A stretch of 64,000 nucleotides of DNA from Modestobacter versicolor (lineage in GTDB: Bacteria > Actinomycetota > Actinomycetes > Mycobacteriales > Geodermatophilaceae): contig NZ_JACIBU010000001.1 of assembly GCF_014195485.1 (NCBI RefSeq), forward strand, positions 186,001-250,000. Reading direction: 5' to 3'. Below are positions 1 to 64,000 of this stretch, piece by piece; the stretch's first letter is position 1, and each line of letters starts with the position of its first letter. A program made the position numbers and the translations under genes. Under the pieces are notes generated by a model. The model was not told the DNA's origin. It saw only the letters and a list, made by a program, of their open reading frames with translations, and searched no databases.

Positions 1-275
1 CGCACCCCGGCCGACCGGACCAGGCTGAACACCACCCCGAGCCCCACCCCGTTGGCGATGCCGGCGAGCTCGCCCAGCCCCCGCCGGCGGGCGTCCCGGG
101 TCGAGCCGTGGCCGGGCACCGCGGTGCCGGTGGCGTCGGCTACGGCGTCGACGAGCTGCTCGGGCACGGTGCTGGCCGGCCGGCCGCGCAGGGCCATGTC
201 GAGGTAGGTGACGGCGTGCAGGGCGGCGGTGCCGGCAGCGCCGGCGACCAGTCCGCGGGAGAAGGTCCCGGTCAT
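1..275 (-). CDS. Hypothetical membrane protein (3' end outside the window)
   Basis: About 91 codons are visible; the frame is still open at the window edge, so the C-terminus is missing. The protein starts MTGTFSRGLVAGAAG and has a hydrophobic stretch at about residues 8-22 and another near residues 70-87, with a polar, Arg-rich linker between them. A purine-rich Shine-Dalgarno-like stretch (GGAGAGG) lies about 8 bases before the ATG at 273-275. I do not recognise the family; it resembles small actinobacterial integral membrane proteins of unknown role. It is divergent from the MFS gene at 507. Confidence 0.6.
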   Translation of the reverse strand, partial: MTGTFSRGLVAGAAGTAALHAVTYLDMALRGRPASTVPEQLVDAVADATGTAVPGHGSTRDARRRGLGELAGIANGVGLGVVFSLVRSAGV

Positions 276-506
276 CACCGGAGCCTCTCCGGGCTCGGCG
301 GCTGCGGCAACCGCAGGGGCGCTCGGGCCCGGCTGTGACGGACGTGACGGCACCGTGGCCACACTCACGCGCCCCGCACCCGGTCCCGGCCCGCACGGCT
401 CGCGTGCGGCTGGCACCGTGGAGGCAGCGCCCGAGGTCGTGTGCTCCTCCGACCCCCGCCCACCGCACTGCGGTGCCGGCCGCGTCCCCTCCCCGTGAAG
501 GTCCCC

Positions 507-1838
507 ATGCTGCGTTCCGTCCTGTCCCGTGCCCGTGCCACCCCGCCCTCGCTGTCCCGGCTGCGTGCCGCCGTCGCCGTCCTGTTCGCCCTGGACGGCT
601 TCGTCTTCGGCAGCTGGGCCGCGCGGGTCCCCGACGTCAGCGCCGCGACCGGCGCCGGTCACACCGCCCTCGGCGTCGCCCTGCTGTGCCTGTCCCTCGG
701 TGCGCTGGCCTGCATGCACCTCACCGGCGCCCTGTGCAGCCGGCTGGGCACCGGGCTGACCGCCGCGCTGGCCGGCGTGCTCGCCAGCGTCTGCGCCGTC
801 CTGCCCGGCCTGGCCACCGGCGTCCCGGCCCTCTGCGCCGGGCTGCTCGTCTTCGGCGCCGCGACCGGCGCGGTCAACGTCGCCGCCAACAGCGTCGGCG
901 TGCAGGTCGAGGCCCGGGCCGGCCGGCCGCTGCTCTCCGGGCTGCACGCGGCCTTCAGCGCCGGCGGGCTGCTCGGTGCCCTGGTCGGCGGGCTCGCCTC
1001 GGCGGTGGTCGGCGTGGAGCCGCACCTGGCCGCCGTCGCCGTCCTGGGGCTGGTGGTGATGGCCTGGGCCGGCCCGGTGCTGGTGGGGGCCGATGCCGGT
1101 TCCCGCGCTGCCGCCGCCGGCCGGTCCGCCGGGGCCGACGCCGGTCCGCGGCCGACGGCGGTGCTGATCGTGCTCGGCGCCGTCGCCGGGGCCACGGCCT
1201 ACGGCGAGGGTGCGCTGTCGGACTGGGGCGCGCTGCACCTGCGCGAGCAGCTGCACGCCGCCCCGGCCCTGGCCGCTGCGGGCTACGCCGGCTTCTCCTC
1301 GGCCATGGCCGCCGGCCGGCTGGCCGGGGGCCGGCTGGTGGCGGCCGTCGGCGAGCGGCGGCTGCTCGTCGGTGGCGCGCTGCTGGCCGCCGCCGGTGCG
1401 CTCACCGCGGTGACGACGGCGTCCCTGCCGGTGGCGCTGGGCGGCTTCGTGCTCGTCGGGCTCGGCCTGGCCAACGTCTTCCCGCTGGCGATCGCCCGGG
1501 CCGGCGCGCTGGGCGGGCCCTCGGGCGTCGCGCTGGCCACCACCGTCGGCTACACCGGGCTGCTCGGCGGCCCGCCGGTCATCGGCTTCCTCGCCGAGCA
1601 CGCCGGGCTGCCGACGGCGCTCGGCACGGTCGCGCTGATGGCGGTGCTGGCCGCGGTGCTGGTGCTGGGCATCGAGGGGTCGGCACTGCGCCGGCCGTCG
1701 CTGCCGCGGGGCGGCTGGGCCCAGCCGGTGCTCTTCGGCCGCCGCCCGGTGGCCGTGGTGCTCGCCCCCGCCGCGGCCCGGGTGCGCCGCGGCACCGGCA
1801 GCTACGTGCGCGACCTGACGCTGCTCGAGGTGGGCTGA
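507..1838 (+). CDS. MFS transporter, YbjJ-like
   Basis: 443 residues, mostly hydrophobic, with roughly 12 predicted membrane segments and short charged loops, as expected for a single-subunit major facilitator carrier in the cytoplasmic membrane. The first helix (ALDGFVFGSWAARVPDV) and the loop after helix 2 resemble the YbjJ-like branch of MFS proteins. The substrate cannot be read from sequence. I chose the ATG at 507 because AAGG lies 6 bases before it; an in-frame GTG at 495 is possible, and starts further upstream would add a Pro/Arg-rich tail unlike an MFS N-terminus. The next gene starts 20 bases after the stop but has its own start-proximal -10-like hexamer. Confidence 0.85.
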   Translation: MLRSVLSRARATPPSLSRLRAAVAVLFALDGFVFGSWAARVPDVSAATGAGHTALGVALLCLSLGALACMHLTGALCSRLGTGLTAALAGVLASVCAVLPGLATGVPALCAGLLVFGAATGAVNVAANSVGVQVEARAGRPLLSGLHAAFSAGGLLGALVGGLASAVVGVEPHLAAVAVLGLVVMAWAGPVLVGADAGSRAAAAGRSAGADAGPRPTAVLIVLGAVAGATAYGEGALSDWGALHLREQLHAAPALAAAGYAGFSSAMAAGRLAGGRLVAAVGERRLLVGGALLAAAGALTAVTTASLPVALGGFVLVGLGLANVFPLAIARAGALGGPSGVALATTVGYTGLLGGPPVIGFLAEHAGLPTALGTVALMAVLAAVLVLGIEGSALRRPSLPRGGWAQPVLFGRRPVAVVLAPAAARVRRGTGSYVRDLTLLEVG

Positions 1839-1858
1839 CCACCTGGCAGGCTCGCCGG

Positions 1859-2809
1859 GTGACCACCGCCCCCGTGCGCCTCTCCTCCTGGCCCACCCCG
1901 CTCGACCCCGCGCCCCGGCTGGCCGCCGCGCTCGGCCTGGCGCCGGACGACCTGTGGGTCAAGCGCGACGACCTCACCTCCTTCGCCGGGGGCAACAAGG
2001 TGCGCAAGCTCGAGCACCTGGTCGGCGAGGCCGAGGCCGCCGGCGCGACGGTGCTGGTGACCAGCGGCGGGGTGCAGAGCAACCACGCCCGGATGACCGC
2101 GGCCGCCGCGGCGGTGCGCGGCCTGCGGGCGGTGCTGGTGCTCAGCGGCGAGCCCGACCCGGCACGCCCCGGGAACCTGGCGCTGGAGGAGCTGTTCGGT
2201 GCCCGCGTCGTGGTGGTGCCCCCGGGTGCGGACGTCGACGCCCGGGTGGCCGCGGTGGCGGACGAGCTGCGAGCCGCCGGTGAGGTGCCCGCCGTGCTGC
2301 CGCTGGGCGGGTCGACCGCCACCGGTGCCCGCGGCTACCTCGCCTGCGCCGCCGAGCTCTCCGAGCAGCTGCCGGACCTGCGGACGGTGGTGGCCGCGGT
2401 CGGCTCGGGCGGCACCATGGCCGGGCTGGTCGCCGGCCTCGGGGCGGAGCGGGTGCTCGGCGTGGACACCGGCGCGGTGCCCGACCCGGCGGAGCGGGTG
2501 ACGACGCTGGCCACCGCGCTGGGCGCCACCCCGGGCCGGCTGGACCTGCGCCGGGACCAGGTCGGCCCCGGCTACGGCGCGCTCACCGAGGCCGGCGCCA
2601 CGGCGATGACCACCGCGGCCCGCACCGAGGGCCTGGTGCTGGAGCCGGTCTACACCGCCAAGGCGCTGGCCGGGCTCACCGCCGCGGTCGCCGACGGGAC
2701 GATCCGGCCCGGGCACCGCACGGTGTTCCTGCACTCCGGAGGGCTGCCCGGGCTCTTCGGGCACCCGCACGCCGCCCGGCTGGCCGGAGACCTGCTCGCC
2801 CGCTCGTGA
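1859..2809 (+). CDS. PLP-dependent ACC deaminase / D-cysteine desulfhydrase family enzyme
   Basis: 316 residues, a fold-type II PLP enzyme. The Schiff-base lysine is Lys47 in the motif FAGGNKVRKLE, followed by the conserved SGGVQSNHARMTAAAA stretch that holds substrate and cofactor, and a glycine-rich phosphate-binding loop (VGSGGTMAG) near residue 180. The family includes 1-aminocyclopropane-1-carboxylate deaminases (releasing ammonia and 2-oxobutyrate) and D-cysteine desulfhydrases (releasing H2S, ammonia and pyruvate). Motifs alone do not separate the two, and the annotation should stay at family level. The GTG start is preceded by CAGGCT at 1847-1852 with 6 bases between, a leaderless-type arrangement. 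Confidence 0.8.
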   Translation: MTTAPVRLSSWPTPLDPAPRLAAALGLAPDDLWVKRDDLTSFAGGNKVRKLEHLVGEAEAAGATVLVTSGGVQSNHARMTAAAAAVRGLRAVLVLSGEPDPARPGNLALEELFGARVVVVPPGADVDARVAAVADELRAAGEVPAVLPLGGSTATGARGYLACAAELSEQLPDLRTVVAAVGSGGTMAGLVAGLGAERVLGVDTGAVPDPAERVTTLATALGATPGRLDLRRDQVGPGYGALTEAGATAMTTAARTEGLVLEPVYTAKALAGLTAAVADGTIRPGHRTVFLHSGGLPGLFGHPHAARLAGDLLARS

Positions 2810-2864
2810 ACAACGTGTTCCGATGCGTCGCACCCCGTTGACCGGCGGAGGGGAGGGGAACACG
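2808..2864. promoter_or_regulatory. Putative operator region upstream of the ethanolamine operon
   Basis: A perfect dyad GAACA-ACG-TGTTC lies at 2808-2820, starting in the stop codon of the upstream gene. A third GAACA half-site lies at 2858-2862 within GGAACACG (2857-2864), which is also the inverted complement of CGTGTTCC at 2814-2821. The spacing could hold two repressor dimers or form a long-loop hairpin. No regulator gene is adjacent, so the binding protein is unknown. Confidence 0.35.
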
Positions 2865-2913
2865 CTGGCCGCGCGCCCGGACCGGCGGGCGCCGCCGAGC
2901 CGGAGGACCCGAG

Positions 2914-4377
2914 ATGACCGCCGAACCCGTATCGCCCCGCGCGCCCCACGGACCCGGGCGGGGGGTCGAGGCCGAGCAGGTCGACGCCGGCTACCTGCAG
3001 AAGCGGGAGCTGCGCTCCGGGACGGCGGGGTGGCTGCTGCTCGCCGGGCTCGGCGTCTCCGCGGTCATCTCCGGTGACTACGCCGGCTGGAACTTCGGGC
3101 TGGCCGAGGGCGGCTTCGGCGGGCTGCTGATCGCCGTCGTCCTGATGGCGGTCATGTACACCGCGATGGTGTTCGGGCTGGCCGAGCTCGGCTCGGCGCT
3201 GCCGACCGCGGGCGGCGGGTACACCTTCGCCCGCCGGGCGCTGGGCCCGTGGGGCGGCTACGCCACCGGCATCGCGGTGCTGATCGAGTACGCCATCGCG
3301 CCCGCTGCCATCGCCACCTTCATCGGCGCCTACGTCGAGTCGCTCGGGCTGTTCGGCATCACCGACGGCTGGTGGGTCTACCTGGCGGTCTACGCGCTGT
3401 TCATCGGCGTCCACCTGCTCGGCGTCGGCGAGGCGCTCAAGGCGATGTTCGTGGTCACCGTGATCGCCGTCGTCGGCCTGGTGGTCTTCCTGCTCGGGGC
3501 GATCCCGCAGTTCGACGCCGGCAACCTGCTCGACATCGCCCCCACCGACGCCGCCGGTGCCTCGGACTTCCTGCCCTACGGGCTGATCGGCATCTGGGCG
3601 GCGTTCCCCTTCGCGATCTGGTTCTTCCTGGCCGTGGAGAGCGTGCCGCTGGCCGCGGAGGAGGCGCGCGACCCGGCCCGCGCGATGCCCCGCGGGATCA
3701 TCGCCGCGATGGGCGTGCTGGTGGCCCTCGCCGTCCTGATGCTGGTGCTCACCCCCGGCGCGGGCGGGTCGGCGGCGATGGCGGAGTCGGGCAACCCGCC
3801 GGTCGACGCGCTGGCCGCGGCGGGCGCCTCCGAGGGGCTCACCCGGGTGGTCAACTACGCGGGTCTCTTCGGCCTGGTGGCCAGCTTCTTCTCGATCATC
3901 TACGCCTACTCGCGGCAGACGTTCGCGCTCTCCCGGGCCGGCTACCTGCCCCGGTCGCTGTCGGTGACCAACGCGCGCAAGGCGCCGGTGCTGGCGCTGC
4001 TGGTGCCCGGCGCGATCGGCTTCGTGCTCTCGCTGACCGGGCAGGGCGCGATGCTGCTGAACATGGCCGTCTTCGGCGCCACGGTCTCCTACGTGCTGAT
4101 GATGCTCAGCCACATCGTGCTGCGCCGTCGCGAGCCCGAGCTGCCGCGGCCCTACCGCACGCCGGGCGGGGTGGCGACGACCGGCGTCGCGCTGGTGCTG
4201 GCCGCCGCGGCGGTGGTCGCCACCTTCCTCGTCGACGTCGAGGCGGCGGTCTGGACGCTGGTCGCCTACGCCGTCTTCCTGGCCTACTTCGCCCTCTACA
4301 GCCGGCACCACCTGGTGGCCTCGGCGCCCGAGGAGGAGTTCGCCGCGCTCGCCGCCGCCGACGAGGAACTCCGGTGA
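2914..4377 (+). CDS. Ethanolamine permease, APC family
   Basis: 487 residues with about 12 hydrophobic membrane segments. After a short charged N-terminus comes LLLAGLGVSAVISGDYAGWNFG, the first-helix motif typical of the ethanolamine/amino-acid branch of the APC superfamily. PTAGGGYTFARRALGPWGGY follows at about residue 95, and AVESVPLAAEEARDP (the conserved segment after helix 6) at about residue 247. It would bring ethanolamine across the cytoplasmic membrane. The substrate is inferred mainly from the two downstream genes, which encode both subunits of ethanolamine ammonia-lyase. The ATG is preceded by GGAGG at good spacing. Its TGA overlaps the GTG of eutB, so translation is probably coupled. 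Confidence 0.85.
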   Translation: MTAEPVSPRAPHGPGRGVEAEQVDAGYLQKRELRSGTAGWLLLAGLGVSAVISGDYAGWNFGLAEGGFGGLLIAVVLMAVMYTAMVFGLAELGSALPTAGGGYTFARRALGPWGGYATGIAVLIEYAIAPAAIATFIGAYVESLGLFGITDGWWVYLAVYALFIGVHLLGVGEALKAMFVVTVIAVVGLVVFLLGAIPQFDAGNLLDIAPTDAAGASDFLPYGLIGIWAAFPFAIWFFLAVESVPLAAEEARDPARAMPRGIIAAMGVLVALAVLMLVLTPGAGGSAAMAESGNPPVDALAAAGASEGLTRVVNYAGLFGLVASFFSIIYAYSRQTFALSRAGYLPRSLSVTNARKAPVLALLVPGAIGFVLSLTGQGAMLLNMAVFGATVSYVLMMLSHIVLRRREPELPRPYRTPGGVATTGVALVLAAAAVVATFLVDVEAAVWTLVAYAVFLAYFALYSRHHLVASAPEEEFAALAAADEELR

Positions 4378-5780
4378 GACGCCGGACGACGCTGGGCGGG
4401 CACACCTACGAGTTCGCCTCGCTGTCGGACCTGCTGGCCAAGGCGACCCCGGCCCGCTCGGGCGACGTGCTCGCCGGGGTCGCGGCGGAGTCGCAGGCCC
4501 AGCGGGTCGCCGCCCAGGTCGTGCTCGCCGACGTCCCGCTGGCCACCTTCCTCGACGAGCAGGTGGTCGGCTACGACGAGGACGACGTCACCCGGCTGGT
4601 GCTGGACACCCACGACGCCGCCGCGTTCGCCCCGGTCGCCTCGCTGACGGTGGGGGAGTTCCGCGAGTGGCTGCTGGCCCGGGCGGCCGAGCGGGACGAG
4701 GCGGCGATCTCCGCGCTGGCCCGCGGGCTGACCCCGGAGATGGTCGCCGCGGTGTCCAAGCTGATGCGCAACGCCGACCTGGTCGCGGTCGCCCGGCGGA
4801 CCCGGGTGGTCACCGGCCTGCGCAGCACGCTGGGGCTGCCCGGCCGGCTGGCCTCGAGGCTGCAGCCCAACCACCCGACCGACGACCCGGTGGGCGTGAC
4901 CGCGTCGATCCTCGACGGGCTGCTGCACGGCAGCGGCGACGCCGTCATCGGCATCAACCCGGCCACCGACTCCCCGGCGCAGACCGTGGCGCTGCTGGAG
5001 CTGGTCGACGCGGTGATCAGCCGCTACGAGATCCCCACCCAGTCCTGCGTGCTGGCCCACGTCACCACGACGCTGCGGGCGCTGGAGCAGGGCGCCCCGG
5101 TCGACCTGGTGTTCCAGTCGGTGGCCGGCACCCAGGCCGGCAACCGCGGGTTCGGGGTGACCCTGGACCTGCTGGCCGAGGCGCGAACCGCGGCGCTGGA
5201 GCTCGGCCGCGGCACCGTGGGCCGCAACGTCACCTACTTCGAGACCGGGCAGGGGTCGGCGCTGTCGGCCGACGCGCACCACGGCGTCGACGGGCCGGTG
5301 GACCAGCAGACCCTGGAGTGCCGCGCCTACGGGGTGGCCCGGCACTTCGACCCGCTGCTGGTGAACACCGTCGTCGGCTTCATCGGCCCGGAGTACCTCT
5401 ACGACGGCAAGCAGGTCATCCGCGCCGGGCTGGAGGACCACTTCTGCGGCAAGCTGCTCGGCCTGCCGATGGGCGTCGACGTCTGCTACACGAACCACAC
5501 CGACGTCGACGGCGACGACACCGACACGTTGACCCTGCTGCTCGGCGCGGCGGGCTGCTCGTTCGTCATCGCCGTCCCGGGCTCGGACGACGTGATGCTG
5601 CACTACCAGTCGCTGTCGTTCCAGGACGTGCTCACCGCCCGCTCGGTGCTGGACCTGCGACCGGCGCCGGAGTTCGAGGCGTGGCTGGCCCGGATGGACC
5701 TGCTGGACGACGCCGGTCGGGTGCGCGAGCTCGCCGCCGACGCCCCCGCCGCCCGCGCCTTGCTCGCGGCGGCCCGCTGA
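4374..5780 (+). CDS. eutB: Ethanolamine ammonia-lyase large subunit EutB
   Basis: 468 residues, about the usual length of EutB. This is the catalytic TIM-barrel subunit of the adenosylcobalamin-dependent lyase that splits ethanolamine into acetaldehyde and ammonia. Family hallmarks visible are the LMRNADLVAVARR region, LPGRLASRLQPNHPTDD, the GINPATDSP active-site segment, FQSVAGTQAGNRGFGV and GQGSALSADAHHGVDG. The GTG start lies in a GTGA overlap with the permease stop, and the stop overlaps the ATG of eutC. No microcompartment shell genes or eutA reactivase are seen here, so this is the simple catabolic version (ethanolamine as nitrogen and carbon source). No cobalamin riboswitch is seen upstream. 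Confidence 0.95.
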   Translation: MRRRTTLGGHTYEFASLSDLLAKATPARSGDVLAGVAAESQAQRVAAQVVLADVPLATFLDEQVVGYDEDDVTRLVLDTHDAAAFAPVASLTVGEFREWLLARAAERDEAAISALARGLTPEMVAAVSKLMRNADLVAVARRTRVVTGLRSTLGLPGRLASRLQPNHPTDDPVGVTASILDGLLHGSGDAVIGINPATDSPAQTVALLELVDAVISRYEIPTQSCVLAHVTTTLRALEQGAPVDLVFQSVAGTQAGNRGFGVTLDLLAEARTAALELGRGTVGRNVTYFETGQGSALSADAHHGVDGPVDQQTLECRAYGVARHFDPLLVNTVVGFIGPEYLYDGKQVIRAGLEDHFCGKLLGLPMGVDVCYTNHTDVDGDDTDTLTLLLGAAGCSFVIAVPGSDDVMLHYQSLSFQDVLTARSVLDLRPAPEFEAWLARMDLLDDAGRVRELAADAPAARALLAAAR

Positions 5781-6580
5781 TGACCCCCCTTCCCCCCGAA
5801 GACGGCCATCTCCGGGCTCCGCTGGACCCCGGAGATGGCCATCTTCGGGGTGGGGACGACCCGTGGGCGCTGCTGCGCAACGCCACCCGGGCCCGGGTCG
5901 CGCTGGGCCGGGCGGGCGACGGGCTGCCGACGGCGCGCGAGCTGGAGTTCCGCGCCGCGCACGCCGCCGCGCGGGACGCGGTGCACACCGCGCTGGACGC
6001 CGATCTGGTGCGTGCCGCGCTGACCGCGGCCGGCGTCGGGCTGGAGGTGCTCGAGGTGCACAGCCAGGCACCGGACCGGACCACCTACCTGCAGCGGCCC
6101 GACCTCGGCCGCCGGCTGGCCGAGGGCACCGAGCTGCCCGCCGGGTCGCACGACCTCGCGCTGGTGCTCGCCGACGGGCTCTCCCCGCGGGCGGTGCACG
6201 AGCACGCGGCGGGCACGGTCGCGGCCCTGCTGGAGCGGCTGCCCGGCTGGTCGGTCGCGCCGATCGTGCTCGCGCACCAGGCCCGGGTGGCCCTCGGCGA
6301 CCCGGTCGGCGAGGCGCTCGGCGCGGGGATCGCCGTCGTGCTGGTGGGGGAGCGGCCGGGGCTGAGCTCGGCGGACAGCCTGGGCCTCTACCTCACCTCC
6401 GGCCCGCGCCCGGGGCGGGCGGACTCGGAGCGCAACTGCATCTCCAACGTCCGCCCGCCGCACGGGCTCGGCTACGCCCAGGCCGCGGACACCCTGGTCG
6501 CGCTGCTGCAGGCCTCGCGCCGGCTGGGCGCGTCCGGCGTCGTCCTCAAGGACGAGGGGACCGCGCTCCCGCCGGCTTGA
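5780..6580 (+). CDS. eutC: Ethanolamine ammonia-lyase small subunit EutC
   Basis: 266 residues. EutC completes the cobalamin site of the EutBC complex. Conserved parts are DDPWALLRNATRARVALGR with GDGLPT near the start, LEVHSQAPDRTTYLQRPDLGRRL in the middle, and SERNCISNVRPPHGLGYAQAA near the C-terminus. The ATG overlaps the eutB stop (TGATG). Residues 1-25 are unlike EutC: they consist of two near copies of P(E/G)DGHLR encoded by the arms of a large inverted repeat (5794-5850). The family homology begins at about residue 26, so the palindrome looks like an insertion tolerated in the N-terminal tail. The gene ends 5 bases from the convergent SDR gene. Confidence 0.93.
   Translation: MTPLPPEDGHLRAPLDPGDGHLRGGDDPWALLRNATRARVALGRAGDGLPTARELEFRAAHAAARDAVHTALDADLVRAALTAAGVGLEVLEVHSQAPDRTTYLQRPDLGRRLAEGTELPAGSHDLALVLADGLSPRAVHEHAAGTVAALLERLPGWSVAPIVLAHQARVALGDPVGEALGAGIAVVLVGERPGLSSADSLGLYLTSGPRPGRADSERNCISNVRPPHGLGYAQAADTLVALLQASRRLGASGVVLKDEGTALPPA
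5794..5850. repeat. REP-like inverted repeat inside the 5' end of eutC
   Basis: Two 23-base arms (5794-5816 and 5828-5850) are reverse complements with one mismatch, separated by 11 bases. The right arm itself contains the perfect palindrome GATGGCCATC (5834-5843); in the left arm the same core carries one change. The whole element is read through in frame as part of eutC. I see no second copy in this window. Its form (nested palindrome, ends CCCCGAA/TTCGGGG) suggests a dispersed palindromic element rather than a one-off, which only a genome search can show. Confidence 0.75.
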
Positions 6581-6585
6581 GGCCC

Positions 6586-7470
6586 CTAGGCGGCGACGTA
6601 GGAGCCGGAGCTGAGGTCCTCCAGCAGCGTCGGGCCGGTGGGCTTCCAGTCCAGCTCGGCGCGGGCCTTCGCGCCGGTGGCCTGCTGGTCCAGGGCGAGC
6701 GCGCCGGCCAGGGCCCCGAGCCGGGCCTCGGTCTCCGCGTCCGTGGAGGGCACGGTGGCCGGGTCCAGGCCCGCGCCCCGGCTGGCCGCCTCGCCGATCT
6801 CGCGGACCGTCGGGTTGGCGCCGCTGACGCCCAGGTAGTACGAGCCGGGGGCGGCGTCGGTCAGGGCGCGGACGTAGAGCCGGGCGAGGTCGTCGGTGTG
6901 CACCGTCGTCCAGTGCTGCTCGCCGCTGCCGGGCAGCACCAGCGCGCCGTCCTCGGTGCGCGGGCCGTCCTTGACCACGGTCGGCAGGCCCAGGCCGCGC
7001 CCGTGCACGATGCCGGGCGCGATCAGCACCGAGCGCACGCCGTCGGCGGCCGCGGCGCGCACCCGCGCGTCGAGCGGCAGTCGCCAGGCGGTGAGCTGCG
7101 GCGGGGCGAACGGGGTGTCCTCGTCGATCTCGCCCGAGCCGTGCGCCCACACGCCGCTGGTGTGCACGTAGGGCTTGCCGGTGCCGGCCAGCACCGGGAG
7201 CACCGCGTCGAGCAGGGCGGCGTCGCGCTGCGCGTCCTCGCCGTCCGCGGCGGCGGCGGTGTGCACGAAGCCGTCGGCGGAGCGGGCGGCCTCGGCCAGC
7301 AGGGCCGGGTCGCCGACGTCACCGCGGACGACGATCGCCGAGGTGCTCGCCAGCACCCGGGCCGACCGCTCGCTGCGCGCCAGCGCGTGCACGGTGTGCC
7401 CCTCCTCGAGGAGGGCGAGCAGCACCGCGGAACCGACGAGACCGGTGCCACCGGTGAGGAAGACGTCCAT
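6586..7470 (-). CDS. NAD-dependent epimerase/dehydratase-like protein (atypical SDR)
   Basis: 294 residues. The N-terminus MDVFLTGGTGLVGSAV has the TGxxGxxG nucleotide-binding motif (residues 6-13) of extended or atypical short-chain dehydrogenases. VHTSGVWAHGSG carries the usual active-site Ser/Thr strand, but the YxxxK pair expected about 25 residues later is not seen; the corresponding stretch reads TAWRLPLDARV. It may therefore be an atypical SDR with a binding rather than a redox role. The ATG at 7470 begins exactly at the Rossmann strand; a longer in-frame start would only add a few residues. The substrate is unknown. Confidence 0.75.
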   Translation of the reverse strand: MDVFLTGGTGLVGSAVLLALLEEGHTVHALARSERSARVLASTSAIVVRGDVGDPALLAEAARSADGFVHTAAAADGEDAQRDAALLDAVLPVLAGTGKPYVHTSGVWAHGSGEIDEDTPFAPPQLTAWRLPLDARVRAAAADGVRSVLIAPGIVHGRGLGLPTVVKDGPRTEDGALVLPGSGEQHWTTVHTDDLARLYVRALTDAAPGSYYLGVSGANPTVREIGEAASRGAGLDPATVPSTDAETEARLGALAGALALDQQATGAKARAELDWKPTGPTLLEDLSSGSYVAA

Positions 7471-7508
7471 GTGCGCGACAAGCCGGTGCACCGGCCGGCT
7501 GTTCCCGG

Positions 7509-7778
7509 TCAGAAGCGGCGCAGCGGGCCGATCTTCATCACCGTGGACAGCAGTGCCTCCATCGGGTGCCGCTGCGGGCGCTCGACCTCGGCGGGCCAGT
7601 CGGGCACCAGGTCGGGGTCGGCGTCCGCGGTGGCGACCTCGGCCACCCGGCCCTGCAACCGGGCCCGCACCTCCTCGGCGGAGTAGGCCCGCCGGTGGCG
7701 TTCGTGGCGGACCAGGACCGCACCGGTGGCCGCTACGCCGACAATCCCGGCGACTCCGAGCAGCTTGGAGAGGCGCAT
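7509..7778 (-). CDS. Small membrane-anchored protein of unknown function
   Basis: 89 residues. An N-terminal hydrophobic helix (about residues 6-24, LLGVAGIVGVAATGAVLV) is followed by a basic patch HERHRR, which predicts a single anchor with a cytoplasmic C-terminal part. The rest is charged with no motif I recognise. The ATG at 7778 lies 7 bases from the minus-strand -10-like hexamer TACGGT (7791 down to 7786), which overlaps the hexamer of the divergent gene at 7797. This suggests leaderless, coordinated expression of the pair. Confidence 0.6.
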   Translation of the reverse strand: MRLSKLLGVAGIVGVAATGAVLVRHERHRRAYSAEEVRARLQGRVAEVATADADPDLVPDWPAEVERPQRHPMEALLSTVMKIGPLRRF

Positions 7779-7783
7779 GGCCG

Positions 7784-7792
7784 CTACCGTAG
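7784..7792. promoter_or_regulatory. Overlapping divergent -10 elements
   Basis: The 9-mer CTACCGTAG reads as TACCGT on the plus strand (7785-7790), 6 bases before the GTG at 7797, and as TACGGT on the minus strand, 7 bases before the ATG at 7778. Both hexamers fit the actinobacterial TANNNT consensus at leaderless spacing. The two promoters would share almost the same base pairs. Confidence 0.5.
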
Positions 7793-7796
7793 TGGT

Positions 7797-8468
7797 GTGG
7801 CTCACTCCCGTGTCGTGTCGCGTACGTCCGCCGGTGCCCTCCCGCTGCACGAGGCCGTGGAGCTGACGCGCACCGGCGACGTCTGGGTGTTCCGCGGCGC
7901 CTCGCTCGCCGACCGGGCCATCCAGACGGTCACCAACGCCCCGGTCAACCACGTCGGGATGGCCGTGGTCATCGAGGACCTGCCGCCGCTGCTGTGGCAC
8001 GCGGAGCTGGGGCACTCGCTGGCCGACGTGTGGTCCGGGCGGCACCAGCGTGGTGTCCAGCTGCACGACCTCTCCGACGCGGTCTGCGTCTGGAAGAAGC
8101 GCTACGGCCAGCAGGGCTGGATGCGGCAGCTGGTCGGCCCGGCCGAGGACGGCGGGGTGACCCGGGAGATGGAGGACGCCGTCCTGCGCACCATCGCCCG
8201 GCTCGACGGCAAGCCGTTCCCCACCACCCGGCACCTGGCCCGCGGCTGGGCCAACGGCAAGCTGCGCCGGCACCAGACCAACGACACGATCTTCTGCGCC
8301 GAGCTGGTGGCGGCCACCTACACCGCGATGGGGCTGCTGCCGAAGAACCGGCCGCTCAACGCCTACGACCCCGGCAGCTTCTGGTCCGGCGACGACCTGC
8401 CGCTGGTGGACGCCGAGCTGGGCCGCGAGATCCGGGTCGACGTCCCCGCCGGGCCGCCCTGCGACTGA
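7797..8468 (+). CDS. YiiX-like permuted papain-fold protein (putative amidase)
   Basis: 223 residues. An early histidine in APVNHVGMAVVIED and a later cysteine in DTIFCAELVAATYTAMGLL follow the circularly permuted papain-like (YiiX/YaeF, NlpC/P60-related) order, where His precedes the catalytic Cys. No signal peptide is evident, so it probably acts in the cytoplasm. Relatives cleave or form amide and ester bonds, but the substrate here is unknown. Starting at GTG 7797 places the start 6 bases after TACCGT. It is divergent from the small membrane protein and ends 3 bases before the convergent DUF1801 gene. Confidence 0.6.
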   Translation: MAHSRVVSRTSAGALPLHEAVELTRTGDVWVFRGASLADRAIQTVTNAPVNHVGMAVVIEDLPPLLWHAELGHSLADVWSGRHQRGVQLHDLSDAVCVWKKRYGQQGWMRQLVGPAEDGGVTREMEDAVLRTIARLDGKPFPTTRHLARGWANGKLRRHQTNDTIFCAELVAATYTAMGLLPKNRPLNAYDPGSFWSGDDLPLVDAELGREIRVDVPAGPPCD

Positions 8469-8471
8469 GGG

Positions 8472-8846
8472 TCAGACCTCGATCCAGCGGCCGACCAGCG
8501 CGACGATCGCCGCCTCCTCGGCGGCGACGTCGGCCGGGTCGCCCAGGGTCAGCACGGCCCGGTCGGTGGCGACCCAGCGGAGCAGCCCGGCGTCGTCCCC
8601 GAACACGAAGCCCTCGGTGTCCTGGGGCTTCGCGCCGCGGTGGAACACCAGCTGCAGGTGGTCGGCGGGGAACAGTCGGAAGGTGACCCGGTCGACGCCG
8701 TCGGAGCAGAAGCTGGGCGCCTTCCACTTCACGTGCTCGGTGAGCGACGGGTTGCCCGCCATGATCGCCGCCCGCAGCCGGCGGACGTCGTCCGCGCGCG
8801 GGTGGTCGAGCTCGGCGAGGAACTCCTCGACGGTCGGCTGTGCCAT
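8472..8846 (-). CDS. DUF1801-family protein
   Basis: 124 residues. The arrangement VEEFLAEL..HPRADDVRRLRAAIMAGNPSLTEHVKWKAPSF is typical of the DUF1801 (YdhG-like) small alpha/beta proteins, including the HVKWKAPSF core. Function is unknown. It probably folds as a single soluble cytoplasmic domain. The ATG at 8846 is 6 bases from CAGGCT on the minus strand (8858 down to 8853), again the leaderless pattern; the six-residue extension to an earlier ATG would lack this. Confidence 0.75.
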   Translation of the reverse strand: MAQPTVEEFLAELDHPRADDVRRLRAAIMAGNPSLTEHVKWKAPSFCSDGVDRVTFRLFPADHLQLVFHRGAKPQDTEGFVFGDDAGLLRWVATDRAVLTLGDPADVAAEEAAIVALVGRWIEV

Positions 8847-8876
8847 GCGCCCAGCCTGCCCCATCCCGGCGCCCGG

Positions 8877-9605
8877 TCAGCCGCCGCCGGGCCGCCCTGC
8901 GACGTCGGCGGCCCCGATCCGCCCGCTCACGAGGTCGGCGGCCACCGAGTCCACCGACCGGCCGGCGGCGTAGGCGTGCGCGCGCAGCAGGGCCAGCGCC
9001 TCCGGGGCGGCCAGGTCCAGCGCGGCGCCGGTCCGGCCGACCGCCTGCCAGACCACCGCGCGCCGCTCGGCCGCCGGGCTGTGCAGCCAGTCCGGGCCGG
9101 CCGCCTCCGACCAGGTCGACCAGACGGCGGCGTCGGCGAGCGCCGAGGTGACCAGGTCGCCGACCGCGAGCGCGTCGAAGACGTCGAGCCGGGCCACCCC
9201 GCCGGGGTCGACGGTGAACAGGTCCAGCGCGCCGCAGATCGGCGGGCGGAGCGGCAGCGAGACGATGCCGCGGAACGGGGTACCGGTGAGCAGCAGGTCG
9301 GCGAATCCCGGCCACCGCGTGCGGATGTCGTCCTCGACCACGAACACCGGCTGGCCGGTGGCGTGCGCGAGCCGGCAGGGGCCGACCCCGGCGGTGAACT
9401 GCAGCCGCTCGGCCCGGGCGGCGTCCGGCGAGCTGGCGCCCAGCGGCGAGCGGCCGTGCGGACCGGCCAGCACGCTCAGCCCGGCGCCGTCGACCTCCAG
9501 CACCCGGGCGGTGGCGCGGGCCAGCCGGTCGGGCAGCAGGTGGCCGTCCTCGTCGTCCCCGCCGGTCTCGGCGAGCGCGGTGGCGAAGTGCTCGGCGAGG
9601 GTCAT
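8877..9605 (-). CDS. GAF and ANTAR domain regulator
   Basis: 242 residues. The N-terminal two thirds (LERATARVLEVDGAGLSVL-type start; here RLARATARVLEVDGAGLSVL, then VGPCRLAHATGQPVFVVEDD and FRGIVSLPLRP) form a GAF sensor domain. The last 70 residues (RRAVVWQAVGRTGAALDLAAPEALALLRAHAYAAGRS) match the three-helix ANTAR RNA-binding domain, although its usual start is degenerate. Such proteins act as antiterminators that bind two-hexaloop RNA hairpins. The ligand is unknown. The ATG at 9605 lies 6 bases from GACCGT on the minus strand. It is separated from cydDC by only 48 bases but transcribed in the same direction upside of it, so its RNA would run away from cyd. Confidence 0.7.
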   Translation of the reverse strand: MTLAEHFATALAETGGDDEDGHLLPDRLARATARVLEVDGAGLSVLAGPHGRSPLGASSPDAARAERLQFTAGVGPCRLAHATGQPVFVVEDDIRTRWPGFADLLLTGTPFRGIVSLPLRPPICGALDLFTVDPGGVARLDVFDALAVGDLVTSALADAAVWSTWSEAAGPDWLHSPAAERRAVVWQAVGRTGAALDLAAPEALALLRAHAYAAGRSVDSVAADLVSGRIGAADVAGRPGGG

Positions 9606-9653
9606 CGCCCCACGGTCCTCGCCCCGGTGGGGCGGGCTCCGGCGGGGGGTCGG

Positions 9654-12600
9654 TCAGCGGCGCGCCGGTGCCGGTGCGTGCGCGCCGAGTGCCAGCACGC
9701 TGTCCTGCTCACCGGCCACCGCCGGGTCGTGGGTGACGCAGACGACGAGCCGGCCGGCCAGGGCCCGGCGGAGGTCGGCGACGAGCGCGGCCGCGGTCGG
9801 CGGGTCGAGGTGCGCGGTGGGCTCGTCGAGCAGCACGACGTCGCGGTCGGCCAGCAGCGCCCGCGCCACCGCCAGCCGCCGCCGCTCGCCGCCGGACAGC
9901 GAGGTGCCGCCGGCGCCGACCGGGGTGTCGAGCCCGTCGGGCAGCGTCCCCAGCAGGCCGCCCAGCCCGGCGTCGGTCAGCGCCCGGCGCATGGCCGCCT
10001 CGCCGTCCGGGCCGGCCAGCTCGCCGCGGGGCCGGGCGAGGGCGAGGTTGGCGCGCACCGAGGCGTCGAAGACGTGCGCGTCCTGCGGGCACCAGGCGAT
10101 CGCGGCCTGGACGTCGGCTCGGGTCAGCCGGTCGACCGGCACCGGACGGCGGCCGTCGCCGAGCACCAGGTCACCGGAGGTCGGGCGCAGCGCGGCCATC
10201 AGCACCGCGAGCAGCGTCGACTTGCCCGAGCCGGACGGCCCGGTGACCACCAGCCAGCCGGCGCCGGCGGTGGCGAGCAGGTCGAGGTCGTGCAGCACCG
10301 CCGGGCGGCCCGGCCAGCCGGCGGTGAGGTGCTCGGCGGCCAGCTCGCGCACCGGTGACGGCGCGGGCAGCCGGTCGGCCGGAGCGGGGTCGGCGGCCAC
10401 CGGCTCGGCGAGCACCGCCTCGACCCGGGCCCGCGCGTCGAGCCAGGCCAGCCGGTTGCGGCGGGCGGCCCCGATGGCGGTGAGCGGCTCGAGCAGGGCC
10501 AGCGGGGCCAGCGCCAGCACGGCGGCCACCGGGGCGGACATCTCCCCGGCGCGCACCGCGGCGGCACCGACGGCGAGCGCCAGCACGGCGGCGGCGCCGG
10601 TGGCCAGCACCGCGATCGCGTCGCCGACGGCAGCCGCGGCGGCACCGGCCTGCGCGGCCCGCCCCTGCCGCCGGCCCAGGTCGTCGAGCCGGTCGACGGC
10701 GGACGGCGCCAGGCCGTGCACCCGAAGGTCGCCGGCGGCCTCCAACGTCGCGGTGGTCTCCCGCAGGGTCACCGTCTGCAGCTCGGCGGCGGACCGGGCG
10801 ACGCCGCGGTCGGCCCAGCGGTGCACGCCCAGCACGGCCAGCACGGCGGCTACGAGCACCGCGGCGACCAGCCCGCCGGCCAGCGGGTCGAGCACGGTGA
10901 GCACCGCCGCGGTCCCGGTGAGCACGACGGCCGAGACCAGCGGCGGGGTCACCACCCGAACCGACAGGTCCTGCAGGAGGCCGACGTCGCCGACCACCCG
11001 GGCCAGCGCCCGGCCGGGGGTGCGGTCGGCCGCCGGGCCCTGGGCGACCAGCGCCGTCCACAGCCGGAGCCGGGTGGTCGAGGCGAGCCGGAAGGCGGCG
11101 TCGTGGCTGGCCAGCCGCTCCAGCCAGCGGAGCACCGCGCGGCCCAGCCCGGACCCGCGGACGGCGACGATCGCCACCATCAGGGTGAGGATCGGCGGCT
11201 GCTCGGCGGCCCGGACGATGAGCCAGCCGGAGACCGCGGTCAGCGCGATGCCGGCCGCGCTGGAGGCCGCGCCGTACGCGACCGCCCGGGCGACCGCCCG
11301 CCGCGGCCAGGACAGCCCGGTCTCGGCGCCGAACTCCGGGCCGGATCCGGCGCCGAGAGCTGGTGCAGGGGTGCTGGCGGCCGGGTTGGGGGTGGTGGCC
11401 GCCGGGACGGTGGTCAGCGGGGGCAGGTCGGGGTCGGCGCCGGGCAGGTCGACGGTGCGGTCGGCGAGCGCGGCCAGCGCCGGCTCGTGCGTGACCAGCA
11501 CGGTGACCAGCGAGCCGCGCAGCCGCAGCAGCAGCTCGGCGACGACCGCGGTCGACTCGGCGTCCAGCGAGGCGGTCGGCTCGTCCAGCAGCAGCACCCG
11601 GGCGCCGCGCAGCACCCGCACCAGCGCCCGGGCCAGTGCGACCCGCTGCAGCTCGCCGGGGGAGAGGGTGCGGCAGGCGCGGTCGCGCAGGTGCACGCCC
11701 TCGACCCACTCCAGCGCGGTGTCGGCCAGGTCGGTGGCCCGCGCGTCGTCGACGTCCCCGGCGTGCCGGCGCAGCTCGTCGACCACCGTGCCGGCGACGG
11801 TCGTGGGGAACTGCGGGACGACGGCGACGTCGGCCGGGCGCAGCACGGTGCCGCTGACCTCGGCGGCGCCGCCGTCGAGCAGCTGACCGGCGAGGACGGC
11901 GAGCACGGTGGACTTGCCCGACCCGCTGGGTCCGCGCAGCGCGACGAGCTCACCGGGGGCGACGGTGAGGTCGAGGCCGGAGACGGCGGGGGCGCCACGG
12001 CCGGGGAAGCCGACGGTCAGGCCGGTGACGGCGATGCCGCGCAGCTCGCCGGCCGGTGGCTCCTCGACCAGCGGTCGCGGCGCGGGGGTGGCCAGCACGG
12101 CCCGGGCGGCGGCGGCGGCCTCGGCGGCGTCCTCGGAGGCGTGGTGCGCCGAGCCCAGCGCGCGCAGCGGCGCGAACGCCTCGGGCGCCAGCAGCAGCGC
12201 GAGCAGGCCGACGTCCAGGCCCATGGAGCCGTGGGTGAGCCGGATGCCGACGGTGACCGCGACCAGCGCGACCGACAGCGTGGCCAGCACCTCGAGCACC
12301 AGGGAGGACAGGAACGCGATCCGCAGCGTGGCGATCGTGCGGCGGCGGTGCGCCTCGCCCAGGTCGGTGAGCGCGGTCAGCTGGTCGGCGGCCCGGCCCA
12401 GCCCGACCAGCACCGGCAGGCCGCGGACCAGCTCGGCGACGTGCCCGGCGATCCGGTCCAGCGCGCGGGCGGCCTCGGCGGTCTGGTCCCGGGTGTGCAG
12501 CCCGACGAGGGCCATGAACAGCGGCACCAGCGGCAGGGTCACCGCGACCAGCAGCGCGGAGAGCCAGTCGGTGACGCCCAGGACGACGAGCAGCACCGGC

Positions 12601-13040
12601 GGGACGACGATCGTGGACGCCAGCGCGGGCAGGTAGGTGGCCAGGGCGGGCCCGAGGTCGTGCAGCCGGGTGGCGGCCAGCACGGCGGCCGGGCCGGTGC
12701 CGCCGGCCGCGGTGACGGCCTCGCCCTCGCCGTCCAGCAACCGGGTGAGCAGCCGGCGGCGCAGGGTGTCCTCGGCCCGGCGGGCGTCCCGGGTGGCGAC
12801 GACGCTGCCCAGCCCGCCGGCGGCCGCCCGCACCGCGGCGCCGGCCAGCGCCACCAGCAGCGGCGTGCCCGGGGTCGTCCCGGCGGCGACGTCGGCCACC
12901 GCGCGGGCGAGCCCCGCGGCGAGCAGGACCACGCCGGCCGTCTGGACCAGCGCCAGCACGGCGGCGCGGGCCAGCGCCCCGGTCAGCCCGGGGACCCCGG
13001 CCAGCGCGCCGAGCGGCCCGCGCGCGCGGTCGGAGCTCAT
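9654..13040 (-). CDS. cydDC: Fused CydDC ABC exporter for cytochrome bd assembly
   Basis: 1128 residues: two complete ABC half-transporters in one chain. Residues 1 to about 520 correspond to CydD (six hydrophobic segments, Walker A GPSGSGKST near 369, Walker B LLLDEPTAS). Residues 560-1128 correspond to CydC (second transmembrane block, Walker A near 934, LSGGERRRLAVARAL, LLLDEPTAH). The halves are joined by a Pro/Ala-rich linker. In E. coli the CydDC heterodimer is needed for heme d oxidase assembly and is linked to thiol/heme transport. The first nucleotide-binding domain has LSPGE in place of LSGGQ, so one ATP site may be weak, as in other asymmetric ABC exporters. The ATG overlaps the cydB stop (ATGA). 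Confidence 0.93.
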   Translation of the reverse strand: MSSDRARGPLGALAGVPGLTGALARAAVLALVQTAGVVLLAAGLARAVADVAAGTTPGTPLLVALAGAAVRAAAGGLGSVVATRDARRAEDTLRRRLLTRLLDGEGEAVTAAGGTGPAAVLAATRLHDLGPALATYLPALASTIVVPPVLLVVLGVTDWLSALLVAVTLPLVPLFMALVGLHTRDQTAEAARALDRIAGHVAELVRGLPVLVGLGRAADQLTALTDLGEAHRRRTIATLRIAFLSSLVLEVLATLSVALVAVTVGIRLTHGSMGLDVGLLALLLAPEAFAPLRALGSAHHASEDAAEAAAAARAVLATPAPRPLVEEPPAGELRGIAVTGLTVGFPGRGAPAVSGLDLTVAPGELVALRGPSGSGKSTVLAVLAGQLLDGGAAEVSGTVLRPADVAVVPQFPTTVAGTVVDELRRHAGDVDDARATDLADTALEWVEGVHLRDRACRTLSPGELQRVALARALVRVLRGARVLLLDEPTASLDAESTAVVAELLLRLRGSLVTVLVTHEPALAALADRTVDLPGADPDLPPLTTVPAATTPNPAASTPAPALGAGSGPEFGAETGLSWPRRAVARAVAYGAASSAAGIALTAVSGWLIVRAAEQPPILTLMVAIVAVRGSGLGRAVLRWLERLASHDAAFRLASTTRLRLWTALVAQGPAADRTPGRALARVVGDVGLLQDLSVRVVTPPLVSAVVLTGTAAVLTVLDPLAGGLVAAVLVAAVLAVLGVHRWADRGVARSAAELQTVTLRETTATLEAAGDLRVHGLAPSAVDRLDDLGRRQGRAAQAGAAAAAVGDAIAVLATGAAAVLALAVGAAAVRAGEMSAPVAAVLALAPLALLEPLTAIGAARRNRLAWLDARARVEAVLAEPVAADPAPADRLPAPSPVRELAAEHLTAGWPGRPAVLHDLDLLATAGAGWLVVTGPSGSGKSTLLAVLMAALRPTSGDLVLGDGRRPVPVDRLTRADVQAAIAWCPQDAHVFDASVRANLALARPRGELAGPDGEAAMRRALTDAGLGGLLGTLPDGLDTPVGAGGTSLSGGERRRLAVARALLADRDVVLLDEPTAHLDPPTAAALVADLRRALAGRLVVCVTHDPAVAGEQDSVLALGAHAPAPARR

Positions 13041-14050
13041 ACGTGCACCGGCTCCGCGGGGGTCTCCGGCTCGGCGGTCAGCCGCTTGCGGAACACCCAG
13101 TAGGTCCAGGCCTGGTAGCCCAGCACCACGGGCAGGCCGACGCCGGCCGCCCAGGTCATCACCGTGAGCGTGTAGTCGCTGACCGAGGCGTCGGAGATGG
13201 TGACGTCGAAGGCGGGGTCGATCGTCGAGGGGACGACGACCGGGTAGGCCGACCCGAAGATGGTCGCCGCCGAGCCCAGCAGCACCACGGCCCAGGCGGT
13301 GAAGGCCTGGCCCTCGCGGTCGACGCGGACGCGGGTCCAGGTGACCAGCACGGCGAGCGCGGCGACCAGCCAGAGCACCGCGGTGGCCGTCGTGCCGTCG
13401 CGCAGCTGGACCAGCCCGGCCCAGACCAGCAGCGGCACGGCGGCCACCGGCGACCAGCGGCGGGCGAACCGGCGGGCGGCCAGCCGCACCGGGCCGTCGG
13501 TCTTCAGCGCGAGGAAGACCGCGCCGTGGACCAGCGAGAACGACAGCACCGCGACGGCGCCGAGCACCGCAGGCCAGCCGACGCCGGCGAAGGCGCCGCC
13601 GACCCGGTTGCCGTCGGCGTCGACCGGCAGGCCGAGGGTGGTGGCCCCGAGCGCGGCGCCGATGCCCAGGGCCGCGATCAGCGACCCGCCGGTGATGACG
13701 TGCGTCCAGGTGGTGTCCCACTGGGCGGTGTGGTGCGAGTGCCGCCACTCGAACGCCACCGCCCGGATGATCAGCCCGAACAGCACCAGCACGAACGGCA
13801 GGTACAGCGCGGGCAGCCAGGTGGCGTACCAACCCGGGAAGGCGGCGAAGACCGCGCCGGCCGCGGTGATCAGCCAGACCTCGTTGCCGTCCCAGAGGGG
13901 GCCGATCGAGCGGAGCATCAGGTGCCGGTCGGCGGGCTTGCGGCCGAGCACCGGCAGCAGGGCGGCCACCCCGAAGTCGAAGCCCTCCAGCAGCAGGAAG
14001 CCGGTCCAGAGCACCGCGACGGCGACGAACCAGACGGTCTGCAGGTCCAT
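13037..14050 (-). CDS. cydB: Cytochrome bd ubiquinol oxidase subunit II
   Basis: 337 residues with about eight to nine membrane helices. The N-terminus MDLQTVWFVAVAVLWTGFLLLEGFDFG is the CydB signature, with the GFDFG motif, followed by RSIGPLWDGNEVWLITAAGA. CydB pairs with CydA in the high-affinity bd-type terminal oxidase of the cytoplasmic membrane, used at low oxygen or when the cytochrome bc1-aa3 branch is inhibited. The ATG at 14050 has GGAGAG 7 bases upstream and begins 13 bases after cydA. Its stop overlaps the start of cydDC, so the three genes form one operon. Confidence 0.95.
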   Translation of the reverse strand: MDLQTVWFVAVAVLWTGFLLLEGFDFGVAALLPVLGRKPADRHLMLRSIGPLWDGNEVWLITAAGAVFAAFPGWYATWLPALYLPFVLVLFGLIIRAVAFEWRHSHHTAQWDTTWTHVITGGSLIAALGIGAALGATTLGLPVDADGNRVGGAFAGVGWPAVLGAVAVLSFSLVHGAVFLALKTDGPVRLAARRFARRWSPVAAVPLLVWAGLVQLRDGTTATAVLWLVAALAVLVTWTRVRVDREGQAFTAWAVVLLGSAATIFGSAYPVVVPSTIDPAFDVTISDASVSDYTLTVMTWAAGVGLPVVLGYQAWTYWVFRKRLTAEPETPAEPVHV

Positions 14051-14062
14051 GGTCGGTCTCTC

Positions 14063-15616
14063 CTAGTAGGCGAACGAGAGGACGTCGTCCTCGTGCTTGT
14101 CGCGGCCCCCGGGCAGGTCGTCGTCCGGCGTGCCCTCCGGGGTGTGCCCGGGCGTGGGCGCCCCGTCGCCGGAGGTGACGCCGCCGCGCACGAAGCGGAC
14201 CAGCAGCCACAGCTCGACCACCGCGAGCGCGCCGTAGACGGCGGTGAGGGTGATCAGCGAGGTGAGCACCTCGCCGGCGCTGACGCCGGGGGAGACGGCC
14301 TGGGCGGTGAAGAAGTAGACCTGGTCGGCCCGGGGGACGTCGGGGTTCGGGTAGACGACGAAGGGCTGGCGGCCCATCTCGGTGAAGATCCACCCCGACG
14401 CGTTGGCGACGAACGGGGCACCGATCGCCAGCAGCGAGCCGTACACACCGGTCTTCGACGTCGGGACCCGGCCCTTGCGGGTGGCCCACAGGGCGTAGGC
14501 GCCCACCGCGGCCGAGGCCATGCCCATGCCGATCATCAGCCGGAAGTTCCAGTAGGTGACCGCCAGCAGCGGGGTGTAGTCGATCGGCTCGCCGGCCAGG
14601 TCCCCGTACGACGGGTCGTCGGGGTAGGTCTCGCCGTAGGCGGCCTCGTACTCGGCCTGCAGCTCGTTGACGCCGGGGACGGCGGTGGAGAAGTCGCCGT
14701 GGGCGAGGTAGGAGAGCAGGTAGGGCACCGTCCACGAGTGGACGTCGTCGCACTCCTGGCTGCCGAACTTGCTGAACGCGAAGATGGAGAAGGGCGCCGG
14801 CGCCTCGGTCTCGCAGAGCGCCTCGGCCGAGGACATCTTCAGCGGCTGCTGCTCGTACATCAGCTTGCCCTGGATGTCGCCGGTGACCGCGGTGAGGAGG
14901 AACGCCGCGACCGAGACGTAGCCGCCGAGCCGCACCGAGCGGCGCCACACCGAGTGGTCGACGTCCGTGGTGGGCGCGCCGGCCAGCGCCCGCTTGCGCA
15001 GGTGCCACAGGCCGATGCCCACCAGGGCGGCGCCGGCGACCATCAGCGCGGCGACGATGGTGTGGCTGAAGGCGGCCAGCGCGGTGTTGTTGCTCAGCAC
15101 GGCGAGGAAGTCGACCTGGACCGGGCGGCCGGTGGCGTCGTCGGTGACCACCCCGACCGGGTGCTGCATCCAGGAGTTGGCCGCGATGATGAAGTACGCG
15201 CTGACCACCGAGCCGATGACCGCGGCCCACAGGGTCGCCAGGTGCGCCTTCTTCGGGATCCGGCCCCAGCCGAAGATCCACAGGCCCAGGAAGGTCGACT
15301 CGAGGAAGAACGCGAGCAGTGCCTCCAGCGCCAGCAGCGAGCCGAAGACGTCGCCGACGAAGCGGCTGTACTCGCTCCAGGCCAGGCCGAACTGGAACTC
15401 CTGGACCAGGCCGGTGGCCACCCCGAGGACGAAGTTGATCAGGTAGATGCGGCCCCAGAACCGGGTCATCCGCAGCCACTCGGGCTTGTCGGTGCGCACC
15501 CACATCGTGTGCATGACCGCGACCAGGATCCCCAGGCCGATGGTCAGCGGCACCATCAGGAAGTGGTAGACGGTGGTGATCCCGAACTGCCAGCGGGCGA
15601 TGTCCAACACGTCCAC
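14063..15616 (-). CDS. cydA: Cytochrome bd ubiquinol oxidase subunit I
   Basis: 517 residues, about nine membrane helices. MDVLDIARWQFGITTVYHFLMVPLTIG at the N-terminus carries the heme ligand His18. The ALEALLAFFLESTFLGLWIFGWGRIP segment holds the acidic residues of the heme b595/d site. Quinol is oxidised at a loop in the middle; the loop here is of the short type usual in actinobacteria. The GTG start is preceded by GGAGA at suitable spacing. The last 50 residues are a charged cytoplasmic tail not conserved in the family. The gene is first in cydA-cydB-cydDC and divergent from the BlaI-type repressor, with two matching dyads in the 113-bp gap. Confidence 0.96.
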   Translation of the reverse strand: MDVLDIARWQFGITTVYHFLMVPLTIGLGILVAVMHTMWVRTDKPEWLRMTRFWGRIYLINFVLGVATGLVQEFQFGLAWSEYSRFVGDVFGSLLALEALLAFFLESTFLGLWIFGWGRIPKKAHLATLWAAVIGSVVSAYFIIAANSWMQHPVGVVTDDATGRPVQVDFLAVLSNNTALAAFSHTIVAALMVAGAALVGIGLWHLRKRALAGAPTTDVDHSVWRRSVRLGGYVSVAAFLLTAVTGDIQGKLMYEQQPLKMSSAEALCETEAPAPFSIFAFSKFGSQECDDVHSWTVPYLLSYLAHGDFSTAVPGVNELQAEYEAAYGETYPDDPSYGDLAGEPIDYTPLLAVTYWNFRLMIGMGMASAAVGAYALWATRKGRVPTSKTGVYGSLLAIGAPFVANASGWIFTEMGRQPFVVYPNPDVPRADQVYFFTAQAVSPGVSAGEVLTSLITLTAVYGALAVVELWLLVRFVRGGVTSGDGAPTPGHTPEGTPDDDLPGGRDKHEDDVLSFAY

Positions 15617-15656
15617 CGCGGTCTCCTCTGCTGCTGTCGTACGATCGACACGTTCT

Positions 15657-15696
15657 TTCTACGCCGAGTAGAAGACCCTTTCTACAGTTCGTAGAA
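15657..15696. promoter_or_regulatory. Two direct-repeated dyads, probable BlaI-type operators
   Basis: TTCTAC-N5-GTAGAA occurs twice, at 15657-15673 and 15680-15696, centre to centre 23 bases. The flanks match too (CT before, GAC after); only the central five bases differ. Between the sites the plus strand reads TACAGT (15683-15688), a fair -10 for the BlaI gene at 15730 that lies inside the second dyad, so binding would block it. BlaI/MecI proteins bind short dyads of related form. A separate dyad TGTCG-N6-CGACA lies at 15635-15650, nearer to cydA. Confidence 0.65.
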
Positions 15697-15729
15697 GACA
15701 CGCCGTGTGAGCTGGCCGACAGGAGGACC

Positions 15730-16098
15730 GTGAACACGCTGGGAGAGCTGGAGCGCACCGTGCTCGAGCACCTGTGGGCCGTCGAGGGCCCGGTCACCGC
15801 CACCCGGCTGCGCGACGACTTCGCCGGCCGGAACCTCGCGCTCACCACCGTGCACACCGTGCTGACCCGGCTGGAGCAGAAGGGCTTCGTCGAGCACGAC
15901 GACGCCCGCCCCCGCCAGTTCCGCGCCCGGGGCAGCCGCGAGGAGCACGTCGCCGACCTCATGCACGAGGTGCTCGGCCAGGCCGGCGACCGGCAGGCGG
16001 CGCTGGCCCGGTTCGTCGGCAGCGTCGGGGACGACGAGGTGCGCATGCTGCGGGAGCTGCTGGCCGCGGCCGACCCGGACGCCGCCCCGCAGCGCTGA
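15730..16098 (+). CDS. BlaI/MecI/CopY-family transcriptional repressor
   Basis: 122 residues, the usual length of this family. The N-terminal winged helix reads LGELERTVLEHLWAVEGPVTATRLRDDF, then NLALTTVHTVLTRLEQKGFVEHD as recognition helix and wing. The C-terminal half (EEHVADLMHEVLGQAGDRQAALARFV) is the dimerisation part. Members are often inactivated by proteolysis or by a metal. The GTG start has AGGAGG just upstream. The adjacent M56 protease gene starts 2 bases after the stop, as in BlaI-BlaR1-like pairs. The two dyads upstream suggest it represses itself and possibly the divergent cyd operon. Confidence 0.88.
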   Translation: MNTLGELERTVLEHLWAVEGPVTATRLRDDFAGRNLALTTVHTVLTRLEQKGFVEHDDARPRQFRARGSREEHVADLMHEVLGQAGDRQAALARFVGSVGDDEVRMLRELLAAADPDAAPQR

Positions 16099-16100
16099 CC

Positions 16101-17045
16101 GTGCTCCCCGCGAGCGCGATCGCGCTGGGTGTGCTGGCCGCCCTGCTGGCGTGGCCGGTGCCCGCGGCGCTCGCCCGCGCGGCCTGGCCCCGCCGCGATC
16201 CGCTGGTCGCGCTGGTCTGCTGGCAGGCGATCGGGCTGGCCGGCGGCCTGTCGATCATCGGTGCGCTGCTGGTGCACGGGCTCGCCCCGTGGGGCCACTC
16301 GCTGCCGGAGGCCTGGTGGCACTGGGTCAGCCGGCAGCCGGCGCAGGAGGCGGTGCGCGGGGACCACTGGGTCGCCCAGACCCTCGCCGCCGTGCTGGCC
16401 GTGGAGCTGCTGGGGGTGCTGGTGCTCTCCGGCGTCCGCACCGCCCGCACCCGGCGCCGGCACCGCGCGCTGCTGGAGCTGGTGGTGCGACCGGGGGTGG
16501 CGACGCCGGCCGCGGAGACGCTGCTGCTGGACCACCCCGCGCCGGTGGCCTTCTGCATCCCCGGCGTCCGGCCGCTGCTGGTGCTCTCCTCGGGGATGGT
16601 CGACGAGCTGGACGGCGCCCAGGTCGAGGCGGTCGTCGCCCACGAGCGGGCGCACCTCGCCGAGCACCACCACCTGCTGCTGCTGCCCTTCGTCGCCTGG
16701 CGCGCGGCTCTGCCGGTGCTCCCCGCCGCCGACCGCGCCCACGACGCGGTGCGCGACCTCGTCGAGATGCGCGCGGACGACGTGGCCCTGCGCTCGCTGT
16801 CCGGGCCCGACCCGCGCCGGACGCTGGCGGCGGCGATCGTCGCGGTCGCGGCCGGTGCCGGCGGTCAGCTGCCGGACGGCGCGCTGGCGGTCACCGGCGG
16901 TGCGGTCGCCGTCCGGGTGCGCCGGCTGCTCGCCCCGGCTGCGCCGCTGCCCGCCGCCGGGCGGTGGGCCGCGCTGACCTGCGCGCTCGCCCTGCTGCTG
17001 CTGCCCACCCTGCTGCTGGTGCTGCCCGCCCTCGTCCAGCTGTAG
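16101..17045 (+). CDS. M56-family membrane metallopeptidase (BlaR1/MecR1-like)
   Basis: 314 residues with about four membrane helices (two at the start, one near residues 90-110, one at the extreme C-terminus). The zinc-protease motif HERAH is at residues 181-185, within VEAVVAHERAHLAEHHHLLLLP. VEMRADDVAL further on supplies the third zinc ligand region. Unlike BlaR1 there is no extracellular penicillin-binding domain, so the inducing signal is unknown. By family analogy it would cleave the BlaI-type repressor encoded directly before it. The GTG is 2 bases after the repressor stop, so the two are probably cotranscribed. Confidence 0.85.
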   Translation: MLPASAIALGVLAALLAWPVPAALARAAWPRRDPLVALVCWQAIGLAGGLSIIGALLVHGLAPWGHSLPEAWWHWVSRQPAQEAVRGDHWVAQTLAAVLAVELLGVLVLSGVRTARTRRRHRALLELVVRPGVATPAAETLLLDHPAPVAFCIPGVRPLLVLSSGMVDELDGAQVEAVVAHERAHLAEHHHLLLLPFVAWRAALPVLPAADRAHDAVRDLVEMRADDVALRSLSGPDPRRTLAAAIVAVAAGAGGQLPDGALAVTGGAVAVRVRRLLAPAAPLPAAGRWAALTCALALLLLPTLLLVLPALVQL

Positions 17046-17071
17046 CCCCCGGGGTCGCCTAGCGTCGGGGG

Positions 17072-18010
17072 ATGGACGCAGCAGTTCTGCCCGAGCCCGG
17101 CACCCCCGTCTTCACCTCCTTCGACGAGCCGGCGGCCGGCCCCGGCCAGGTCGTGGTGGACGTGCGCGTGGCGGGGGTCAACCCGGTCGACGTCGCCACC
17201 GCCGCGGGCGCGTTCGTCACCCGGCCGCCGTTCCCCTCGGTCGCCGGGCGGGAGGGCGTGGGCACGGTCGAGGGCCGGCGGGTCTACTTCAACGGGTGCG
17301 TGGCGCCCTTCGGCGCGATGGCGCAGCGCACCGTCGTCCCGGCCGACTCGCTGCTCGACGTCCCCGAGCAGCTCGAGGACGGCCTGGCCGTGGCGATGGG
17401 TATCGCCGGGCTGGCCGCCTGGCTGCCGCTGCAGTGGCGGGCCCGCCTGCAGCCGGGGGAGACGGTGCTGGTGCTCGGCGCCAGCGGGGTGCTCGGCCAG
17501 ATCGCCGTCCAGGCCGCGAAGGTGCTCGGTGCCGGCCGGGTGGTGGCGGCCGCCCGGGACGCCGGCTCGCTGCAGCGGCTGGCCGACCTCGGCGCCGACG
17601 CCACGGTCGACCTCTCCGGCGAGCCGTCGGTGGCCGAGCTCGCGGAGCGGATCCGGACGGCGGCCGACGGCGGGGTCGACGTGACCATCGACCCGGTCTG
17701 GGGCGTACCCGCGCTGGCCGCGATGGGCGCCGCCCGGCGGGGCATGCGGCACGTGCAGATCGGCCACTCGGCGGCGGCGTCGGCCGAGCTGGCGGCGGGC
17801 GGGTTCAGGGAGTCGATGGTCGACCTGCTCGGTTACACGACCCGGCACGTGCCCCGCGACGTCGTGGCCGCGGGCTGGGTGGAGCTCACCGGCCACGCGG
17901 CGGCCGGCCGGATCGCGGTGGAGGTCGAGCGCGCGCCGCTGGCCGACGTCGCCCGGGTGTGGCAGCGGCAGGTGGCCTCGGCGCACCGCAAGCTGGTGCT
18001 GGTGCCCTGA
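17072..18010 (+). CDS. Zinc-independent MDR / quinone oxidoreductase-like protein
   Basis: 312 residues, medium-chain dehydrogenase/reductase fold. The N-terminal GroES-like domain has PGQVVVDVRVAGVNPVDVATAAG and FPSVAGREGVGTVEGRRVYF. The Rossmann domain begins at GETVLVLGASGVLGQIAVQAAKVLGA (about residue 129). Zinc-ligand cysteines of alcohol dehydrogenases are absent, which fits NADPH:quinone oxidoreductases and related enoyl reductases. Substrate unknown. The ATG lies 6 bases after TAGCGT (17060-17065), a leaderless-type start. It is followed by a strong hairpin shared with the convergent gene. Confidence 0.8.
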   Translation: MDAAVLPEPGTPVFTSFDEPAAGPGQVVVDVRVAGVNPVDVATAAGAFVTRPPFPSVAGREGVGTVEGRRVYFNGCVAPFGAMAQRTVVPADSLLDVPEQLEDGLAVAMGIAGLAAWLPLQWRARLQPGETVLVLGASGVLGQIAVQAAKVLGAGRVVAAARDAGSLQRLADLGADATVDLSGEPSVAELAERIRTAADGGVDVTIDPVWGVPALAAMGAARRGMRHVQIGHSAAASAELAAGGFRESMVDLLGYTTRHVPRDVVAAGWVELTGHAAAGRIAVEVERAPLADVARVWQRQVASAHRKLVLVP

Positions 18011-18020
18011 GGACGCCGAA

Positions 18021-18063
18021 CGGGCACCCGTCCGCAGGCGTGTGGCCTGCAGTCGGGTGCCCG
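18021..18063. terminator. Nested hairpin between convergent genes
   Basis: CGGGCACCCG (18021-18030) pairs perfectly with 18054-18063, and inside it GCAGGC (18034-18039) pairs with GCCTGC (18045-18050). There is no T-run, as is usual for high-GC actinobacteria. It sits 10 bases after the oxidoreductase stop and 40 bases from the stop of the minus-strand gene, so it could serve both. Confidence 0.7.
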
Positions 18064-18102
18064 TGCGGGGGGGAGGCGCGGCCGGTGCGGCCGTGCGGCG
18101 GA

Positions 18103-18612
18103 TCAGCGAGTGCGGTGCGCCTCGGTGGTCGTGGAGTCGTCCCAGTCGTCGTCGCCCTCGGGCTCCTTGGCCAGCAGGCCGGCCCCGACGGACCAGACGA
18201 TGCCGCCGAGCAGGCCGATCCAGGCGCCGATCTCGGTGGACAGGTCGGCGCCGCGCTCGAAGGCGCCCGGCACGTCGATGACGTAGCTCAGCGACAGCAG
18301 GACGGCGGCGATGCCGACGGCCATGGCGGTCAGCGACAGGCCACGGTGCTGGCGGCCCCGGGCGCGGTTGGCGGCGTACTGCAGGGCGACGGCCAGGCCG
18401 ACGCCCAGGAAGGCGACCAGCGGGATGGTCGTGTCGGTCTCGTAGCCGGAGCCGGAGGTGCTGTCTGCGCCCTCGGTGGACACCCAGTCCAGGAACGTCG
18501 CGATCAGGAAGACGACGACGCCGGCGGTGGCGACGTGCGCGCCCGTGGTGTTCGCCGGGCGGGTGTGCTCGAGTGTGCGACCGTGCGTGGAGTTGCGATC
18601 ACTTGTTGCCAT
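18103..18612 (-). CDS. Four-helix membrane protein of unknown function
   Basis: 169 residues. Hydrophobic segments at about 28-44, 66-82, 93-110 and 127-148 predict four membrane helices, with a polar N-terminus (MATSDRNSTHGRTLEHTRP) and an acidic C-terminal tail (EGDDDWDDSTTTEAH). No catalytic motif is visible. It begins 6 bases after the stop of the MerR-type regulator on the same strand, which suggests it may be the last gene of the hsp20-merR unit. I do not recognise the family. Confidence 0.7.
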   Translation of the reverse strand: MATSDRNSTHGRTLEHTRPANTTGAHVATAGVVVFLIATFLDWVSTEGADSTSGSGYETDTTIPLVAFLGVGLAVALQYAANRARGRQHRGLSLTAMAVGIAAVLLSLSYVIDVPGAFERGADLSTEIGAWIGLLGGIVWSVGAGLLAKEPEGDDDWDDSTTTEAHRTR

Positions 18613-18618
18613 GGCCGG

Positions 18619-19023
18619 TCAGTGCCCGGCGAGTGGATCTTCCACACGCTTTGGTGGGTTCTGTGACCCATCTGTCACTTGGCTGTGAGTGTTCGCCTGC
18701 TCACCGGCGACCGGATGACGGTCTCGGAGGGCCGCGTCGCGCTGGTCCCGGGCGTCGGCGAGGTCGTCCTCCAGCTGCACGATGACCTGGGCCGAGGCGA
18801 GGAGGTGGCCGTCGTCCAGCAGCACCCGGACCCGGGCGGCGAGCTGCAGCTGGTGCCGGGAGTAGCGGCGGTGGCCACCGGGGGAGCGGTGCGGGTGCAG
18901 CACGCCGCTGGAGTCCAGGCTGCGCAGGAAGGCGGCCTGCACGCCGAGCAGCTCGGCGGCCTGGCTCATGGTCAGCACCGGGTGGTCGGGGTCGTCCAGC
19001 GGCTGGAGCGGGTCGGTGGTCAT
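18619..19023 (-). CDS. MerR-family transcriptional regulator (HspR-like position)
   Basis: 134 residues. The N-terminal winged helix reads VLTMSQAAELLGVQAAFLRSLDSSGVLHPHRSPGGHRRYSRHQL, the standard MerR helix-turn-helix and wing with the GGHRRY motif. A helical region follows, then a polar C-terminal tail with no cysteine cluster, so it is not a metal sensor. It lies directly downstream of hsp20, an arrangement like heat-shock repressors of the HspR type. The ATG at 19023 is preceded by GGGAG; a longer reading frame upstream runs through a hairpin and is less likely. It may bind the CTCCAG/CTGGAG dyad upstream of hsp20. Confidence 0.82.
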   Translation of the reverse strand: MTTDPLQPLDDPDHPVLTMSQAAELLGVQAAFLRSLDSSGVLHPHRSPGGHRRYSRHQLQLAARVRVLLDDGHLLASAQVIVQLEDDLADARDQRDAALRDRHPVAGEQANTHSQVTDGSQNPPKRVEDPLAGH

Positions 19024-19043
19024 CTCGTCTCCCGGGAACGCGA

Positions 19044-19074
19044 GGAGGGGCGGGACCACCGGTCCCGCCCCTCC
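19044..19074 (-). terminator. Hairpin between hsp20 and the MerR gene (terminator or attenuator)
   Basis: A perfect 14-bp stem (19044-19057 with 19061-19074) with a 3-base loop lies 16 bases past the hsp20 stop and 20 bases before the MerR start. No T-run follows. It could terminate most hsp20 transcripts, letting only a fraction read into the regulator gene. Confidence 0.6.
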
Positions 19075-19090
19075 CTCGGGGTGGTGCTGA

Positions 19091-19576
19091 TCAGCTCTCG
19101 ACCGCGGGCTGCTGGCCCTCGATCGTGTGCGCCTCCACCGCGGCCGGGGTGTCCGCCCGGGTCACGGTGATCTTGCGGGCCTTCGCCTTCTCGGCGACCG
19201 GGATGCTCACGGTCAGCACGCCGTCGTGGTAGCTCGCCTCCAGCCGCTCGGTGTCCAGGCTGCGGCCCAGCACCAGCTGCCGGGTGTAGCTGCCGAACGG
19301 GCGCTCGGCGACCTGCCACTGCGCGCCCTCGATCTGCGGGACCGAGCGCTCGGCGCTGATGGTCAGCGTGGTGCCCTCGACCTGCAGGTCGATGGAGCCG
19401 GGGTCGACGCCGGGCAGGTCGAAGTGGGCGACGAAGTTGTCACCCACCCGGTAGGCGTCCATCGGCATCCCGGCCAGCGGGCGGGCGGTCGTCGTGCCCC
19501 CGCGGCCGGTGAGCTGGTCCAGCGCGCGCAGAGCAGCGGACGTGGCGGCGAACGGGTCGTTGGAAGTCAGCATCAT
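19091..19576 (-). CDS. Small heat-shock protein Hsp20 (alpha-crystallin domain)
   Basis: 161 residues, usual for an actinobacterial class of Hsp20. The alpha-crystallin domain runs from about residue 38 (MDAYRVGDNFVAHFDLPGVDPGSIDLQVEGTTLTISAER) to about 140, including the conserved GVLTVSIPVAE near its end and a KITV motif in the C-terminal extension. It is an ATP-independent holdase that forms oligomers and keeps unfolding proteins soluble in the cytoplasm. The ATG at 19576 is followed by a second ATG, either of which could be used. Upstream lies a promoter TTTACT-17-TAATCT overlapped by a perfect dyad, suggesting stress control by the MerR-type regulator that follows. Confidence 0.92.
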   Translation of the reverse strand: MMLTSNDPFAATSAALRALDQLTGRGGTTTARPLAGMPMDAYRVGDNFVAHFDLPGVDPGSIDLQVEGTTLTISAERSVPQIEGAQWQVAERPFGSYTRQLVLGRSLDTERLEASYHDGVLTVSIPVAEKAKARKITVTRADTPAAVEAHTIEGQQPAVES

Positions 19577-19640
19577 GGCTGCGGCCTCCGGGAGATCGTG
19601 CGGTGGTTCGGTGTCCAGTTGTCTGCCGCCCGAGGCGAAC

Positions 19641-19694
19641 CTCCAGCGGCAACTGGAGATTACCTCATCCGGCGTCTGGAGTAAACATCTCCAC
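19641..19694 (-). promoter_or_regulatory. hsp20 promoter with overlapping dyad operators
   Basis: On the minus strand -35 TTTACT (19685 down to 19680) and -10 TAATCT (19662 down to 19657) are 17 bases apart. A perfect dyad CTCCAG-N6-CTGGAG at 19641-19658 overlaps the -10. Further half-sites occur as CTGGAG at 19676-19681 and CTCCAC at 19689-19694, flanking the -35. This layout suits repression by a dimeric MerR-type protein. The known HspR site (HAIR, CTTGAG-based) is different, so the site would be specific to this regulator. Confidence 0.6.
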
Positions 19695-19724
19695 CGCAGA
19701 AATCTTCCAGTGACGCCTGCAGGT

Positions 19725-21119
19725 TCAGTACCGCCAGCGGACGGCCCGGGTGACCCCCTCCGGCGAGGTGCCCGCGAACAGCGCGATCTCGCCGCGGCGC
19801 ACCTCGACGATGGTGGTGGCGAGCTCGGTGCCGAACACCCCGGTCAGCTCGGTGTCGGACTCGAAGGCGCGGACCGCCTCCTCGAGGGAGGCCGGGAGCG
19901 CGGTGATGCCGGCCTCGCGGCGTCCCTCCTCGGACAGCGACCCGGGGTCGATGCCGACCGGGTCGGGCAGCGTCGCGCCGGCGCGCATCCCCGCCCGGCC
20001 GGCGGCGAGCAGCCCGGCCATCAGCAGGTACGGGTTCGCGGCGCCGTCGACGCACTTCACCTCGACGTTGGCCGCGGCCTGCCGGTGACCGCTCGGGCCG
20101 GTGACGAAGCGGACGGCGGCCTCGCGGTTCTCCAGCCCCCAGACGGCGAACGCCCCCGCCCAGTGCGAGGGCACCAGCCGCAGGTAGGAGGCGACGCTCG
20201 GGGCGCCGATCGCCAGCAGCCCGGGCAGGTGCTCGAGCAGGCCGGCGGTGAACGCCTCGCCCTCGGCGGTCAGCCCGAAGGTGCCCGGCCCGCCGCTCAT
20301 CAGGTTCTGCCCGTCCCGCCACACCGACAGGTGCACGTGCCCGCCGTTGCCCACGCCGTCGGCGGTGACCTTGGGGGAGAAGGAGGCCCGCAGCCCGTGC
20401 TCCATGCTGACGGCGGTGATCGTGTGCCGCACCAGCAGCGCGGTGTCCGCGGCGGCCACCGGGTCCTGCGCGGCGACGGAGACCTCCAGCTGCCCGGCGG
20501 CGTACTCGGGGTGGAACTGGTCGACGGCGACGCCCTGGTCGGCCAGCGCCTGGAGCAGGTCGCGGGCGTAGTCGGAGACCTCGACGTGCCGGGTCATGCC
20601 GTAGGCCGGGCCGGCCAGGGCGGGGACGAAGGCGTCCGGGTCGGCGCCCTCGGGCAGGCTGCCGACCCCGAGCGCCCACTCGACCTCGACCGCCGCCTTG
20701 AGGGTCAGCCCCTCGTCGGCGTACCCGCCGACCAGCCGGCGCAGCAGCGAGCGCGAGCACTGCACGTGCGGTTCGCCGTCCTGGGTGTACCGGTCGACCG
20801 GCGCCCAGGCCCAGCCGGGCTGGCCGGCCAGCACCGTCAGCCGGGAGAGGTCGGGGTGCAGCCGCAGGTCGCCGATCGCGCTGCCGGCGTAGCTGCCGGC
20901 CACGATCGAGTCGTCGACCAGGAAGCCGTCGAAGACCGGGCTCATCCCCACGCCCCACTGGGCCGCGCCGGGCAGCCTCGCCAGCGGCACGGACTTCACC
21001 CGGGTGATCCCGCTGGTGTCGACCCAGGGCAGGACGACGCCGACCACCCCGGCCTCGGCCAGCTCACCCAGCACCGCCTCGGCCGCGGCCCGTCGCTCGT
21101 CCCGCTCGTGCAGCTCCAT
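19725..21119 (-). CDS. Glutamine-synthetase-like gamma-glutamyl-amine ligase
   Basis: 464 residues, type-I glutamine synthetase fold. GS features: the N-terminal beta-grasp (VVGVVLPWVDTSGITRVKSVPL), ATP-site stretch VEVEWALG, the NGGHVHLSVWRDGQNL loop (GS substrate/metal region), REAAVRFVTG and DGAANPYLLMAGLLAAG. It lacks the adenylylation-site context of GlnA and is closer to GlnA3/GlnA4, PuuA and the FluG C-terminal domain, which join glutamate to polyamines or ethanolamine. The exact amine cannot be read. It is divergent from an APC permease, which suggests uptake and gamma-glutamylation of the same amine. The ATG at 21119 has GGAGG 5 bases upstream. It ends 25 bases beyond the hsp20 -35 region. 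Confidence 0.8.
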   Translation of the reverse strand: MELHERDERRAAAEAVLGELAEAGVVGVVLPWVDTSGITRVKSVPLARLPGAAQWGVGMSPVFDGFLVDDSIVAGSYAGSAIGDLRLHPDLSRLTVLAGQPGWAWAPVDRYTQDGEPHVQCSRSLLRRLVGGYADEGLTLKAAVEVEWALGVGSLPEGADPDAFVPALAGPAYGMTRHVEVSDYARDLLQALADQGVAVDQFHPEYAAGQLEVSVAAQDPVAAADTALLVRHTITAVSMEHGLRASFSPKVTADGVGNGGHVHLSVWRDGQNLMSGGPGTFGLTAEGEAFTAGLLEHLPGLLAIGAPSVASYLRLVPSHWAGAFAVWGLENREAAVRFVTGPSGHRQAAANVEVKCVDGAANPYLLMAGLLAAGRAGMRAGATLPDPVGIDPGSLSEEGRREAGITALPASLEEAVRAFESDTELTGVFGTELATTIVEVRRGEIALFAGTSPEGVTRAVRWRY

Positions 21120-21262
21120 CGGTGCCTCCGTGTCTCCTCGCTCCGGCCGCGCGCCGCCCCGGGTCCGTGCCCAGCCTCGCGGGGGCGGTGTCACCGTCAG
21201 GTGAAGAGTGCATGACGACCTCCCCCGGAGGCCCCGGGCCGGGCACACTCTCGCCACGCGCC

Positions 21263-21277
21263 GTTGCCCGGCGCAAC
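21263..21277. promoter_or_regulatory. Small dyad in the divergent GS-like/APC promoter region
   Basis: GTTGC-CCGGC-GCAAC is a perfect dyad 23 bases before the permease ATG, inside the 181-bp gap between two divergent genes. It could be an operator or a mRNA hairpin close to the ribosome site. A similar GTTGC/GCAAC pair occurs upstream of sigB (54405-54415). Confidence 0.3.
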
Positions 21278-21300
21278 CGGTGAGCCCGAGGAGCGCTCCG

Positions 21301-22881
21301 ATGGCCGTCTCGACCCCCCGTCCCGACGGGGCCACCAGCAGCCAGCAGCCCACGTCCGGCGGCCTGACCCGGTCGCTGTCGGTCTGGCAGGCGGTCGGTC
21401 TCTCGGTCGCGCTGATGGCACCGTCCATGGCGGCCAACATCAACCCGCAGGGCACCGCGGGCACCGTCGGCCGTGCCGTCCCGCTGGCCTTCCTGCTCGC
21501 CGCGATCGGCGTGCTGCTGGTGGCCTACGGCTTCGTCCGGCTGTGCCAGTACTTCCACCACGCCGGCTCGGTCTACGCCTTCGTCGGCGCGACGCTGGGC
21601 CCCCGCGCGGGGCTGGTCTCCGGCTTCGGGCTGCTCGGCACCTACTGCTTCTACGGCGTGGTCACCTCCAGCGCGACCGGCATCTTCGGCACCGCGTTCC
21701 TGCAGGAGGTCGGCATCTGGCCGAGCCCGCCGTCGTGGGCGCCCTTCCTGCTCGCCGGCGTCGCCCTCGTCGCCGCGCTGGCGCTGACCATCGTGCCGGC
21801 CCGGCGCGGCACGTCGGTGCTGCTCACCGTCGAGGGCCTGACCATCGCGCTCATCCTGGTGATCAGCGCGATCGTGCTGGTGCGGCTGGTGTCGGGCAAC
21901 GTCCCCGCCGGCGCCCCCTCGCCGGACGCCGGTTTCACCCTCGACGTCTTCACCGTCGCCCCCGGCACCGAGCTGTCCGCGGTGTTCCTGGGCGTGGTCT
22001 TCGGGTTCCTCTCCTTCGCCGGCTTCGAGGCCGCGGCGACCCTCGGCGAGGAGGCCCGCAACCCCCGCAAGGACATCCCGCGGGCGATCCTCGGCACGGC
22101 GGTCTTCGGCGGCGTCTACTTCGTGGTGGTCACCGCGATCGAGATGATGGCCTTCGGCACCGACGAGGCCGGGGTGGCCGCGTTCGCCTCCTCCCCGTCG
22201 CTGCTCGGCGACCTGGGCAGCAGCTACATCGCCGGCTGGGTGGGCGACCTGATCACCCTCGGCGCGGCGATCAGCGCGTTCGGCTGCTGCCTGGCCTGCG
22301 TGGTCGGCGCCTCCAGGCTCACCTACGCCTTCGCCCGGGACACCCGCCGCGACCCCGCGCGCGCCAGCGGTCTGGCCGCCACCACCCCGGCCGGCACCCC
22401 GGCGGTCGCGGCGATCGCCGTCACCGCGGTCATGGCGCTGGTCCAGGTGGTGTGCGCGGTCGGATTCGACGCGGAGGCCTTCGACACCTTCCTGTGGTCG
22501 GGCACCATCGGCACGCTGATCCTGCTGGTCGCCTACCTGCTGACCACGGTCGGCGCGATCCGCCTGGTCTTCATCCAGCGCCGGATGCCGGCGGTGCCGA
22601 GGTGGCAGGTGGTCGTCCCGGTGCTGGCTCTCGTCGTGCTCGGCTACACGATCTACCGGAACGTGGCGCCCTACCCCGCCCACGAGGACGGGCCGGCGTT
22701 CTGGTTCCCGATCGTCGCCGGGGGCTGGCTGCTGGTGGGGCTGGTGGCGGTGCTGGTGGCCCCGGCGATGGCCCAGCGGGCCGGGGCCGCGCTGACCGCT
22801 GCCGAGCTGGGCGCCCGCGAGGAGGAGCAGCTCGCCGAGGGTCAGGCCCCGCGGGACTCCGCCACCCGGCGCATCCAGTAG
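21301..22881 (+). CDS. APC-superfamily amine/amino-acid permease
   Basis: 526 residues, about 12 to 14 hydrophobic segments. After a polar N-terminus comes SVWQAVGLSVALMAPSMAANINPQGTAG, the unwound first helix of APC carriers, then FVRLCQYFHHAGSVYAFVG and FGFLSFAGFEAAATLGEEARNPRKDIPRAI (the conserved segment after helix 6). It probably imports an amine or amino acid across the cytoplasmic membrane. The ATG has GAGGAG 7 bases upstream. It is divergent from the glutamine-synthetase-like ligase, and its last 40 bases overlap the convergent proline dehydrogenase gene. Confidence 0.85.
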   Translation: MAVSTPRPDGATSSQQPTSGGLTRSLSVWQAVGLSVALMAPSMAANINPQGTAGTVGRAVPLAFLLAAIGVLLVAYGFVRLCQYFHHAGSVYAFVGATLGPRAGLVSGFGLLGTYCFYGVVTSSATGIFGTAFLQEVGIWPSPPSWAPFLLAGVALVAALALTIVPARRGTSVLLTVEGLTIALILVISAIVLVRLVSGNVPAGAPSPDAGFTLDVFTVAPGTELSAVFLGVVFGFLSFAGFEAAATLGEEARNPRKDIPRAILGTAVFGGVYFVVVTAIEMMAFGTDEAGVAAFASSPSLLGDLGSSYIAGWVGDLITLGAAISAFGCCLACVVGASRLTYAFARDTRRDPARASGLAATTPAGTPAVAAIAVTAVMALVQVVCAVGFDAEAFDTFLWSGTIGTLILLVAYLLTTVGAIRLVFIQRRMPAVPRWQVVVPVLALVVLGYTIYRNVAPYPAHEDGPAFWFPIVAGGWLLVGLVAVLVAPAMAQRAGAALTAAELGAREEEQLAEGQAPRDSATRRIQ

Positions 22882-23711
22882 CGGAACCAGGCCGGGCCGT
22901 AGGGCAGGTACACCCGGGTCGGCACGCCGCGGTCGCGCAGCTCGTCGAGCACCTCCGGCCGCACGCCGAACAGGTGCTCGACCGGCACGGTGCCGACGGC
23001 CATCAGCAGCGCCTCGCGGAGCCGGCCGTCGTGGGTGGCCATCGACCAGGGCGCTCCGGTCTCGGCCAGCCGGGCGCCCAGCCGGAGGAACGCCAGGTCG
23101 GTCGGCTCGCCGTGCGGGTACGCGCCGGCGGCCTCGAGGTAGGCGCCCTTGACCAGCCGCACGTGCACCCCGGCGGCGGTCAGCGCGGGGAGGTCGTCGG
23201 GGGTGCGCCGCAGGTTGGCCTGCAGGGTGCCGGCCAGCCGGTGCGCCAGCCCCCGCCCGGCCACCTCGAGCAGGCAGCCCTGGACGGCGTCGGTGCGGCC
23301 GGCGTCCTCGGCGCCCACCTGCAGCCGCCTCCCGGGGGGCAGCGCGGCGGCGACCGCGGCGAGCCGGTCCGCCGCACCGGCGGGGTCGACGTCCAGGGCG
23401 AGGTGGCTGAGGTCGATCGAGAGCCACACGTCGCCGGCCGGGAGCTCGGCGGCCAGCTCCAGGTAGTCGTCGCGCACCCGGTCGGCCTCGGCGGGGTCGT
23501 CGACGAGCTCGCCGAAGAGGTCCACGCTCACCCCGTGCCCCTGGGCGAGCAGCCCGGCCGTGGCCTGCACCGCCTCGGGCCGGGTGCGGCCGGCGACGTA
23601 GCGCGAGGCCGCCCGCCAGGCACGGGCCTCACCGCCCGGGGCGGCCGTGACCAGCTGCTCCCAGCGCCGGCTGGTGGCGAGGCGGAACAGCAGCGCGCGG
23701 TCGACGGTCAC
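22842..23711 (-). CDS. Proline dehydrogenase (monofunctional)
   Basis: 289 residues, the usual size of a stand-alone PRODH barrel. It oxidises L-proline to pyrroline-5-carboxylate with FAD and passes electrons to the quinone pool. Hallmarks are VSVDLFGE near residue 60, LSIDLSHLALD, LQANLRRTPDDL, VRLVKGAYLE with the substrate lysine, ATHDGRL, EHLFGVRP, and the C-terminal RVYLPYGPAWFRYWMRRVAE with the proline-binding Tyr and two Arg. The GTG is 7 bases from CAGGCT on the minus strand. No P5C dehydrogenase is adjacent. It overlaps the end of the APC permease by 40 bases in convergent orientation, so the two transcripts are antisense there. Confidence 0.9.
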   Translation of the reverse strand: MTVDRALLFRLATSRRWEQLVTAAPGGEARAWRAASRYVAGRTRPEAVQATAGLLAQGHGVSVDLFGELVDDPAEADRVRDDYLELAAELPAGDVWLSIDLSHLALDVDPAGAADRLAAVAAALPPGRRLQVGAEDAGRTDAVQGCLLEVAGRGLAHRLAGTLQANLRRTPDDLPALTAAGVHVRLVKGAYLEAAGAYPHGEPTDLAFLRLGARLAETGAPWSMATHDGRLREALLMAVGTVPVEHLFGVRPEVLDELRDRGVPTRVYLPYGPAWFRYWMRRVAESRGA

Positions 23712-23739
23712 CCGGTGCAGCCTGCCAGGCCCGCGGCGC

Positions 23740-24720
23740 TCAGGAGCTGGTGCTGCGATCGGGCGGGTCGAAGGTGACGTGCACGGTCTCGAAGCCCTTC
23801 TGGCGCTGCGCCTTGGCCTGGCCGGTGTAGCTGCGCCGGTCGCCGGGGGTGAGGTCGACGTCGTCGGTGAACGGGGTGAGCAGCGCGCGGGGCCACAGCC
23901 GCTGGACGTGCACCACGTTGATCTCCACGCACAGCACGCCCACGACCGCGGCCAGGTAGAGGAACGCCAGCAGGCCGAGGACCAGGGCGAACACGCCGTT
24001 CGTCGCGCTGGCGGTACTGATGACGCGGCTGACGTAGGCGACGCCGAAGGTCTGCAGCAGCTGCCACAGGACCGCCGCGATCAGCGCCCCGGGGGCGACC
24101 TGCCGGATGGTCAGGTGCCGGGCGGTGGCCAGCCGGAACGCGAAGACGAAGACGATGCCGTTCACGGTGATCGAGCCGACCAGCGCCAGCATCCGCAGCA
24201 CCGTGCCCAGCGAGCCGGCATTGCCCGAGCCGAGGGTCGACAGCGCCGTCGTCCCCAGCACGGCGATCCCGGCGGTGCCCAGCAGCAGCAGGCTGCGGCC
24301 ACGGGCCAGGAAGGGGTTGGGCCGGCTGTTGCGCGGCACCGACCAGGCGGTGTTCATCGCGTACTGGACCGCCTGGGCGACCCCGAGCCCGCCGTACAGC
24401 GCGCCGAGGATGCCGACGACGACACCGACGACCCCGCCGCTGAGCTCCTCCGGGGTGCCCAGCTGGTCGCCGACCACCGGGAACTGGCTGAGCGCGGAGT
24501 CCAGCAGCCGCTGCTGCAGCTCCGGGTCGCCGGCCAGCACGCTGCTCAGCACCGTGGAGAACAGCAGCAGCAGCGGGAAGAGCGAGACGAAGGCGTAGTA
24601 GGTGATCAGCGCGGCCAGGTAGGGGCCGGAGTCGTCGACGTACTTGTAGACGACGGCGATCGGGAACCCCGCTGCCCGGTGCCGGCGCTGCAGGCGGTCC
24701 AGCTTGTCTGCGACGGACAC
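23740..24720 (-). CDS. YihY/BrkB-family membrane protein
   Basis: 326 residues with about six membrane helices. The start region (AAGFPIAVVYKYVDDSGPYLAALITYYAFVSLFPLLLLFSTVL) is the hallmark YihY segment, followed by GVVVGILGALYGGLGVAQAVQYAMNTAW and LLQTFGVAYVSRVI. Members were once called ribonuclease BN but are integral membrane proteins of unknown transport role. I use the GTG at 24720 (VSVADKLDRLQRRH); a GTG further upstream is possible. The charged cytoplasmic C-terminus ends in DPPDRSTSS. A second YihY protein is encoded at 58217-59299. Confidence 0.82.
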   Translation of the reverse strand: MSVADKLDRLQRRHRAAGFPIAVVYKYVDDSGPYLAALITYYAFVSLFPLLLLFSTVLSSVLAGDPELQQRLLDSALSQFPVVGDQLGTPEELSGGVVGVVVGILGALYGGLGVAQAVQYAMNTAWSVPRNSRPNPFLARGRSLLLLGTAGIAVLGTTALSTLGSGNAGSLGTVLRMLALVGSITVNGIVFVFAFRLATARHLTIRQVAPGALIAAVLWQLLQTFGVAYVSRVISTASATNGVFALVLGLLAFLYLAAVVGVLCVEINVVHVQRLWPRALLTPFTDDVDLTPGDRRSYTGQAKAQRQKGFETVHVTFDPPDRSTSS

Positions 24721-24779
24721 GCGCCCACTGCACCACGCCGTCCCGTCGCGCACCACGGGACCGTGTCCGCCCCGTGACG

Positions 24780-25352
24780 TCAGCGGGCCACGATCCACCC
24801 CGCCGCGAGCCGCCGGGCGCGGCCGAACGGGTCGTCGGGGGGCAGCTCCGGGGTGGTCGCGGTGCGGGCCTCCCGGCTCAGCGCCCCGTCGTAGAGCAGC
24901 AGCAGCGTGGCCGCGGCGTCGTCGGGGTCGGGCAGGCCGGCGGCCGCGGCGAGGTCGCGCAGCCGTCCGGTCAGCAGCGTGGAGTCGGCCACCAGCCACC
25001 GCTGGCCGGGGTGGCCGGGCGGCAGCTCGGTCGCGGCGGCGAGGAAGGCGCAGCCGCGCCGGTTGCCCTGCTGCTCGCGGTAGCGGGTGACCGCGTCGAA
25101 CAGCGACAGCAGCCGCTCGACCGGGTCGCTCCGCTCGGCGAGCACCGCGTCCCAGGTCTGCCGCCAGGTGGTGTGGCGGTCCTCGAGGTAGGCGGCGACC
25201 AGGCCGTCCTTGCCGGCGAAGTGGGCGTACATCGTCGCCGGCGACACCCTGGCCCGCGCCAGCACCGCGTCGACCCCGGTCGCCGCGATGCCGGCGGCGT
25301 AGAACAGCTCGCCGGCCGCCGCGAGCACGCGCTCGCGCGCCGATGTGGTCAT
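24780..25352 (-). CDS. TetR-family repressor
   Basis: 190 residues. The N-terminal helix-turn-helix (RERVLAAAGELFYAAGIAATGVDAVLARARVSPATMYAHFAGKDGLVAAYLE) is a clear TetR DNA-binding domain, followed by an all-helical ligand-binding and dimerisation domain with RRGCAFLAAATELP, a stretch seen in relatives of the AcrR/YxaF type. The ligand is unknown. It is divergent from an MFS gene, and two palindromes lie between and over the MFS start, which fits the common arrangement of a drug- or metabolite-responsive repressor controlling its own exporter. Confidence 0.9.
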   Translation of the reverse strand: MTTSARERVLAAAGELFYAAGIAATGVDAVLARARVSPATMYAHFAGKDGLVAAYLEDRHTTWRQTWDAVLAERSDPVERLLSLFDAVTRYREQQGNRRGCAFLAAATELPPGHPGQRWLVADSTLLTGRLRDLAAAAGLPDPDDAAATLLLLYDGALSREARTATTPELPPDDPFGRARRLAAGWIVAR

Positions 25353-25357
25353 GGCCC

Positions 25358-25390
25358 TACTGTAACGAGCGTTATGGTGAAACGATCGTT
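25358..25390. promoter_or_regulatory. TetR operator pair spanning the MFS start codon
   Basis: TAACG-AG-CGTTA at 25363-25374 is a perfect 5+2+5 dyad that includes the A of the MFS ATG. AACGATCGTT at 25381-25390 is a perfect palindrome in MFS codons 3-6. Together they also make an outer repeat CTGTAACG/CGTTACAG. The plus strand has a -10-like TACTGT at 25358-25363 touching the first dyad, so bound repressor would cover promoter and start codon. Confidence 0.65.
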
Positions 25391-26561
25391 ACAGCGCCCC
25401 GCAGCCGGACTGGTGCCCGCCGGCCTGGCGGTCATCGCCGTCACCTACGGGCTCGCCCGCTACGGCTTCGGCCTCTTCCTCCCGCAGTTCCGCGGCGAGT
25501 TCGGCGTCACCGCGGCGACCGCCGGCGGCATCGCGGCCGGCAGCTACCTCGCCTACTGCCTGACCGCCCTGCTCGCCCAGCGGCAGGTTGGCCGGCAGCG
25601 CGCCCGCACGGCGCTCTGGCTGGCCGGGGGGACGGCCGCCGTGGGGTCGGCGGTGGTCGCGTCCGCCCCGTCGGCCGGGGTGCTCGCGGCCGGGGTGCTG
25701 GTCGCCGGCAGCGGTGCCGGCGCCGCGACCCCGGCGCTCGTCGCGGCGGTGACCGCCACGGTGCGGCCGGCGGTCGAGCAGCGGGCCCAGGCGGTGGTCA
25801 ACAGCGGCACCGGGGCCGGCGTCGTCGCCGGCGGCCTGCTCGTCCTGGCGGCGCCCGGGCTGTGGCGCTGGGCGTGGGCCGGCTTCGCGGTGCTCGCGCT
25901 GGCGGCGACCTGGGCGGCCGACCGCCGCACCGCCTGGGCGCAGGTGGGCCGGCACGAGGACGGCGACGACGACCGGAGCGGCCTGCCGCTGGGTCCGCTG
26001 GCGCGGCCGCTGGTCGCCGCGGTCCTCGGCGGCGCCGGGTGCGCTGCGGTCTGGACGTTCGGCCGCGACCTGCTCGCCCGCGACGGCGGGCTGCCCGACT
26101 CCACCACCGGCCTGCTGTGGTGCGTCCTCGGCGCCGGGGGGTTGGCGGGCGGGCTCAGCGGCGACCTCGTCGGGCGGGCCGGCCTCCGCCGGGCGTGGGC
26201 AGGTGCCGCCGCGCTGGCCACCGCCGCCGTGCTGCTCCTCGCCGCCCTCCCGGGCGCAGCCGTCCCCGCCGGGCTCGCCCTCGCCGCGTTCGGCTGCGCC
26301 TTCGTGGTGCTCAGCGGCGTGCTGCTCGCCTGGGGAGCGCATCGGGTGCCGGCCGCGGCCCCGCAGGCGGCCGCCGTCCTGTTCGTCGGGCTGACGGTCG
26401 GTCAGGCGGCCGGCGCGCTGGTGCTGGGCGTCGTCGCCGACCGGGCGGGGGCGCCCGCGGCGTTCGTCGTCGCGGCCGTGCTGCTGGTCGGCGCGGCCCT
26501 GGCGGCCGAGCCCCGCACCCGGGTCAGCGCGGCAGCGACGCCGGGAAGTCGACGCCGCTGA
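25374..26561 (+). CDS. MFS exporter controlled by the divergent TetR gene
   Basis: 395 residues, about 12 membrane segments. The first helix (LAVIAVTYGLARYGFGLFLPQFRGEFG) and SYLAYCLTALLAQRQVGR resemble the YbfB/CynX-like MFS branch, where the RYG motif is common. The role is probably export of the TetR ligand. The ATG at 25374 lies inside the first operator, with TACTGT ending 10 bases before it, so the leader must be very short or absent. The last 38 bases overlap the convergent SDR gene. Confidence 0.82.
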   Translation: MVKRSLQRPAAGLVPAGLAVIAVTYGLARYGFGLFLPQFRGEFGVTAATAGGIAAGSYLAYCLTALLAQRQVGRQRARTALWLAGGTAAVGSAVVASAPSAGVLAAGVLVAGSGAGAATPALVAAVTATVRPAVEQRAQAVVNSGTGAGVVAGGLLVLAAPGLWRWAWAGFAVLALAATWAADRRTAWAQVGRHEDGDDDRSGLPLGPLARPLVAAVLGGAGCAAVWTFGRDLLARDGGLPDSTTGLLWCVLGAGGLAGGLSGDLVGRAGLRRAWAGAAALATAAVLLLAALPGAAVPAGLALAAFGCAFVVLSGVLLAWGAHRVPAAAPQAAAVLFVGLTVGQAAGALVLGVVADRAGAPAAFVVAAVLLVGAALAAEPRTRVSAAATPGSRRR

Positions 26562-27414
26562 GCTCGGCCGACGCCGTCCACAGCCGGCGGGCCGTCCCGT
26601 CGTCGAACGCCGCCGCGCTGCGGTCGACCAGGGTGGGGGCGCCGCGCAGCAGCCGGCCGCCCGGGCCGGCGAAGCTGCCGCCGGGCACGTCGGCGACCGC
26701 CGCGTACAGCGTGGGCAGCGCGCCCTGCTCGGCGCTGACCGCGACCAGCCGGTTCCCCAGCGCCATCGCGGCGTCCGTGACCCGGCTGCCCGACCTCCCC
26801 TGCAGGTTCGTCGCTGCCCAGCCCGGGTGGGCCGCGGTGGCCCGCACCGCTGACCCGGCGTCGGTCAGCCGGCGCTGCAGCTCCAGCGTGAACAGCAGGT
26901 TGGCCAGCTTCGACTGCCCGTACGCGCCGGAGGCGGAGTAGCGCCGCCGCTCCCAGTTGAGGTCGTCCAGGACGATCCGCCCCGAGCGGTGCAGCATCGA
27001 CGAGACCGTGACCACCCGGTCGGTGACGTGCGGCAGCAGCAGGTTGGTCAGCGCGAAGTGCCCCAGGTGGTTGGTGCCGAACTGCAGCTCGAACCCGTCG
27101 GTGGTGCGGGCCTGCGGCACGGCCATGATCCCGGCGTTGGCCACCAGGACGTCGAGGTCGCCGGTCCAGCCGGCCGCGAACGCGCGCACCGAGGACAGGT
27201 CGGCGAGATCGAGCCGCCGCACCTCGACCTCCCCGGGCAGCGCGGCGGCCGCCGCCGAGCCGCGGGCCTCGTCGCGCACGGCCAGCACCACCCGGGCACC
27301 GGCCGCGGCCAGCGCCCGCGCGGTCGCCAGCCCCAGCCCGCTGTTGCCGCCGGTGACCACGGCGGTGCGACCGGCCTGGGAGGGGATGTCCGCCGTCGTC
27401 CAGGAGGTCGCCAT
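26524..27414 (-). CDS. Short-chain dehydrogenase/reductase
   Basis: 296 residues, classical SDR of the retinol-dehydrogenase/protochlorophyllide-reductase-like type. NAD(P) motif TGGNSGLG at residues 21-28, the NAGIMA strand motif (about residue 90), catalytic Ser in VTVSSMLH, and YGQSK as the catalytic YxxxK. An insertion between Ser and Tyr (DDLNWERRRYSASGA) and the long C-terminus (GALPTLYAAVADVPGGSFAGP) are typical of this group. Substrate unknown. The ATG at 27414 is 7 bases from TACAGT on the minus strand. A longer upstream frame is not credible. Its 3' end overlaps the MFS gene. Confidence 0.88.
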   Translation of the reverse strand: MATSWTTADIPSQAGRTAVVTGGNSGLGLATARALAAAGARVVLAVRDEARGSAAAAALPGEVEVRRLDLADLSSVRAFAAGWTGDLDVLVANAGIMAVPQARTTDGFELQFGTNHLGHFALTNLLLPHVTDRVVTVSSMLHRSGRIVLDDLNWERRRYSASGAYGQSKLANLLFTLELQRRLTDAGSAVRATAAHPGWAATNLQGRSGSRVTDAAMALGNRLVAVSAEQGALPTLYAAVADVPGGSFAGPGGRLLRGAPTLVDRSAAAFDDGTARRLWTASAELSGVDFPASLPR

Positions 27415-27459
27415 GCGGCCGACTGTAGGTCGGTGCCGGCCCCGGGCCAGACTGTCCCG

Positions 27460-28608
27460 GTGAGCGACCAGCACGTCCACCTGGACCCCGACCTCGCCGA
27501 CCTCCCGCTCGTCGACCACCACTGCCACGGCCTGGTGCGGCGCGACCTCGAGCGGCCGGAGTTCGAGGCGATGCTGACCGAGGCGGCGGGCCCGGGACCG
27601 CTCGGCGGCTCGCTGTTCGACTCGCAGATCGGCTTCGCCGTCCGCCGCTGGTGCGCGCCGGTGCTCGACCTGCCGGCGCACGCCCCGGCCGAGGAGTACC
27701 TGGCCCGGCGGGCCGAGCTGGGCGCCGACGAGGTCAACCGCCGGCTGATGGCCGCGACCGGCACGCAGACCTTCCTGGTCGACACCGGCTACCTGCCCGA
27801 GCCGATCACCACGCCCACCGAGCTGGCGGCGCTCGCCGGCGGGCAGGCCCGCGAGATCGTCCGGCTGGAGGCCCTCGCCGAGGAGGTGCTCGCCGAGGGC
27901 GGCAGCGCCGCGGGCTTCGCCGAGCTGTTCCGCACCCGGCTGGCCTCGCGCACCGAGCACGCCGCCGGGGTCAAGTCGATCGCCGCCTACCGGGTCGGCC
28001 TCGCGCTGGAGGGCGCCCGGCCCTCGGACGCCGAGGTGGCGCTGGCCGCCGCGTCGGTGCTCACCGAGGTGGCCGCCGGTGGCCGGCCGCGGATCGCCGA
28101 CCCGGTCCTGCACCGGTTCCTGGTCTGGAGCGGCATCGACCTGCGGCTGCCGGTCCAGTTCCACGTCGGGTACGGCGACGCCGACGTCGACCTGCACCGC
28201 TGCGACCCGCTGCTGCTCACCGACCTGCTGCGGGCCACCGAACCCGCCGGGGTGCCGGTGACCCTGCTGCACAACTACCCGTTCCACCGCAACGCCGGCT
28301 TCCTGGCCCAGGTCTTCGGCCACGTGTTCGTCGACGTCGGGCTGGCCACCCACAACCTCGGGCACCGCTCCGGGGCGCTGCAGCGCGAGCTGCTCGAGCT
28401 GGCCCCCTTCGGCAAGGTGCTGTTCTCCTCCGACGCCTTCGGCCTCGCCGAGCTGTACCTGCTGGGCACCGGGCTCTTCCGGCGCGGCCTGGGCCGCTAC
28501 CTGGCCGAGGGGGTCGCCGAGGACGCGTGGACCGCGTCGGACGCCGCCCGGGTCGCCGCGATGATCGGCGCCGGCAACGCCCGGCGGGCCTACCGGCTGG
28601 ACGCCTGA
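27460..28608 (+). CDS. Amidohydrolase-2 family protein, FluG N-domain-like
   Basis: 382 residues. The metal-binding start LPLVDHHCHGLV, the HFHVGYGD-like strand (here VQFHVGYGDADVDLHRCDP), LLHNYPFHRNAGFLAQVFGHVFVDVGLATHNLG and the final FSSDAFGLAELYLLG give the TIM-barrel amidohydrolase order. The N-terminal domain of fungal FluG and bacterial relatives are similar and are often linked to a glutamine-synthetase-like domain; a separate GS-like gene lies at 19725-21119. It may hydrolyse a gamma-glutamyl amide or similar bond, which is inference. The GTG lies 6 bases after CAGACT (27448-27453). The M20 gene follows 36 bases later. Confidence 0.75.
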   Translation: MSDQHVHLDPDLADLPLVDHHCHGLVRRDLERPEFEAMLTEAAGPGPLGGSLFDSQIGFAVRRWCAPVLDLPAHAPAEEYLARRAELGADEVNRRLMAATGTQTFLVDTGYLPEPITTPTELAALAGGQAREIVRLEALAEEVLAEGGSAAGFAELFRTRLASRTEHAAGVKSIAAYRVGLALEGARPSDAEVALAAASVLTEVAAGGRPRIADPVLHRFLVWSGIDLRLPVQFHVGYGDADVDLHRCDPLLLTDLLRATEPAGVPVTLLHNYPFHRNAGFLAQVFGHVFVDVGLATHNLGHRSGALQRELLELAPFGKVLFSSDAFGLAELYLLGTGLFRRGLGRYLAEGVAEDAWTASDAARVAAMIGAGNARRAYRLDA

Positions 28609-28644
28609 CACCTGCCCGCAACGCCGGTCCGGGAGGATCGCCGG

Positions 28645-29898
28645 GTGAGCGCACCCGACGTCCATGCCCCCGTGCCGCCCGGTGAGCCCGACCCCGCGCT
28701 GGAGACCTGGTTCGACCGGCTCTCGGCCGCGGTGGCCGAGGAGCTGCCGGCCGCCGTCGAGCTCCGCCACCGGCTGCACGCCGACCCGCGGCTGTCCGGC
28801 GAGGAGCAGGACACCGCGGACGCCGTGGTGGCCGCCCTCGGCCTGGGGGAGGGGCGCCCGGTGGCCGGCACCGGCCGGCTGGTCCGGGTCGTCGACGGGC
28901 CCGGCCGCTGCGTCGCGCTGCGCGCCGAGCTGGACGGGCTCGCCGTCGACGAGGCGACCGGCGTGCCCTGGACGTCGACCACGGGGGTGATGCACGCCTG
29001 CGGGCACGACGCGCACCTGGCCGGCCTGGTCGCCGTCGCCCGCGCGGTGGCCCGGGTGGGCGGGCCGGCGCCGCTGGTCCTGCTGCTGCAGCCGCGCGAG
29101 GAGCGCTCGCCGTCCGGGGCCGCCGACGTGGTCGCCTCCGGCGTGCTCACCGAGGAGCGGGTCGACTCCGTCGTCGCCGCGCACGTGCAGCCGCAGCTGG
29201 CCGCCGGCGTCGTCAACGCGACGCCGGGCCCGGTCAACGCCGCCACCGACGAGTTCACCGTCACCGTCACCGGCCACGGCGGGCACGGCGGCTACCCGCA
29301 CACCACGCTGGACCCGGTGCTCGCGCTGGCCGCGATCGTGGTCAACCTGCAGCAGCTGGTCAGCCGCCGGGTCGACCCGACCGTCGGGGCGGTGCTGGCG
29401 GTCACCCAGCTCGACGCCGGGGCGTCGTTCAACGTCGTGCCGGACACCGCCCGCGCCCGCGGCGGCCTGCGGGTGATGCGCGAGGAGGACCGGGAGCTGC
29501 TGCTGCAGGCGCTCACCGACGTCGCCGAGCACACCGCGACCGCCTACGGCTGCACCGCGACGGTGCACAGCGAGAGCAACGAGCCGGTGCTCGCCAACGA
29601 CCCGGAGATCGCCCGGGCCACCGTGCCCTGGCTGGCGCGCGGCGGGGTCACCGTGGACGACGGCTGGCGGTCCTTCGGCGCCGACGACTTCTCTCACTTC
29701 TGCACCGGCCACCGGGGGCTGATGCTCTTCCTCGGCGTCGACGGGGGACCGGAGACCGCCGACGGCCGGCGGCCCGGGCTGCACTCGCCGCGGTTCCTGC
29801 CCGGCGACGAGGTCGTCGGCGAGGTGGCCGCCGCGCTGCTCGCGGGCTACCTGGCCGGCGCCGGGCTGCTGGGGCCGGTCGAGGCACCCGCCGGCTGA
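28645..29898 (+). CDS. M20-family metal-dependent amidohydrolase
   Basis: 417 residues. The catalytic domain contains ALRAELDGLAVDEATG and MHACGHDAHLAGLVAVARAV, with metal ligands in CGHDAH, and LLLQPREERSPSGAADVVASGVL where the catalytic Glu pair lies (RE-E). The lid domain starts at DEFTVTVTGHGGHGGYPHTTLDPV. This is the hippurate hydrolase/IAA-amino-acid hydrolase branch that cleaves N-acyl amino acids. The expected GAE of many members is changed to PREE, so the acyl group may differ. The GTG is 6 bases after GAGGAT. It may act with the upstream amidohydrolase on amide-linked substrates. Confidence 0.85.
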   Translation: MSAPDVHAPVPPGEPDPALETWFDRLSAAVAEELPAAVELRHRLHADPRLSGEEQDTADAVVAALGLGEGRPVAGTGRLVRVVDGPGRCVALRAELDGLAVDEATGVPWTSTTGVMHACGHDAHLAGLVAVARAVARVGGPAPLVLLLQPREERSPSGAADVVASGVLTEERVDSVVAAHVQPQLAAGVVNATPGPVNAATDEFTVTVTGHGGHGGYPHTTLDPVLALAAIVVNLQQLVSRRVDPTVGAVLAVTQLDAGASFNVVPDTARARGGLRVMREEDRELLLQALTDVAEHTATAYGCTATVHSESNEPVLANDPEIARATVPWLARGGVTVDDGWRSFGADDFSHFCTGHRGLMLFLGVDGGPETADGRRPGLHSPRFLPGDEVVGEVAAALLAGYLAGAGLLGPVEAPAG

Positions 29899-29975
29899 CC
29901 GGCGAGTGGCGGACGCGACCTCCGCTCCGGGCCGTCGGGGCGGTGATCGGTGCCGCCGGGACCTAGCCTGACGAG

Positions 29976-31340
29976 GTGCCGGCCCACTCCCACAGCCACG
30001 GACCCGAGACCGGAGCGGCCCTCCCGGCGGACCCCGCGGTCACCGCCCGGCGGCGTCGCGCCGTCCGGCTGATGCTCGTCGTCCTCGTGCCGATCGGGCT
30101 CGCCACCCTGGTCGGGCTCGGGCTGCTGTGGCCCGGCGGGGAGAAGACGGCGGCCCAGCAGGCCGCCGAGTCGTTCCTGCCGCCGGGCACGACCTACCCG
30201 GAGGCGACCATCGCGACGCTGGAGACCTTCCAGTGCGCCGAGGCCACCGGCAACGCGCCGGCGCAGACCTGCGGCACCGCGGTGATGGTCATCGCCGACG
30301 GCGAGAGCGCGGGGGACTACGTGCAGGTCGAGGTGCCGCCGGAGGTCATCGCCGAGGGCGTGCGGGTCGGCGACGAGCTGGTGCTCAACCGGGACCCCGG
30401 CGTGGACACCGGCCAGGCGACCTACGCCTTCCAGGACTTCCCCCGCAGCACCCCGATCATCGTCCTGGCGCTCGCCTTCACGCTGGTGGTCGGCGCGGTC
30501 GCCCGGCTGCGCGGGCTGCTGGCCCTGCTCGGGTTGGGCTTCGCCTTCGTCGTCCTGCTGCAGTTCATGCTCCCGGCGCTGCTGGAGGGCTCCTCGCCGA
30601 TCTGGGTCAGCCTGGTGGGCTCCTCGGCGATCATGTTCGTCGTCCTCTACCTGGCCCACGGCTTCTCGGCCCGGACGACGACGGCGCTGCTGGGCACCCT
30701 GTTCGGGCTCGCGCTCAGCGCGCTGCTGGGCTCGCTCGCGGTGGCCGCGGCCAAGCTGACCGGGTTCGCCAGCGAGGACACCGTCCAGCTGCTGCAGTTC
30801 GACCCCACCCTGGACTTCTCCGGGCTGGTGCTCGCCGCCACCGTCGTCGCCGGGCTGGGCATCCTCAACGACGTCACGATCACCCAGTCCTCGGCGGTGT
30901 GGCAGCTGCACGAGGCCGCGCCGACCGCCGGCTGGCGGGAGCTGTTCGGCCGCGGCATGTCCATCGGCCGCGACCACATCGCCTCGACGATCTACACGAT
31001 CGTCTTCGCCTACGCCGGCGCCGCGCTCCCGCTGCTGCTGCTCTTCGACCTCTACGAGCGCCCGTTCTGGACCGTGCTGACCGGCAGCGTGATCGGCGAG
31101 GAGGTGGTCCGCACCCTGGTCGGCGGGATCGCGCTGGTGCTCGCGGTGCCGGTGACCACGCTGATCGGTGCCCTGGTCGCCACCGTCTCGACGGTGACCA
31201 CCGCGGCCGCCGAGCCCGCGGCCGAGCGCACCGAGGAGGAGCTCGCGGCCGAGCGCCGCCGGGAGCGCCTGCGGGCGGCGCGCGAGGAGCAGGCCGCCGG
31301 CCCGCGGGTCGACCCGCCGCGGCCCCGGGACCCGCGGTGA
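29976..31340 (+). CDS. YibE/F-family membrane protein
   Basis: 454 residues. One helix near residues 32-50 precedes an extracellular domain of about 110 residues (two Cys, VEVPPEVIAEGVRVGDELVLNR), then seven to eight helices with GLLALLGLGFAFVVLLQFMLPALLEG and LAATVVAGLGILNDVTITQSSAVWQLHEA, the YibE/F signature. The C-terminus is long, charged and Arg/Glu-rich. Function is unknown; the fold suggests a transporter. The GTG lies 6 bases after TAGCCT (29964-29969). Its stop overlaps the start of the methyltransferase gene (GTGA). Confidence 0.85.
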   Translation: MPAHSHSHGPETGAALPADPAVTARRRRAVRLMLVVLVPIGLATLVGLGLLWPGGEKTAAQQAAESFLPPGTTYPEATIATLETFQCAEATGNAPAQTCGTAVMVIADGESAGDYVQVEVPPEVIAEGVRVGDELVLNRDPGVDTGQATYAFQDFPRSTPIIVLALAFTLVVGAVARLRGLLALLGLGFAFVVLLQFMLPALLEGSSPIWVSLVGSSAIMFVVLYLAHGFSARTTTALLGTLFGLALSALLGSLAVAAAKLTGFASEDTVQLLQFDPTLDFSGLVLAATVVAGLGILNDVTITQSSAVWQLHEAAPTAGWRELFGRGMSIGRDHIASTIYTIVFAYAGAALPLLLLFDLYERPFWTVLTGSVIGEEVVRTLVGGIALVLAVPVTTLIGALVATVSTVTTAAAEPAAERTEEELAAERRRERLRAAREEQAAGPRVDPPRPRDPR

Positions 31341-31954
31341 ACCTGCTCGAGGCCGCGGCCGCCGCCCCCGGGTTCATGCCCCCGGACGAGGGCCGCGCGC
31401 TGTACGAGGCGGCCCGCGCGGTCGCCGTCCCGGGCCCGCTGCTGGAGGTGGGCAGCTGGATGGGCAAGTCGGCGCTGTACCTGGCCGCCGCCGCCCGGGA
31501 GACCGGCCGCCAGGTGGTCACCGTCGACCACCACCGCGGCTCCGAGGAGCACCAGCCCGGCTGGGAGTACCACGACCCGTCGCTGGTCGACCCGCTCGTC
31601 GGCCGGATCGACACCCTGCCCGCCTTCCGCCGCACCATCGCCGCCGCCGGCGCGGAGGACGTCGTCGTCGCCGTGGTCACCCGCTCGGAGGTGCTCGCCC
31701 CGCTCTGGTCGACCCCGCTGGCGCTGCTGTTCCTCGACGGCAGCCACACCGAGGAGTCCGCCCGGCGCGACCAGGACGCGTGGGTCGCCAAGCTCGCCGT
31801 CGGCGGCACGCTGGCCGTCCACGACGTCTTCCCCGACCCCGCCGACGGCGGGCAGGCGCCGTTCGGCGTCTACACCCGGGTGCTCGGGTCCGGTCAGTTC
31901 ACCGAGCTCCCCGGCACCGGGTCGCTGCGCCTGCTGAGCCGCACCTCGTCCTGA
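31337..31954 (+). CDS. Class I SAM-dependent methyltransferase-like protein
   Basis: 205 residues. GPLLEVGSWMGKSALYLAAAAR is motif I of a Rossmann-type methyltransferase, with VVTVDHHRGSEEHQPGWEYHDPSL after it and LALLFLDGSHTEESARRDQDAWVAKLAVGGTLAVHDVFP near the C-terminus. The FLDGSHxxxxxxxD pattern is typical of the methyltransf_24 group (cephalosporin hydroxylase/rhamnosyl O-methyltransferase-like). Substrate unknown. The GTG overlaps the stop of the YibE/F gene, so the two are translationally coupled. Confidence 0.8.
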   Translation: MNLLEAAAAAPGFMPPDEGRALYEAARAVAVPGPLLEVGSWMGKSALYLAAAARETGRQVVTVDHHRGSEEHQPGWEYHDPSLVDPLVGRIDTLPAFRRTIAAAGAEDVVVAVVTRSEVLAPLWSTPLALLFLDGSHTEESARRDQDAWVAKLAVGGTLAVHDVFPDPADGGQAPFGVYTRVLGSGQFTELPGTGSLRLLSRTSS

Positions 31955-31971
31955 CCTCCGCGTGGGGGACG

Positions 31972-34900
31972 ATGTCAGCCGTGCCCGTCCGCATCTGCCT
32001 GCTCGGCCCGGTCGCCGTGCTCGGCGAGGACGGGCAGCCGGTCGACGTCGGCGGCCCGCGCGCCCGTGCCCTGCTGGCCCGGCTGGCGGTCGAGCCCGGC
32101 CGGGTCGTCGGCCTGGACACGCTGATCGAGGCGGTCTGGGACGCCGACCCGCCGGCCGCCCCGGGCAACGCCGTCCAGGCGCTGGTGTCCAGGCTGCGCC
32201 GGGCGCTGCCCGCGGTGCCGCTGCGCGCCCAGGCGCACGGGTACCTGCTCGACCTGCCCGCCGACGCGGTCGACGCCGGCCGGTTCGAGGCGCTGGTCGC
32301 CCGCGCGCGGGAGGACCGCGACCCCGACCGCGCGCTGGCGCTGCTGCGGGAGGCGGAGCAGCTGTGGCGGGGGCCGGCGCTGGCCGACCTGCGCGACCTG
32401 GCGTTCACCGGCCCGCTGGCCGCCCGCTGGGACGAGCTGCGGCTCACCGCGGCCGAGCAGCGGCTCGGCGGCGAGCTGGAGCGCGGCCGCGCGGCAGCGG
32501 CGCTCGCCGAGCTGGAGGAGCTGGTCGCCGCGCACCCGCTGCGCGAGCCGCTCTGCCTGCTGCAGGTGCGGGCCCTGGCCCGGCTCGGCCGCTCGGCGGA
32601 GGCGCTGGCCGCCTACGAGCGCTGCCGCGACCGGCTGGCCGACGAGCTGGGCATGGACCCGTCCGCGGCGCTGCAGGCCGAGCACCTCGCCGTCCTGCGC
32701 GGTGGGGCATCGGCACCACCCCGGGATGGCGGCCCGCTGCGCACCCCGCTGACCAGCTTCCGCGGCCGCGACGGCGAGCTGGAGGCGGTCGCCGGGCTGC
32801 TCGACGGCGGGCGGCTGGTCACCCTGCTGGGCCCGGGCGGCGCGGGCAAGACCCGGCTGGCGCTGGAGGCCGCGCACCGGCGCCGGGCCGACGTGCCGGA
32901 CGGCGTGTGGTGGGTCGAGCTGGCCCCGGTCGCCGACGCCCGGCTGCTGCCCGCGGCGGTGCTGTCCGCGGTTGGGCAGCGCGAGGGCACGTCGCTGGAG
33001 CGGGTGCCCACCCTGGTCGAGGCCAGCGCCCGGCTGCAGGAGACGTTCGCCGACCGGCGGGCGCTGCTGGTGCTCGACAACTGCGAGCACCTGGTCGCGG
33101 CGGTCGCCGCGTTCACCGACGACCTGCTCGGGCACTGCCCCCGGCTGCAGGTGCTCACCACCAGCCGCGAGCCGCTCGGGATCCCGGGGGAGGCGGTGCT
33201 GCCGGTCGGCCCGCTGGAGGTGCCCGCTGCCGACGACGAGGCCGCCGCCGGCTCACCGGTGGTCCAGCTGTTCGCCGACCGGGCCGCGGCGGTGCGCCCG
33301 GACTTCGCCGTCACGCCGGCGACGCTGCCGGCCGTGCTGGAGGTCTGCCGCCGGCTGGACGGCATGCCGCTGGCGCTCGAGCTCGCCGCGGCCCGGCTGC
33401 GCACCCTGGGCATCGGGCAGATCGCCGCCCGGCTGGACGACCGGTTCTCGCTGCTCACCGGGGGCAGTCGGGTGGCGCTCCCGCGGCACCAGACGCTGCG
33501 CGCGGTGGTCGAGTGGAGCTGGGAGGCCCTGGACGAGCGCGAGCAGGAGGTCGCCCGGCGGCTGTCGGTCTTCGCCGGCGGGGCCACGCTGGACACCGCC
33601 GAGCAGGTCTGCGGCGACCCGGGCTGGGGCACCGGAGCGGTGCTGGACGCGATCACCGGGCTGGTCGAGAAGTCGATGCTGCTCGCGGTCGCCGAGGACG
33701 GCCAGGACGGCGGTGTCCGGTACCGGATGCTGGAGACGATCCGCGCCTACGCCGGCGAGCAGCTCACCGCGGCGGGGGAGCGCAGCCGGGTCGAGGCCGC
33801 CCAGACCGCGTGGTGCCTGCAGCTGGTCGACGAGCTGGACCCGCAGCTGCGCGGCACCGGCCAGCTGGCCGCGCTGCAGCGGATGCACGCCGAGCACGAC
33901 GGGCTGCTGGCGGTGCTGCAGCGCTGCGTGGCCGCCGGGGACGGGGAGGCCGCCGTCCACCTGGGCGCCCGGCTCAGCTGGTACTGGCTGCTCACCGGCC
34001 GGCAGGTGGCCGCGGGCCGCTGGCTGACCGAGGTGATCAGCGTGCCCGGCGGGTCACCGGCGCTGCGCGCGATGTGCGAGGCGTTCAGCGCCATGGGCCG
34101 GGCGGAGGGCGGTGACTGGCAGTCGGCGGTGCCGGCGCTGCGGGCGATCGGCGACCTGCCGCCCGAGCGCACCTACCGGTCGACCGAGCCGCTGGGGGCG
34201 CTGGCCTGGGCGATCGCGATGGTGTTCTCCGGCGACTTCCGCTCGCTCGAGGCGCTCCTGCTGCTCGAGGGCCACCCGGACCGGTGGGTGGTGGCCGCGG
34301 CGCGGGCCATCCGGGCGCAGCTCGCGGAGAACCTCGGCGAGCTGCACGGCATGGCCGAGGACCTGCGGGAGGCGCACGCCGAGTTCGTGCGGCTCGGCGA
34401 CCGCTGGGGCCGCTCCTTCACCGCGGCCGCGCTCGGCGGGCTGAGCTCGGTCGACGGCGACGCGGCGGGCGCGATCGGGTGGCTCACGGAGGCCGTCGAG
34501 CTGTCCGAGGAGCTCGGCACCACCGACGACACCCCGATGATGCGGATCCGGCTGGCGATGGCGTACGCGCTCGCCGGTGACCTCGTGCGGGCGGATGCCG
34601 AGGTGGCGCAGGTGCTCGCCGAGCTGAGCCGCGACGGGGGTCTGCACCTGGCCGGCGCCGAGGCCGCGGCCGGCGCGTTCGCCCTGCTGGCCGGCCGGCT
34701 GGACGACGCCGAGCGGTGGCACCGCCTGGCGCTGGAGCACGTGCGGGCCACCAGCGGTGGGCCGCCGCAGATCGAGGCGATGGTGCTCGCCGGCACGACC
34801 GGGGTGCTGGCCGCCCGCGCCGAACGGGAGCCCGCGGCGGCATCCGATCTGATCACCGAGGCGTACCGGCTCCTGGAGCCGGCGCTGCGGCTGGCCGTGG

Positions 34901-35226
34901 AGGGGGCTGGTGACATGCCGGTCGCGGCGAACGTGGTGCTGGCCCGGGCCGCGGTCGTCGGGGTCGACGGTGACCACGAGCAGGCCGCCCGCCTGCTGGG
35001 CATGGCGACCGCGGTCCGCGGCCGGCGCGACCTCGGCGACCTGGGGGCGCGGGTCACCGAGCAGCGGCTGCGCGCCGCGCTGGGCGACCCGGAGTTCGAC
35101 CGGCTGCGGGCCGCCGGTGAGGCCGTCCCCCGCGACGAGGTGCTCGCCGGGCTGGGGGTCGACCCCACCGGCGGCTGGCGCCCGGTGCCGGTGCCGGCCG
35201 ACGGGGGTCAGACCCGGCGCCGGTAG
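31972..35226 (+). CDS. AfsR/SARP-type regulator with BTAD, NB-ARC ATPase and TPR-like region
   Basis: 1084 residues. Residues 1 to about 95 form an OmpR-like winged helix (VRICLLGPVAVLGEDG to ALPAVPLRAQAHGYLLDLP). The bacterial transcriptional activation domain runs from about 96 to 245 (DAGRFEALVARAREDRDPDRALALLREAEQLW to ELGMDPSAAL). An ATPase domain follows with P-loop LLGPGGAGKTRLAL near residue 285 and Walker B RALLVLDNCEHL near 363. The last 450 residues are helical repeats. Such proteins activate secondary-metabolite, export or stress genes by binding direct repeats with about 11-bp spacing. Five repeats of that spacing occur upstream of the convergent ABC exporter genes. The 3' end overlaps the exporter permease gene by 19 bases. 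Confidence 0.88.
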   Translation: MSAVPVRICLLGPVAVLGEDGQPVDVGGPRARALLARLAVEPGRVVGLDTLIEAVWDADPPAAPGNAVQALVSRLRRALPAVPLRAQAHGYLLDLPADAVDAGRFEALVARAREDRDPDRALALLREAEQLWRGPALADLRDLAFTGPLAARWDELRLTAAEQRLGGELERGRAAAALAELEELVAAHPLREPLCLLQVRALARLGRSAEALAAYERCRDRLADELGMDPSAALQAEHLAVLRGGASAPPRDGGPLRTPLTSFRGRDGELEAVAGLLDGGRLVTLLGPGGAGKTRLALEAAHRRRADVPDGVWWVELAPVADARLLPAAVLSAVGQREGTSLERVPTLVEASARLQETFADRRALLVLDNCEHLVAAVAAFTDDLLGHCPRLQVLTTSREPLGIPGEAVLPVGPLEVPAADDEAAAGSPVVQLFADRAAAVRPDFAVTPATLPAVLEVCRRLDGMPLALELAAARLRTLGIGQIAARLDDRFSLLTGGSRVALPRHQTLRAVVEWSWEALDEREQEVARRLSVFAGGATLDTAEQVCGDPGWGTGAVLDAITGLVEKSMLLAVAEDGQDGGVRYRMLETIRAYAGEQLTAAGERSRVEAAQTAWCLQLVDELDPQLRGTGQLAALQRMHAEHDGLLAVLQRCVAAGDGEAAVHLGARLSWYWLLTGRQVAAGRWLTEVISVPGGSPALRAMCEAFSAMGRAEGGDWQSAVPALRAIGDLPPERTYRSTEPLGALAWAIAMVFSGDFRSLEALLLLEGHPDRWVVAAARAIRAQLAENLGELHGMAEDLREAHAEFVRLGDRWGRSFTAAALGGLSSVDGDAAGAIGWLTEAVELSEELGTTDDTPMMRIRLAMAYALAGDLVRADAEVAQVLAELSRDGGLHLAGAEAAAGAFALLAGRLDDAERWHRLALEHVRATSGGPPQIEAMVLAGTTGVLAARAEREPAAASDLITEAYRLLEPALRLAVEGAGDMPVAANVVLARAAVVGVDGDHEQAARLLGMATAVRGRRDLGDLGARVTEQRLRAALGDPEFDRLRAAGEAVPRDEVLAGLGVDPTGGWRPVPVPADGGQTRRR

Positions 35227-36026
35227 GCCCGCATCGCCAGCGGCACGAAGACCACCAGCAGGACCGCGCCCCAGCCCGCCGTCCAGGCCAGCGGCTCGGC
35301 CACCGGCCCCCCGAGCAGCAGTCCCCGGACCGTGTCGATCAGGTGGGTCACCGGGTTGTTGCGGGTGAAGCCCTGCAGCCAGCCGGGCAGGGTGTCGACC
35401 GCGACCAGCGCCGAGCTGCCGAAGGTGAGCGGGAACATCGCCAGGAAGCCGATGCCCTGCACCGCGCCGGCCGAGCGGACCGTGAGCCCGATCCAGACGA
35501 ACACCCAGGACAGGCACATGGCGAAGGCGATGGCCACGACCACGGCCAGCAGCAGGGCGGGGAGGCCCTCCGTCGTCCGGAAGCCGAGCGCCGTGACGAA
35601 GGCCAGCAGCACGACGATCGCCGTCAGGTAGCGGACGACGTCGGCGACCACCGCGCCGACCAGCGGGGCCGATCGGGCGATCGGCAGGCTGCGGAACCGG
35701 TCGAACACGCCCTTGGTGATGTCGTTGTTCAGCGCGACCCCGATGCCGCCGGTGGCGAACATCAGCGTCTGCGCCAGGATGCCGGGCACCAGGTAGGTCA
35801 GGTAGTCGCGCCAGTCGCCGGCGATCGCGCCGCCGAAGACGAACACGAACAGCACCGTGAAGATGATCGGCTGCAGGCTGACGTCCATCAGCGCCTCGGG
35901 CTGGTGGCGGATCTTCACCACGTTGCGCCAGGCGAGCGTGAGCGACTGCTGCACCGCGGAGCTGCCAGTGGCCCGGGCGGCCGGGCGCGGTGCGGTGGTC
36001 GGGGGTGCGGCGGTGGCGGTGGTCAT
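35208..36026 (-). CDS. ABC-2 type exporter permease (DrrB-like)
   Basis: 272 residues with six membrane helices. A polar Ala/Thr/Pro-rich N-terminus precedes QSLTLAWRNVVKIRHQPEALMDVSLQPIIFTVLFVFVFGGAI, the standard ABC-2 entry; YLVPGILAQTLMFATGGIGVALNNDITKGVFDRFRSLPIARSAPL holds the cytoplasmic loop that couples to the ATPase. The DrrB family exports antibiotics or lipids (doxorubicin, phthiocerol). ATG overlaps the stop of the ATPase gene (ATGA), so the two are co-translated. The cargo is not evident; no biosynthesis genes are adjacent. Confidence 0.88.
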   Translation of the reverse strand: MTTATAAPPTTAPRPAARATGSSAVQQSLTLAWRNVVKIRHQPEALMDVSLQPIIFTVLFVFVFGGAIAGDWRDYLTYLVPGILAQTLMFATGGIGVALNNDITKGVFDRFRSLPIARSAPLVGAVVADVVRYLTAIVVLLAFVTALGFRTTEGLPALLLAVVVAIAFAMCLSWVFVWIGLTVRSAGAVQGIGFLAMFPLTFGSSALVAVDTLPGWLQGFTRNNPVTHLIDTVRGLLLGGPVAEPLAWTAGWGAVLLVVFVPLAMRAYRRRV

Positions 36027-36997
36027 GCCAGGGCCTCCTGTCGGGTGTCGGTGGGGGTCTCGTCCTCGGCGCCGTGGCCGGTGAGGGCGAAGAAGACGTC
36101 GTCCAGGCTGGGCAGCCGGACGGCGAGCTCGGAGACGGCGATGCCCTGGGTGGTGAGCCGGTCCAGGACGGCGCCGAGCAGCGCCTCGCTGGGCACGGGC
36201 ACCGAGGAGGTGCCGCGGGAGTCGGTGGTGGGCACCGCGCCGCTGACCTGCTCCAGCACCTCGAGCACGCGGGGGGAGTCGGCGCGGTCGCGGGGGCGGA
36301 CGGTGAGCGTCTGCGCGCCGGTGCGCGCCTTGAGCTCGTCGCTGGTGCCGCGGGCCACCACCCTGCCGGAGTCGAAGACGACGATGTCGTCGGCGAGCTC
36401 GTCGGCCTCCTCCAGGTACTGGGTGGTGAGCAGCACGGTGGTGCCGTCGTCGACCAGGCCGCGGACGGTGTCCCACACCCCGTTGCGGCTGCGCGGGTCC
36501 AGCCCGGTGGTCGGCTCGTCGAGGAAGAGCACCCGCGGGCGGTTGACCAGGCTGGCCGCGAGGTCCAGCCGGCGCCGCATGCCACCGGAGTAGGTCTTCG
36601 CCGAGCGGCCGCCGGCGTCGGTGAGGCTGAACTGGGCGAGCAGCTCGGTGGCCCGGGCGTGCGCCTCGGGCCGGGAGAGCCCGAGCAGCCGGCCGATCAT
36701 CACCAGGTTCTGCCGGCCGGTGAGGTCCTCGTCGACCGAGGCGTACTGGCCGGTCAGGCCGATCAGCTCGCGCACCCGGTCGGGCTCGGTGGCGACGTCG
36801 TGGCCGCAGATCCGGGCGCTGCCGGAGTCGGCGCGGAGCAGGGTGGCCAGCACCCGGACCGCGGTCGTCTTGCCGGCGCCGTTGGGGCCGAGGACGCCGA
36901 GGACCGTGCCGGCCGGGGCGGACAGGTCGACCCCGGCCAGCGCGCGGGTGTCGCCGTAGCTGAGCTCGAGGCCGGTGGCCTCGATCGTGTTCTCCAT
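36023..36997 (-). CDS. ABC exporter ATPase (DrrA-like)
   Basis: 324 residues. Walker A GPNGAGKTT at about residues 38-46, signature YSGGMRRRLDLAASL near 140, Walker B VLFLDEPTTGLDP near 160, H-loop replaced by Gln in LLTTQYLEEADELADDI, as is common in DrrA proteins. The last 100 residues form the DrrA C-terminal regulatory domain that tethers the permease. The ATG at 36997 has AGGAGG upstream. Five tandem repeats lie 45 to 97 bases before the start. With the permease it makes a two-gene exporter. Confidence 0.92.
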   Translation of the reverse strand: MENTIEATGLELSYGDTRALAGVDLSAPAGTVLGVLGPNGAGKTTAVRVLATLLRADSGSARICGHDVATEPDRVRELIGLTGQYASVDEDLTGRQNLVMIGRLLGLSRPEAHARATELLAQFSLTDAGGRSAKTYSGGMRRRLDLAASLVNRPRVLFLDEPTTGLDPRSRNGVWDTVRGLVDDGTTVLLTTQYLEEADELADDIVVFDSGRVVARGTSDELKARTGAQTLTVRPRDRADSPRVLEVLEQVSGAVPTTDSRGTSSVPVPSEALLGAVLDRLTTQGIAVSELAVRLPSLDDVFFALTGHGAEDETPTDTRQEALA

Positions 36998-37041
36998 CGG
37001 TCCTCCTGGACGTCGGTGTGTGCACCGCAGAGGGTCGGCGG

Positions 37042-37094
37042 CGGCGCTGACGCGGCACCGACGGCGCACTGACGCCCGCTGACACGCGCTGACG
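37042..37094 (-). repeat. Five tandem 10-11 bp repeats, candidate SARP binding site
   Basis: Read on the minus strand from 37094 downward, five consecutive units begin CGTCAGCG, TGTCAGCG, CGTCAGTG, CGTCGGTG and CGTCAGCG, at intervals of 10, 10, 11 and 11 bases (consensus YGTCRGYG). They face the DrrA gene and end 45 bases before its ATG. SARP regulators of the AfsR/ActII-ORF4 type bind heptamer direct repeats at about 11 bp, and such a regulator gene is the next one convergent. On the other side the site lies close to the GTG of the zinc-finger gene at 37110. Confidence 0.65.
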
Positions 37095-37109
37095 GGGCAC
37101 GATGGGCCG

Positions 37110-37442
37110 GTGACGGCAGCACAGGACCTGGCCCGGACCCGGGCGGAGACCCTCGCGCAGATCGCGGCGCTCACCGCGGAGTTCGACGAGGTCGTGGCGG
37201 CATCGGCGTCGTCCAACGCCGACGACGAGCACGACCCGGAGGGGGCGACGATCGCCTTCGAGCGGCAGCAGGTCGCCGCGCTGCTGGACCAGGCGCGGCA
37301 GCGGCTGGTCGACGTCGACGACGCGCTGGCCCGCGCGGCGGCGGGCGACTACGGCCGGTGTGCGGAGTGCGGCCGGGAGATCGCCGCCGAACGGCTCGCC
37401 GCCCGGCCGCAGGCCCGCACCTGCATCGACTGCGCGCGCTGA
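37110..37442 (+). CDS. TraR/DksA-type zinc-finger protein
   Basis: 110 residues. An N-terminal coiled-coil-like part (RTRAETLAQIAALTAEFDEVV, then IAFERQQVAALLDQARQRLVDVDDALARAA) ends in CAECGREIAAERLAARPQARTCIDC, a four-cysteine finger C-x2-C...C-x2-C of the DksA/TraR type. Relatives bind in the RNA polymerase secondary channel (DksA, TraR), or act in other ways in actinobacteria (RbpA is different). The GTG lies 6 bases after CACGAT. Its stop TGA overlaps the ATG of the peptidase gene, so the two are coupled although unrelated in function. Confidence 0.85.
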   Translation: MTAAQDLARTRAETLAQIAALTAEFDEVVAASASSNADDEHDPEGATIAFERQQVAALLDQARQRLVDVDDALARAAAGDYGRCAECGREIAAERLAARPQARTCIDCAR

Positions 37443-38386
37443 TGCCGCCGCAGGTCGAGCCGTACGAGACCGGGATGCTCGACGTCGGCGACGGGCACTC
37501 GCTGTACTGGGAGGTCCTCGGCAACCCCGACGGAAAGCCGGCGGTGATGCTGCACGGCGGCCCCGGGGCCGGTGGCACCCCGGGCATGCGGCGGGCGTTC
37601 GACCCGGCGCACTGGCGGATCGTGATCTTCGACCAGCGCAACAGCGGGCGGAGCACCCCCTACGCCGGTGACCCGGAGGTCGACCTGTCGGCCAACACGA
37701 CCCCGCACCTGGTCGCCGACGTCGAGCGGCTGCGCGAGCACCTGGGCATCGACCGCTGGCTGGTGTGGGGCGGGTCGTGGGGCGTGACGCTGGGGCTGGC
37801 CTACGCGCAGGCGCACCCGGAGCGGGTGACCGAGCTGGTGCTGGTCGCGATCACCTCCGGCGACCGGCGGGAGACCGACTGGATCACCCGGGACATGGGC
37901 CGGGTGTTCCCGCGCGAGTGGGAGCGGTTCCGGGACGGCGTGCCCGCGGCCGAGCCGGACGGCGACCTGGCCGCCGCCTACAGCCGGCTGCTGCACGACC
38001 CGGACCCCGCCGTCCGCGCGAAGGCCGCGCAGGACTGGTGCGACTGGGAGGACGTGCACATCTCCCTCGCCCCGGACGCCGCACCGCGGTTGTCGCTACG
38101 GCCGCCGGAGTTCCAGCTCTGCTTCGCCCGGGTGGTCACCCACTACTGGGCCCACGGCTGCTTCCTGGCGCCGGGCCAGCTGCTCCGGGATGCCGGCCGG
38201 CTGGCCGGCATCCCGGGGGTGATGGTGCACGGCCGCTACGACGTCAGCGGCCCGCTGGAGACCGCGTGGCAGCTGCACCGGGCGTGGCCGGGCAGCGAGC
38301 TGGTCGTCATCGGCGACGCCGGGCACTCGAGCGCGAGCATGGGCCCGGCCATCGGCGCGGCGATCGAGCGGTTCGCCGGCCGCTGA
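37442..38386 (+). CDS. Proline iminopeptidase (S33 alpha/beta hydrolase)
   Basis: 314 residues, the usual size. It removes N-terminal proline from peptides. GMLDVGDGHSLYWEVLGNPDGKPAVMLHGGPGAG with the HGGPG oxyanion motif, FDQRNSGRS, nucleophile Ser112 in GGSWG, and the C-terminal HGRYDVSGP with catalytic Asp and DAGHS with catalytic His. The family's prolyl-binding residues near the Glu of the cap (WEDVHISL region) are present. The ATG overlaps the stop of the zinc-finger gene. In mammals and bacteria the substrate is Pro-Xaa; here it would serve peptide or proline turnover, together with the proline dehydrogenase elsewhere in the window. Confidence 0.93.
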   Translation: MPPQVEPYETGMLDVGDGHSLYWEVLGNPDGKPAVMLHGGPGAGGTPGMRRAFDPAHWRIVIFDQRNSGRSTPYAGDPEVDLSANTTPHLVADVERLREHLGIDRWLVWGGSWGVTLGLAYAQAHPERVTELVLVAITSGDRRETDWITRDMGRVFPREWERFRDGVPAAEPDGDLAAAYSRLLHDPDPAVRAKAAQDWCDWEDVHISLAPDAAPRLSLRPPEFQLCFARVVTHYWAHGCFLAPGQLLRDAGRLAGIPGVMVHGRYDVSGPLETAWQLHRAWPGSELVVIGDAGHSSASMGPAIGAAIERFAGR

Positions 38387-38411
38387 CCGGTCGCGTCCAG
38401 ATGCGGCCCGC

Positions 38412-38439
38412 TGCGGTGTCCGGCGCTCCGGTCACCGCA
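38412..38439. terminator. Hairpin between convergent genes
   Basis: TGCGGTG at 38412-38418 pairs with CACCGCA at 38433-38439, and CCGG at 38420-38423 pairs with CCGG at 38428-38431, giving an 11-bp stem with one T-T mismatch and a 4-base loop. It lies 25 bases after the peptidase stop and 42 bases before the minus-strand GT2 stop. Confidence 0.55.
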
Positions 38440-38480
38440 CTGAGCCGTATCTCGACGAGCCCCCGCCGACCGCCGCAGGC

Positions 38481-39416
38481 TCAGCTGACGTAGCGGCGGG
38501 CGTTCGAGTTCTTCTGCGCGTCCTCGAGCGCGGCGAACCGGGCCTCGGCGTGCGGCGGGAGCACCCGGCGCTCGCGCAGCACCCACGGCATCCCGCGGAC
38601 GGCGGCGAGCAGCCCGCGCGCGGTGACCCGGTCGCGCGGGACGGTGCGCAGCAGGTGCACGGTGCGCCGGAGCGCCGGCCGGACCGGGCGGCGCAGCCAC
38701 GTCGTCCAGAGGGTGTTGCGGATGCCGTCGGCCCGGCGTTTGTGCGGGTCGCGGGCGGTGCTGGCCTGGTGGTGGATCGTCAGGCTGGGCAGGTAGCAGA
38801 GCTCCCACCCGCGGGCGGCGAGGTCGCCGGCCATCAGCTCCTCCTCACCGCCCAGCCACAGCCGGTCGTTGAAGCCGCCGACCTCGTCGAAGGCGTCGCG
38901 GCGCAGCACGCTCGCCCCGGCCAGGAAGCTGCCCAGCGCTGGGCCGGGGAGCCAGTCGGCGCCGACGACGGGTGAGTCGCGCAGCTCGGCGACGATCGGG
39001 TCCTCGACCCCGCCGGGCTCGACCAGGATCCGCGCGGTGAGGACGGCGAGCCGGGGGTGGGCGTCCAGCGCGTCCGCGGCGGTGCGCAGCGAGCCCGGGT
39101 CCCACCAGGTGTCGTCGTCGCAGAAGGCGACGTAGGGGGTGTCCAGCCGGGCGACGCCGAGGTTGCGGCCGACCGCGCCCAGGTTGGTGGGGCTGGCGAT
39201 CAGCTCGACCCAGGGGTGCTGCTCGCGGACGGCGGCCGCGGTGCCGTCGGTGGAGCCGTTGTCGACCACCACGACGTGCGGCTGCTCGGGGAGCTGGCGC
39301 AGCCGGGAGAGCGCCAGCAGCAGCTCGTCCCGGCGCTGGTGGGTGATCACGACGACCGCGACCCGGGGGTCGGGCCCGGAGCCGGTGGTGACCGGTTCGG
39401 CCAGCTCGCTGGTCAC
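38481..39416 (-). CDS. Family 2 glycosyltransferase
   Basis: 311 residues. The GT-A domain starts VAVVVITHQRRDELLLALSRL, has VVVDNGSTDGTAAAVRE and the metal/nucleotide DXD-type motif FCDDDTWW, then LGGEEELMAGDLAARGWELCYLPSLTIHHQ as acceptor and catalytic region. No membrane helix is predicted, so it works at the cytoplasmic face. The GTG overlaps the stop of the upstream GT2 gene (GTGA). The two GT2 proteins share about the same layout and many motifs, and are likely an old duplication. The sugar donor and acceptor are unknown. Confidence 0.88.
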   Translation of the reverse strand: MTSELAEPVTTGSGPDPRVAVVVITHQRRDELLLALSRLRQLPEQPHVVVVDNGSTDGTAAAVREQHPWVELIASPTNLGAVGRNLGVARLDTPYVAFCDDDTWWDPGSLRTAADALDAHPRLAVLTARILVEPGGVEDPIVAELRDSPVVGADWLPGPALGSFLAGASVLRRDAFDEVGGFNDRLWLGGEEELMAGDLAARGWELCYLPSLTIHHQASTARDPHKRRADGIRNTLWTTWLRRPVRPALRRTVHLLRTVPRDRVTARGLLAAVRGMPWVLRERRVLPPHAEARFAALEDAQKNSNARRYVS

Positions 39417-40270
39417 CGGGACAGCTCCCGGACGCCGGCCATCACCGGGCGGGGCAGCACCCGGCGGCGGCGCAGGGCGGCGGGCACCCGGGGGACGGCG
39501 CCGACCAGCCCGCGCCAGCCGGGACGACCGGCCCCGGCGGCCCGGACCAGCTGGCCGAGCAGGTCGCGCAGCGGGTAGCGCATCAGCGCGGTGAGCACCC
39601 GGCTGCGCCAGATCCCGGCCTGGCGGACCGTGTTCGGGTCGCGGCTCGTCGACGGGTGGTGGTGGACGGTGACCTCATCGACGTAGGCCAGCCCCCAGCC
39701 GGCGGCGGCGAGGTCGAGGGCCAGCCGCTCCTCCTCGCCGGGGAAGCGGACGACCGGGTCGAAGCCGCCGACGGCGGTGAAGGCCTCAGTTCGCACCAGG
39801 GCGGCGCAGGCGACGAAGCCGAGCAGCGAGGGGCCGGGCAGGTCGGGATCGGTGCCGAGCGGGCTGGCGGCCATCTCGGTGCAGACCGGGTCGAGCTCCT
39901 CCTCGGTGCCGACCAGGATCCGGGCGGCGAGCAGGCCCAGCCGCGGGTGCGCGCGCATGATCTCCGCGGCGCGGGCCAGGTCGCCAGGCGCCCACCAGGA
40001 GTCGTCGTCGGTGAAGGCCACGAAGGGGGTGCCGGCCCGGGCGGTGCCCAGGGTGCGGGCGACGGCGCCGGCGTTGCGGTCCAGCGGGACGACGGTGACG
40101 TCGGGGTGGGCGGCGCGGACCGCCTCGACCGTGCCGTCGGTGGAGGCGTTGTCGACAAGGACGACGGGGGCCTCGTGCCGGGGCAGGCTGGCGAGCAGGT
40201 CGGCGCGGCGGTTGCGACTGGCGACCACGCAGGTCACCGCCGGGCGCGGTGGGTGGAGCTCAGTGATCAC
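39413..40270 (-). CDS. Family 2 glycosyltransferase
   Basis: 285 residues from the GTG at 40270. AVTCVVASRNRRADLLASLPRH, VVLVDNASTDGTVEAVRAA, FTDDDSWWAPG (DXD-type) and PGEEERLALDLAAAGWGLAYVDEVTVHHH are the GT2 motifs, matching the downstream GT2 protein closely. The GTG at 40270 has CAGGCT 6 bases upstream on the minus strand (40282 down to 40277); an ATG at 40288 would add six residues and lie upstream of that hexamer's start site, so I prefer GTG. A 61-bp gap separates it from the toroid protein gene, so the two GT2 genes may have their own promoter. Confidence 0.86.
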   Translation of the reverse strand: MITELHPPRPAVTCVVASRNRRADLLASLPRHEAPVVLVDNASTDGTVEAVRAAHPDVTVVPLDRNAGAVARTLGTARAGTPFVAFTDDDSWWAPGDLARAAEIMRAHPRLGLLAARILVGTEEELDPVCTEMAASPLGTDPDLPGPSLLGFVACAALVRTEAFTAVGGFDPVVRFPGEEERLALDLAAAGWGLAYVDEVTVHHHPSTSRDPNTVRQAGIWRSRVLTALMRYPLRDLLGQLVRAAGAGRPGWRGLVGAVPRVPAALRRRRVLPRPVMAGVRELSR

Positions 40271-40331
40271 CCCTGCAGCCTGCCCCATCCGTGCTCCAGT
40301 CAACCCAGGAGCTGCCGCACACCCCAGCTGT

Positions 40332-41405
40332 TCACCGGCCGGCGCCGGGTTCGGCGACCGGGGCGGCCGGCCGGTCGAGCGCCGCTGGGTCGGCGAACAG
40401 CGCGGCGGCCGGGCCGGTGCCGGCGATCGCGTCGGCGGCCAGCACCACGGCGGCCGCCGTCCAGGTGGTGCGCTCGACCGGCCAGCGGGCGTCGTCGGCG
40501 TAGACCAGGCCGGTCCAGTAGGAGCCGTCGTCGGCGCGCAGGTGCTGCATGGACGCCAGCTGCTCGGTGGCGTCGTCGACCCGGCCGACGGCGGCGAGGG
40601 CCAGGGCGAGCTCGCAGGTCTCCGCCCCGGTCACCCACGGCCGGTCGGCGACGCAGCGCACGCCCAGCCCGGGGACGACGAAGGTGTCCCAGCCCGCCGC
40701 GAGCCGCTCGGTGGCCGCCGGGCCGGTGACCGCGCCGGCCAGCACCGGGTAGTACCAGTCCATCGAGTACCGCGACCGGTCGGCGAACGCGGCGGGGTCC
40801 TCGCGCAGGGTGCGGCCGAGGTCGGCGGCGGCGAGGTCCCAGTCCGGCTGCTCGTGGCCGACCAGCCCGGCGAGGGCGATGCCGGCCCGCAGCGCCTGGT
40901 ACAGGCTCGCGTTGCCGGTGAGCAGCGCGGTGTCGTCGGGGGTGCCGTCGGGGCGCAGCGCCCAGCTGATCGCGCCGCTGGGCAGCTGCATGGCCGTCAC
41001 CAGGTCCAGCGCGCGGCGCACGGCCGGCCAGAGCCGGTCGACCAGCTGCTCGTCGCCGGTGCACAGCCAGGAGTGCCAGACCCCGACGGCGAGGTAGCCG
41101 GCGTGGTTGCTCTCCACGGCCGGGGCGGTGACCGCGCCGTCGCGGTACTCCGCGGCCCACGAGCCGTCGGGGCGCTGCCGGCCGGCCAGCCAGGTGTAGG
41201 CGGCGCGGGCCCGATCGTGCCGGCCGCCGACGTCGAGGGCCATCGCGGCCTCGACGGAGTCCCAGGCGTCCAGCTGCCCGCCGCGGAACCAGGGCAGGGC
41301 TCCGTCGGCGGCCTGCTCGGCGGCGATCGCGGCGACGGTCTGGTTCAGCTGGTCGGCGCTGAGCACCCCCGGCACCTCGGGCAGCGCCGGGACGAGCTCA
41401 GGCAC
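40332..41405 (-). CDS. Alpha/alpha-toroid (prenyltransferase/terpene-cyclase-like) protein
   Basis: 357 residues, mostly alpha helical with repeated QxxDGxW-type turns: EQAADGALPWF, GRQRPDGSWAAE, LPSGAISWALR and LRADDGSYWTGL. These are the repeats of the terpenoid-cyclase/prenyltransferase toroid and of related glycosidase-like barrels. Neither the DxDD acid motif of squalene cyclases nor zinc ligands of protein prenyltransferases are visible. It may be a glycan-acting hydrolase, a lipid-carrier enzyme or a non-catalytic toroid. The GTG start overlaps the end of the methyltransferase gene by 8 bases, so it is co-translated with it and the GT4 gene. The real function is unknown. Confidence 0.7.
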   Translation of the reverse strand: MPELVPALPEVPGVLSADQLNQTVAAIAAEQAADGALPWFRGGQLDAWDSVEAAMALDVGGRHDRARAAYTWLAGRQRPDGSWAAEYRDGAVTAPAVESNHAGYLAVGVWHSWLCTGDEQLVDRLWPAVRRALDLVTAMQLPSGAISWALRPDGTPDDTALLTGNASLYQALRAGIALAGLVGHEQPDWDLAAADLGRTLREDPAAFADRSRYSMDWYYPVLAGAVTGPAATERLAAGWDTFVVPGLGVRCVADRPWVTGAETCELALALAAVGRVDDATEQLASMQHLRADDGSYWTGLVYADDARWPVERTTWTAAAVVLAADAIAGTGPAAALFADPAALDRPAAPVAEPGAGR

Positions 41406-42237
41406 TCGCCAGGGCCTGGCCGGGGTCGGCCGGCTGCGCCGCCGTGGCCGCCGTGGCCGCCGTGGCCGCCGTGGCCGCCGTGGCCGCCGTGGCCGCCGTG
41501 GCCGCCGTGGCCGCTTGCGCCGCCGGGGTCGCCGGCTTGTCGGCGTAGATGACGAAGCTCTTGCCGAGCAACGGGTCGAGCAGCCGCTCCGCGGTGCGGG
41601 TCAGCCACGGCCGCCGGGTGAGGTCCCAGACGAGCAGCCGGTGGTAGGCGCGCACGGCAGCGGTGTCCCGGTCGACCCCCACGGCGCACTTGAGCCACCA
41701 GTACGGCGCGTGCAGGGCGTGCGCGTGGTGGGTGTCGGTGGGCTGCAGCCCGACGGTCGCGAGCCGCTCCCACAGCTGGTCGCCGCGGTAGATGCGGATG
41801 TGCCCGCCCTCGTTCGCGTGGTACGCGTCGGACAGCGCCCAGCAGATCCGCTCCGGGCCGTACCGGGGCACGGTCACCGCCACCCGGCCGCCGGGGCGGA
41901 GCACCCGGGCGATCTCGGCGAACGCGGCCCGGTCGTCGGGGATGTGCTCCAGGACCTCCGACGCGATGACCCGGTCGACGCTGGCGTCGGGCACCGGCAG
42001 CGCGCGCAGGTCGCCGCGGGCCACGGCGGCCGAGGCGCCCGCGGGTGCCTCGCCGGCTGCCGCGATGGCGCCGAGCCACTCTTGGGTGGTGGCCACCTCG
42101 TGCTGACCCCAGTCGACGGCGAGCACCGAGGCGCCGCGGCGGTAGGCCTCGAAGGCGTGCCGGCCCTCGCCGCAGCCCAGGTCCAGGACCCGCATGCCGG
42201 CCCGGACGTCGAGCAGGTCGTAGTCGACGGTCAGCAC
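41398..42237 (-). CDS. Class I SAM methyltransferase with low-complexity Ala/Thr tail
   Basis: 279 residues. MRVLDLGCGEGRHAFEAYRRGASVLAVDWG contains methyltransferase motif I (DLGCGEG), with DASVDRVIASEVLEHIPDDRAAFAEIARVLRPGGRVAVTVPR as motifs II-III of the UbiE/MenG-like group. The acceptor is unknown; the context (GT4 upstream, toroid and GT2 downstream) suggests a sugar or lipid-linked glycan. The C-terminus carries a run of Ala-Ala-Thr encoded by a 9-bp tandem repeat (41441-41512) before QPADPGQALASA. The GTG overlaps the end of the GT4 gene by 7 bases; an alternative start is not needed. Confidence 0.83.
   Translation of the reverse strand: MLTVDYDLLDVRAGMRVLDLGCGEGRHAFEAYRRGASVLAVDWGQHEVATTQEWLGAIAAAGEAPAGASAAVARGDLRALPVPDASVDRVIASEVLEHIPDDRAAFAEIARVLRPGGRVAVTVPRYGPERICWALSDAYHANEGGHIRIYRGDQLWERLATVGLQPTDTHHAHALHAPYWWLKCAVGVDRDTAAVRAYHRLLVWDLTRRPWLTRTAERLLDPLLGKSFVIYADKPATPAAQAATAATAATAATAATAATAATAATAAQPADPGQALASA
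41441..41512. repeat. Eight copies of a 9-bp tandem repeat
   Basis: GCCGTGGCC is repeated exactly eight times from 41441. Because the unit is 9 bases, copy number changes keep the methyltransferase frame and lengthen or shorten an Ala/Ala/Thr tail. Perfect short repeats of this type expand and contract by slippage. Confidence 0.95.
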
Positions 42238-43559
42238 GCGGCGCTCCCGGTGGCCCGGCCCGTGCCAGGTCCGGTGCCGCCGTTCGCTTCGCCGGTGCTG
42301 CCGGTGCTGCCGGTCGCCGCCCGGCGGTCGAGGACCTCCGCGTACCACTCGGCGGTGCGCTCGGCCGTGCGCCGCCAGGTGTAGGCGCCCAGCACCCGGG
42401 CCCGGCCGGCCCGGCCCAGCTGCTCCTGCAGGGAGGGGTGGTCCAGCACCAGCTGCAGGGCCTCGGCCAACCGGCCGACGTCGCCGGCCGGCACCTGCAC
42501 CCCGGCGTGCGAGCCGACGACCTCCGGCAGGGCACCGGCGTCGGTCGTCACCAGCGGGGTGCCGCACGCCATGGCCTCGACGGCGGGCAGCGAGAAGCCC
42601 TCGTAGAGCGAGGGGATCGCGACCACGGTGGCGGTCTGCAGCAGCCGCACCAGCTCGTCGGTGGGCACCGGGCCGGTGAAGCGGACGGCGTCGCCGAGCC
42701 CCAGCCGGTCCAGCGCCGTGGCCGCCGGCCCGCCCGGGCGGGCGGTGCCGACGACGGTCAGCCGGACGTCGCGCTCGGTGCGCAGCTTCGCCACCGCCTC
42801 CAGCAGGTGCACCAGCCCCTTGAGCGGCACGTCGGCGCTGGTGGTGACCACGATGGAGGCCGGCTCCCGCACGGCGTCGTCCGCCGGGGGCCGGAAGACG
42901 TCCGGGTCGATGCCCACCGGGATGACCTGCACCGCGGAGCCGGGCACGCCCATGTGCCGGGCGATGTCGCGGCGGGAGCTCTCCGAGACGGTGGTGATCC
43001 CGTCCAGCCGCTGCGCGACCCGGGCCTGCATGGCGGTGAAGGCGTACCAGCGGCGCAGCGTCAGCCGCTTGCGCAGGCCGGCGGCCGCGGCCAGCTCCAG
43101 GTCGCGGTCGATGGCGATCGGGTGGTGCACCGTCGCGACGGTCGGCAGCCCGCGGCGGCGCAGCTGCAGCAGGCCGTAGCCCAGCGACTGGTTGTCGTGG
43201 ACCAGGTCGAACTCGCCGGTGCGCCGGCCGAGCAGCCGGGCCGCCCGCAGGGTGAAGGTCAGCGGCTCGGGGAACCCGGCGGTGCACATGGTCGCCCACT
43301 CTGCGACGTCGACCAGGCTCCGGAACTCGCTGGGACGCGGCGTCCGGAACGGGTCGGGCTCCCGGTAGAGGTCCAGGCTGGGCACCCGCGTCAGCGGGAC
43401 GCCCTCGTCGAGCTCGGGGTAGGGCTGGCCGCTCAGCACCTCGACCCGGTGCCCCAGCTCGCGCAGCTCGCGGGACAGCGCCCGGACGTAGACGCCCTGG
43501 CCACCGCCGTGGGGCTTGCTCCGGTAGGACAGCAGTGCCACCCGCAGCGACCGTCCCAT
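42231..43559 (-). CDS. Family 4 glycosyltransferase (GT-B)
   Basis: 442 residues, GT-B fold of two Rossmann domains. LRVALLSYRSKPHGGGQGVYVRALSRELRELGHRVEVLSG is the N-terminal acceptor domain with the glycine loop. VIPVGIDPDVFRP, ADVPLKGLVHLLEAVAKL, LTVVGTARPGG and PSLYEGFSLPAVEAMACGTPLVTTDAGALPEVVG (EGFSLPxxEAMACG) form the donor-sugar domain. A Gly/Ser/Thr-rich tail ends the protein. It would transfer a nucleotide sugar, retaining configuration, at the cytoplasmic face. The ATG at 43559 is 6 bases from TAGAGT on the minus strand. It is the first gene of the cluster GT4-methyltransferase-toroid, followed by two GT2 genes. Confidence 0.9.
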   Translation of the reverse strand: MGRSLRVALLSYRSKPHGGGQGVYVRALSRELRELGHRVEVLSGQPYPELDEGVPLTRVPSLDLYREPDPFRTPRPSEFRSLVDVAEWATMCTAGFPEPLTFTLRAARLLGRRTGEFDLVHDNQSLGYGLLQLRRRGLPTVATVHHPIAIDRDLELAAAAGLRKRLTLRRWYAFTAMQARVAQRLDGITTVSESSRRDIARHMGVPGSAVQVIPVGIDPDVFRPPADDAVREPASIVVTTSADVPLKGLVHLLEAVAKLRTERDVRLTVVGTARPGGPAATALDRLGLGDAVRFTGPVPTDELVRLLQTATVVAIPSLYEGFSLPAVEAMACGTPLVTTDAGALPEVVGSHAGVQVPAGDVGRLAEALQLVLDHPSLQEQLGRAGRARVLGAYTWRRTAERTAEWYAEVLDRRAATGSTGSTGEANGGTGPGTGRATGSAAC

Positions 43560-43680
43560 GCCCGGACTCTAACCAGCCGCGCCCGCCGCTCCCGGAGCCC
43601 TCCCGGACGCCCCGGCCGCCGCGCCGGGCCGCCGGGGACCGCGCTCGCCGGCGGCCGACCGGGCCTGGCAGGGTGCGGGC

Positions 43681-43974
43681 ATGCTGCGTCACGTCGTGCT
43701 CTTCACCTGGACCGAGGACACCGACCACGAGACCCGGGAGGCCACGCTCGCCGCGCTGCGCCGGCTGCCCGAGGAGGTCGGCGGGATGACCGCCCTCGCC
43801 GTCGGCCCGGACGCAGGCCTGGTTGAGGGCAACGCGCACACCGCGCTGGTGGCCGACTTCCCCGACGTCGAGGCCTTCCGTGCCTACGCCGGCGACGCCC
43901 GGCACCTGGAGGTCATCGCCGAGCACGTCAAGCCGCACCTGGCCGGCCGGACCGCGGTCCAGTACGAGGTCTGA
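43681..43974 (+). CDS. Dabb-domain (stress-responsive A/B barrel) protein
   Basis: 97 residues, a single dimeric alpha-beta barrel domain. The start MLRHVVLFTWTEDTDHETREATLAALRRLPEEV and HTALVADFPDVEAFRAYAGDARHLEVIAEHVKPHL match the Dabb family. Function is unclear; members are small soluble proteins induced by stress or fused to enzymes. It lies divergent from the GT4 gene with 121 bases between. The ATG is 6 bases after CAGGGT, again the leaderless pattern. Confidence 0.85.
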   Translation: MLRHVVLFTWTEDTDHETREATLAALRRLPEEVGGMTALAVGPDAGLVEGNAHTALVADFPDVEAFRAYAGDARHLEVIAEHVKPHLAGRTAVQYEV

Positions 43975-44022
43975 GCGGTGGTCCGCTGGCCTGACGCCAG
44001 CGGACGGAACTAGGGTCCGGGC

Positions 44023-44781
44023 ATGATCACCACTGCTCGGCGCCGTCAGCTGGGACTGCTCTCCGCCGGCCTGCTGGGCGCCGCGGCCCTCGCCGGCTGC
44101 GGCTCCGAGGTGGCGGGTGACGCCTCGGAGGGCACCCCGTCCAGCTCGGCCGGGTCCTCGTCGGCGGGTGGGAGCACCGGCGCCCTCGACGACGTCGAGG
44201 ACCTCTCGGCCGGGCTGCTGCCCGCCGACGCGTTCGGCGCCGGCGCCCAGGCGACCCCGATCACCGCCGACCAGCTCGAGGGTCAGACCCAGCTGGGGAT
44301 CGGTACGGAGGACCTCACGATCACCCCGGAGAGCTGTGCCCCCGCGGTGAAGTCGGTGCAGCCGGGCCTGGAGGACATCGAGGGCCTCGGCGCGCAGACG
44401 GTGACGGTCGGCTCCGGTGCGACGGTGCAGGTCCTCGCCTCGGGCGAGGGCATCACCGAGGGGGTGGACCAGCTGGCCGGCACGGTGGACTCCTGCCCCG
44501 AGGCGACGATCAGCTCCCCGGAGATCGGCACCGCCACCGTCACCTTCGCCGCGCTGGAGGTGCCCGACGTGGGCGACGGGTCGGCCGGGCTGACCATGAC
44601 CGTGTCGATCCCCGGACCCGGTGGCCAGCCGGTGACCGTGCCGGTGCTGCTCGGCATGGCGCGGGACGGTGACCGGCTGGTCAGCCTGACCTCGACCGAC
44701 CCGACCGGTGCGCTCGACGCAGCCGCGTTCGCCGACCTGTTCCAGCAGGCCTACGACCACCAGGCCGATGCGCTCGACTGA
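44023..44781 (+). CDS. Lipoprotein of unknown function
   Basis: 252 residues. A signal peptide (MITTARRRQLGLLSAGLLGAA) ends in the lipobox LAGC, with Cys26 as the lipid-bearing residue. A Ser/Gly/Ala-rich linker (about residues 37-52) follows, then a domain of about 200 residues with two cysteines (C105, C158 region) and no catalytic motif. It looks like the LpqN/LpqT-like or DUF5642-type family of actinobacterial surface lipoproteins, which I cannot settle. The protein would sit on the outer face of the membrane. The ATG is 6 bases after TAGGGT (44011-44016). A long hairpin follows the stop. Confidence 0.8.
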   Translation: MITTARRRQLGLLSAGLLGAAALAGCGSEVAGDASEGTPSSSAGSSSAGGSTGALDDVEDLSAGLLPADAFGAGAQATPITADQLEGQTQLGIGTEDLTITPESCAPAVKSVQPGLEDIEGLGAQTVTVGSGATVQVLASGEGITEGVDQLAGTVDSCPEATISSPEIGTATVTFAALEVPDVGDGSAGLTMTVSIPGPGGQPVTVPVLLGMARDGDRLVSLTSTDPTGALDAAAFADLFQQAYDHQADALD

Positions 44782-44788
44782 GCCGGCG

Positions 44789-44838
44789 GGCCGGTGGCGG
44801 GGCGGGGTGCGCATGTCCCGACCCTGCCCCCACCGGCC
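44789..44838 (+). terminator. Long hairpin after the lipoprotein gene
   Basis: GGCCGGTGG at 44789-44797 pairs with 44830-44838, and GGGGC with GCCCC inside it, interrupted by one unpaired base. It begins 7 bases after the stop. No T-run. Confidence 0.55.
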
Positions 44839-44933
44839 ACCCCGGTGCTGCCCGCCGTCCACAGGCGGGGGCTCCGTCCACAACCTCGGCTGAGCCCTCC
44901 CGCCGCGGCGGCCGCCGCAGCAGCGTCTCCGGC

Positions 44934-46013
44934 ATGCCCGATGCCGACCCGCCGCTCACCGTCCGCCTCACCGACCCCGGGGACGTCGCCGCCGCGCTGC
45001 CCCACCTGCTCGGCTTCCGCCCGGAGGAGTCGCTGGTGGTGGTGAGCCTGCGCGGCGCCACCGGGCTGCGGCTCGGTCTCACCGCACGGGTCGACCTGCC
45101 CGCGCCCGAGCACCGGGAGCTCGTGCTTCGCGGGCTGGTCCGGTCCCTGGCCACCGACCGGCCCGACGCCGTGCTGCTCCTCGTGGTGAGCGAGGACGAG
45201 GACGACTCGGCCGTCCCGCCGGAGCGCCCCTGGGCCGGTCGCCTCCCCGAACTGCCGCACCGGCCACTGGTGCACGAGGCGGTGCTGGCCTTCGACGGCG
45301 CGGGGATCGCCGTGCGCGAGGCGCTGCTGGTGCGGCGGGGTCGGTGGTGGTCCTACGACTGCACCGGCGGGTGCTGCCTGCCGCACGCCGGCACACCGCT
45401 GCCGGCCGGCACCAGCGAGCTCGCCGCGGCCGCCGCGTTGACCGGTCAGGTCGTCGAGCGCGACCGGGCGGCGCTGGTCCGGCGGATCGCCCCGGTCGGC
45501 TTCCTGGCCGCCGCCGGGATGGCCCAGGCGTGCGACGAGGTCGGCGACGACCTGGCCCGCCGCGCCGCCGAGCTGGGCTGGGACGAGGTGGTCGAGGAGG
45601 GCTGGGCCGCGGTGCAGGCTGCCGTCGAGGCCGCCGGGCCCGGCTCGGTCGAGCGGTTGACCGACCGGCAGGTCGCCCGGCTGGCGTGGGCGCTGCGCGA
45701 CGTCGACCTGCGCGACCGGGCCCTGGGCCTGGCGCTGAGCCGCTCGGCCGCCGCCGCCGAGGCGGTGTGGACCGAGCTGACCCGGCGGGCGCCGGCACCG
45801 CTGGACGCGGCGCCGGCGACCCTGCTGGCGGTGACCGCCTGGGTGCGCGGTGACGGGGCGCTGGCCAACGTGGCGCTGGAGCGGGCGCTGGGCAGCGAGC
45901 CCAGCTACAGCTTCGCCGTCCTCCTCCGCTCGGCGCTGGACGCGTGCCTGCGACCGGCCGAGATCCGCCGGCTCATCCGGGAGGCGGGTGCGCCCCGGGA
46001 CGCCCGGCGGTGA
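44934..46013 (+). CDS. DUF4192 protein
   Basis: 359 residues, in line with the actinobacterial DUF4192 family. The hallmark start is LTVRLTDPGDVAAALPHLLGFRPEESLVVVSLRG; further on come LLVVSEDEDDSA and RGRWWSYDCTGGCCLPHAGTPLP, the family's Cys-containing motif. Function is unknown. No signal peptide, so it is cytoplasmic. The ATG lies 7 bases after CAGCGT (44921-44926). Two loosely DnaA-box-like words in the 150-bp gap before it are not convincing. It ends 4 bases before the convergent S9 peptidase gene. Confidence 0.85.
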   Translation: MPDADPPLTVRLTDPGDVAAALPHLLGFRPEESLVVVSLRGATGLRLGLTARVDLPAPEHRELVLRGLVRSLATDRPDAVLLLVVSEDEDDSAVPPERPWAGRLPELPHRPLVHEAVLAFDGAGIAVREALLVRRGRWWSYDCTGGCCLPHAGTPLPAGTSELAAAAALTGQVVERDRAALVRRIAPVGFLAAAGMAQACDEVGDDLARRAAELGWDEVVEEGWAAVQAAVEAAGPGSVERLTDRQVARLAWALRDVDLRDRALGLALSRSAAAAEAVWTELTRRAPAPLDAAPATLLAVTAWVRGDGALANVALERALGSEPSYSFAVLLRSALDACLRPAEIRRLIREAGAPRDARR

Positions 46014-46017
46014 CCGG

Positions 46018-48099
46018 TCACAGCAGCTCGGGGCGCTGCCACTCCTCGCCGAGCACGTGCTCGGCCAGGAACGCGATGACCGTCTCGTACCAGACCTGGG
46101 CGTTCCCGGGGGTGAGCACCCAGTGGTTCTCGTCCGGGAAGTAGAGGAACTTCGACGGGACGCCGCGCTTCTGCAGGTCGTACCAGAGCCGCAGGCCCTC
46201 GCCGATCGGCACGCGGTAGTCCTTGTCGCCGTGGATGACCAGCATCGGCGTCCGGATGGCGTCGGCGTACCGGTGCGGCGAGTTCTGGTCGTACCGCTTG
46301 GGCTCGGTCAGCGGGTCGCCGAACTCGCGCTGCCAGTACCAGGCCGCGTCGGTCGTGCCGCTGAAGCCGTCCAGGTGCCAGAGGCTTGCGTGGGTCACGA
46401 TCGCCTTGAACCGGTCGGTCTGGGTGGCGACCCAGTTGGCCATGTAGCCGCCGAACGACCCGCCCATCGCCGCGGTCCGGGTCTCGTCGATCTCCGGCAG
46501 CTGCTCCGCGGCGTCCACGGCGGCCATCAGGTCGGTGTAGGGCTCGGCGCCCCACTCGCCCCAGCCACGGCGCACGAAGTCCTGGCCGAACCCCTGCGAC
46601 AGCCCGGGGTTGGGCAGGAGCACCGCGTACCCCCGGGCGGCGAGCACCCAGGGCGTCCAGCGCCACGACCACGAGTTCCAGCTCATCAGCGGGCCACCGT
46701 GGATCCACAGCAGCAGCGGGGCGGGCTGCTCCGCGCTGGCCCCCTCCGGCAGCACCAGCCAGGACTGCACCCGGCTGCCGTCGGCGGCGGTGGCGTCCAG
46801 CTCGCGCAACGTGCCGGGCAGGCTGCTGATCGTGCCCGGGTTGGGCAGCGGCGCCGGGTCCTGCCCGGTGGCGTGCGGGTCGAGCCGCACCGGCACCGGC
46901 GGGGTGTCGTAGCCCGAGCGCAGCGCGTACAGGGCGCTGCCGTCCCGGGCGACCTGGAGGTCGCTGTAGGCGCCCTGGTCGGTCAGCCGCACCGGGGTGC
47001 CGCCGTCGAGGTCCACCCGGAACAGCGCGTGCCGGCCGTCGTCGTCGGCCAGGAAGTACACCGCGTCGCCGTCCGCCGCGAACTGCGGAGCGCTCGGCCA
47101 GCGGTCGAAGCCCGGGGTCAGCTCACGGGTCTCCGCGCTCGCCAGGTCGACCAGCAGCAGCGTGTAGTCCGGCGGCTCGGCGAACGAGGACCGGGACTCG
47201 CGGACGCAGACGACCCGGCCCGAGTCGGGGGAGAAGGCGGCCGAGTGGACGTCGGCCTGCGGGTCGTCGACGAGCACCCGGGTGTCCCCGGTGGCGACCT
47301 CGACCACGACCAGCCGCGAGCGACGGCCGGCGGGACCGTCGGGCACGTCCTCGCTGCGGACCAGGGACCGGCCGTCGGGGGACAGCGCGACGTCGTCACC
47401 GGCGCCGAGCGGCGGCCCGGCGTCCGGGGTGAGGTCCCGCCACTCCGGGGCGTCGGCCGTCGCGCCCGGGCCCGGCTCCGCCGGCAGCTGCCCCACCCAG
47501 TAGACGTGCGGCACGGCGGGGCCCAGGTCGTGGTCCCAGAAGCGCACCGGGTAGCTCTCGTGCAGCACCGCGCTGACGCCGGCGTCCTTACGGGCGGCCC
47601 GGCGCTCCTTGTCGGCGTCCGCGTCGGCGGCGCCCGGCATCGTGGAGGCCACCACCGCGAGGTCGCCGGTGTCGGCGGCGACCGCGACCCCGCTGATGCC
47701 GTGCGGCCGCTGCAGCACCAGGCGCGCCTCGCCGCCTCCGGCGGGCAGGCTCCACAGCGACCCGGTGGGCTCGCCACCGTCCTTGCCGGCGTCGGGGTCC
47801 GGTCGGGTCGAGGTGAACAGCAGGTCCCCGTGCGGGGTGAACTGCGGGGCGGACTCGCCTGCGGCCCCGCGGGTGAGCCGGCGTGGCTCCCGCTGCCCGG
47901 CCGGGTCGACCTCCCACAGCGCCGACTGCCACTTCTTGCCCTCGGCGTCGAGGGTGGCCACCGAGGTGACCAGCCGGGTGCCGTCGGGGGAGAGGGCCAG
48001 ACCGCCGAGCCGCGGCAGGGCGACGAAGTCGGCCAGCCGGTGGAAGGGGCTGGGCGGGGGCGTCTCGACGGTCTCGTCGGCAACGGGGGAGTCGCTCAC
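46018..48099 (-). CDS. S9-family prolyl oligopeptidase-like peptidase
   Basis: 693 residues. Residues 1 to about 430 form a seven-bladed propeller with repeated SPDGTRLVTS-like blades (LALSPDGTRLVTSVATLD, VALSPDGRSLVRSED, AAFSPDSGRVVCVRES). The C-terminal alpha/beta hydrolase domain has nucleophile Ser548 in GGSFGGYM, Asp627 in HGDKDYRVP and His659 in DENHW. This is the acylaminoacyl-peptidase/DPP branch, which trims short peptides. No signal peptide, so it is cytoplasmic. The GTG at 48099 has AGAGAGAAGG upstream. A perfect 10-bp dyad lies over the probable -35 region (48149-48179). Confidence 0.93.
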   Translation of the reverse strand: MSDSPVADETVETPPPSPFHRLADFVALPRLGGLALSPDGTRLVTSVATLDAEGKKWQSALWEVDPAGQREPRRLTRGAAGESAPQFTPHGDLLFTSTRPDPDAGKDGGEPTGSLWSLPAGGGEARLVLQRPHGISGVAVAADTGDLAVVASTMPGAADADADKERRAARKDAGVSAVLHESYPVRFWDHDLGPAVPHVYWVGQLPAEPGPGATADAPEWRDLTPDAGPPLGAGDDVALSPDGRSLVRSEDVPDGPAGRRSRLVVVEVATGDTRVLVDDPQADVHSAAFSPDSGRVVCVRESRSSFAEPPDYTLLLVDLASAETRELTPGFDRWPSAPQFAADGDAVYFLADDDGRHALFRVDLDGGTPVRLTDQGAYSDLQVARDGSALYALRSGYDTPPVPVRLDPHATGQDPAPLPNPGTISSLPGTLRELDATAADGSRVQSWLVLPEGASAEQPAPLLLWIHGGPLMSWNSWSWRWTPWVLAARGYAVLLPNPGLSQGFGQDFVRRGWGEWGAEPYTDLMAAVDAAEQLPEIDETRTAAMGGSFGGYMANWVATQTDRFKAIVTHASLWHLDGFSGTTDAAWYWQREFGDPLTEPKRYDQNSPHRYADAIRTPMLVIHGDKDYRVPIGEGLRLWYDLQKRGVPSKFLYFPDENHWVLTPGNAQVWYETVIAFLAEHVLGEEWQRPELL

Positions 48100-48148
48100 C
48101 GGGGCCTTCTCTCTGCGCGTCCGGACGGGTCGGGGCCGAGCGTAGTGA

Positions 48149-48179
48149 GCCAGGTCGTGAGCGGTGCGAACGACCTGGC
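48149..48179. promoter_or_regulatory. Perfect 10-bp dyad in the S9 peptidase promoter
   Basis: GCCAGGTCGT at 48149-48158 pairs exactly with ACGACCTGGC at 48170-48179 (11-base spacer). On the minus strand a -10-like TACGCT lies at 48144 down to 48139, so the dyad covers the -35 region of the peptidase promoter. The regulator is unknown; a hairpin role is also possible. Confidence 0.45.
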
Positions 48180-48199
48180 CGGAGGAGCTGCCCGGGACG

Positions 48200-48237
48200 A
48201 CGAGAGCCGCGGTCCCGGAGGGGACCGCGGCTCTCGT
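48200..48237 (-). terminator. Strong terminator hairpin of ideR
   Basis: A perfect 17-bp stem (48200-48216 with 48221-48237) and 4-base loop lies 24 bases past the ideR stop. No T-run, but very stable. Confidence 0.85.
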
Positions 48238-48261
48238 GGAGCGGTGCTGGGGGGTGCTGCG

Positions 48262-48981
48262 TCAGCCGACCGCGGCGGTGGCCTCGGCGGCCTCGACCGG
48301 GGAGAGGTCCTCGTCGACCGCGCTGACGAACACGTGCTGGGCCACCCCGGGCTGCAGCGCGACGCCGTCGACCAGCACCGTCCCGTTGGCCAGCGTGGCG
48401 GTCACCGTGGAGCCGGGGCGGACACCCTGGTCGGACAGCGAGCGCAGCAGCGTCGCGTCCTCCTGCAGCTGCTCGCTGATCCGCCGGACGACCACCTGGC
48501 GCCCCTCGGCCGTGGCCGTCGTGGAGAGCAGGGTGAGCGCGTCGAGCACCGCGGAGGTGTCACCGCCCAGCGCGTCCAGCCCGGGGATGGGGTTGCCGAA
48601 CGGGGAGACCGTCGGGTTGTTGAGCAGGCTGAGCAGCTTGCGCTCGACCGCCTCGCTCATCACGTGCTCCCAGCGGCACGCCTCCTCGTGGACGTCGGCG
48701 TAGTCCAGGCCGATGACGTCGACGAGCAGGCACTCGGCCAGCCGGTGCTTGCGCATGACCGCCGTCGCCAGCTCGCGGCCCTCGTCGGACAGCTGCAGGT
48801 GCCGGTCGCCCTGCACGGTCAGCAGCCCGTCCCGCTCCATCCGGGCGACGGTCTGGCTCACGGTCGGGCCGCTCTGGTGCAGGCGCTCGGCGATCCGGGC
48901 TCGCAGAGGGACGATGCCCTCCTCCTCGAGCTCGAAGATCGTCCGGAGGTACATCTCCGTGGTGTCGATGAGGTCGTTCAC
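48262..48981 (-). CDS. ideR: Iron-dependent regulator IdeR/DtxR
   Basis: 239 residues from the GTG at 48981, which gives [22 protein letters not shown], the IdeR N-terminus. A GTG two codons earlier leaves no room for the GGAGGA ribosome site. With this start the metal ligands fall on the standard DtxR numbers: Met10, Cys102, Glu105 and His106 (primary site), His79, Glu83 and His98 (ancillary site). The winged helix-turn-helix is at about 25-60 and an SH3-like domain at 150-230. With Fe(II) it represses siderophore and iron uptake genes and can activate storage. A -10-like TAAGAT lies upstream. I see no iron box in the window. It is followed by a strong hairpin. Confidence 0.96.
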
Positions 48982-49098
48982 GTCCACTCCTCCGTCAGGT
49001 GCCCACGATCTTACGAGGACCGCGCCAGCTCACGGGGAGATCGAGACCGACGCGTTCCACCGGGGCGGTGCCGCCCGCCCACCGGTAGCGTCGGCGCG

Positions 49099-49176
49099 GT
49101 GACGGAGCCTGCCTGCTCGACGACGAGCACAGCGGCACCGGCGTCCTCCCCGGTCGCGGCGGAGGACCTCCGGTGA
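49099..49176 (+). CDS. Possible 25-codon leader ORF overlapping acuC
   Basis: A GTG at 49099 lies 7 bases after TAGCGT (49086-49091) and opens 25 codons rich in Ala, Ser and Thr. Its TGA at 49174-49176 overlaps the GTG of acuC (GTGA). The arrangement suggests a leaderless transcript whose first reading frame is a short peptide, with acuC translated by coupling. It could instead be untranslated leader; no codon bias test was possible. Confidence 0.4.
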   Translation: MTEPACSTTSTAAPASSPVAAEDLR

Positions 49177-50357
49177 GCGACGCGGTGACGGTCGTCTGGG
49201 ACGACAGGCTGCTGGGCTACACGATGGGTGGCGACCACCCCATGCACCCGGTCCGGCTGGACCTCACGGTCCGGCTCGCGGAGTCCCTCGGCGTGCTGGA
49301 CCGGCCGCGGCTGCAGGTGGTCGCCCCGACCCCGGCCGCCCCGGAGCTGCTCGAGCTGGTGCACGACCGGGCCTACCTCGAGGCCGTCCGCCGCGCCCCG
49401 GAGGACCCCTACGGCGTCGGCCACGGGCTGGGCACCGCGGACAACCCGGTCTTCCCCGGCATGTACGACGCCGCCGCGCTGATCACCGGCGGCAGCGTGC
49501 TCGCCGCAGAGCAGGTCTCCAGCGGCCGGGCGCAGCACGCGGTGAACATCTCTGGCGGCCTGCACCACGCGATGCGGGACGCCGCCTCCGGCTTCTGCGT
49601 CTTCAACGACGCGGCCGTGGCGATCGCCTGGCTGCTCGGCCAGGGCTGGGAGCGGATCGCCTACGTCGACCTGGACGTCCACCACGGGGACGGCGTGCAG
49701 GCCGCCTTCTACGACGACCCGCGGGTGCTGACGGTCAGCGTCCACCAGACCCCGCTCACCCTCTTCCCGGGCACCGGGTTCCCCGAGGAGACCGGCGACC
49801 CGCAGAAGGCGCTGGGCAGCGCGGTGAACCTGGCCCTGCCCAACGGCACCGACGACTCCGGCTGGCTGCGCGCGTTCTCCGCGGTGGTGCCCAGCGTCGT
49901 CCGGGCGTTCCAGCCGCAGATCCTGGTCACCCAGTGCGGGTGCGACGCCCACCACGAGGACCCGCTCGCCGACCTCGCCCTCACCGTCGACGGCCAGCGG
50001 GCCTCCTACCGCGCGGTGCACGACCTGGCGCACGAGGTCTGCGAGGGCCGGTGGGTCGCCCTCGGCGGAGGTGGCTACGGGGTGGTCCGCTGCGTACCGC
50101 GGGCCTGGACGCATCTGATCGCCGAGGCCAGCGGCGACCGGCTCGCCGCGGACACCGAGATCCCGCAGAGCTGGCAGGACGACGTCCGGGCGCGGGGTCT
50201 GCGCACGCCGCCGCCGGTCAGCATGACCGAGGGCGCCTACGTCGGCTTCCACCGCTGGGACCCCTTCACCGAGAACCGTGTCGACCGGGCGATCCTGCGC
50301 ACCCGGACCGCCTCCTTCCCCTACTTCGGACTCGACCCGGACGACCCCCGTGATTAA
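49173..50357 (+). CDS. acuC: AcuC-type protein deacetylase (class I HDAC-like)
   Basis: 394 residues. The HDAC domain shows VWDDRLLGYTMGGDHPMHPVRL, ISGGLHHAMRDAASGFCVFNDAAVAI with the active-site His pair, VDLDVHHGDGVQAAFYDDPRVLTVSVHQ with zinc ligands Asp and His, CGCDAHHEDPLADLALT with the third zinc Asp, and GGGGYGVVRCVPRAW. In Bacillus and actinobacteria AcuC removes acetyl groups from acetyl-CoA synthetase and other proteins. The next gene is a GNAT acyltransferase, so the two form an acetylation/deacetylation pair. The GTG overlaps a possible short leader frame; 66 bases separate it from the acyltransferase. Confidence 0.93.
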   Translation: MSDAVTVVWDDRLLGYTMGGDHPMHPVRLDLTVRLAESLGVLDRPRLQVVAPTPAAPELLELVHDRAYLEAVRRAPEDPYGVGHGLGTADNPVFPGMYDAAALITGGSVLAAEQVSSGRAQHAVNISGGLHHAMRDAASGFCVFNDAAVAIAWLLGQGWERIAYVDLDVHHGDGVQAAFYDDPRVLTVSVHQTPLTLFPGTGFPEETGDPQKALGSAVNLALPNGTDDSGWLRAFSAVVPSVVRAFQPQILVTQCGCDAHHEDPLADLALTVDGQRASYRAVHDLAHEVCEGRWVALGGGGYGVVRCVPRAWTHLIAEASGDRLAADTEIPQSWQDDVRARGLRTPPPVSMTEGAYVGFHRWDPFTENRVDRAILRTRTASFPYFGLDPDDPRD

Positions 50358-50423
50358 GGACCATCCAGCCCCCCACCACTCGCGAGCTCGCGGTGGGCCC
50401 CTGCTGGACGGCCGGGAGAACCT

Positions 50424-53120
50424 GTGACGACGAGCGATCAACCGACCGCCCCCGCCCCGCCCCCGCCGCACTGGGAGGCCGACGTCGTGGCCGCCGACGG
50501 CGGGACCGTGCACCTGCGCCCGATCACCCCCGAGGACGCCGACGGGATCGTCGGGCTGATGGACCGCAGCTCCGACCAGACCCGCTACTACCGGTTCTTC
50601 GGGCCGATGCGCCGGCTGTCGGACAAGGACCTGCACCGCTTCACCCACGTCGACCACGACGCCCGGGTCGCCTTCGTCGTGCTGCTGGGCGACCGGCTGA
50701 TCGGCGTGGGCCGCTACGACCGCTACCCCGACACCGACGACGCCGAGGTCGCCTTCCTGATCGAGGACGCCCACCAGCGCCGCGGCCTGGGCTCGGTGCT
50801 CCTCGAGCACCTGGCCGCGGCCGCGCGGGAGCGGGGGATCACCCGGTTCGTCGCCGAGGTGCTCAGCCAGAACAGCCAGATGGTCCGGGTGTTCATCGAC
50901 GCCGGGTACTCCGCCGAGCGCTCCTACGCCGACGGCGTGGTGCACCTGACCTTCCCCATCGCCCCCACCGAGCAGTCGCTGGCCGTCGCCCACGAGCGCG
51001 AGCAGCGCAGCGAGTCCCGGTCGATCGGCCGGCTGCTCAACCCCGGCTCGGTCGCGGTCGTCGGAGCCAGCAACGACCCGGCCAAGGTCGGCTACGCGGT
51101 GCTGCACAACCTGCTGCAGTACGGCTTCGCCGGCCCCATCTACCCGGTCAACCCCGCGGTCCGGCACGTCCGCGGGGTGCCGGCCTACGCCGACATCGAG
51201 TCGATCCCCGACGACGTCGACCTGGCCGTGCTCGCCGTCCCCGCCGACGAGGTGCCGGGCGTGGTGGAGGCCTGCCGGCGGAAGAACGTCCGCGGGCTGG
51301 TGGTCATCTCCGGCGGCTTCGGCGAGACCGGGCCCGAGGGCCGGGCCGCCGAGCGGGCGCTGGTCGCCTCCGCCCGGGCCTCCGGCATGCGGGTGGTCGG
51401 ACCCAACTGCCTGGGCATCGTCAACACCGACCCGGCGGTGCGGCTCAACGCCAGCCTCGCCCCCGACGTCCCCGGCCGTGGCCGGGTGGGGTTCTTCGCC
51501 CAGTCCGGTGCCCTCGGGGTCGCGCTGCTGGAGCGGGCCCGTGGCCGCGGCATCGGGCTGTCCAGCTTCGTGTCGGCGGGCAACCGGGCCGACGTCAGCG
51601 GCAACGACCTGCTGCAGTACTGGGCCAGCGACCCGGGCACCGAGGTGGTGCTGCTGCACCTGGAGAGCTTCGGCAACCCGCGCAAGTTCGCCCGGCTGGC
51701 CCGCGGCATCGGCCGCACCAAGCCGGTCGTCGCGGTCAAGAGCGGCCGGCACGTCAGCATGACGGCGGGCCTGGCCGGCACCAGCGTCGCGGTGCCCGAG
51801 CAGTCGGTGGCGGCGCTGTTCGCCTCGGCCGGGGTCATCCGGGTCGAGACGCTCGCCCAGCTCTTCGACGTCGGCACCCTGCTCGCGCACCAGCCGCTGC
51901 CGGAGGGAGACCGGGTGGCGATCGTCGGCAACTCCACCGCGATGGGGGTGCTGGTCGCCGACGCCGTGCTGGAGCAGGGGCTGCAGCTGGCGCACGAGCG
52001 CCCGGTCGACATCGGGACCCAGGCCGGCCCGGGCGACTTCCGGGTCGCGCTGGAGGCGGCGCTGGCCGACGACGGCGTGGACGCGGTGGTCGCGGTGTTC
52101 CTGCCGCCGCTGCTGCGCGGCGAGCAGCCCTTCGGCCGGGTGCTGCGCGAGGTCTCCCGGAACTCCACCAAGCCGCTGGTCGCGAACTTCCTATCCACCG
52201 ACGGCATCCCCGACGAGCTGGTCGTCCGCGACGAGCAGGGCATGCCGGGCCGCGGCTCGGTGCCCTCCTTCTCCACCCCGGAGCGCGCCGTCATCGCGCT
52301 GGCCAAGATGAGCGAGTACGCCCGCTGGCGCCGCCGCCCGCTGGGCGTGGTTCCCGAGCTGGACGGCGTCGACGAGGCGGCCGGCCGCGCGGTGGTCGAG
52401 CAGGCGCTGGCCGGGTCACCGGCGGGCCGGGAGCTCACCGACGACGAGACGATGGCGCTGCTGCGCGCCTACGGCGTCCCGATGCTCGGCACCCAGCGGG
52501 TCGAGGACCCGGACGCCGCGGTGGCCGCCGCCGAGCAGATCGGCTACCCGGTGGTGCTCAAGTCGACCGCCCCCTGGCTGCGCGACCGCCGCGACCTGGG
52601 CGGCATGCGCTTCGACCTCGCCGACGCCGACGACGTCCGGGCTGCCTACGCCGCGATCCCGGCCGGCGACCCGGTGATCGTGCAGGAGCAGGCCGCGCCC
52701 GGCGTCGGGACGGTCGTCGAGATCGTCGACGACCCGTCCTTCGGTGCGCTGGTGAGCTTCGGGGTCGGCGGCGTGGCCACCGACCTGCTCGGCGACCGGG
52801 CCTACCGCACGCTGCCGCTCACCGACCTCGACGCCCACGAGCTGGTCCGCGAGCCGCGGGCCTGGCCGATGCTCAACGGCTACCGGGGCAGCGACCCGGT
52901 CGACACCGACGCCCTGGAGGACCTGCTGCTGCGGGTCGCCCGGCTCGGCGACGACCTGCCCGAGGTGCTGTCGCTGAGCCTCGAGCCGGTCATCGTCGGA
53001 CCGGCCGACGCCTGGCACGGCGGCCGGTCGCTGGTGGTGGCCGGCGCCGCTGTGCGGATCGGCCAGCCCACCGCCCGGCTCGACGCCGGCCCGCGCCGGA
53101 TGTTCCGCCCCGGGACGTGA
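50424..53120 (+). CDS. Pat-type protein acyltransferase: N-terminal GNAT plus acyl-CoA synthetase-like domains
   Basis: 898 residues. A GNAT domain is at about 25-185 (TVHLRPITPEDADGIVGLMDR, AEVAFLIEDAHQRRGLGSVLLEHLAAAARERG as the acetyl-CoA loop). A CoA-binding Rossmann domain starts near 203 (NPGSVAVVGASNDPAKVGY), followed by succinyl-CoA-ligase-like domains and an ATP-grasp domain near 665-890. This domain order (GNAT first) is known from Streptomyces lividans PatA, the reverse of Salmonella Pat. In the ADP-forming acetyl-CoA synthetases the phosphorylated His lies in an SHTG motif; here the matching stretch reads SGRHVSMTAGLAGTSV, without HTG, so it is probably only an acyltransferase. 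Targets would be acyl-CoA synthetases, with AcuC reversing the reaction. Confidence 0.9.
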   Translation: MTTSDQPTAPAPPPPHWEADVVAADGGTVHLRPITPEDADGIVGLMDRSSDQTRYYRFFGPMRRLSDKDLHRFTHVDHDARVAFVVLLGDRLIGVGRYDRYPDTDDAEVAFLIEDAHQRRGLGSVLLEHLAAAARERGITRFVAEVLSQNSQMVRVFIDAGYSAERSYADGVVHLTFPIAPTEQSLAVAHEREQRSESRSIGRLLNPGSVAVVGASNDPAKVGYAVLHNLLQYGFAGPIYPVNPAVRHVRGVPAYADIESIPDDVDLAVLAVPADEVPGVVEACRRKNVRGLVVISGGFGETGPEGRAAERALVASARASGMRVVGPNCLGIVNTDPAVRLNASLAPDVPGRGRVGFFAQSGALGVALLERARGRGIGLSSFVSAGNRADVSGNDLLQYWASDPGTEVVLLHLESFGNPRKFARLARGIGRTKPVVAVKSGRHVSMTAGLAGTSVAVPEQSVAALFASAGVIRVETLAQLFDVGTLLAHQPLPEGDRVAIVGNSTAMGVLVADAVLEQGLQLAHERPVDIGTQAGPGDFRVALEAALADDGVDAVVAVFLPPLLRGEQPFGRVLREVSRNSTKPLVANFLSTDGIPDELVVRDEQGMPGRGSVPSFSTPERAVIALAKMSEYARWRRRPLGVVPELDGVDEAAGRAVVEQALAGSPAGRELTDDETMALLRAYGVPMLGTQRVEDPDAAVAAAEQIGYPVVLKSTAPWLRDRRDLGGMRFDLADADDVRAAYAAIPAGDPVIVQEQAAPGVGTVVEIVDDPSFGALVSFGVGGVATDLLGDRAYRTLPLTDLDAHELVREPRAWPMLNGYRGSDPVDTDALEDLLLRVARLGDDLPEVLSLSLEPVIVGPADAWHGGRSLVVAGAAVRIGQPTARLDAGPRRMFRPGT

Positions 53121-53121
53121 C

Positions 53122-53208
53122 AGAGCCGGGTCGCCCTCAGGGCGGCCCGGCTCTTGGCCCCGTCCGGAGGCTTCCCCCGAGCCTGCGAGGGGTGAGAGGG
53201 ACGGGGTC
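53122..53208. terminator. Two tandem hairpins between convergent pat-type gene and sigB
   Basis: AGAGCCGGG at 53122-53130 pairs with 53146-53154 (with GCCCT/GGGC inside), close after the acyltransferase stop. CCCCGTCC at 53158-53165 pairs with GGACGGGG at 53199-53206, just past the sigB stop on the minus strand. The first serves the plus strand, the second the minus strand. Confidence 0.7.
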
Positions 53209-53213
53209 CTTCC

Positions 53214-54197
53214 TCAGCCCAGGTAGTCCCGCAGCGCGTCGGCGCGCTGGGGGTCGCGGAGCTTGGTCATCGTCTCGCGCTCGATCTGCCGGACCCGCTC
53301 GCGGGAGAGACCGAACTGCTTGCCGATCTGCTCCAGCGTCCGGGGCTGGTTGCCGTCGAGGCCGAAGCGCATGATCACGACGTCGCGCTCCCGCTCCTCG
53401 AGGGTCTCCAGGACGTTGCGGACGTCGCCCTTCATCATCTGGAAGGCGACGGCGTCCTCGGCCACCGCGGCGTCGGCGTCCTCGATGAAGTCACCGAGGC
53501 GGGACTCCTCGTCGGCACCGACGGTCTGGTCCAGGGAGACCAGGTCGCGGGAGTACTCGAGCAGCTCGGTGATCCGCTCGGGCGTCATGTCCAGCTCGAG
53601 GCCGAGCTCCTCGGGGGTGGGCTCGCGCTCCAGCTCCTGGTGGATCCGGCGGCGGGTGCGCACGACCTTGTTGACCTGCTCGGCCAGGTGGACGGGCAGC
53701 CGGATCGTGCGGCCGGAGTCGGCCATGGCGCGGGTGATCGCCTGGCGGATCCACCACGTCGCGTAGGTCGAGAACTTGAAGCCCTTGGTGTAGTCGAACT
53801 TCTCGACCGCCCGGATCAGGCCGACGTTGCCCTCCTGGATGAGGTCCAGGAACGTCATGCCGTGGCCGGTGTAGCGCTTGGCCACCGAGACGACCAGGCG
53901 CAGGTTCGCCTCGAGCAGGTGGGCCTTGGCGGCCTTGCCGTCCGCGGCGAGGGTCTTGTAGTCACGCTGCAGCGCCGGGGTCAGCTGCTTCTCGTTGAGC
54001 AGCCGCTCCGCGTACAGGCCGGCCTCGATCCGCTTGGCCAGCTCGACCTCCTGCTCGGCGGTCAGCAGCGCGGTCTTGCCGATGGTGTTCAGGTAGACGC
54101 GCACCAGGTCCGTCGACACCAGGCCACTGGTGTCCGGGGCGCGGCGCGGGGAGCGCACTCCGAGGGTGTCGGTGGGGGAGGACTGCAGCACGGTCAC
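53214..54197 (-). CDS. sigB: Group 2 sigma factor, SigB/HrdA-like
   Basis: 327 residues, a sigma-70 protein without the long N-terminal region 1.1 of SigA. Region 1.2 is at [31 protein letters not shown], region 2 at [57 protein letters not shown], region 3 at [18 protein letters not shown], region 4 at [26 protein letters not shown]. Regions 2.4 and 4.2 nearly match SigA, so it should read similar promoters in stationary phase or stress. The GTG has AGGA at a distance. The 224-bp upstream gap carries repeated GCAAC words. The order sigA ... sigB ... ideR echoes mycobacteria, though here pat and acuC separate sigB from ideR. Confidence 0.93.
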
Positions 54198-54342
54198 GAT
54201 GAGTCTTCGTCCTTGCTTCGGGGTCCGGATGCGTCGGCGCCAGATGTGGCGTCCGGTGCACCCCGGTGGAGGCGGTCAGAGCGTCGACCCGGGATCGTCC
54301 GGGGGGCTCTCCAGCCGTTCTGTCCGGTGTGGTACGTCGTGT

Positions 54343-54415
54343 GCAACGGACCGCACCCACGGGGTGTTCCGGGGCGGCGCAACTCACAGGCAACGTCCAG
54401 GTGTGTTGCTGCAAC
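54343..54415. repeat. GCAAC repeats and a GTTGC/GCAAC dyad upstream of sigB
   Basis: GCAAC occurs at 54343-54347, 54379-54383, 54390-54394 and 54411-54415, the last paired with GTTGC at 54405-54409 in a perfect dyad with a single-base centre. They lie in the 224-bp gap that must hold the sigB promoter. No clear promoter was assigned. Confidence 0.35.
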
Positions 54416-54421
54416 GGCGAA

Positions 54422-54886
54422 CTACATCGGTGTGATACCCGGACCGGCCGGGGCCGGAACCTCCAGCTGCAGGGTCATCGGGCCCTCGTTCACCGACGCC
54501 ACCGACATCCGGGCACCGAAGCGGCCGGTCGCCACCTCGGTGCCGCGCCGCCGCAGCTCCGCGACCACCTCGTCGACCAGCGGCTCGGCCAGCTCACCCG
54601 GCGCTGCATCGGCCCACGAGGGACGGCGGCCCTTGCGGGTGTCGGCGTAGAGCGTGAACTGGCTGACCACCAGCACCGGCAGCCCCAGGTCGCCGATCGA
54701 GCGCGCCCCGTCGTCGGTGGGGAACACCCGCAGCTCGTGCACCTTGCGGGCCATCGCCCGGGCCCGGTCCGCGTCGTCGTCCCGGCCGACGCCCACCAGC
54801 GCGAGCAGGCCGGGCCCGATCGCGCCGACCACCTCGCCGGCCACCGTCACCGACGCCTCGCTCACCCGGGTCACCACAGCGCGCAC
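54422..54886 (-). CDS. dtd: D-aminoacyl-tRNA deacylase
   Basis: 154 residues, the usual size of DTD. It frees tRNAs charged with D-amino acids (and glycine on tRNA-Ala), a translation quality-control step. The conserved motifs are SQFTLYADTRKGRRPSW and the NEGPMTLQLE loop, carrying the Gly-cisPro pair used for chirality. The N-terminus MRAVVTRVSEASVTV has Thr where most have Gln (RVQRV-type). The GTG lies 6 bases from CAGGAT on the minus strand, and this hexamer is one of two in the 42-bp divergent gap shared with the HhH gene. Confidence 0.95.
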   Translation of the reverse strand: MRAVVTRVSEASVTVAGEVVGAIGPGLLALVGVGRDDDADRARAMARKVHELRVFPTDDGARSIGDLGLPVLVVSQFTLYADTRKGRRPSWADAAPGELAEPLVDEVVAELRRRGTEVATGRFGARMSVASVNEGPMTLQLEVPAPAGPGITPM

Positions 54887-54928
54887 CGGGCGATCCTGCC
54901 CGGTCCCGCGTCCGGCAGGATCTCCGGC

Positions 54929-55522
54929 GTGCCGAGCCTCCACATCGCCCAGGACGACGCCGCCGACGAGCTGCTGGGCCGCGACCCGCTGGCCCTGCTG
55001 ATCGGCATGCTGCTGGACCAGCAGTTCCCGATGGAGCGGGCGTTCTCCGCGCCCCGGCTGCTCGCCGACCGGCTCGGTGTCCAGACGCTGTCCGCGGCGG
55101 AGCTGGCCGACTGCGATCCCGAGGTGCTGCAGCGCCACTTCCAGGGCCCGCCGGCGCTGCACCGCTACCCCGGTTCGATGGCCGCCCGCGCGCAGGACCT
55201 CGCCCGGGTGCTGGTCGAGCGCTACGACGGCCGCGCGGACGGGCTCTGGGCCGACGTCCCGGACGGCGCCACGCTGCTGCGACGGATCGGCGAGCTGCCC
55301 GGGTTCGGCGCTCAGAAGGCGAAGATCTTCGTGGCCCTGCTCGGCAAGCAGTACGGCGTCACGCCGCCGGGCTGGCGCGAGGCCGCCGGCGACTACGGCC
55401 AGGAGGGCTCCCGCCGCTCGGTCGCCGACATCACCGGGCCGGTGTCGCTGGCCGAGGTGCGCGCGTTCAAGCAGGCGGCGAAGCAGGCCGCCAAGGACGC
55501 GAAGGCCGCCGCGCAGGGCTGA
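54929..55522 (+). CDS. HhH-GPD base-excision-repair-like protein
   Basis: 197 residues, all helical. LIGMLLDQQFPMERAFSAP and RIGELPGFGAQKAKIFVALLGKQYG (helix-hairpin-helix) are the hallmarks of the HhH-GPD superfamily; databases often label this actinobacterial branch HesB or Fe-S assembly, which the sequence does not support. A DNA-binding repair function is likely but substrate and catalytic Asp are unproven (candidate in SVADITGPV). It lacks a Cys cluster. A Lys/Ala-rich tail ends the protein. The GTG is 7 bases after CAGGAT (54916-54921). It is divergent from dtd. Confidence 0.8.
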   Translation: MPSLHIAQDDAADELLGRDPLALLIGMLLDQQFPMERAFSAPRLLADRLGVQTLSAAELADCDPEVLQRHFQGPPALHRYPGSMAARAQDLARVLVERYDGRADGLWADVPDGATLLRRIGELPGFGAQKAKIFVALLGKQYGVTPPGWREAAGDYGQEGSRRSVADITGPVSLAEVRAFKQAAKQAAKDAKAAAQG

Positions 55523-55678
55523 TCGGCAAGGTCACACCCCGGGTCCCCGGAGCCGCTGCATCGCGCACGATCGAGTGGCACGATGGGCCGCAGGAGCCGG
55601 GGGCTCCGGGGGCCGGTCGAACCATCGACGCACCGACCACCGCCGCCCTTCCCCCGGCCAGTCCAGGGAAGGGCGACC

Positions 55679-56023
55679 GTGGCCTCCAGCCAGTCCTCGA
55701 GCCGGTACGACCGGAGCGAGCCCCTGCTCATCACCGTGGCCGAGCCGAGCCAGGCCGACCAGCACGCGGCCCGCAAGAGGCGCTACTCGATCACCATGGC
55801 GATCCGCTGCACGAGCCTGGTCATCGCCGCGTTCACCGCGCAGTACTCGCTGTGGCTGATGGCGGTCTTCGCCGTCCTCGGCACGGTGCTGCCGTGGGTC
55901 GCCGTGGTCATGGCCAACGACCGGCCGCCGAAGAAGCAGGTCGACCCCAACCGGTACCGGCCGCCGGCACCGGACCGGATCCTCGAGTCCGGCAGCAGCA
56001 AGGCCCGCGTCATCGACATGTGA
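55679..56023 (+). CDS. DUF3099 membrane protein
   Basis: 114 residues. Polar N-terminus with LLITVAEPSQADQHAARKRRY, two membrane helices (about 41-60 and 64-82, with YSITMAIRCTSLVIAAFTAQY), and a polar C-terminus containing MANDRPPKKQVDPNRY, the DUF3099 pattern. Function unknown. I use the GTG at 55679 with GGGAAGGG before it; longer frames run into a Pro-rich stretch. It faces psuK convergently, 3 bases apart. The 156-bp gap before it holds a hairpin-forming pair CCCCGGAGCC/GGCTCCGGGG (55545-55554, 55602-55611). Confidence 0.83.
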   Translation: MASSQSSSRYDRSEPLLITVAEPSQADQHAARKRRYSITMAIRCTSLVIAAFTAQYSLWLMAVFAVLGTVLPWVAVVMANDRPPKKQVDPNRYRPPAPDRILESGSSKARVIDM

Positions 56024-56026
56024 TCC

Positions 56027-56911
56027 TCAGCGGGCCCCGGGCCGCCCCACCACGGTGGCGGCCCGGCCCAGCCCGGCCTCGAGGGCCTCGGCGGGATCGG
56101 GCCGGCCGCCGGTCGCCGTCCACACCGAGAGCACCCCGGCGGTGAAGGCGTCCCCGGCGCCGGTCGTGTCGACGACGTCGGCCGGGTGCGCCGGCCGGTG
56201 GAGCAGCAGCTCGCCGGCCGCCCACAGCGCGCCGTCGGCGCCCAGGCTCACCACCACGACCGGGTGCCGCTCGGCCAGCACCCGGGCGGCCTCCGCCGGG
56301 TCGGTGCACCCGGTCAGCAGCCGCGCCTCGTCGGCGTTGGGCAGCAGCAGCGTGGCCGCGGCGGTGTCGGCCAGCCACCGGTCGACCCCGTACCACCGCA
56401 GCGGGCCGGTCGAGGCCGGGTCGACCGAGACCGTGCAGCCCGCGTCGCGGGCCGCGGCCAGCGCGGCGAGCCCGGCCGCCCGGGGGCCGTCGTCCAGCAG
56501 CGTGTAACCGGACAGGTGCAGGTGCCCACCGCGGGCGGGGACCGGCACGTCCGCCGGCCGCAGCGCCAGGTTCGCGCCCCGGTCGGCGAGCATGCTGCGC
56601 TCCCCACCCGGCTCGACCAGGCTGATGATCGTGCCGGTCGCCGCCCCGGGCACGGTGCGCACGGCCAGCGTGACCCCGCCGTCGGCCAGGTCCCGGCTCA
56701 GCGCCTGACCGGGCACGTCGTCGCCGACGCAGCCGGCCAGCACGACCGGCGTCCTCAGCGCGGCCAGGTGCGCCGCGACGTTCGCCCCGGCGCCGCCGCC
56801 CCGGGTGGCGATCGCCGCCGGCCGGTCGGAGCCCGGGCTGGGCTCGCCGGCGAGCAGCGCGACGACGTCGGTGCAGACGTCGCCGACGACGACGACCCGC
56901 GGAGCGGTCAC
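56027..56911 (-). CDS. psuK: PfkB-family carbohydrate kinase, probable pseudouridine kinase
   Basis: 294 residues. N-terminal VVVVGDVCTDVVALL and TRGGGAGANVAAHLAAL (substrate-binding GGGxxN), central NADEARLLTG, and C-terminal DVVDTTGAGDAFTAGVLSVWTA (DTxGAGD, with catalytic Asp) are the PfkB signatures. PsuK phosphorylates pseudouridine to its 5'-monophosphate. The substrate is inferred from psuG, whose stop lies 1 base upstream of this start. Kinase and glycosidase are thus translated from one message, and together give uracil and ribose 5-phosphate. Confidence 0.85.
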   Translation of the reverse strand: MTAPRVVVVGDVCTDVVALLAGEPSPGSDRPAAIATRGGGAGANVAAHLAALRTPVVLAGCVGDDVPGQALSRDLADGGVTLAVRTVPGAATGTIISLVEPGGERSMLADRGANLALRPADVPVPARGGHLHLSGYTLLDDGPRAAGLAALAAARDAGCTVSVDPASTGPLRWYGVDRWLADTAAATLLLPNADEARLLTGCTDPAEAARVLAERHPVVVVSLGADGALWAAGELLLHRPAHPADVVDTTGAGDAFTAGVLSVWTATGGRPDPAEALEAGLGRAATVVGRPGAR

Positions 56912-56912
56912 G

Positions 56913-57845
56913 TCAGCGGGGGAGCGCGGCGAGCTCGGCGGCGATCTGCCCGGCCAGCTCGGCGTTGCGCAGCACCAGCCGCACGTTGACCTCGAGCGAG
57001 GCGCCCTGGCTGGCCTCGTGCAGGTGCCCGAGGATGAAGGGGGTGACGTCCTTGCCGCGGGCCCCGGCGGCGTCGGCGGCAGCGAGCGCGTCGGCGATCA
57101 CCCGGTCGTGCAGCTCGGCGTCCAGCTGCTGGTCGACCGGCAGCGGGTTGGCCACCACGACCGCACCCGGGGCGAGCTCGCGGCGGGCGGCGAAGACCCG
57201 GGCCGCCTCGGCCGGCGTCTCGACCGCCCAGTCGATCGAGGAGCCCGAGTCGGCGACGTAGAACCCCGGGAAGCGGAGCGTCCGGTAGCCGACGACCGTG
57301 ACCGACAGCGACTCCAGCCGCTCCAGGGTGGCCGGGACGTCGAGGATCGACTTCACGCCGGCGCAGACCACCACCAGCGAGGTGCGGGCCAGCGCGGTCA
57401 GGTCGGCGGACTCGTCGAAGGTGTCGCTGGCGTGCCGGTGCACCCCGCCCAGCCCGCCGGTGGCGAACACGCCGATCCCGGCCCGGGCGGCCAGCAGCGC
57501 GGTGCTGGAGACCGTGGTGGCGCCGCTGCGGCCCAGCGCGGCGGCCACCGGCAGGTCGCGGACGCCGAGCTTGGCCAGCTCCGGGTCGGCGCAGACCCGG
57601 TCGACCTCCGCCGCGGTCAGGCCGACGTGCGGCACGCCGTCCAGCACGGCGATGGTCGCCGGGACGGCCCCGCCGCGGCGGACGGCGTCCTCGACCTCGT
57701 CGGCGGCCTTCCGGTTCTCCGGGCGGGGGAGCCCGTGGGCGAGCAGCGTGCTCTCCAGGGCGACGACCGGCCGGCCGGCGGCGAGCGCGTCGGCGACCTC
57801 GGGGGAGAGCACGGGAACGGAGACGGGGGAGGACGAGTTCTGCAC
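56913..57845 (-). CDS. psuG: Pseudouridine-5'-phosphate glycosidase
   Basis: 310 residues, the usual length of PsuG. It breaks the C-glycosidic bond of pseudouridine 5'-phosphate. Motifs: PVVALESTLLAHGLPRPENRKAADEVEDAVRRGGAVPATIAVLDG, DLPVAAALGRSGATTVSSTALLAARAGIGVFATGGLGGVHR (ATGGLGGVHR includes the catalytic region), VVCAGVKSILDVPATLERLESLSV, ANPLP and TPFILGHLHEASQGASLEVN. The GTG at 57845 is 6 bases from CATGAT on the minus strand, and matches the family N-terminus better than longer frames. It is the first gene of psuG-psuK. Confidence 0.94.
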   Translation of the reverse strand: MQNSSSPVSVPVLSPEVADALAAGRPVVALESTLLAHGLPRPENRKAADEVEDAVRRGGAVPATIAVLDGVPHVGLTAAEVDRVCADPELAKLGVRDLPVAAALGRSGATTVSSTALLAARAGIGVFATGGLGGVHRHASDTFDESADLTALARTSLVVVCAGVKSILDVPATLERLESLSVTVVGYRTLRFPGFYVADSGSSIDWAVETPAEAARVFAARRELAPGAVVVANPLPVDQQLDAELHDRVIADALAAADAAGARGKDVTPFILGHLHEASQGASLEVNVRLVLRNAELAGQIAAELAALPR

Positions 57846-57913
57846 CCTGTCATCATGGTGGGCGGTCCGCAGCCGACCGGTCACCGGTCCTGCCCCCGAG
57901 CCAGGGAGAAGAC

Positions 57914-58141
57914 GTGAGCAGCAGCGACATCCTCGAGCGGCCCGACGTCCGCGACGCCGACACGGGCAACGCCAACGAGGTCTTCCACTACGTCAAGAAG
58001 AACAAGATCGCCGAGAGCGCGGTCATGGGCACCATGGTCGAGGCGCTCTGCGGCGAGGTCTTCCCGGTCACCAAGACCCCCAAGCCCGGCAGCCCGGTGT
58101 GCCCGGCCTGCAAGGAGGTCTACAACCAGCTCAAGAAGTAG
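57914..58141 (+). CDS. DUF3039 protein
   Basis: 75 residues, matching the actinobacterial DUF3039 family: NANEVFHYVKKNKIAESAVMGTMVEALCGEVFPVTKTPKPGSPVCPACKEVYNQL. Two CxxC-like positions (ALCGEVF and CPAC) suggest a zinc ribbon. Function unknown. The GTG has GGGAGAAG upstream. A hairpin follows the stop. Confidence 0.9.
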   Translation: MSSSDILERPDVRDADTGNANEVFHYVKKNKIAESAVMGTMVEALCGEVFPVTKTPKPGSPVCPACKEVYNQLKK

Positions 58142-58146
58142 AAGGA

Positions 58147-58203
58147 CCCCCGTGCCCCCCCCCCGACCCTCGCTCCGCTCGGGCCGGGGCCCCTGCACGG
58201 GGG
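58147..58203. terminator. Hairpin between convergent genes
   Basis: CCCCCGTGC at 58147-58155 pairs with GCACGGGGG at 58195-58203. The long loop (39 bases) may fold further. It lies 5 bases after the DUF3039 stop and 13 bases from the YihY stop. Confidence 0.5.
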
Positions 58204-58216
58204 CCGATCCAGTTCG

Positions 58217-59299
58217 TCACCGGAGGCCGAGCTTCTGGGCCTCGAGCTCGATCTTGGCGGCGCGGCGCTGTTGGCGGCGGGCGTCGTGCCGCCGGCGCTG
58301 CGAGGGCCAGCGCGCCTCGATGGTGGCGTTGAGCTCGGCGCCGAGCAGCAGCGACATCCCGAGCAGGAAGCAGAACAGCAGCGCCGCGATCGGGGCGGCC
58401 AGCGCACCGTAGGGCAGCGCCGTGGTCAGGATGTCGGCCACGTAACCGCGCAGCACGACCGCCGCGACGACGAAGAAGACGACGGCGAACATCGCCCCCG
58501 GCAGGTGCCGGTGCCACGGGATCCGACGGGGCAGCATCACGTGGTAGAAGCTCGTCAGGAACACGATCAGCCCGACCACCACGATCGGCCAGTACACGGC
58601 GTTGACCAGCAGCGTCGCGGTGTCCTGCCAGTCCCGGGGCAGCAGCCCGACCAGGGTCTCCCGGCCCAGCACCAGCAGCGGCAGGGTGATCACCGCGGCC
58701 ACCAGGCCGATGATGAACAGCCACAGCGCCATCAGCCGGGTGGCGATCGGTCCGCGCACGTCGCGCTGGCCGTAGGCGATCACCGAGGTGTTCATGAACG
58801 TCGCCGTCGCCGAGGAACCGGCCCAGAGCGAGAGCAGGAAGCCCAGGCTGACGACGTCGAGGCGCCCGGAGCCGAGGATGTCGTCGAGTGTCGGCTGCAC
58901 CAGGCTCTCCACGACGCCCGGTGTCAGCGCCTCGGCCGACGCGCTGACCAGCTGCTCCTCGATCTCGGCGACCGCGTCCTCGCCGATCCAGGCGCTCAGG
59001 TAGCCCAGCGAGCCCAGCAGCCCGATGAGCAGCGGTGGGATCGAGAGGATCTGCCAGAAGGCGGCCTCGGCCGACAGCCCCAGGATCCGGTCCTGCCAGG
59101 CCTTGGCGATGCTGCTGCCCAGTACCTGCAGGGGCACCCGGATCGGCGCCGGCCACCGGCGCAGCCGGCCGGTGGGTGCCGGTCGGGGTGCAGGCTCGGC
59201 GGCACGGGTGGGGGCCTCCGGCGCGTGCGGCACCACCGGTGCACCCTCGGCGAGCTCACCGGCGGGCGCCGTTGAGCTGCGGGGGACGGCGGAGGCCAC
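58217..59299 (-). CDS. YihY/BrkB-family membrane protein
   Basis: 360 residues. A Pro/Ala-rich N-terminal tail of about 50 residues precedes six helices with QDRILGLSAEAAFWQILSIPPLLIGLLGSLGY, FLLSLWAGSSATATFMNTSVIAYGQ, LLGRETLVGLLPRDW and FYHVMLPRRIPWHRHLPGAMFAVVFFVVAAVVLRGYV. The C-terminus is basic (KIELEAQKLGLR). Function unknown; the family is predicted to be transport-like, not ribonuclease BN. The GTG lies 6 bases from CACACT on the minus strand. It is a second YihY protein in the window, less similar to the first than a recent copy would be. Confidence 0.83.
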   Translation of the reverse strand: MASAVPRSSTAPAGELAEGAPVVPHAPEAPTRAAEPAPRPAPTGRLRRWPAPIRVPLQVLGSSIAKAWQDRILGLSAEAAFWQILSIPPLLIGLLGSLGYLSAWIGEDAVAEIEEQLVSASAEALTPGVVESLVQPTLDDILGSGRLDVVSLGFLLSLWAGSSATATFMNTSVIAYGQRDVRGPIATRLMALWLFIIGLVAAVITLPLLVLGRETLVGLLPRDWQDTATLLVNAVYWPIVVVGLIVFLTSFYHVMLPRRIPWHRHLPGAMFAVVFFVVAAVVLRGYVADILTTALPYGALAAPIAALLFCFLLGMSLLLGAELNATIEARWPSQRRRHDARRQQRRAAKIELEAQKLGLR

Positions 59300-59353
59300 G
59301 CCCCCAGTGTGCACGGCGCCCCCCGCGGGCGGGCGCTGCTGACCTGCGGACAC

Positions 59354-59371
59354 CCACCCCGAGGGGGGTGG
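59354..59371 (-). terminator. Short hairpin after the VanW-domain gene
   Basis: CCACCCC at 59354-59360 pairs with GGGGTGG at 59365-59371, with a 4-base loop, starting 6 bases past the stop. Weak by length but very GC-rich. Confidence 0.4.
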
Positions 59372-59376
59372 CGGGG

Positions 59377-61725
59377 TCAGGGCCGTCGCCGGCGCACCCG
59401 CGCGCGCACGTCCTCCGCCGTCCGGGCACCGGGCCGGCGTCCGGTCGGCGTGGCCGGCGGCGTGGCCCCACCGGCGGCCGGCGGGGTCGCGGCCGGATCG
59501 GCCGGCGGGATGCACCGGATGACCGCCTCGGCCGCGTAGGTGGTGTTGAAGTTCTCCCGGCGCAGCTCCGCACCGGTCTCCAGGTCCTTGAACACCCGGG
59601 TGACGGTGATGTCGAAGCCGGTCGACCCGGACTGCGGGATGCAGCTGCCGTCGTCGACCTTCTCCTGGGTGGCGGGCTGGCGCAGGTTGCGGCGCTCGCT
59701 GCTCACCGACTCGATGTCGTAGTACCGGGTGCCCCAGAAGGTCACCGTCAGCGCCCCGGGCACCCACTCGGTCTGCACGTAGATGCCGGTCTCGGTGTCG
59801 TTGCGCCACTGCAGGTCGATGGCGCCCTCGTAGACCGTGGCCTCGCGGCCGGCGGGGTAGCGGCTGATGTAGAAGCTGTGCGGCTTGTGGTAGACGTCCT
59901 CGAGGCCGGCGAAGAAGACGGCGTTGAACATCGTGGTGGCGAACTGGCTGATCCCGCCGCCGACGGCCTGGGAGAGCTGCCCGCCGCTGATCACCGCAGC
60001 CGGCACGTAGCCCTGGGCCGTGCCGCGCGGGCCGGTGTACTCGTTGAGGCTGAAGGTCTCACCGGGCCGCACCAGCGCACCGTCGACCTCGGCGGCGACG
60101 ACGCGGATGTTCGTGCCGCTGGCCGAGCTGGTGAAGTTCGTGGTGAAGGTGCTGACCTGCTCGGTGATGCCGAGGGCCTGGGCCTGCTCGGTGGTGAACT
60201 CCGCCGGCACCGGGCCGAGGGTGGCGGTCACCGACCGGGGCTCCGGGTCGTCGAGCACCGGCAGCAGCTGGGCGGCGAGGTCGGTGGGGTTGATGCCCTG
60301 GCCGTCCACCGAGGGGACGACGGCGATGGTGTCGCCGGAGACCTCGAAGCGGGCGTCCTGCGGCGGCGAGCCGAAGGCGGAGAAGTCCTCGCCCATCGCG
60401 GTCTGCAGCGCCGCCGGGTCGACCGCCACGGCCAGGGTGCCGTCGTCCTGCGGGGTGAAGGTCAGCGAGGCGGCGATGGCGGTCTCGGGGACGTCGACGG
60501 ACTCGGTGCCGTCGGTGCCCACCACCGTCACCGGCGCGGCCAGCGCCGGGGTGACCGTCTCGTCGAGCACGCGCTGGGCCTCGGCGGTCTCCACCCGCAC
60601 CGGGGCGATCTCGACGGGCAGCTCGATCGGGGTCGTGGGGTCGCCACCGGACGCCAGCGCCGCGGTGATCGCCTCGGCCGCGGCATCGCGGTCCAGCGTG
60701 CGCCCCTCGACGGGCTCGACCAGCGACGCGGTGGTGCCGTCGAGGGTGATCGTGGCGTCCACCGGGGCGCGGTCGACCGTGGTGGCCAGCTGCTCGATCT
60801 GGGCATCGAGCGAGGTCGCGTCCGCGGTCAGCACCGGGTCGACCGAGCGGTCGGAGAACAGCGAGGTGAGCCGGGTCCAGGGGTTGAGCGGCTGGTCGTC
60901 GACGGCGTCCACGGTGCCCGGGACGTCGAGGCTGATGCCGGCCGACGGCGGGTGCAGCACGCCCTGCACGTCCGCGGCGACCAGCGGGTGGTCGGCGGCG
61001 ACGCGGGGCGCGAGCTCGCTGGTGAGCCGCTCGGACGCCGCGGCGGGGGAGAGCCCGCCGACCTCCACGCCGGCCACGACCGTCCCGCGGGGCACGTCGT
61101 CGCCGGCGGCGAGCAGGTCGACGCCGTAGACGGCGCCCAGCGCGAGCACCGCGGCGGCCGGCACCAGGACCGCGCGGCGGCGCCACCACGGCCGGCCGGC
61201 CGGGCGGTCGTCGGCCGCCGGGGGCTCACCGGGGCCGTCCCCGGAGCCGTCGCCGGCGGAGGGACCGTGAGCGGGGGAGGAGGGCGCAGCGGGGAAGGGG
61301 TCGGCGGCCGGGAGGCCGGCGTCGGTCGCCGGGCCGCTGGCGGCGGGGCCGATGACCTGGGTCTGCGAGGCGGCCGGCTCGTCGACCGGGCGGATGACCT
61401 GGGTCTCCGAGGGTGCGGGCTCCTCGACCGGCGGGATGAGCTGCGTCTCGGAGGCGGCCGGCTCCTCGACGGGGCGGATGACCTGGGTCTCGGAGACCGG
61501 CCGCTCCTCGACCGGGGCGACGGCCGGCGTGCCGGCCGGTGCGCCGTCGTCGACCGGCGGGATCAGCTGGGTGTCCGACGCGTCGGGTGCAGCGGCTGCG
61601 TCGTCCGGCGCCGGGGCGGCGGGCGCGCTCGACGGCGGGACGGACGGCGGGCCGGAGCGGCTCCGACCGAGCGTGCCGTCGGGCTCGAGGCGAACCGTGT
61701 CGTCGCGAGTGGGGTCCTGCGGCAT
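59377..61725 (-). CDS. VanW-domain cell-wall protein with repeat tail
   Basis: 782 residues from the ATG at 61725. Residues 1 to about 175 are disordered and polar with tandem TQ(V/L)I units of 14 residues; one membrane helix follows near 182-204 (RRRAVLVPAAAVLALGAVYG). The outer part has two peptidoglycan-binding-4-like domains (RGTVVAGVEVGGLSPAAASERL and similar) and a C-terminal VanW domain (FSLNEYTGPRGTAQGYVPAAVISGG, GGGISQFATTMFNAVFFAGLEDVYHKPHSFYISRYPAGREATVYEG). VanW proteins are linked to cell-wall metabolism, with unclear catalysis. A 15-bp-stem hairpin lies just upstream and overlaps a possible longer start at 61845, so I prefer 61725, which has GGAGAA before it. Confidence 0.85.
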   Translation of the reverse strand: MPQDPTRDDTVRLEPDGTLGRSRSGPPSVPPSSAPAAPAPDDAAAAPDASDTQLIPPVDDGAPAGTPAVAPVEERPVSETQVIRPVEEPAASETQLIPPVEEPAPSETQVIRPVDEPAASQTQVIGPAASGPATDAGLPAADPFPAAPSSPAHGPSAGDGSGDGPGEPPAADDRPAGRPWWRRRAVLVPAAAVLALGAVYGVDLLAAGDDVPRGTVVAGVEVGGLSPAAASERLTSELAPRVAADHPLVAADVQGVLHPPSAGISLDVPGTVDAVDDQPLNPWTRLTSLFSDRSVDPVLTADATSLDAQIEQLATTVDRAPVDATITLDGTTASLVEPVEGRTLDRDAAAEAITAALASGGDPTTPIELPVEIAPVRVETAEAQRVLDETVTPALAAPVTVVGTDGTESVDVPETAIAASLTFTPQDDGTLAVAVDPAALQTAMGEDFSAFGSPPQDARFEVSGDTIAVVPSVDGQGINPTDLAAQLLPVLDDPEPRSVTATLGPVPAEFTTEQAQALGITEQVSTFTTNFTSSASGTNIRVVAAEVDGALVRPGETFSLNEYTGPRGTAQGYVPAAVISGGQLSQAVGGGISQFATTMFNAVFFAGLEDVYHKPHSFYISRYPAGREATVYEGAIDLQWRNDTETGIYVQTEWVPGALTVTFWGTRYYDIESVSSERRNLRQPATQEKVDDGSCIPQSGSTGFDITVTRVFKDLETGAELRRENFNTTYAAEAVIRCIPPADPAATPPAAGGATPPATPTGRRPGARTAEDVRARVRRRRP
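61351..61575. repeat. 42-bp periodic repeat in the VanW gene
   Basis: Copies of GATGACCTGGGTCTC (or GATCAGCTGGGTGTC) begin at 61351, 61393, 61435, 61477 and 61561, all multiples of 42 apart, with one degenerate unit at about 61519. Each encodes TQ(V/L)I followed by a Pro-rich spacer in the cytoplasmic tail. Confidence 0.85.
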
Positions 61726-61771
61726 CGGTCGTTCTCCGGCTCGGCGGGGACCGGAGCCCGGTCCCGAGGAC

Positions 61772-61830
61772 GACGAAGCCGCCGACTCCCCGTTCCCGCG
61801 GTGCGGGTCAGGGAGGTCGGCGGCTTCGTC
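61772..61830 (-). terminator. Hairpin between the DUF7455 and VanW genes
   Basis: A perfect 15-bp stem (61772-61786 with 61816-61830) surrounds a 29-base loop with its own short stem (CCCGC/GCGGG). It lies 41 bases after the DUF7455 stop and 46 bases before the VanW ATG, so it probably ends the DUF7455 transcript. Confidence 0.65.
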
Positions 61831-61871
61831 GGGTGAGGGCTTCATCGCTGGCGCGACGATAGTTGCCTCGC

Positions 61872-62096
61872 TCAGCTGGAGACGCGCGCCTCGCCGTCGG
61901 TCTCGATGATGTCGACGGCGATGTCGCGGAGCTTGCTCTCGTACTCACGGGCGTGGTGCCCGCAGAAGACGAGGTCGCTCCCACTCGGGAGGACCACTCG
62001 CACCTTGGCCAGAGCACCGCAGCGGTCGCAGTGGAAGGGAACGACGAGGTCTTCGGTGGGCGGGGTCGTCGTCAGCGTCTGGGTCATCTGGCTCAT
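61872..62096 (-). CDS. DUF7455 zinc-ribbon-like small protein
   Basis: 74 residues. FHCDRCGALAKVRVVLPSGSDLVFCGHHAREYESKL carries a CxxC...CxxH zinc-ribbon pattern. This family sits next to sigA in many actinobacteria, and a role linked to transcription is a guess. I use the ATG at 62096 (MSQMTQ), preceded by GAGAGCGAG; a frame extending to 62225 starts in a poorly conserved Arg-rich stretch. It is downstream of sigA on the same strand but separated from it by the sigA terminator. Confidence 0.85.
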   Translation of the reverse strand: MSQMTQTLTTTPPTEDLVVPFHCDRCGALAKVRVVLPSGSDLVFCGHHAREYESKLRDIAVDIIETDGEARVSS

Positions 62097-62494
62097 CACT
62101 CGCTCTCTACCGCACGGACCCGCGGCTGCGGATCGGCCTCCTGCACAGCGCCAGGATGGCCCCTCGTGTTCCCGTTCCGACACCTGGTGTGCACGGACTC
62201 GCCGAAAGAGATGAGCTCGTGACACGGGAGGTGCTGGTGGAGCGGTTCAGCAGGGGACGTCACTGGTTCGGAACTGGGTCCGGGTGGTGCACGTGCTGGT
62301 GGTGCTGGTCACCGGCCGGGCCGGTTGTGGGTCCGCTGCTGTTCTGACACCGCCCACGCTACGCCGTCTACCCGGCCCGTGCCGCCGTACACCGATCCGT
62401 CACCCCTTGGGAGCGAGAGGTTCCCGGAGGCCGGACAGCGCAGTGGCCGGCGACCCGGGTGGGTCGCCGGCCACTGCGGACGTTCGTGCCGCCG
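62097..62494. other. Intergenic region between sigA and the DUF7455 gene
   Basis: 398 bases. It holds the sigA terminator (62439-62478), then about 340 bases with no credible gene. The promoter of the DUF7455 gene must lie here; no clear -35/-10 pair stood out. Short frames in it show no family signature. Confidence 0.5.
62439..62478 (-). terminator. Strong terminator hairpin of sigA
   Basis: A perfect 18-bp stem (62439-62456 with 62461-62478) and 4-base loop lies 16 bases past the sigA stop, similar in build to the ideR terminator at 48200-48237. No T-run. Confidence 0.85.
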
Positions 62495-63862
<1,368 letters not shown>

Positions 63863-64000
63863 TCAGGTTCCTTCCCGTACTACTGCGGTGCGTTCCTCGA
63901 GGACCGTGTGGCCCGCGGGCAGCGGCCCCGGGCCGCACCCGGCAGCTGCGGCCCACCGACGCGCCCGGCGGGGTGACACACCGAAGGGCGTTTCACCGTG
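63863..64000. other. Upstream region of sigA
   Basis: 138 bases between the sigA start and the window edge, with the ribosome site near 63872. No gene is visible and no promoter could be assigned with confidence. Confidence 0.4.

Follow-up and report, generated by a model that had tools for sequence, protein, structure and literature searches.

A predicted 3-O-methylmannose polysaccharide (MMP) locus in Modestobacter versicolor and two adjacent glycosyltransferase genes probably belonging to another pathway

The DNA analysed here (the window) is a stretch of 64,000 nucleotides from the Modestobacter versicolor genome. Five consecutive genes on its minus strand, all of them open, encode the domains assigned to them in the original prediction. 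In the direction of transcription, these are manT (42231-43559), coding for a 442 aa homologue of the GT4 alpha-(1->4)-mannosyltransferase; pmeT3 (41398-42237), coding for a 279 aa class I SAM methyltransferase (Pfam Methyltransf_11), the putative MMP 3-O-methyltransferase; mmpH (40332-41405), coding for the toroid protein, a 357 aa (alpha/alpha)6-barrel homologue of the MMP endomannosidase; and two genes for family 2 glycosyltransferases (Pfam Glycos_transf_2), GT2a (39413-40270, 285 aa) and GT2b (38481-39416, 311 aa). The overlaps previously noticed are present at three of the four junctions (7, 8 and 4 bases), mmpH and GT2a being separated by a 61-base gap. The pmeT3 gene starts with a GTG codon that overlaps the manT stop, and GT2a also starts with GTG, a longer alternative from a TTG at 40303 being less likely. 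A 9-base tandem repeat of 10.8 copies, found by Tandem Repeats Finder within pmeT3 (41438-41534, minus strand), produces an Ala-Ala-Thr tail on the protein when read in the pmeT3 frame. A 1161-aa frame enclosing the methyltransferase was not counted as a separate gene. No match to a sigma-70-type promoter or terminator was found between 38200 and 44100, a result that is weakly informative at 77% G+C.

A fourth gene of the MMP pathway, overlooked in the original prediction, lies outside the five-gene stretch. This gene, meT1 (31337-31954, plus strand), codes for a 205 aa homologue of the MMP 1-O-methyltransferase. It is located 8.4 kb from mmpH and 6.5 kb from GT2b, on the opposite strand, and should therefore not be co-transcribed with mmpH. 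Between GT2b and meT1 is a gene for an alpha/beta hydrolase (37358-38386, plus strand, Pfam Abhydrolase_1), whose start codon is uncertain. It occupies the same place in three other loci (L071, L078 and L080), and we do not consider it part of the MMP gene set.

The MMP pathway has been described in mycobacteria (Maranha et al. 2023, PMC9883506, cited throughout from its main text), whereas the original prediction knew of no described pathway with such a set of genes. In mycobacteria, MMP is a polysaccharide located inside the cell, for which binding of fatty-acyl chains has been proposed. Its cluster consists of four genes, encoding MeT1, MmpH, ManT and the putative 3-O-methyltransferase pMeT3 (PMC9883506). 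The same paper describes MmpH as an alpha-(1->4)-endomannosidase and ManT as an alpha-(1->4)-mannosyltransferase that uses acceptors of at least a trimannoside and does not extend mono- or disaccharides. The activities of MmpH, ManT and MeT1 have been demonstrated by others in mycobacteria.

Comparison with the PDB gave a single strong match for the toroid protein, 7qsj (E 3.4e-117; 54.5% identity, 181 of 332 aligned residues). This structure is named methylmannose polysaccharide hydrolase (MmpH) in the PDB. The GT4 protein likewise had one strong match, 7qsg (E 2.4e-128; 221 of 401 aligned residues identical, 55.1%), which carries the PDB label 'D-inositol 3-phosphate glycosyltransferase'. 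We infer that 7qsg is the ManT structure of PMC9883506, since ten ManT residues given in the main text of that paper fit its chain at one constant offset. For the plus-strand methyltransferase, the only strong matches were 6g7d, 6g80 and 6h40 (E 3.7e-73). When the genome from which the window derives was searched with the MeT1 homologue of a relative, a member of the 6g7d family, one strong match was obtained, and it fell inside the window. We take 6g7d, whose PDB title is just 'Methyltransferase domain protein', to be the MeT1 structure. The product of pmeT3 showed no match to the MeT1 structures in the PDB comparison, and this absence, together with gene order, is the basis on which we name it a putative 3-O-methyltransferase. 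The assignment is putative even in mycobacteria (PMC9883506).

The toroid protein had been predicted to lack the usual catalytic residues. This proved wrong, as Asp46, Asp49 and Glu262 are present and correspond to Asp47, Asp50 and Glu262 of the solved MmpH. Ten of the eleven MmpH active-site residues cited in the main text of PMC9883506 are identical; the remaining one, Phe102, is replaced by His, as in 51 of 141 homologues. In ManT, eight of the ten residues cited there are identical, including His142, Lys240, Glu313 and Glu321. Leu291 is replaced by Val, and the base-contact residue Asp293 by Thr, with an Asp one position further on; position 293 is variable among homologues (Asp in 96 of 152).

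The loci examined yielded 154 distinct MmpH segments for comparison, 141 of which cover Asp47 and Asp50 (numbering of the solved MmpH). Glu262 and Glu265 are kept in all 154 segments and Trp315 in 141, with Tyr at this position in 13. Of the 141 segments, 140 retain Asp47, the exception being an Asn in a sequence with an in-frame stop (L040), whereas Asp50 is replaced by Asn in 17 of 141, L040 among them. The choice between Asp47 and Asp50 as the catalytic acid of MmpH was left undecided in PMC9883506. This pattern of natural variation favours Asp47, assuming that the Asn50 proteins are active, and the natural Asn50 homologues make the question left by the 2023 paper directly testable.

The distribution of the MMP genes was determined by tblastn or genome searches. 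MmpH was found in 100 of 112 Geodermatophilaceae genomes, a further match (G072, E 8.5e-5) being set aside, and MeT1 in 99 at E < 1e-100 (102 at E 0.001, three of which were set aside). None of the 112 genomes had a strong MeT1 match without MmpH. In all 92 genomes with both genes on one contig, MeT1 is located downstream of mmpH, on the opposite strand. In a sample of 296 genomes from the phylum, MmpH matches at E 0.001 or better were detected in 50, including that of the window; three of these matches are weak. The best 29 of the 49 other matching genomes provided non-family loci for analysis of gene order. ManT and a methyltransferase are encoded just upstream of MmpH in all 29, with pmeT3 between manT and mmpH, and MeT1 is present within the examined DNA in 18 of the 20 longer stretches. 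Named loci chosen for MmpH (the best 80 of at least 586 confirmed relatives, some on contigs that end early) include Mycobacterium, Nocardia, Rhodococcus, Streptomyces, Actinoplanes and Geodermatophilaceae. They contain pMeT3 beside MmpH in 80 of 80 cases, ManT in 76 and MeT1 in 67; GT2a and GT2b were found in eight and seven of the 80, respectively. The survey of gene order in actinobacteria that had been proposed with the original prediction thus revealed conservation far beyond chance. A literature search combining methylmannose and Geodermatophil found no paper, and one combining MmpH and mannosidase found PMC9883506 as the sole paper, in the main text of which (supplements aside) the terms 'Geodermatophil' and 'Blastococcus' are absent.

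Judging from homology, catalytic residues and gene order, the locus very probably encodes the four-gene MMP system, made up of manT-pmeT3-mmpH and a meT1 gene convergent with them. By analogy with mycobacteria, we infer that the source bacterium makes 3-O-methylmannose polysaccharide (MMP), which would be expected to have 11-14 units. MmpH would cleave an existing MMP chain internally, and the fragments would serve as primers for new chains. ManT would add alpha-(1->4)-linked mannose from GDP-mannose, pMeT3 would methylate the added residues at O-3, and MeT1 would place the 1-O-methyl cap at the reducing end. The GT2 pair, together with a further insertion, separates mmpH from meT1.

The three core genes could also direct the synthesis of a related but different polymer, such as an acetylated methylmannan of the type known from Streptomyces griseus (PMC9883506), or one made of another sugar. 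The His at MmpH subsite position 102 and the altered base-contact position of ManT are compatible with such a polymer. However, MmpH retains the catalytic residues unchanged, as well as most of those at the subsites, and the mycobacterial enzyme for capping the reducing end of MMP, MeT1, is kept by nearly as many Geodermatophilaceae genomes as MmpH; we therefore regard a different product as unlikely. The original prediction treated the five genes as a single cluster without assignment, whose product could be a methylated surface glycan or a glycolipid. Genes packed tightly on the same strand, with overlaps at three junctions, would be expected of a single pathway, but close homologues with known activities (including those of PMC9883506) exist for the three core genes, an outcome that the original prediction had itself named as refuting it, and the GT2 pair can occur apart from the other genes, as detailed below. 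Such a pathway now appears hardly credible. What stands of the proposed product is a methylated glycan, for three of the five genes; a surface location or a glycolipid nature does not agree with the intracellular MMP of mycobacteria. The MMP pathway studied in mycobacteria is thereby extended to 100 of the 112 genomes of another actinobacterial family, which would offer further hosts for its study if MMP is made there, and the false lead of an unassigned five-gene cluster is removed.

The two GT2 genes behave differently from the MMP genes across genomes. GT2a orthologues were detected in 86 and GT2b orthologues in 78 of the 112 Geodermatophilaceae genomes. When they share a contig with mmpH, they are always near it and on the same strand (85 of 85 for GT2a, 75 of 75 for GT2b), a closeness that also fits a functional link. 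An MMP gene should always occur with MmpH and never without it, and the GT2 pair does not. Neither orthologue is present in 15 of the 100 MmpH genomes (one of them, G095, is 70% complete), five of these 15 carry a more distant GT2 homologue, and eight MmpH genomes have GT2a only. In the 99% complete genome G111, the GT2 pair lies between its usual flanking genes and no MmpH match was found; the best MeT1 match has an E value of 7e-6, and the 19 kb around the pair contain no match to ManT, pMeT3, MmpH or MeT1. GT2a and GT2b are therefore probably not MMP genes, and the original prediction probably joined two pathways present at one locus.

Assignment of the two proteins to the mycofactocin glycosyltransferase MftF (TIGR03965) was rejected, their scores being 81.2 bits (GT2a) and 70.5 bits (GT2b) against a curated cut-off of 280. 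A predicted model of GT2b (mean pLDDT 90.7) was compared with known structures using Foldseek. Among the matches listed, only generic GT-A folds appeared, including GalNAc-T2, PcManGT, WrtF and TarP (TM about 0.5-0.63, normalized to query length), and these indicate no donor or acceptor. GT2 enzymes are inverting. They should therefore produce beta-, not alpha-mannosides from GDP-alpha-mannose, which makes them poor candidates for the synthesis of alpha-mannosides. This bears on the idea that the five genes and meT1 form one extended MMP pathway, with the GT2 enzymes initiating the first chain or decorating MMP in Geodermatophilaceae. Since ManT needs at least a trimannoside, the initiating enzyme is not part of the described pathway (PMC9883506), and the constant closeness of the pair to mmpH on the same strand would suit such a role. 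However, besides the expected beta-linkage, the 15 MmpH genomes without either orthologue, the pair without MmpH in G111 and the lack of any MmpH, pMeT3 or MeT1 match in the outside loci that carry GT2 orthologues (see below) argue against an extended pathway, which we consider improbable. If anything slightly less probable is a recruitment of the pair to MMP synthesis in Geodermatophilaceae, as the missing starter or for attachment of a further sugar, that would yield an undescribed polymer.

We next examined GT2 orthologues outside the family, in ten of the 19 non-family genomes with the strongest GT2b matches. A 35-row tree contains one branch (support 100/98) that splits GT2a sequences from GT2b sequences, with outside members in both groups. 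GT2a and GT2b lie near each other in nine of the ten outside loci, in opposite directions in L111 and L117, whereas L110 has GT2b only. No MmpH, pMeT3 or MeT1 match was found in any of the ten. In seven of them (L112-L118), the GT2 orthologues are accompanied by three or more genes from a single glycan cluster, although the query genes were taken from L113, L116 and L118, which therefore match partly by construction. The genes of this cluster encode HldE-like and GmhA-like proteins, two GT9 and two GT4 glycosyltransferases, a carbamoyltransferase, an epimerase, a pyruvyltransferase and a short-chain dehydrogenase. Six of the ten loci have a gene resembling HldE or GmhA near the GT2 orthologues; L115 has no HldE, GmhA or GT9. 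Only the carbamoyltransferase accompanies them in L111, and no gene of the cluster was found near them in L109 and L110. The names of the cluster genes come from Pfam, and the matches to HldE, GmhA and heptosyltransferase do not reach the NCBIfam curated cut-offs, so that 'heptose' itself should be read as a putative sugar. A literature search on the heptose locus gave nothing on point, judged by title.

The same glycan genes also occur in Geodermatophilaceae, at another place. At 2.74 Mb, the genome of the window carries an epimerase-GT9-HldE-GmhA-GT4-GT4-GT9 set that does not include the GT2 pair. Five other loci of the family (L211-L215) show the same set without the pair, two of them from genomes lacking any GT2 homologue (G108 and G011), and a distant GT2 homologue is located inside the HldE-GmhA set of g9 (L210). 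Of the 112 genomes, 90 have both a GT2 homologue and HldE and 12 have neither, with HldE alone in six and the GT2 homologue alone in four (Fisher p 6e-9, ignoring kinship). For MmpH and HldE, both are present in 90 genomes and neither in eight, the other two counts being 10 and 4 (p 3e-5, ignoring kinship). In the 96 more complete genomes, the values are 8e-8 and 1e-3, respectively, again ignoring kinship; several absences come from incomplete genomes, and the p-values of the two pairs are set side by side here without formal comparison. From these gene arrangements, we lean towards a role of GT2a and GT2b in another glycan, one that probably contains heptose and has the rest of its genes at a different place in the genome. 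The simplest reading would be that the pair belongs to this heptose-type glycan and is located in the MMP locus in Geodermatophilaceae.

The locus shares all four genes with the mycobacterial MMP cluster meT1-mmpH-pmeT3-manT (Maranha et al. 2023, PMC9883506), as well as the order manT-pmeT3-mmpH, the convergent orientation of meT1 and the catalytic residues of MmpH and ManT. In contrast to the arrangement described there, mmpH and meT1 are separated in the window by the two GT2 genes, the alpha/beta hydrolase gene, an ABC transporter ATPase-like gene and about 4 kb more. The Ala-Ala-Thr repeat tail of pMeT3 is a further difference, and MMP is predicted here from genes. A related polymer from another actinobacterium is the acetylated MMP (AMMP) of Streptomyces griseus (cited in PMC9883506). 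In the named Streptomyces loci, which do not include S. griseus, ManT, pMeT3 and MmpH are adjacent, with meT1 1.7 to 7.2 kb away where found. The GT2 pair, for its part, resembles that of heptose-type loci in other families of the same order, where the GT2a and GT2b orthologues are near each other as in Geodermatophilaceae. As an example, L112 has the order PyrT-GT2b-GT2a-GT9-HldE-GmhA-GT4-GT4-GT9-carbamoyltransferase. Unlike in these loci, the Geodermatophilaceae pair sits between mmpH and meT1, with the heptose-type genes at another locus. The region thus appears to hold an already known pathway, here in one more host family, beside two genes that probably belong to a different pathway.

The flank of manT, one of the proposed MMP genes, holds at 44023-48099 a lipoprotein-like gene (recognized by eye, and without a Pfam match), a DUF4192 gene and an S9 peptidase-like gene (also by eye). 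These three genes adjoin manT in most of the family loci examined, and in G111, a family genome with the GT2 glycosyltransferase pair and no MmpH match, they are still found beside the pair. The spacer between GT2b and meT1 (31955-38386) contains an alpha/beta hydrolase gene, an ABC transporter ATPase-like gene recognized by eye, and about 4 kb more; this arrangement is common to two relatives' loci, L078 and L080.

Alignment of pMeT3, the putative 3-O-methyltransferase, with most relatives ends around residue 230-270. A 9-base repeat in 10.8 copies (41438-41534, minus strand) extends its C-terminus with Ala-Ala-Thr units.

Elsewhere the genome encodes a third GT2 paralogue (L108, G000:C2:391512-392324), which shares about 50% identity with GT2a and whose gene is close to one for a galactokinase-like GHMP kinase. 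Several actinobacterial families share a heptose-type glycan locus, represented by L209 in the window's own genome (G000:C1:2731000-2750500) and by L112-L118 outside its family; a limited search found no literature on this recurrent locus. Its content comprises HldE-like, GmhA-like, GT9 and GT4 genes, the first three named from NCBIfam matches below curated cut-offs, and carbamoyltransferase and pyruvyltransferase genes also occur among the loci other than L209.
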